21,151 nt of DNA from a virus, in the IMG/VR virus record IMGVR_UViG_3300032265_001813, positions 1 to 21,151 of that record. The stretch is one strand, 5' to 3'. This document shows positions 1 through 21,151 of this stretch, piece by piece. The position numbers were made by a program, and so were the translations under genes. The notes beneath the pieces were generated by a model. The model searched no databases and was not told the DNA's origin. It saw only the letters and a program-made list of their open reading frames with translations. How positions within the stretch are numbered: position 1 is the first letter of the stretch; the number at the start of each line of letters is the position of its first letter.

Positions 1-320
1 ACAACTATAGCGTACTCTTGACCAGTCTGTACTGCTACCGGATTCATGAACGAAAACTTAGTCATAATCGAAGCATCTACAGAAGAAACTATTTCTGAAA
101 ATTCTTTTCTGACTGAAGCATAGTCATCGAGCGTTTTATAGTTTGGTATACCACCCGCTGCAGTAGGAACTATATAAACCATTATACCCGGTTCTAGAAC
201 ACCAGATATGTTTCCAACCCCGTACGGTTTCTTTTTAAAGTATAGATCTATGCTACTGATGTTAATCTGAGAAGATCCAGCTACAGCGTTTAGATCGATA
301 GTAAAAGTTTGGGCTTCCAT
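1..320 (-). CDS. Partial AQTF-type tail appendage/fibre protein, N-terminal part
   Basis: The frame opens with ATG at 320-318 and is still open at the window edge, giving at least 106 residues. It begins MEAQTFTIDL, continues through SSIDLYFKKK and a VSSVDASIMTKFSF stretch, and reaches NPVAVQTGQEYAIV at the edge. From memory, this order (AQTF, then a S-I/V-D-hydrophobic-F-F/Y-x-x-K strand, then S-x-D-x-S...T-x-F-x-F, then PV-x-L/V-x-x-G-x-E-Y/F) is the C-terminal beta-rich domain of DUF4815-type appendage proteins of T4-like aquatic phages. There it directly follows a DPLAQTF motif inside a longer protein; here it starts its own gene. An AAGGA ribosome binding site overlaps the stop of the 138-residue gene, 7 nt before the ATG. 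The role is probably structural and peripheral on the baseplate or fibres, inferred from context. The remainder lies outside the window. Confidence 0.75.
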   Translation of the reverse strand, partial: MEAQTFTIDLNAVAGSSQINISSIDLYFKKKPYGVGNISGVLEPGIMVYIVPTAAGGIPNYKTLDDYASVRKEFSEIVSSVDASIMTKFSFMNPVAVQTGQEYAIV

Positions 321-327
321 CAAATTA

Positions 328-332
328 TCCTT
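328..332 (-). promoter_or_regulatory. Ribosome binding site for the partial appendage gene
   Basis: On the minus strand the sequence reads AAGGA, 7 nt before the ATG at 320-318. It overlaps the TAA stop (333-331) of the preceding gene. This supports the ATG as the true start of a separate cistron rather than an internal methionine, which matters because relatives carry this domain inside a longer protein. Confidence 0.7.
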
Positions 333-747
333 ACGTTGTCACGATGTTTGAAGCTTGAGTATATTTCGTGAACATAATATCCGGCGTATTATTGGTAAAA
401 AATATAGTCTTATTGATAAAACTTGTACCAGACTTATCAGTTATAGTCAAAAGCTTGTTACCCATTATATCTCTGAATATATTAGCGAACGTTTTGTTAC
501 CAAAGATTATAGCTTCGTTCTGTCTGTTCCAGTAAAAAGTGAAGTTTAACTTTCCGTATCCATCGGATATCAAAGTTTCTCCAAGTTGTTTTCCGTCTTG
601 AACACAAAATCCTGTAAAATCTAGCTTATCAAAAATCACAAAATAACGTGTGTACGGTCTTAAGCTAGCGCATTCTAGTCTAAAAGACTGATCTGGCACG
701 CTAAACTGAGAAGCGGATAGTTTCTTTTTTACTTGTGAGATATCCAA
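331..747 (-). CDS. Small structural protein with LRPxT...FD...D beta-sandwich motif
   Basis: The product is 138 residues and the start is TTG at 747-745. An in-frame TAA lies five codons upstream and the first internal Met is near residue 94, so no ATG start could include the conserved N-terminal half; a GGGAG site sits 6 nt before the TTG. The protein contains SLRPYTRYFVIFDKLDFTGF near residues 28-47, then ETLISDGYGKLNFTFYW, then GNKLLTITDKSG. From memory this matches the segment of DUF4815 appendage proteins that reads LxPxTRxYxFFDxxxVxxF, then LxTDxxGxxxxxFxIP, then a GxRxFxLT strand. In those proteins the segment lies between the DUF4815 body and the AQTF domain, the same order as the genes here. 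There is no signal peptide or membrane segment. It is probably a virion component next to the DUF4815 protein. No enzymatic residues were recognised. It could also be an independent adaptor that shares the fold. Confidence 0.75.
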   Translation of the reverse strand: MDISQVKKKLSASQFSVPDQSFRLECASLRPYTRYFVIFDKLDFTGFCVQDGKQLGETLISDGYGKLNFTFYWNRQNEAIIFGNKTFANIFRDIMGNKLLTITDKSGTSFINKTIFFTNNTPDIMFTKYTQASNIVTT

Positions 748-753
748 CTTATT

Positions 754-758
754 CTCCC
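754..758 (-). promoter_or_regulatory. Ribosome binding site deciding a TTG start
   Basis: The minus strand reads GGGAG here, 6 nt before TTG at 747-745. The 20-nt gap also holds a short inverted repeat (751-755 with 762-766, five A/T-rich pairs and a six-base loop) that would place part of the site in a weak hairpin. The hairpin is probably too weak to matter on its own. Confidence 0.6.
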
Positions 759-767
759 GTTAGAATA

Positions 768-3700
768 TTAATAACCATAGAGTGCTATGTGACCAGTAGA
801 AGTAAGGTTACCATCACCATCATAGTAACCTAGAGCTAACGCTTCATCAGATCCGGCTGGAGGAAAATTTGTTTCTCCATCTATCAACCAGTATTTAGAT
901 ACAAAAATAGTCTGAGTGGTTGCTGCAGTAGTAACACCTGTGCTTGTGTTGTTTGTAGAAACTGTAATACTTGTGTTGCTCGTAGAAACTGTAACAACCG
1001 GTGTAGTTATTACAGCTTGTCTAGCTCCGTACAACGTAGTATCAAACACTAGTGTAGTCACAGCTAAATCGGTAGTCTGTGATACTATCCCCTGTTCTCT
1101 CAGAGTCTGAAGACCAGTGTTGATGCTGTTTGGCTCCGGATTGTTAAACATTGCAGCTATAGTCTGATCTACTGTCCAACCATCGACGTAGTACTTCTTT
1201 AACCAGTATGTGAAACCACCTATATCCGGCGGTCTTCCTAAACCACCAGCAAGAGAAGAACCTCCTCTTATGGGTGTATTCCAGTATACATTATATATTC
1301 TTCTCAGAACCGATTCAGTATCAGAAGCCGGTATAGTTCTTCCTACTCTAGCACTCATACCCTTCAACAATACTTCAGTACGACACTGGAAAGTTTCAAA
1401 GAATCTAGTCTTTATGTTCAGAGAAGTATCGTAGTAAGTCTGAGTCACGTAAGAAGTAGGAGTAGCGTATATGTCTGTTTCACCGGAATCGCTGATAGAT
1501 TCCAGATAGAAAGTCTGCTGATGAAGCATAGTAGATGGTCTTAAGAAAGCCCATCCATCCTGAGAGTAAGGAAATACCGGAGAAGATATAGTATAGTTAG
1601 AAATTACTACGTCTGTAGTGTTCCACTTGTATGCAAAAGTAGTTCCGTAACGTGTCTTATAGTTGTTAGAAATATTGATGAAATCGTTTCTAACATCGTT
1701 GATCGATCTTCCGCGAAGAATGATATCTGTTATCCAATAAAGAACACCGTTAAGTTCAGGAATACGCTGCATGTAAGTCGTGTAGAACCCATGAATAAGA
1801 TCTACTAACTGTTCACCGGTGTATCTATAAACTATCTGGAAATCTATGTAGCTAACTTTCCATAAAGCTAAACGTATAGCAGCAGCTACTGTGCTTGAAG
1901 GAATATAGATCGACTTAAACTTACCGCCGGCATCTTCACTGTAGCTTATCTGGTTGAACGTATAAGGCGCATGCGCTGCTATCGCGCTCCAGTCAGTAAT
2001 ATTGATGTTATACTGATCGAAGCCAGTACCCGGAGTACCCAACAGATCGTAACCGTACGGATTCATATCGAGAGCATCTGAGTCGTTACCAGATGACTGC
2101 ATATTCTTTGTCATGATATACAGGTATGTCGATGCGTACGTAGTAGAAGTAGGTGTTGGGGTTGGCGTAGGTGTTGGCGTCGGAGTGGGTGTAGGTGTTG
2201 GCGTCGGGGTAGGAGTCGGAGTAGGAGTGGGTGTTGATGTGATGATAGGTTGTGTTGGGCTAACATCATACACACAATCGATATAGTCTGCAGAGTCGAC
2301 TGGATACTGCAACATCCAACGCCACTTCTTACTGTTAGTTCCTTTAGTAGTCTGTATAGTATAGACTCTACCAGCTGAAGCTGTATGAGCAAAAGGTATC
2401 TTTCCGATTCCAGTTACATAACCACCATTTATGACAGGAGTATCAGTACTCAGAATTATTTCGCTGTTGTTGAAGAATGAGAGCTTTTTCAACATAGTTA
2501 TATCGTCTGCAGTAAGAGCCACTGCGTCAGAACTAGTTTTTAGAATAATACCACTCTGTATTATCTCAAAAGAAACTGGAGAGTTATACGTATAGAAATA
2601 CAAAGTACCAGAGGCATTGAACTGCGTAAACTTTGGAGTAGTATAAACGCTTACTGCTTGATCGGCAACATACGGATTAGCCTGTTGATCTGTTACTTCT
2701 GTTATAGCAAACGGCGAATTTCCATCAAGAACACACGGTGACGGAAGTGTTTCGTATGAAGCTGAGCTTTGAACTACTACAGGTTTTTCTGAAACTACGT
2801 TTAAACTATAGTTTAGATAATTACCATGAGGTAGATTGATATTATCTGAAGCTGGTAACAGGCTGTTAAACTTTCTTGTAGCAGAATACTGTGGATTATT
2901 TAAGTCAGAATAGCTGGATGTGCTGAAATCATCGACGAAGAAGCCGTACTTGAAACGATCTATATTCGGAGTCAAAGAGCTCGGAATGATCTGACTTGTT
3001 ACAGAATTTTCTAGCTGAGAAAGACCAACATAGTATTCTAGATCTTGTATTCTTCTTTCAAGATTACCGATCTCAGCCATAGTATAACCTTTTGGCTGAA
3101 GCTCATTCTTTATCTTCTTTGTAGAAGCGAGATTAAGAGCTATATGATTCTTTACTCTGGCTACAGTATGCTTTTCGCTTACTATTCTTGTGTTCAAAAT
3201 CTCGAGAGTTCTTACATCAGGATTTTTTGGAACAGTAGGATAATCAGGAATAAGAATGTTATCTATAAGAATACTGTCTGTTGGTGTATTCAGAGGAACT
3301 GGTTTTATATCAGAAGAACCCTTCAATACATCTACAGTTCCTTTTTTAGTAACGACTACGCTGTCTATTCTTGGAAGATAATAGCTGATGTCCGTAGTCA
3401 TAACTGAGTCAGGAAGTGGGAACCTAAGATCTGTAGAGATACTATTTGCAAACACACGTGTGTTTACTGGATCTTGGTTTGTTATTTTAACAGTAGTATT
3501 TGAAGCAGTAATAAACTCTCCAAGCTCAAAATTATAGTTGATAGTAGTTATGTTGTATAGAGAAGAACCAGTAGCGTAAACGTTGATAGTAGGAAGAGCA
3601 GACGGTCTAAAGTCGACAACATTAAGAAGATTATAGTAATCGTTTCTATCAGAATAAAGTTCCGGAACTTCGTTCGTGTTGATTATTCCGTTTTGAGTGG

Positions 3701-6700
3701 TTAGATCTCTTAAGTTTAGACTGTCGTTGATATACTGTTGAGCAGAATTTGAACCGACATACGACTGTGTTACAAAACAACCCACGGTGTTGGCCACAAA
3801 AGCATCGAAAATTACAGAAAGAGTATCGCTGCTCGTAAGCTGAAGAGAAGAATTGGGATCGAGATACAGATAGCCAAGATCCAAGTAGTCTGTATTCTGA
3901 TTGTGATCGATATAAAACGAAGAAGTTTTATCTATGGTATCATTTATTACTACACTCTTCAAACGAAAAATATCTGGACAGCCAAGACACCAAGGGCCAG
4001 TTACACCCGCTGGATTATTAAGAGCAGTAATTTTAACGTTGATATCTCTGACTGCTTGTTTAGTTCCAGCACTAACGTTGTATCTCTTAACGTTATAAGA
4101 AGCTGCAGCTGTAGCAGAAGATCTAATTCTGTATCCCACGTTTGCAGTCATAACTTTAGAATCACTGCTAACGCTCATGGTCATACCGTTTCTAGAACCA
4201 AACGGCATAGAAACATTTTGTGGGAACACTCTTGTTATAGATGCATTAGAAGAGTTGAAAGTAACATTAGAGTTAAGCTGCATGCTTGTGTTGTTAGATA
4301 TCAACACAACTTTCTTGATATCACTGTGCGCATTAGTTGTAGAGAATGAATGACCGGTTTCACTTATACCAGCGGTAAGATCGATAGCTACTGTATTACC
4401 CGCGCTGCTAGTTAACTGGAAAGTAGTATTGTTTGAATTCAAAACATAGTAGTAAGCGTTGTTGCTTAGACCACCGATGTTTGAGTTTCCTGTAGCAACA
4501 AGATAATGAACGTAGTCACCGTTAGAGAACGGGTTCGGTGTTACCAAAATAGTATTGGAACCTGTACTCACGTTTGTTGAAGCGTTGATGTTTACTGAAG
4601 TTGTGTTTGATTCTATATAAACATAATCACCGACACTTAGATCGCTCAGAAAGCTTGTACCCGTTGTTGTTATAGTATTTGTTTGAGAGACTGTTAAACC
4701 AGAAGAACCGCCGGTAATAGCAGAAGAAAACACTAAGTTTGAAGTCGGAACGATGATGATATCGTTCATCTGTGCCGAAGTCAATGAACCGGTATAGTCA
4801 AACTTATCAGTAGAACTACCAGTATAAGAGATAGAAAGAGAACCAGAATTGGCAAAAGTTAAGTTGCTATTAGAAGTTCTATATGTATAAGTTATGTTAT
4901 TTGCATTCTGCAGAGTAGTTACTGTACCAGATTTAAACAGAAGCTGACTGTTGTTAGCTCCGTTTATAAAAGCTATGTTAGCTCCAGTAACAGGATCAGG
5001 AGTCAATACTATATCAGCTATACCGATAGTAGTAGACGGCAAAGTATTCGATGAACCGTAATAGATACTTCTAGCATCTTTAAGATTATAACCTGTAGCT
5101 ATAGCTGTATCGAACAAATAAGCTCTATATATAGCCGTGTTTGTTCCCGGTGTACCGTCTTCAAGAACCAAAGAACGAACACGTGCTTTACCTATCTGAT
5201 TACCAGTAAAAGAAGGAAGAGTAGTCAGATTGTTTGTGATAAACGCTGCAGGAGAATCAGAGAATACTACTTGATCTCCATGATTGAAGTTTATATAGCC
5301 GCCCATTTCAGAGACACGAACATAGTTGTTGTAGCTCAAGCTTACAACAGCACCGTTTGTATACCCGATACCGATACCAGCATCTATCTCTGAATAGTGA
5401 TTCTCTGAAGTCTCTACTCTATAACCGCTGATATAAGCTTTTCCTGGATCTACTATAACTGCTACTTTAGCTGCGTTACTGCTTCCGTTAACTGCTAGAG
5501 TAGACTTAGTAGTAGAAATAAACTCATCTATCACATAGTTTCCAGCTTCATCGCTTGTTCTACGTGCGAGTTCGTTGTTAATCTCATTGTATGCAGTGTA
5601 ACGATTCTGCTTAAACGGTTTACCGTCACTAAAATCTACTAGACTAAAATATAAATCTGAAGCGTTAGCTTCGTCTGTAGATACAACTGTAAGTGTCGGA
5701 ACAAGTTTCATTCTATCGGCGCCGGGCGCATTAGAGTTAGTTGTTGCTGTAACGTTATCTAACAAAGAATCATCTTGATTGCTTGTGATGATACTTTCGT
5801 TTGTCTGAAACACTACCGATATATTATTAGCCGAGCTTACTTCGTTGTATTTGTTAACTATCACGCTTTGTGGGTTTACTTTTACAAAGAATCCCTTCTG
5901 ATAGATATAACCCTCAGTTACAGACATCGAGTAACCGGTGCCAGATCCTACTACACCAGATGGCACTTTAACTTTGGCTGCATAGTTTATACCTATAGCA
6001 GAAAACGTGCCTATGGTGGCTGTACTTTTTGTTGGCTTTATAACTATGTTTGGAAGAATCGTATAACCGTAACCGATATTCAAAACAGGAATGCCAAGAA
6101 CGTATCCGGTAGAATCTGTTATAACTTGTGCAGAAGCATTTTTACCTATAGAAGAAACAACTGTGCCAGAAACACCGTTAGAATTGCTGAGAGTTATTTT
6201 AGCCGTTTCTGTATTACTTGCAGAAGTGAATACCCAAGGAGTCGTAGTTAGATTTGTATTCAATAGATCTATAGTACGAGGCTTTATACGAAGAATAATA
6301 TCGTTGTTAGCTGAACCAAACTGTCCGGTAAGAACTTCTGTAACGACAGCAGTAGCACCAGTATTTCCTTGTAAGATCTCATCGTTAACATTAAAAGATG
6401 CATTAGCCATAGTAACTCTAAGAGAAGAGCAGATGATAGCTGTGTCGTTGTTAGAAAATCCGCTACCGCCGTTTACACTATTTATAGCGAAAAAAGAATT
6501 GTTGGCGTTAGATATAGTTAAGATATCATTTGGATTATAGTTAGTAGTTACACCATCAAATCCACTCTTGGTGTATTCTAGATAAAGAGTTTTTGTATTC
6601 GGAGCAGTAGTTTCGAAACCATCTACAGACTCAAGAATTCTTGCTTGAACTCCAGTAGACTGGTTATAAACGAACATGCCAACATAAGCTGACGGAACCG

Positions 6701-6965
6701 TTGGAACACCGTTGATATCAAGATCTGATATTCTTACGTAAGGATAAGCATCGTTGAAGCTAAAGTTTACGCCTGAAACTATTGCACCAGATTTAAAAAT
6801 ATTATCGCCAAACTTTTCGATCTGGTTCTGAAAAATAGACTGTACTTGATTCAGCTCTCGCGTTTGTACCGAGACACCCGGTTTGAATAAGATCTTATAG
6901 AAATCTTTTTTCTCATTGTAATCATCAAAGTAGGGAGAAACACTAAGATTTGTCGTTAAAGCCAT
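768..6965 (-). CDS. Giant DUF4815 tail appendage protein with Thr-Pro linker and DUF4214-like segments
   Basis: The product is 2065 residues, starting with ATG at 6965, which has AAGG 11 nt upstream. The N-terminus (residues 8-70) holds PYFDDYNE, FYKILFKPGVSVQTRELNQ and QIEKFGDNIFKSG, diagnostic of the DUF4815 family of large T4-like virion proteins. Later family landmarks follow: YYNLLNVVDFRPS near residue 1107, YYLPRIDSVVV, and a predicted short coiled coil YTMAEIGNLERRIQDLEYY near 1294-1312. Residues 97-135 and 188-228 look like small beta-modules also seen in gp7 and gp8. A run of 14 Thr-Pro dipeptides at 1578-1605 separates this body from a 460-residue tail. The tail carries two DUF4214-like segments (about 1718-1769 and 1883-1942, each with a G-x-x-Y-W core) and a Thr/Ser/Val-rich stretch. 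It is probably a peripheral baseplate or fibre component contacting the host. The DUF4815 call is firm, the exact virion position is not. Confidence 0.88.
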   Translation of the reverse strand: MALTTNLSVSPYFDDYNEKKDFYKILFKPGVSVQTRELNQVQSIFQNQIEKFGDNIFKSGAIVSGVNFSFNDAYPYVRISDLDINGVPTVPSAYVGMFVYNQSTGVQARILESVDGFETTAPNTKTLYLEYTKSGFDGVTTNYNPNDILTISNANNSFFAINSVNGGSGFSNNDTAIICSSLRVTMANASFNVNDEILQGNTGATAVVTEVLTGQFGSANNDIILRIKPRTIDLLNTNLTTTPWVFTSASNTETAKITLSNSNGVSGTVVSSIGKNASAQVITDSTGYVLGIPVLNIGYGYTILPNIVIKPTKSTATIGTFSAIGINYAAKVKVPSGVVGSGTGYSMSVTEGYIYQKGFFVKVNPQSVIVNKYNEVSSANNISVVFQTNESIITSNQDDSLLDNVTATTNSNAPGADRMKLVPTLTVVSTDEANASDLYFSLVDFSDGKPFKQNRYTAYNEINNELARRTSDEAGNYVIDEFISTTKSTLAVNGSSNAAKVAVIVDPGKAYISGYRVETSENHYSEIDAGIGIGYTNGAVVSLSYNNYVRVSEMGGYINFNHGDQVVFSDSPAAFITNNLTTLPSFTGNQIGKARVRSLVLEDGTPGTNTAIYRAYLFDTAIATGYNLKDARSIYYGSSNTLPSTTIGIADIVLTPDPVTGANIAFINGANNSQLLFKSGTVTTLQNANNITYTYRTSNSNLTFANSGSLSISYTGSSTDKFDYTGSLTSAQMNDIIIVPTSNLVFSSAITGGSSGLTVSQTNTITTTGTSFLSDLSVGDYVYIESNTTSVNINASTNVSTGSNTILVTPNPFSNGDYVHYLVATGNSNIGGLSNNAYYYVLNSNNTTFQLTSSAGNTVAIDLTAGISETGHSFSTTNAHSDIKKVVLISNNTSMQLNSNVTFNSSNASITRVFPQNVSMPFGSRNGMTMSVSSDSKVMTANVGYRIRSSATAAASYNVKRYNVSAGTKQAVRDINVKITALNNPAGVTGPWCLGCPDIFRLKSVVINDTIDKTSSFYIDHNQNTDYLDLGYLYLDPNSSLQLTSSDTLSVIFDAFVANTVGCFVTQSYVGSNSAQQYINDSLNLRDLTTQNGIINTNEVPELYSDRNDYYNLLNVVDFRPSALPTINVYATGSSLYNITTINYNFELGEFITASNTTVKITNQDPVNTRVFANSISTDLRFPLPDSVMTTDISYYLPRIDSVVVTKKGTVDVLKGSSDIKPVPLNTPTDSILIDNILIPDYPTVPKNPDVRTLEILNTRIVSEKHTVARVKNHIALNLASTKKIKNELQPKGYTMAEIGNLERRIQDLEYYVGLSQLENSVTSQIIPSSLTPNIDRFKYGFFVDDFSTSSYSDLNNPQYSATRKFNSLLPASDNINLPHGNYLNYSLNVVSEKPVVVQSSASYETLPSPCVLDGNSPFAITEVTDQQANPYVADQAVSVYTTPKFTQFNASGTLYFYTYNSPVSFEIIQSGIILKTSSDAVALTADDITMLKKLSFFNNSEIILSTDTPVINGGYVTGIGKIPFAHTASAGRVYTIQTTKGTNSKKWRWMLQYPVDSADYIDCVYDVSPTQPIITSTPTPTPTPTPTPTPTPTPTPTPTPTPTPTSTTYASTYLYIMTKNMQSSGNDSDALDMNPYGYDLLGTPGTGFDQYNINITDWSAIAAHAPYTFNQISYSEDAGGKFKSIYIPSSTVAAAIRLALWKVSYIDFQIVYRYTGEQLVDLIHGFYTTYMQRIPELNGVLYWITDIILRGRSINDVRNDFINISNNYKTRYGTTFAYKWNTTDVVISNYTISSPVFPYSQDGWAFLRPSTMLHQQTFYLESISDSGETDIYATPTSYVTQTYYDTSLNIKTRFFETFQCRTEVLLKGMSARVGRTIPASDTESVLRRIYNVYWNTPIRGGSSLAGGLGRPPDIGGFTYWLKKYYVDGWTVDQTIAAMFNNPEPNSINTGLQTLREQGIVSQTTDLAVTTLVFDTTLYGARQAVITTPVVTVSTSNTSITVSTNNTSTGVTTAATTQTIFVSKYWLIDGETNFPPAGSDEALALGYYDGDGNLTSTGHIALYGY
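2151..2234 (-). repeat. Coding repeat: 14 consecutive Thr-Pro dipeptides
   Basis: On the minus strand 84 nt encode (Thr-Pro)x14, residues 1578-1605 of the DUF4815 protein. Both amino acids use mixed codons (ACA, ACT, ACC and ACG; CCC, CCT, CCG and CCA), which suggests selection on the protein rather than pure recent slippage. Within it a 17-nt word occurs twice 24 nt apart, so some unit duplication has happened. Such runs usually make extended, stiff, protease-resistant linkers. Confidence 0.95.
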
Positions 6966-6982
6966 TTGATTCTCGACCTTTA

Positions 6983-9004
6983 TTAAAATTCAAAGATTAA
7001 CTGATACTGTTCTGACTGATTGTTGGCTCTAGTAATCTGAGCAAGATTTTCTAAGTACAAGATCTTACCGCTACCAAAAACAACCTCTGGTAAGTATTTA
7101 TTCGTCAGTGTGGCGACGGCTCCAGAATTTAAACCAACTATCGTGTTAGAAGTATTAAATATACCGTTTTGATTTGTAACAAAATAATTAGTTACGCCGT
7201 TTATATTCTGAACAGAATGAAGAATAGCGCTGGATACTATATTGGAAATTTGTGTTACTGTCTCATTTATTTGAAAAGTTCCGGTTGTAGTAGTCCCTGT
7301 ATATCTATAAGCTTCTACGAAAGTATCAAACTGCTTAGATACACCGTTTATAACTATATCGCTGATAACATTAGCGACAGCTCCGGAAGAACTACCAACC
7401 AATAACGTATCAGTTTTTATGTGACCAATGAGATTTTTTATCTCTATCTGACCAGTAGTCACACTATCTATGGTTCCGTAAGCTTGAGTGTCAAGAGTAT
7501 AGACAGTAGCGTTAGCAAAAGTATATGGACTCTGCAAGTTGAGTGTAGCATATGTGCTGTTAGTAACACCACCAACCACAAAAAGCTGATCTACAGTTCC
7601 AGTAGAAACATAGATTAAAGTATTAGCTGTAAGAAGAGTGTCAAAAGATCCGTTGTTTGCGGCTACCATAACATTATTACCGCTAGAAATATTTACGTTC
7701 TGTTGAATTCTTTTAGGATAGAAACTATATACGGTTTCGTTTCCAATAAAAGTACCTCTAGAAGAAGAGTATTTTACTACAACGCTAGAATACTGAGGAT
7801 TCAAAAGTACACCGATCTGTCTATAGTAGCTAGAAGATGGGATAGTATTACTTTCTGAGTTTCTAAATTTAACGCTGATCTCTGCTGCAGAACAATACAA
7901 CTCGTTGGCTGGATTGGAACCATGACCTCCAGGAGGAGATAAGATTGGTCTAACTGTGGCTATACTAGTAGGGTTAACATACTGAGAAGCATACACTTCA
8001 GCGTTTGCTATCTTATAGTCTTGACCCTTACTTAACATCTCTATACGAGATATAGTGTTTCCGTTTGGATTAACATAAGCCCATGCTGTAGCATTAACAG
8101 ATTGAGTTTGATCGCCCGTTATATAGACGCCCGGATATATCGAATACGTCGAAGTATTATCCGGATTAGGATTGAACGGAGCGTTCAAAGTCATAAATTT
8201 AGTTGCAGTAGAACCGTTATAGATGTTTATATTTCTATATTGTCCTCTTCCTGTACCAGAAGTGATAGCTAACACGCATCCCTTATAGTAGTCATCTACT
8301 TGAGAAGCTCCACCTACACTGATAGCGTAGTTATAAGCGTTTTGATACACGCCGATATCACTCGTACTGAAGTAGCCGTTAACAATATAGTTGTTGTAAC
8401 CTGAACCGGTAGAAATGATCTTCACTGCTTCTATAGAACCAGATACTGCCGAATTGATTACTTCTACGTTAGCGGTGTAGGGAATATATGTATCAGTAGC
8501 AAACTGATCGTATGAAGAGCTATCAAAACTATACATGTATTTCCAAGTATAGCCGTCAGTTGGGCTAGTATAGACTCCGTCGCTACCTATAGCCAAGAAA
8601 TCTGGTTGTACAGTAGATACGGCGCCGCTATTGTTGTCTAAGCACTTGAATACATGATAGTAGCTTCCACCGAATACATAAACATAGAATATTTCAGAAG
8701 ATAAGTTTATATCTTGATCATCGTACATGCTATATACAGAACCAGATATCCACTGATATTTTTTTATAACCAAAGAAACATCAGTAGTCTTAGCTAACTT
8801 TCCAAATATCATATTACGATAAACATCGATGTATGTTTGATTAACGTTGTCGTATATTGTAGGAATAACGCTGTTATTATACGGTTGATGATTACCGGCA
8901 AACACATAGTAGTAGTTACCGTTAGCACCAGTCTTATTGAAAGAATCTACAAAGTTCTGAGCGGAGTTGTATCTATATGTGTTTGGTATAAGTTGTTGCG
9001 CCAT
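6983..9004 (-). CDS. 8: Baseplate wedge protein gp8-like, enlarged
   Basis: The product is 673 residues, against about 334 in T4 gp8. T4-like landmarks are present in order: YYHVFKCLDNNSGA near 115-128 (T4 has VYRCLD), then the DGYTWKYMYSF strand near 150-160 and TYIPY near 172-176, and at the C-terminus KILYLENLAQITR...EQYQLIFEF (T4: MIYMENRPPI...EINILFTF). Residues 355-400 hold SPPGGHGSNPANEL and a VKFRNSESNTI strand, typical as far as I recall of gp8 from aquatic T4-like phages. The extra length lies mainly between residues 190 and 635 and includes beta-modules near 500-552 and 568-632. gp8 dimerises in T4 and bridges gp6/gp7 and gp10 in each wedge. The ATG abuts the TAA of the fibre gene with no gap, and GGAG lies 5 nt upstream inside that gene. 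Confidence 0.87.
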   Translation of the reverse strand: MAQQLIPNTYRYNSAQNFVDSFNKTGANGNYYYVFAGNHQPYNNSVIPTIYDNVNQTYIDVYRNMIFGKLAKTTDVSLVIKKYQWISGSVYSMYDDQDINLSSEIFYVYVFGGSYYHVFKCLDNNSGAVSTVQPDFLAIGSDGVYTSPTDGYTWKYMYSFDSSSYDQFATDTYIPYTANVEVINSAVSGSIEAVKIISTGSGYNNYIVNGYFSTSDIGVYQNAYNYAISVGGASQVDDYYKGCVLAITSGTGRGQYRNINIYNGSTATKFMTLNAPFNPNPDNTSTYSIYPGVYITGDQTQSVNATAWAYVNPNGNTISRIEMLSKGQDYKIANAEVYASQYVNPTSIATVRPILSPPGGHGSNPANELYCSAAEISVKFRNSESNTIPSSSYYRQIGVLLNPQYSSVVVKYSSSRGTFIGNETVYSFYPKRIQQNVNISSGNNVMVAANNGSFDTLLTANTLIYVSTGTVDQLFVVGGVTNSTYATLNLQSPYTFANATVYTLDTQAYGTIDSVTTGQIEIKNLIGHIKTDTLLVGSSSGAVANVISDIVINGVSKQFDTFVEAYRYTGTTTTGTFQINETVTQISNIVSSAILHSVQNINGVTNYFVTNQNGIFNTSNTIVGLNSGAVATLTNKYLPEVVFGSGKILYLENLAQITRANNQSEQYQLIFEF

Positions 9005-11059
9005 TTAGACTCCGATCGCCATATAATATACTAAAACTTGTGCACCCGTAATCGGTACTCTGATGCTAGCTACAGTAGTGTTTGCAGCTATTACAGAAGC
9101 AAATCCACCGGTAGATCCCGTTACAGAAACGTTGTTACTTGTAGCTTGAACGTTATAAAGAGTAGTGAAAGCTGAAGTGAAAGTAGCATCGCCAGTAGAA
9201 GAATTAGCAAGCACTGTACCCCAGTTCATCTTTATACCGTTCGGTAACCAGACGTATCCGTTTGCAGCCTTAGATGATGTTCCGATATTCAGAGTATTAC
9301 TGTTGATAGTACCGGTATTTATAGTGAAAGAAGTAGAGTTTACAGTAGTATTGATGGTGTTGTTACCAAGTAGAAGAGTACCATTGTTTAGATAAGAACC
9401 GCCGGTACCAGTTGTAGTATTTCCTGCAGCAAAAGCTGCAGCGTTAACTAGATTAGTATGATATGTACCAGTAGTGTTAGCTATGAACGATGTACCGACT
9501 GTAAACGATGCAGCGTTAACTAGATTAGTATGATATGTACCAGTAGTGTTAGCTATGAATGATGTACCGACTGTAAACGATGCAGCATTGACGATACTAG
9601 TATAGACACCAGCAGTATTAGCTATAGTTATAGCATTTATATTTAGACCAACTGTAGTTAAGAAAGCATTTGTAGAATTATTACCGATAAAAATGATAGT
9701 ATCGTTTGCTACAGTTGCTCCGGTACCAGTAGTCAAATCTGTAGAAGAACCGGTATAGATACCAGAAGTATTAGCAGTAAATCCGGTCCCAACTGTAAAA
9801 GATGAAGCGTTTACAGTATTAGTATAGACACCTGTTGAATTAGCAACAGTCGCTGTACCGTTTATAAACAAACCTGCAGTAGTTATAGCAGTGTTGATAG
9901 TAGTATTACCGGTATAGAATCCAGTAGAGTTAGAGTAAGTCGACCAAGCAGAAGAATTGATGTATCCTGTATAAACACCGGTGCTGTTAGCGATGGTGCT
10001 TTGACCTACGCTGAAGTATAAAGCGTTAGCGTATCCATTAACGTGTAGTCCGATAGCATTAGCCATAAACATCGTTTGATAGCCAACGTTTCCAGTATAC
10101 ACAATGAAATCATCGTTTGTACCAACGCTTATTCTTCCATGACCAGAAACATAATCTACAACTATACCGTCAGTATAAACTAAAGTATTAGTAGTAAACT
10201 GACCATTAGAATAGAAACCGTTTCCTGAATTAATAGTATTGGCAATATACATATTTCCGCCAATATTAATGTTACCAGAAATATTAGCACTATATGCTGT
10301 TACAACGTTTGAGTAAAGATTCCAAAGATTAGACGTATTACCAAGATTTAAATTGTTAGATGACGGTGTAAAATTTACGTTAGATTGCCAAGCTGTACCA
10401 GTAGACTGGTAAACTAAGTTAGCATAGCTTCCTACTATTATACCAGAACCAATAGCAGCTGCTGCAGTAGCAGCATTATTAGAGACCACAATATACTTAT
10501 CGTTTGTAGTTATAACTGTAGCATTAACAAAAGTTGTGTTACCTGAAACAAAAAGAGTACCTGTAATAGAAAGATTTCCACCGACAGAAACATTATTGGT
10601 AACGTTTAAAATACCAACGTTAGCTGTATTTGATACAGTTATAGAGCTTACTGATAAACCAGTATTAACAGAAATACCAGAAGCGTTAGCTATAAAACTG
10701 CCATTACTTACATTTATACCGTTGCTGAAGAATACGTTCGCTCCGGTGAAATTAAGATTACCAGTTAAAGTTCTACTGTCTGTAGATAAAACATAGTTGT
10801 TTCCAAGATATCCAGCAAGATAAACGGAGTTGTTTGATGTACCGGTATACGATGTAGAGTTTATAGTAGATGTGCTTGTACCGTTAGCACCGGTTATGGT
10901 TATCGTGTTAGAAAAAGCTACAGTTTTAGTGGTTGCATTGATAACTACCGTAGTATAGTAATCAGAAAAGTTTGAGTTGATCTTTCCCATAGCAGTACGA
11001 AGCGGATCACCGGTACCATCGTTGGCTGTATTACCAATATTAATAACTTGTTGTGCCAT
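9005..11059 (-). CDS. Tail fibre protein with gp9/gp10-type N-terminus and gp53-like tip domain
   Basis: The product is 684 residues. The first 34 hold INIGNTANDGTGDPLR followed by KINSNFSDYY, the same module that opens T4 gp10 (INIGNVVDDGTGDYLR...KINENFDELY) and is related to the start of gp9; it is probably the baseplate-docking part. Residues 35-350 are Thr/Ser/Asn/Gly-rich beta structure typical of trimeric fibre shafts. Residues 355-545 contain loose repeats of about 24 residues with a TGVYT-type core. Residues 598-684 (WLPNGIKMNWGTV ... YYMAIGV) resemble the gp53-like tail-fibre C-terminal domain that commonly forms a receptor-binding tip. An enzymatic function is not suggested. TAGGA overlaps the upstream TAG stop, 7 nt before ATG. 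It lies between genes 7 and 8, which are adjacent in T4. Likely role: short or side fibre that contacts the host, inferred from the architecture. Confidence 0.8.
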   Translation of the reverse strand: MAQQVINIGNTANDGTGDPLRTAMGKINSNFSDYYTTVVINATTKTVAFSNTITITGANGTSTSTINSTSYTGTSNNSVYLAGYLGNNYVLSTDSRTLTGNLNFTGANVFFSNGINVSNGSFIANASGISVNTGLSVSSITVSNTANVGILNVTNNVSVGGNLSITGTLFVSGNTTFVNATVITTNDKYIVVSNNAATAAAAIGSGIIVGSYANLVYQSTGTAWQSNVNFTPSSNNLNLGNTSNLWNLYSNVVTAYSANISGNINIGGNMYIANTINSGNGFYSNGQFTTNTLVYTDGIVVDYVSGHGRISVGTNDDFIVYTGNVGYQTMFMANAIGLHVNGYANALYFSVGQSTIANSTGVYTGYINSSAWSTYSNSTGFYTGNTTINTAITTAGLFINGTATVANSTGVYTNTVNASSFTVGTGFTANTSGIYTGSSTDLTTGTGATVANDTIIFIGNNSTNAFLTTVGLNINAITIANTAGVYTSIVNAASFTVGTSFIANTTGTYHTNLVNAASFTVGTSFIANTTGTYHTNLVNAAAFAAGNTTTGTGGSYLNNGTLLLGNNTINTTVNSTSFTINTGTINSNTLNIGTSSKAANGYVWLPNGIKMNWGTVLANSSTGDATFTSAFTTLYNVQATSNNVSVTGSTGGFASVIAANTTVASIRVPITGAQVLVYYMAIGV
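9437..9580 (-). repeat. Tandem duplication, two 72-bp copies in the fibre gene
   Basis: Copies at 9437-9508 and 9509-9580 are identical except for one base (C at 9488, T at 9560). They encode two identical 24-residue blocks, residues 494-517 and 518-541, each beginning SFTVGTSFIANTTG. The one difference is silent (TCG or TCA, Ser). A diverged further copy flanks each side in the protein. Confidence 0.95.
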
Positions 11060-11068
11060 CTACAATTC

Positions 11069-13714
11069 CTACGGTTTATAAATCATGTCTGAAGTAAAAT
11101 AAGTACTGTCATCGGTTATGTCATATCTATCTACTGTCGTGTTAATAAGAGTCAAATATCTGTCTATTTTAGATTGAACTGGCAAAATAGAACTTATAAC
11201 ACTAGATGCAAAATATTTTGTGCCGGCGACATGAAGCAGTTGTTTTAGCATCGCTTCATATTTATCTAACGTCACAGCAGATCTTATTTCATAAGAGTAA
11301 TCTTGATAGTAGTAACCGTCATAAATTTTCTTAGTATCACTCAAGAACCCGTTACGATCTCTATAGAATCCTAGAGTCTTTCCTTGAGTTCCTTGAGAAT
11401 CTGTGTTTGAAGTTCTTGTTCCAAGAAGCATATGAGCTGTACCAGCTCTTGTCCCATCCAAAGAATAGAAATCTCCAAGCTCATCGTGTTGATAACCTAA
11501 ACCAGAATCTATAACATCTATGTTTGTTACTGAACCTACTTCAGTAACAACGTTAGCTGTAACTATAGAGTTTACACCCATAGATTTTGAATTGTTGTTT
11601 GCATAAACAAAATTAACATAAGCATTGGTTCCAGAACCAAGACCTGTTATATAAGTGTTTGTGACTGTATTAGAAAAAGAATTTTCAAAGTTTATAAGTC
11701 TTAGAGACAATGTATTAGAAGTACTAGTGTATCCTAACACTATACCGTTAGCACCAGTAGAAGTCTGGATTACGCTTTCTCCAGTTATAAAGTTAGCTGT
11801 AGCGTTAGAAATTTGAAGATCTACATCTTTTATTAAGTATTGTGATATAAGAGGACTATCTATCTTTACTACAGGAGGAACGTTATACTCTACACCGTTA
11901 TTGATACCGGTCAAGTTCAGTATGGTACCTATAGTCTTTTCGGCAAAGTTTAAACAGTTTGCGATCGGTGTAGTTGATGTAGCGTTAGCTATCACGGTTG
12001 GTTTAAAACCGTAGTCTGTAGCATTCAAACGAACCGTCAACTTATCACGAAGAAAATCTGTGTTGAGTTCTATCTGTTCCGGATTTCCTAAAGAGCTAGA
12101 GAAAACAAAACTGGCTAGCTCTCCCTTAGAGATAGTCAAAACCGTTCCGTTGCTATAAACGTTACCGTCATAAGCTTGAGTGTAAACATAATTACCAGTG
12201 TTGCTATAGAACTGGTTGCTGATATCGATGACGCCAACGTCTACTGATATATTATTAACGTTGGCTGATCTACCAGAAGAAGTGCTGTAGATATTGGCAC
12301 CGTAAACAAAAATTCCGTTAGTGTTCGCTACAGTAATAGTGCCACTAAAACTGCTGGAAGTTGAACCGATTATTTTTGCATAAGCACTGTACGTGCCGTT
12401 GTTAGCTAATTGATAAACATACTCGTTGTTGCTGAAGGGTAAAGAGTTAGCATAAGATATGACAACATTACCAGTAGTGCCAATAATATTTGCTGTAGCA
12501 GTTTGATCTACGATTCCACCAGAATCAATATTAGCAGTTATAGTGTTTCCAGTATTATAGTAACCGTTAACGGTTCCAGCTCCTCGACAATCAACGTTGC
12601 CGGAAATAACTGTAACATACATAAGACCAGCAGTATTAGAATTTTTTGTAAATCCTTGTACTGCAAAAGATCCTTTTATACTTCCGTTGCTGTAGTAGTT
12701 AAAATAAAAATCACCTGCGTTTATATCTGGAACAGTAGAATTCAAATTAGCATATTTAAAGTTATTAAAGTTGACAATAGCTTGTGGCGCTACGAGCTTA
12801 TCGTAGTCTCCAAAATAGTTATTGCTGAAAGCAGTATTCACTTGAACGTTTGATATTCTTATAACTTTTTCTGAGATATGAATATCAGAATCGCTCGTGA
12901 AACCAAAACCACCGTCTACTAGATTAAACTCAACTTTACCGGTAACATCAGCTACTCCAGATACTCTACCTTTAGCGCTAGAACCTTGCGGAGAATCTAT
13001 CGTTACTATATCACCGATACTGAATCCTTTACTTCCAGTCACGATTCTTACTTTTGTAAGAGATCCAATAATCTTCGGGTTGTTTACTACACTAACTTGC
13101 TTACTTGTTTTAACGATCTCACCGGTAATAAAATTACCACGAATAGCCGATATAACAAACACTTCTACATAAGTGCCCTTTATCTTCTTTCTTAGAAGCT
13201 TCTCTACAAAGGCTGTTGTACCAGTCTGTAATCCTATTATCTCTTTTCCAACAAAAACTATATTGTAAGGAGAAGGACTAATTTCTAGATAGTACTGTTC
13301 GTAGTAGTCACCGCTAGATAGTCTAAAAATATCTTCGCCAGGAAGATATATCGTAGCTGGAGTATCAAAAACTACTTTGAACAGTAAGTCTATAGCTCTG
13401 GGTGTACCCTTAGATCTATAAAGATCAAGGCTGTGCTTGACCATTCTTTTTAGAGACGCTGCTGTCTGGAATTGAATGTTCTTCAGATACTTTTCTTTGA
13501 AGTATACAAGAAAACTATCTACCGTACTATCGATATCTCTGTATTCTTGAAGACGACGTGAATGATAGATGGGGCCGCCGATATTATTTTGTTGAGATTC
13601 CATCCAAACATAATACTGTTTGACGAACTCAATAAACAGAGGACCTTCTTCTTGTAAGAAGAATGGAAACTGTGATTCAACTAGATTCGATACTGTTTTT
13701 TCGATATTGAGCAT
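11069..13714 (-). CDS. 7: Baseplate wedge protein gp7-like
   Basis: The product is 881 residues (T4 gp7 about 1032). The N-terminal 150 residues match the second half of T4 gp7: a helical region FIEFVKQYYVWMES, then LDLYRSKGTPRAIDLLFKVV (T4: YDFYSTKGIEASYKFLFKVL), then a GEDIFRLSSGDY strand. The C-terminal end (about 803-840) has YQDYSYEIRSAVTLDKYEAM followed by LLHVAGTKYF, matching T4 RSYYVMKIKSNLPSSRWKSD...FVHPVGFGF. The N-terminal half of T4 gp7 has no counterpart. In its place the middle (155-700) holds several beta-modules (about 155-205, 426-475, 641-685). gp7 initiates wedge assembly and spans the wedge in T4, binding gp10, gp8, gp6 and gp53. The start overlaps the gp6 stop by one base (TAATG), and the position after gene 6 agrees. 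Confidence 0.78.
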   Translation of the reverse strand: MLNIEKTVSNLVESQFPFFLQEEGPLFIEFVKQYYVWMESQQNNIGGPIYHSRRLQEYRDIDSTVDSFLVYFKEKYLKNIQFQTAASLKRMVKHSLDLYRSKGTPRAIDLLFKVVFDTPATIYLPGEDIFRLSSGDYYEQYYLEISPSPYNIVFVGKEIIGLQTGTTAFVEKLLRKKIKGTYVEVFVISAIRGNFITGEIVKTSKQVSVVNNPKIIGSLTKVRIVTGSKGFSIGDIVTIDSPQGSSAKGRVSGVADVTGKVEFNLVDGGFGFTSDSDIHISEKVIRISNVQVNTAFSNNYFGDYDKLVAPQAIVNFNNFKYANLNSTVPDINAGDFYFNYYSNGSIKGSFAVQGFTKNSNTAGLMYVTVISGNVDCRGAGTVNGYYNTGNTITANIDSGGIVDQTATANIIGTTGNVVISYANSLPFSNNEYVYQLANNGTYSAYAKIIGSTSSSFSGTITVANTNGIFVYGANIYSTSSGRSANVNNISVDVGVIDISNQFYSNTGNYVYTQAYDGNVYSNGTVLTISKGELASFVFSSSLGNPEQIELNTDFLRDKLTVRLNATDYGFKPTVIANATSTTPIANCLNFAEKTIGTILNLTGINNGVEYNVPPVVKIDSPLISQYLIKDVDLQISNATANFITGESVIQTSTGANGIVLGYTSTSNTLSLRLINFENSFSNTVTNTYITGLGSGTNAYVNFVYANNNSKSMGVNSIVTANVVTEVGSVTNIDVIDSGLGYQHDELGDFYSLDGTRAGTAHMLLGTRTSNTDSQGTQGKTLGFYRDRNGFLSDTKKIYDGYYYQDYSYEIRSAVTLDKYEAMLKQLLHVAGTKYFASSVISSILPVQSKIDRYLTLINTTVDRYDITDDSTYFTSDMIYKP

Positions 13715-15603
13715 TATTGTCTTACAGTGATGACGTTGATTTCAAGCTCATCTAAAGCTAACTCGAGTATATTGTTTCCGTTGGAAGTTATATCACCTTC
13801 TCGTGGAAGACCGTACAGTCTTATTTCGTTGCCTTCAAACTTATCAATATTAAAGTCATTTATATAAACTGCACCGGTATCATAGTTTACAGTACCAACA
13901 GTTTTTTGGAATTTATGATTGGTACCAACAAAAGAAACGATGTTTACTATACCAGCACCGTTATCTTCTAACACGCATGTTTCACCGTTGTATATAAACT
14001 TTGAAGATGATATCGCATGCAATCTATCTGCTGGATGAGTATTAGTCAAAGTAGGAATAGTAGATAACAAAGGAACACCGAGTCTGATAACCCAGTTCTG
14101 CGATACTCCTAAGAACGGTGTAAACTTCTTGAACACTGTTATATTAGTATCGTTACTGATGATACTTTGATCTGCATTATCGATAGAATTCAAAAGACGT
14201 GATTTTCTAAGAGTAACATTAAAGTTTTGTAGATAAGTAGTATCGAACTCTTGAATCACTGTAGATACTTGATTCTTGATCTGATCGGGTCTAGCAGAAG
14301 TAACGTTTATGTTGTAGTTAACTTTAGAAACTACTTTATAGTACAAGTTTTCTGGTGAGATGAATATAGCATCGATAGAAAGAGGAGAGCGAGGTTTTAT
14401 GAACTGTGCATACTCTATCTTTTTAGCATCTGGTAGGCCGTCTACATCTTTTAGTTTTACAGATACATAGACTTTACCAAAAAGCGGCGGATCAAATGTT
14501 TCTCCACCAAAAACAGCTATAGCACCTATTTCCGGAAACTGGTTTTGAAGAAGGATTTGATAGTCTCCTGGAGTTATAGCTCTCTCTTGAGTCTGAAAAT
14601 AGCGTGGAGCTTTGAATCTTATCTGAGCTATGCTTTCTGCTACAGCTCCACCATAAGACCCGCCCGAAATATCAGAAGATGCAACTATTTTTGGTATGCT
14701 TCCTCTGATCTCAGAATTACTAGTGCTACCAACATTAGTATCCAAAGAAAAGTTTAAAACACCGTTACCAAGATCACCCGCGCAAGTTCTGTACTGCACT
14801 GTGATAACTGCACCGTTTCTTGGTCTACGACCAATGATATCGTCACCGAATATAACTTCGTATTTTCCGTTTTCGGCTGCTTGCAAGAAAAATTTAAGAT
14901 CTGTACTGTTTATACCAAGAAGAGTTATAGAATAAGTGTAAGTATAAACGGTTGCTCCAGAGTTTTCAGATACCGTTACTGTAATACTATCTGTATCTAC
15001 AGTAGAATCTGATAAAACATATCTTTGATTTTCTAAAGAATAGTCAGATACAAAAGTGTCTGTTTGATAGTTTCCCTGATATATCACAAAAGGATTGACT
15101 ATATAACTGGTTCCAAGAGAATCATACTCTCTTGAAGACACATGAAAGTCAGAAGTATTAGCTGAAGTATTAGCGATAGGAGTATTGTTTATATACGTGC
15201 TGTCTGTAACGAAGTTATAAGATACACCCTTAGATATTCCACTGAATCTTGTGCCTTTTGGCATATAAAGAGTTTTTGCATCAGATTTTAGTTGTATGAC
15301 AAACGGTTCTAAAGTTATCTCTGCAGATTTATTAGATCTTGGAAGATAGTTAAGTTCTTTTGCATGAGAAACTATACTATCTTTTAACTGAGCAGAATCC
15401 AAGAAAGACTCGGAAGCTACCATATTAAGATAGAAGCCGTTCATGAAAGTGTTATAAGCTAACACATCCAAAAGAACGTTGATATTTGATCCTTCAAAAT
15501 CAAAGTCTTTGAAGATCGCTTGAGACTTCAAGTAATTTTTAAGATTTTGTTTGGTAGTATCAAAATCTAGTGATACAAGATCTAAAGAACTATTTGATGC
15601 CAT
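13714..15603 (-). CDS. 6: Baseplate wedge protein gp6 (baseplate J-like)
   Basis: The product is 629 residues, near T4 gp6 (660). The N-terminus has the DFDTTKQNLKNYLKSQ helix and FEGSNINVLLDVLAYNTFMN near 36-55, a signature of gp6 and related J-like wedge proteins. The central block near 314-375 has GGSYGGAVAESIAQIRFKAP, then QERAITPGDYQILL, then a VFGGETFDPPLFGKVYVSV strand, the conserved core of the family. gp6 dimers make the inner ring that holds the wedges round the hub and switch conformation when the sheath contracts. Its ATG overlaps the gp25 stop by one base and its own stop overlaps the gp7 start by one base. AAGAG lies about 8 nt upstream of the ATG. The assignment is secure. Confidence 0.93.
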   Translation of the reverse strand: MASNSSLDLVSLDFDTTKQNLKNYLKSQAIFKDFDFEGSNINVLLDVLAYNTFMNGFYLNMVASESFLDSAQLKDSIVSHAKELNYLPRSNKSAEITLEPFVIQLKSDAKTLYMPKGTRFSGISKGVSYNFVTDSTYINNTPIANTSANTSDFHVSSREYDSLGTSYIVNPFVIYQGNYQTDTFVSDYSLENQRYVLSDSTVDTDSITVTVSENSGATVYTYTYSITLLGINSTDLKFFLQAAENGKYEVIFGDDIIGRRPRNGAVITVQYRTCAGDLGNGVLNFSLDTNVGSTSNSEIRGSIPKIVASSDISGGSYGGAVAESIAQIRFKAPRYFQTQERAITPGDYQILLQNQFPEIGAIAVFGGETFDPPLFGKVYVSVKLKDVDGLPDAKKIEYAQFIKPRSPLSIDAIFISPENLYYKVVSKVNYNINVTSARPDQIKNQVSTVIQEFDTTYLQNFNVTLRKSRLLNSIDNADQSIISNDTNITVFKKFTPFLGVSQNWVIRLGVPLLSTIPTLTNTHPADRLHAISSSKFIYNGETCVLEDNGAGIVNIVSFVGTNHKFQKTVGTVNYDTGAVYINDFNIDKFEGNEIRLYGLPREGDITSNGNNILELALDELEINVITVRQ

Positions 15604-16016
15604 TAGCGAACTCTTTTAAGGATAAGATTTAAATTTTCTGTCTGTCCAGTATTTATTATAGAAAAAGCGATCGTTATCGTAACAGAATTTTCAGCTTCGT
15701 TACCGTATACGTTTACTCCCAAAAGTCTCGCTCTGGGTTCCTGATAAGTTACTGTATCTTCTACATACGTCTGTAAGTTCTGTAGAGTAAACGGATCTAA
15801 GTTTTCAAAAAGAGTTTTATAGACATTAGAACCTACAGTTGGAGAGAAAAGTCTTTCACCAAAATTAGTTAAGATAAGATTTCTGATAGACTGTTTGATA
15901 GACTCTCCGTTAGTAACTTTCGCTATATCGTTGGAAAGCGGGTGTAAGTCTAGATTAGACAGAAAGTCGCTGTATATTTCTGGTTGTTTTGGTGTAACTC
16001 TATCTGCTCTTGACAT
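15603..16016 (-). CDS. 25: Baseplate wedge protein gp25
   Basis: The product is 137 residues, close to T4 gp25 (132). It has the family landmarks: IKQSIRNLILTNFGERLFSP near 40-59, a LFENLDPFTLQNLQTYVEDT helix near 69-88, and the EPRARL motif near 93-98 that is conserved across gp25-like proteins of phages and type VI secretion (TssE). It also ends in the typical beta-hairpin (VTITIAFSIINTGQ). gp25 joins gp6 and gp53 at the inner baseplate and contacts the first sheath ring. The ATG is one base after the PAAR gene stop. No odd features were seen. Confidence 0.93.
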   Translation of the reverse strand: MSRADRVTPKQPEIYSDFLSNLDLHPLSNDIAKVTNGESIKQSIRNLILTNFGERLFSPTVGSNVYKTLFENLDPFTLQNLQTYVEDTVTYQEPRARLLGVNVYGNEAENSVTITIAFSIINTGQTENLNLILKRVR

Positions 16017-16017
16017 A

Positions 16018-16308
16018 CTAGACCGCCGTTACGTTAGCATCACCGCTAGATGCGCTTGGAGCACAATGAGCTCCGCCCAATGGAATACATAGAGCATCCG
16101 GAGCAGCTGCATCACCGACTCCGATCACTCTTTTACCATCGATGTAGATAGCTGCTATCTGACCGGGACTAAGATTTCCGCCTCCATGACTATCAGGATC
16201 ACCTTCTACAGACCATAGCTGACCATCAACAAAAACAAATCCTTGACCACTAACTATAGTAGAAGCACCACAGGCTCTTGAGTCGCCGTTTCTATGTACT
16301 TGTGTCAT
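16018..16308 (-). CDS. 5.4: PAAR-domain spike tip protein (gp5.4-like)
   Basis: The product is 96 residues, the size of T4 gp5.4 and other PAAR tip proteins. It starts with HRNGDSRACGAS (His5, Cys13), has a GFVFVDGQLWSVEGDPDSHG segment (His41), and ends with a CIPLGGAHC block (Cys74, His81, Cys82). In the PAAR family, His and Cys residues bind one metal ion at the tip of a conical beta-cap on the spike; the His5, His41, Cys74 and His81 pattern fits, but which residues bind is inferred. The YIDGKRVIGVGDAA segment near 55-68 is typical of the repeat. It directly follows the spike gene with two bases between and AGGA 6 nt before the ATG, so spike and tip are produced side by side. Confidence 0.92.
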   Translation of the reverse strand: MTQVHRNGDSRACGASTIVSGQGFVFVDGQLWSVEGDPDSHGGGNLSPGQIAAIYIDGKRVIGVGDAAAPDALCIPLGGAHCAPSASSGDANVTAV

Positions 16309-16310
16309 GA

Positions 16311-16970
16311 TTATCCTGACTTGAAATCTATCTTTGGAGCTTTAACGGTAGTAGTTCCACCAGACTTAGTATCAAGAGTACTACCAACATCGATTATGGT
16401 TTTAGCGGAAGATTTAGTCTGAAAATCACCGCCGTCTGCTCTAGCTGATATTCCTTTTCCAGCTATAACATTAAAGTTACCGGCTGCATTAACAGCAAAG
16501 TCGCCGCCGACATCAAAGTTCACGTTATCACTAGTCTGAACAGTCAAGTTCTTACATACTATATAAAGATCATCCATAACAACTATCGCGGCACCTTTAC
16601 CAATTGCTATCGATAAATTTTTTGCGATCGCTTGAGTATAGTCACCGTTGATTTCATTATGAGAGTCTTGACCTATAGAAGTTCGAACGTTACCATTGAA
16701 TTTTAGATCACTATTGTTCTCGACAGTTTGAGTTAAACCACCCTGCACATATTTATGTTCATGATTTTTGATACTCTCTACTTTTCTACCGTCTGCAGAC
16801 CATTCAATATAAGATCCGGTCTTATGAGCGATTCTTACGCGTTCATGACCGGGAGTATCATCCCACTCCATCTCGTGACCAGATTCTGTAGTAGTTTTCT
16901 TGTTGAAATAATAGTCACTCTTGTAAGTAGATTTAGGGTGTCTTTGCGAGGGATCTGGATCATCTGCCAT
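16311..16970 (-). CDS. Beta-helix spike protein (separate gp5C/VgrG C-terminus-like)
   Basis: The product is 219 residues from ATG at 16970, one base after the stop of the OB-fold gene, with AAGAGA upstream. A GTG at 16997 would add nine residues but lies inside the upstream gene and has no better site. Residues 22-60 hold ESGHEMEWDDTPGHERVRI and AHKTGSYIEWSADG, the GH...DDTPG...ERI/V motif common to gp5 C-terminal and VgrG beta-helices. The rest (about 90-219) consists of short strands with alternating hydrophobic residues and ends TTTVKAPKIDFKSG, fitting a trimeric triple-stranded beta-helix needle. In T4 this domain is the C-terminal part of gp5 and is released by proteolysis; here it is its own gene. 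The PAAR gene follows at once, so this product probably carries the tip. Confidence 0.88.
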   Translation of the reverse strand: MADDPDPSQRHPKSTYKSDYYFNKKTTTESGHEMEWDDTPGHERVRIAHKTGSYIEWSADGRKVESIKNHEHKYVQGGLTQTVENNSDLKFNGNVRTSIGQDSHNEINGDYTQAIAKNLSIAIGKGAAIVVMDDLYIVCKNLTVQTSDNVNFDVGGDFAVNAAGNFNVIAGKGISARADGGDFQTKSSAKTIIDVGSTLDTKSGGTTTVKAPKIDFKSG

Positions 16971-16971
16971 A

Positions 16972-18522
16972 TTATATTCTCTTAGTTGTTGTACCACGAT
17001 TTAAAGTAAAGACTGAACCGGTAGCTTTATATGCTATTCCGGGTGTATTGTTTAGCGTATAGTTGATGGCTGTAATCGACTGTATCGGTATGTTAACATT
17101 AACACTCGAATTCTGTAAGCTATTAATATTATAATTACTAGAAGATATAGTCACATCGTTTATAACACTCGGGGTTACTGTTGGAGTAACTATTTTAGTA
17201 AGTATTGTAGCGGGTATAGCGATATCCGGAGAAACATTTATACCAGGATTAAGTTTAATATTAGAAATAATACTAGCAGCAGATACTGAATAAGGCAAAG
17301 TAAGGCTTGAGTTCTGTAATGATACGGGTAAAGATGTAGTTAAAAGACTAGATAGACCTGAAGCAGATATAGGGCTGTTGCTGAGAACAGATGCAGCTAT
17401 TCCCGGTATACCAGAAGTTATACCAGCAGCTATAGCACTCACGTTTCCTAAAACAGAATTCAAGTTAGGAGCACCGAAAGGAATCGGTTTGACTACATTG
17501 CCGCCACCGGCAAACATAGCGCTAGTCATTCCCTTCATCGTTCCAGCTATAGCAGAACCGGCTGCAAAGTTTCCTGATATAGGACCAAGCAAACCCGTAG
17601 CTTTACCAGCAAGACTCTGAAGACCTCCAAGACCACCCAAACCACCAAGAACCGTTTCTAGCGGGTTACCTCCACTAAAAGCTCCAGCTAAAAGATTTTT
17701 AGCTATGTTTGCCGTAGATGATGCGTTACCAATAGATCTAGCTACAGCTGTAGCTGATCCAGATAGTCCTGAAATAGCACCTATATTTGGAACATAGTTT
17801 TTCAAACCAGCAGCTTGAGCTCCGATAGACAACAACGAAGTCAAGTTTAATTTTCCACTCATCAAACCAGAAAAGTTTGAAAGAAGAGAAGAAGCTACGT
17901 TAAGAGTAGAAGTCATAGACTTCATTCCTGACAACGCACCCGATATTGATCCGGAAAGATTGGATGGATCAGCTTTGTTTATATAGTCTAAAGCAGAAGT
18001 TCCCGGCTCAAAAGCTATGTTTCCAATAGTCTTCTTGTCTATAAGTTGCTGATTGTTTTGGCCAATATCGTTTATTATAGACTTACCAGGATTCTTATCG
18101 TTCTCATCACCACCAGAAGTAGCAGCAGTTCTAGCGCCTTTTGGTAAATCATTGTTTTCTGACGTTACTGTTTCGCCATCATTACCGCCGTCTTTACCAG
18201 AACGAACTAGTATACCCATGAGAATCGGTATGTTTTCATCCGAATCTGCAAAGAACCCTACTACTTGAGAGTCTTTCTGTAGGCCTAGCGGTGAAGCGCT
18301 GACACCGGCCCTTCCTGCTCCGGAATTGATCGGTAGCATCGGTATAGCCCAAGGAAGAGCACTATCAGGAATGTTCTTCTCGTCGTCGTGCTTACCGTAT
18401 ATTCTGATCTGAACTCTTCCAGATTCAGTTTTATCTTTTTCGGCGGCGTCTTTACCGTCCCCGCGGTTTACTACTTTAGCTACAAACCATTTAAAATTGG
18501 AACCAAAAGCTCTTTCTGTCAC
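16972..18522 (-). CDS. 5: Baseplate hub OB-fold protein (gp5 N-terminal-like, no lysozyme)
   Basis: The product is 516 residues with a GTG start that overlaps the preceding stop as GTGA. GAGGAG lies 8 nt upstream. Residues 1-115 are the gp5/VgrG OB fold: FKWFVAKVVNRG, then SGRVQIRIYGKHDDE, then LPWAIPMLPINSGAGRAGVS, then VVGFFADSDENIPILMGILV. T4 gp5 continues with a lysozyme domain of about 160 residues; none is visible here, and no Glu/Asp/Thr catalytic arrangement of the T4 lysozyme family was recognised. Instead, residues about 170-380 are rich in Gly, Ala, Ser and Leu with weak hydrophobic repeats (for example LGGLGGLGGLQSLAG), and about 380-516 are Val/Ile/Asn/Ser-rich beta. It sits after the gp27-like gene, the usual partner on which the gp5 trimer docks. 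The OB-fold call is strong, the function of the long tail is unknown. Confidence 0.88.
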   Translation of the reverse strand: MTERAFGSNFKWFVAKVVNRGDGKDAAEKDKTESGRVQIRIYGKHDDEKNIPDSALPWAIPMLPINSGAGRAGVSASPLGLQKDSQVVGFFADSDENIPILMGILVRSGKDGGNDGETVTSENNDLPKGARTAATSGGDENDKNPGKSIINDIGQNNQQLIDKKTIGNIAFEPGTSALDYINKADPSNLSGSISGALSGMKSMTSTLNVASSLLSNFSGLMSGKLNLTSLLSIGAQAAGLKNYVPNIGAISGLSGSATAVARSIGNASSTANIAKNLLAGAFSGGNPLETVLGGLGGLGGLQSLAGKATGLLGPISGNFAAGSAIAGTMKGMTSAMFAGGGNVVKPIPFGAPNLNSVLGNVSAIAAGITSGIPGIAASVLSNSPISASGLSSLLTTSLPVSLQNSSLTLPYSVSAASIISNIKLNPGINVSPDIAIPATILTKIVTPTVTPSVINDVTISSSNYNINSLQNSSVNVNIPIQSITAINYTLNNTPGIAYKATGSVFTLNRGTTTKRI

Positions 18523-19769
18523 TGGAAGCTCTCCTCGTTACCACCCTTAACGAGTTCCATCTCACAAGTATAACGCGGTCTACTTCCTTGATCTTTTACT
18601 TTATGTCTTAACGCTGAGATCAAAAAATCTCCAGACTGTGACTTATCTGTTCCGGGTGCACTGGTCTGATCGAGCTTCTGTAGTAAGTTAGCCGTAATCA
18701 TAACACCAGCTTTTAGATCAGAATCACCGTATATCGACATCTTTACTACGCTAGAACCCAAAGCTTCTGCATAAGCCATTTGAGTTGGGCTAGTGCTTGC
18801 TATGTTTGGATTAGAACCAGATCCTAACTGCTTTTCGTTGTTTGTTGGGACTATCGATATCTTGTTTGGTTCACTGTTATGAGCGTCTTTCATCTTTTGA
18901 GGAACACGAGAATCAGGTCCAGCACCAGAAGTTTTAGTTCCAGCAGCTGGGTTTTGAACATCGTTGTTTTGTGTATAGTTTAAAGTCTGAAAGTTATATG
19001 TTCTTTGGGCTTGCTTCATGTTACCAGAAGCGATAGTCTGAGACATGCTTCCTTGCTGCGGAACTTCAACCGCTAAGATGTTGTTGCCCTTAGCTTTCAT
19101 GAAGTCAGCACCAGTAGCTGCATCTTGAACATAAGTCTTTATGATGTTCTTATCTTTGAATATCTGTTCTATAGTCTTGAAGAAGAAGCCGTCTCTGTTT
19201 TCAAAGAACACATAAGAAGAAGATTTGTTTTCCGAAGAAACACATCTACGTCTGATGTAGTCTATAGCATGATATGGTTTTTGATTGGGAACTACATGCT
19301 TGAACATGCCTTTAGTATCTTCTACATCTAACTTCTTACTACTCTTGATAAAATTCTTGAATATATCTTGAATCATCTCAGAGTAGTTTTTGTTATCGTA
19401 TTTCTTACTAACGTACTTATCACGAGCGTTGAAAGCTTCTTCAGAAACACATTCATAACGATAAGATTTTGAGTGCTGTCCTGAAGTAGCCGATCCATCT
19501 TTTACGCTGTTCACCAACAGTTTATACTGAGCCGGTTGTTGACCAGGACTAGAGAAAGCTATGCTTACCTGTTCACCGCCGGCTATCTTAGCATCTCCCA
19601 CATTGTCTTTTGCGTCTGATACTGTTATGTAAGCTATGATTCCCGGAGCAAATATGCTCTCGTAAATATCGAAGCTAACAAAACTTTTTGTATAGTCTAT
19701 AGCTTGCCCGCTATGAGATGTAACAGTCAACTCAGAAACTATAATATCTCCGGGATTATAAGCTGTCAT
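18519..19769 (-). CDS. 27: Baseplate hub protein gp27-like
   Basis: The product is 416 residues (T4 gp27 is 391). The N-terminus, with DIIVSELTVTSHSGQAIDYT and then FDIYESIFAPGIIAYITVSD, is a beta-barrel like that of gp27 and P2 gpD-type hub proteins. Residues 60-130 include a QVSIAFSSPG strand and a YKLLVNSVKDG strand, with the YECVSEEAFNARDKYVSKKY helix near 104-123. FFFKTIEQIF near 199-208 follows the second tube-like domain. gp27 forms a trimeric ring that adapts the sixfold tube to the threefold spike and binds the gp5 OB domain. The next gene (OB-fold protein) is overlapped by 4 nt, matching that partnership. The start overlaps the gp53 stop as ATGA. No strong ribosome site precedes it, so coupling to gp53 translation is likely. 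Residues 240-330 are Gln/Asn/Ser-rich and probably flexible. Confidence 0.8.
   Translation of the reverse strand: MTAYNPGDIIVSELTVTSHSGQAIDYTKSFVSFDIYESIFAPGIIAYITVSDAKDNVGDAKIAGGEQVSIAFSSPGQQPAQYKLLVNSVKDGSATSGQHSKSYRYECVSEEAFNARDKYVSKKYDNKNYSEMIQDIFKNFIKSSKKLDVEDTKGMFKHVVPNQKPYHAIDYIRRRCVSSENKSSSYVFFENRDGFFFKTIEQIFKDKNIIKTYVQDAATGADFMKAKGNNILAVEVPQQGSMSQTIASGNMKQAQRTYNFQTLNYTQNNDVQNPAAGTKTSGAGPDSRVPQKMKDAHNSEPNKISIVPTNNEKQLGSGSNPNIASTSPTQMAYAEALGSSVVKMSIYGDSDLKAGVMITANLLQKLDQTSAPGTDKSQSGDFLISALRHKVKDQGSRPRYTCEMELVKGGNEESFQ
18531..18536 (-). promoter_or_regulatory. Ribosome binding site for a GTG start
   Basis: The minus strand reads GAGGAG, 8 nt before GTG at 18522-18520. It lies inside the last codons of the gp27-like gene. 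It is the strongest Shine-Dalgarno match seen in the window and supports the GTG. Confidence 0.75.
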
Positions 19770-20632
19770 GGATTAAGTAATCTTCTTAGTTGTAATGCTG
19801 CCTGTTTTTGATAGTTTTCACTCAGAGCTTTTACTGAGAAGTATCCTTTGTTCTTTATATCTTCAACATCATAGTAAGTTATAGGACTCCAATAAACTTG
19901 TTCGGATAAAGGTATATTTGTAGCTAACATATTAGCTGTCAACACCGAAGTAGTAGAAATAGAAGTGATCATCTTAACATTAGCAGTATTAGTAGTATAA
20001 GCAGAAACGTTTCCAAACACTTGATACACTCTAACAGTAGAGCTGTTAGCAAATAGAACTTGACCGTTACCAACTGACTTGTTGTTGACTGTGAGAGTTA
20101 TTTTATCATCTAAAGAAAGACCAAGATCGCTTGATACGGAGTATTGCCATATCTGATTGGTGTTGACCATGTTGTCTTCTTGTCTTCTACGATACTCCAA
20201 TATTATGTTTCCAACTAATATAGGTTCGAAATACTTCTTAGCTTCATCTGTTAAATTGTTATATGCTGATATAGAAATATTCCCATGAGACTCGTACCAG
20301 TTGTTGTTCCAGTAAGCTACTTTACTTTGAGCAGAGTCTACAGAACCGTATTTTTCTGCAACAAAATTATTAAAATCATACTGATTCATTCCCCACTGAT
20401 AGTAAGGATCAACTATATTGTTTGAAAGATAGATCAACCAAGACATATAAGAATCTTTATACAGTTCATTGGATAGAAAATCAGGTCTTACTGTTTCTGG
20501 AAGATCAATGTTATAGTAGTATTCCGGTCGATTATAAAGTTTGTCAAGCAACTTCACACGTGACATAATATTAATAGATTTATATCCATTATAGCTTATA
20601 GTAGGAAACTTGGAAAAATAATTTTCTGTCAT
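19766..20632 (-). CDS. 53: Baseplate wedge protein gp53
   Basis: The product is 288 residues, longer than T4 gp53 (196). The N-terminal half carries the family pattern: YFSKFPTISYNGYKSINIMS near 5-24, then a RPEYYYNIDLPETVRPDFLS segment, then DSYMSWLIYLSNNIVDPYYQ near 60-79. The C-terminus (YWSPITYYDVEDIKNKGYFS near 247-266, then an amphipathic helix) is also typical. The additional length is a beta-rich insert near 170-235 with a VGNGQVLFANSSTVRVYQVF core. gp53 is the last wedge subunit to bind and joins neighbouring wedges to the hub and gp25. The ATG overlaps the previous stop by one base (TAATG), and its own TGA overlaps the next start as ATGA. The assignment is secure, the role of the insert is not known. 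Confidence 0.92.
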   Translation of the reverse strand: MTENYFSKFPTISYNGYKSINIMSRVKLLDKLYNRPEYYYNIDLPETVRPDFLSNELYKDSYMSWLIYLSNNIVDPYYQWGMNQYDFNNFVAEKYGSVDSAQSKVAYWNNNWYESHGNISISAYNNLTDEAKKYFEPILVGNIILEYRRRQEDNMVNTNQIWQYSVSSDLGLSLDDKITLTVNNKSVGNGQVLFANSSTVRVYQVFGNVSAYTTNTANVKMITSISTTSVLTANMLATNIPLSEQVYWSPITYYDVEDIKNKGYFSVKALSENYQKQAALQLRRLLNP

Positions 20633-21151
20633 TATATCGAACTCGCGCTTGAATTCATGCTAGATTTCAAGAAATACTCTACTTCTTGTAAGCTTATCTT
20701 TACATCTACTGCTGTTGGTCGACCATCTTTATGAAAAGACGGTGCACCGTCGGGAGCGTAGTTAAACGTAGCATCTTTTATGACTGCATACTTGAACGGG
20801 TATAGTTCTTGACCTGCAGCATTTATTCTACATTTAACAAGACTTGGATAACTAAGAACAGCACCTCCATTGCTTGGATCTGCATCCGGTAACATGTGAT
20901 ATCTAATACTAGTGATAATCTTAGCTAGTTCAGCCGCTTCGACATTACTTCTAGCAAAAAGTCTCCAAGAAAATTCATAAGTCTTGTAATTAGGGTTCTT
21001 AAACAGAACTGTCATGAAAGGATTAGCTGCTACTCCCGCAAAAGCAGAAAAAAGACCACCCGCTGCACCACCAAGAGCATTAGCTGCACCACCAGTTCCC
21101 ATAGCAGCAAGTGCGCCGCCTATCCCTCCAAAAAAGTCACCAGTTGCACCA
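20632..21151 (-). CDS. 48: Partial baseplate tail-tube cap protein (gp48-like), C-terminal part
   Basis: At least 172 residues, open at the right edge. The frame continues upstream of Met at 21102 (codons read GATGDFFGGIGGALAAM), so that methionine is internal and the true start lies outside. The visible part opens with a Gly/Ala-rich stretch (GGAANALGGAAGGLFSAFAG), then NPFMTVLFKNPNYKTYEFSW, then RLFARSNVEAAELAKIITSI, then RYHMLPD. The pattern of a strand with F-x-W/F-x-L followed by a helix ending in (F/I)RYHMLP is what I recall of T4-like gp48 tube-initiator caps, which share the tail-tube fold and seal the hub to the tube; gp54 is a close alternative. The 53 and 27 genes follow directly. 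A tail-tube-like protein is confident, gp48 rather than gp54 less so. Confidence 0.75.
   Translation of the reverse strand, partial: GATGDFFGGIGGALAAMGTGGAANALGGAAGGLFSAFAGVAANPFMTVLFKNPNYKTYEFSWRLFARSNVEAAELAKIITSIRYHMLPDADPSNGGAVLSYPSLVKCRINAAGQELYPFKYAVIKDATFNYAPDGAPSFHKDGRPTAVDVKISLQEVEYFLKSSMNSSASSI

Follow-up and report, generated by a model that had tools for sequence, protein, structure and literature searches.

We propose, with a probability of about 0.74, that the virus analysed here makes a divided VrlC baseplate protein, the chains of which would assemble as one appendage while the freed C-terminus of its body would mount a stalk and a tail. Few baseplate proteins of large tailed phages are as widespread as VrlC/VriC, whose working parts are poorly understood. 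In the window (the whole stretch of DNA analysed, that is, the entire 21,151-bp viral record), sequence comparisons confirmed three consecutive genes, called B, S and D here, as the body, the sandwich and the DPLAQTF domain of one protein of the VrlC/VriC (DUF4815) family, which also goes by the name of "adsorption-associated tail protein" (Table 1). The window protein is a divided variant of this family and not a standard member, because its domains sit in three separately started open reading frames (ORFs) instead of one polypeptide. A first-pass annotation of the DNA had already described one DUF4815 protein laid out in order over three cistrons, each with a ribosome site of its own; all of these ORFs are where it had placed them, the sites of the two small genes are GGGAG and AAGGA, and profile, structure-database, synteny and phylogenetic evidence now support its core reading.

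Table 1. Features of the divided VrlC locus in the window
Feature	Positions	Strand	Remarks
B gene, 2065 aa, ATG start	768-6965	minus	contains the DUF4815/VrlC body, an extra segment, a Pro-Thr linker and a tail specific to the clade
DUF4815 body of B, residues 1-1348	2922-6965	minus	matched by body profiles; shares 53-57% identity with members of the clade
Extra segment of B, ~220 aa, residues 1349-1572	2250-2921	minus	between body and linker
(PT)n low-complexity linker of B, residues 1573-1610	2136-2249	minus	read from the sequence; poly-T or S/T in relatives
C-terminal tail of B, ~450 aa, residues 1611-2065	771-2135	minus	fast-diverging; two DUF4214-like motifs by eye
S ribosome-binding site, GGGAG	754-758	minus	immediately precedes the TTG; L003, L005 and L098 have comparable sites
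S gene, 138 aa, TTG start	331-747	minus	VrlC sandwich domain, putatively Ig-like, encoded on its own
D ribosome-binding site, AAGGA	328-332	minus	just upstream of the ATG; overlaps the S stop codon
D gene (DPLAQTF domain)	3-320	minus	ATG at 320, alternative TTG at 323; runs off the contig edge
gp8-like baseplate wedge gene	6983-9004	minus	adjoins B upstream; phrog_438, 1.4e-66; usual VrlC neighbour

Profile searches place the three products on one model. B matched PF16075 in a Pfam scan (E = 7.5e-51, 173.5 bits against a cutoff of 30) and model positions 173-958 of phrog_358 (6.8e-153), and the edge protein D fell further along phrog_358, at positions 1425-1512 (3.2e-8), as well as on positions 785-869 of phrog_877. 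By itself, the S protein gave nothing meaningful against Pfam, PHROGs or NCBIfam; its match is to VriC proteins of Ackermannviridae phages, including those of Serratia (E = 5e-5). To avoid circularity, the S and D profiles used on the window were built from undivided proteins only. Each of them picked out a single one of the 47 window ORFs, the S profile the 138-residue gene (6.5e-8) and the D profile the edge gene (3.7e-16), and among 11,199 shuffled ORFs neither matched any. The two small genes thus belong to the same family and not to unrelated ones, and undivided relatives carry both of their domains. The motifs that had been quoted for these genes are present too, as SLRPYTRYFVIFD, SSIDLYFKKK and PVAVQTGQEY.

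The profiles also recognised the three parts in an experimental structure. When the Protein Data Bank was searched, a single chain (chain 0) of entry 9EUF, which we take to be the double-layered baseplate of Staphylococcus phage 812, showed the body at residues 75-256 and, side by side, S at 680-787 (2.1e-13) and D at 792-947 (2.7e-19). The S alignment that found this entry had 54 rows from divided and undivided proteins; a five-row S alignment missed it. A predicted model of S (pLDDT 77.8, with a core above 90) resembled generic Ig-like and related sandwiches (best Z 6.2), and Foldseek with this model returned weak, generic Ig-like matches (best E 0.024); 9EUF was not among the matches listed, which proves nothing. 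As for D, the window holds a part of it cut by the contig edge, 71% identical to the D of the related phage L003, and its full length is judged from relatives alone, in which the protein has 711-727 residues (L003, L005 and L098).

The genomic context is that of a baseplate. The minus strand of the window encodes a T4-like module, with a gp5-like hub (Gp5_OB) and a PAAR-like protein first, then genes at the positions of gp25, gp6 and gp7, a 684-residue protein, the gp8-like wedge and the DUF4815 gene. The succession of gp8 and VrlC is the same in phages Cr30, Ochrobactrum OC, phiM12 and S-RIM4, and the window follows the order gp25, gp6, gp7, gp8, VrlC as far as VrlC, ending before the small gene that comes next. 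This small gene (motif KD..T.AVIN.D plus a coiled coil) follows the undivided VrlC of Ochrobactrum OC, phiM12, S-RIM4, Mosig and pf16, and a similar one follows D in Cr30, DLP6 and seven loci of our survey (L003, L005, L098, L017, L113, L018 and L029), with a weak match in Serratia 3M and EF24C. Therefore, D ends where VrlC ends. Two further observations concern the surroundings. The 684-residue protein, encoded at 9005-11059 (minus strand) between the gp7-like and gp8-like genes, has no PHROG and no meaningful Pfam match, and its start (MAQQVINIGNTANDGTGDPLRTAMGKINSNF) resembles a repeat-rich fibre or whisker protein. Downstream of D in L003 there are long, repeat-rich, tail-fibre-like proteins (12760-14262, 14855-17272 and 17542-20358), the last of which ends in an intramolecular-chaperone-like stretch (DAKVKKDI...VRYNWIDNGKPSIGVIAQEIEK).

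What sets the clade of the window apart lies mostly on the B gene, which aligns over its whole length with those of L003, L005 and L098. The linker and tail that the first-pass annotation had attributed to this gene are indeed there. It was also right that body, sandwich and D keep the family's order; body and sandwich are not directly adjacent, since a segment of about 220 residues comes before the linker. A similar stretch occurs in a split clade of 39 rows in our tree, where the spacing from body to sandwich is longer than in undivided relatives. Among the four members of the window's clade, identity is 53-67% in the body, 52-61% in the extra segment and 55-75% in S, and falls to 27-39% in the tail, and it is this tail that looks, from its sequence, like the newly specialised part. 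DUF4214 (PF13946, cutoff 23.2 bits) scored above the cutoff in L003 (25.1) and L098 (28.6) and below it in the window (12.6), so the tail of the window's B is, by this profile, DUF4214-like only. An AlphaFold model of the tail from four sequences (pLDDT 42.7) was too poor for a structure search. Other split phages carry other material at the opened joint, namely Hint domains (L019 and L035), acidic or Gly-rich stretches or a weak PA14-like match, and in certain split B genes, Cr30's for example, the tail is short.

The division is not peculiar to the window. We surveyed 115 distinct loci having both body and D; 69 of them are undivided and 46 are divided at the B/S joint, the S/D joint or both, proportions that do not give frequencies in natural populations, since relatives of the window were the seeds of the survey. 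Of the divided loci, 14 spread B, S and D over three genes, 12 keep B apart from S-D and 10 keep B-S apart from D; in the remaining 10, S was unseen at first, and a broader S profile later placed it in eight. Some loci show further variation at the joints. L168, L170 and L171 have an additional break inside the C-terminal domain of the body (B1, B2-S, D), which makes a third joint, and S is followed by a Hint domain in L171 and by a poly-Gly stretch at the corresponding place in L168. Undivided proteins of L110-L112, L117, L121 and L163 carry Pro-rich, low-complexity insertions of about 80-200 residues at the S/D joint. In L020 (11222-11960), the B-S and D genes are separated by small extra genes, one of which (183 residues) has a start that by eye resembles that of a GIY-YIG homing endonuclease; the joint may be an insertion site for homing elements.

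Both the recurrence of the split, with Cr30 and DLP6 as cultured examples, and the Hint (intein-like) domains found at the same joints go beyond the first-pass annotation. Hint domains of families PF05203, PF01079 and PF14623 sit at the S/D joint of undivided VrlC proteins in L109 (residues 1425-1572), L173 (1371-1515) and L157 (two tandem copies, 1374-1668), all three confirmed above cutoff by Pfam, and also in L178, L179, L183, L184 and L187; at the B/S joint, a Hint terminates the B genes of L019 and L035; L177 and L195 carry several in tandem. The S/D-joint Hints have a Cys at their start and His-Asn at their end, followed by Lys or Arg at position +1, as in L109, where HTYVADGLVVHN is directly followed by KDPLAQTF. 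Given that the +1 residue is not the Cys, Ser or Thr of intein chemistry, splicing is unlikely for these domains, and self-cleavage is possible. L055, a relative of L109, is without the module, and its gain or loss is therefore recent. A tblastn query found no Hint at the S/D joint in cultured phages, and neither a Pfam scan nor phmmer against the window ORFs found one in the window proteins. A candidate split intein at 4700-4900 of L180 was rejected: a short tandem duplication interrupts the VrlC frame inside the Hint there, which is probably an artefact of frameshifting. If the Hints cut, phages would open the same joints in two ways, by gene fission and post-translationally. It is conceivable, and we offer it as a rather doubtful extension of our reading, that breakage of the chain at the B/S and S/D joints is itself selected and is reached by two unrelated routes, separate genes (as in the window) or self-cleaving Hints, the appendage being multi-chain in both cases and the joint a dock for exchangeable adhesion modules.

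How could such a divided protein work? Joined by non-covalent contacts, the B, S and D chains would build the prong or wedge appendage that a single chain forms in other phages, and each would sit where its counterpart does there. The joints would be exposed linkers at which a break is tolerated, and the break would leave a free C-terminus on the body, on which the clade of the window could mount a Thr/Pro stalk and a rapidly diverging, DUF4214-like tail. Stalk and tail would face outward and contact the host, while S and D would retain a structural role. Judging from its divergence, its composition and a DUF4214 match that is below cutoff in the window, the tail is probably an adhesion module. 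VrlC has been described as an integral part of double-layered baseplates (PMC7029224), and VriC has been proposed as a prong facing the cell (PMC11721090); both fit an outward-facing part in contact with the host, and they do not prove it.

The main rival is that the operon underwent neutral fission, tolerated at flexible linkers without advantage or function, and that the tail of B evolved independently. We consider this quite possible without favouring it. The breaks do lie at linkers, layouts interchange inside one clade as a tolerated and reversible change would, and a few split B genes, like that of Cr30, end in nothing but a short tail. However, tails that are long or unusual are found again and again at the opened joint, and Hints occupy the same joints, which suggests that separation has sometimes been selected.

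Alternatively, S or D, once freed, could now serve some new function away from the appendage, in line with the earlier suggestion of a tip released for another function. As proteins of their own, S and D might in principle bind at other sites, and the S of the window's clade has strongly diverged from undivided S (12-22% identity). Yet S and D remain adjacent, in order and in single copy; in each of the 12 records counted, nine of which are 129-202 kb long, there is a single DUF4815 gene and a single gene of the D family. Between L005 and L098, dN/dS is about 0.17 for S, about 0.23 for D, 0.23 for the body and about 0.59 for the tail of B, values to be read with caution as dS is near saturation (1.1-1.8); by these ratios, S and D are under purifying selection at about the rate of the body, and S stays well conserved within the clade (55-75%, as above). 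It is because of this purifying selection that we prefer an appendage of three chains to a freed tip, and we hold a new role to be improbable.

The phylogeny speaks to the direction of the change. On a tree from 406 columns, which does not root itself and in which EF24C is a long branch, the window groups with L002/L003, L004/L005 and L098 (support 100), inside the 39-row clade (100), where B and D are always separate genes and S stands alone, on B or on D. Divisions also appear elsewhere, in Cr30 with L133, in DLP6, in L072/L073, in L168 and in L108, so that at least seven changes are needed at B/S, six at S/D and five between B and D, and the AU test rejects a tree on which all divided loci group together (p-AU 1.0e-4). 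The outer rows (Enterococcus EF24C, Serratia 3M, cyanophages and a Pelagibacter phage) are undivided. Repeated fission is favoured by this sequence-based tree, because undivided forms fill the outer lineages and split forms are nested and polyphyletic among them, and of the two origins that the first-pass annotation had left side by side, fission or an ancestral unfused state, the former is the one favoured. Three genes that came first and were fused in other lineages would agree with a tree that does not infer its own root and with change counts that are blind to gain versus loss. But Herelleviridae, Ackermannviridae, cyanophages and most marine lineages are undivided, as is 9EUF; the nesting of the split forms has starred support, and they do not make up one clade. 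We regard this history as very improbable.

The split itself is real beyond reasonable doubt in our view. The same three-gene layout is found in three further IMG/VR phages, L003, L005 (with its near-copy L004) and L098, and across the window and these three, the frame offset from B to S is 2, 0, 2 and 1, with spacers of 20, 12, 26 and 25 bases; the division is therefore not accounted for by a slip in sequencing or by a recoding signal conserved among these phages. An error in sequencing or in assembly, or a single protein made through frameshifting or stop read-through, can hardly be the explanation: such artefacts do occur among the relatives, probably in L180 (a short duplication leading to a frameshift) and perhaps at the suspicious overlap of L068, but the window's layout is repeated in three independent contigs with differing offsets and spacers and a ribosome site for each gene, and split D genes start within 4-15 residues of the D domain. 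Recoding or read-through as the source of the three ORFs was rejected on the frame offsets. The start codons are themselves a shared trait, with TTG for S in all four members of the clade (window, L003, L005 and L098) and a TTG-ATG start for D in three of the four, and these conserved weak starts may tune expression.

Natural breaks of this kind mark the domain joints of VrlC and show where to cut the protein for expression; they also point to the sites where host-contact modules are mounted. If Hints cleave at the same joints, separation of the chain would be a functional step in the making of the appendage. For annotators, the short "hypothetical" genes that follow a DUF4815 gene are to be seen as parts of the same machine. 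Our literature searches on split VrlC, on gene fission in baseplates and on DUF4214 in phages found nothing on point.

Compared with the VrlC/VriC proteins of T4-like cyanophages, pelagiphages, rhizobial phages and Ackermannviridae (phrog_358, phrog_877, PF16075), the window has the same domains in the same order, the same place after gp8 and, in its relatives, a similar small gene. What is one chain there is three here, and B adds the extra segment, the (PT)n linker and the DUF4214-like tail. Chain 0 of 9EUF, in which the profiles of this family recognise body, S and D, differs likewise in being undivided, with 1152 residues and without a tail module between body and S. Hint domains, which relatives carry exactly at the B/S or S/D joint, are absent from the window. 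The closest parallels among cultured phages are partial divisions. In Caulobacter phage Cr30 (AGS81093/AGS81092), B is apart from S-D and bears a tail of its own, as in the window, but there are two genes only, annotated as hypothetical, and we found no description of them as a split VrlC in the literature. In Stenotrophomonas phage DLP6 (AAY80_267/268), both genes are annotated as VlrC and D is separate as in the window, whereas S remains on B, and the phage is distant from the window's clade on the tree.
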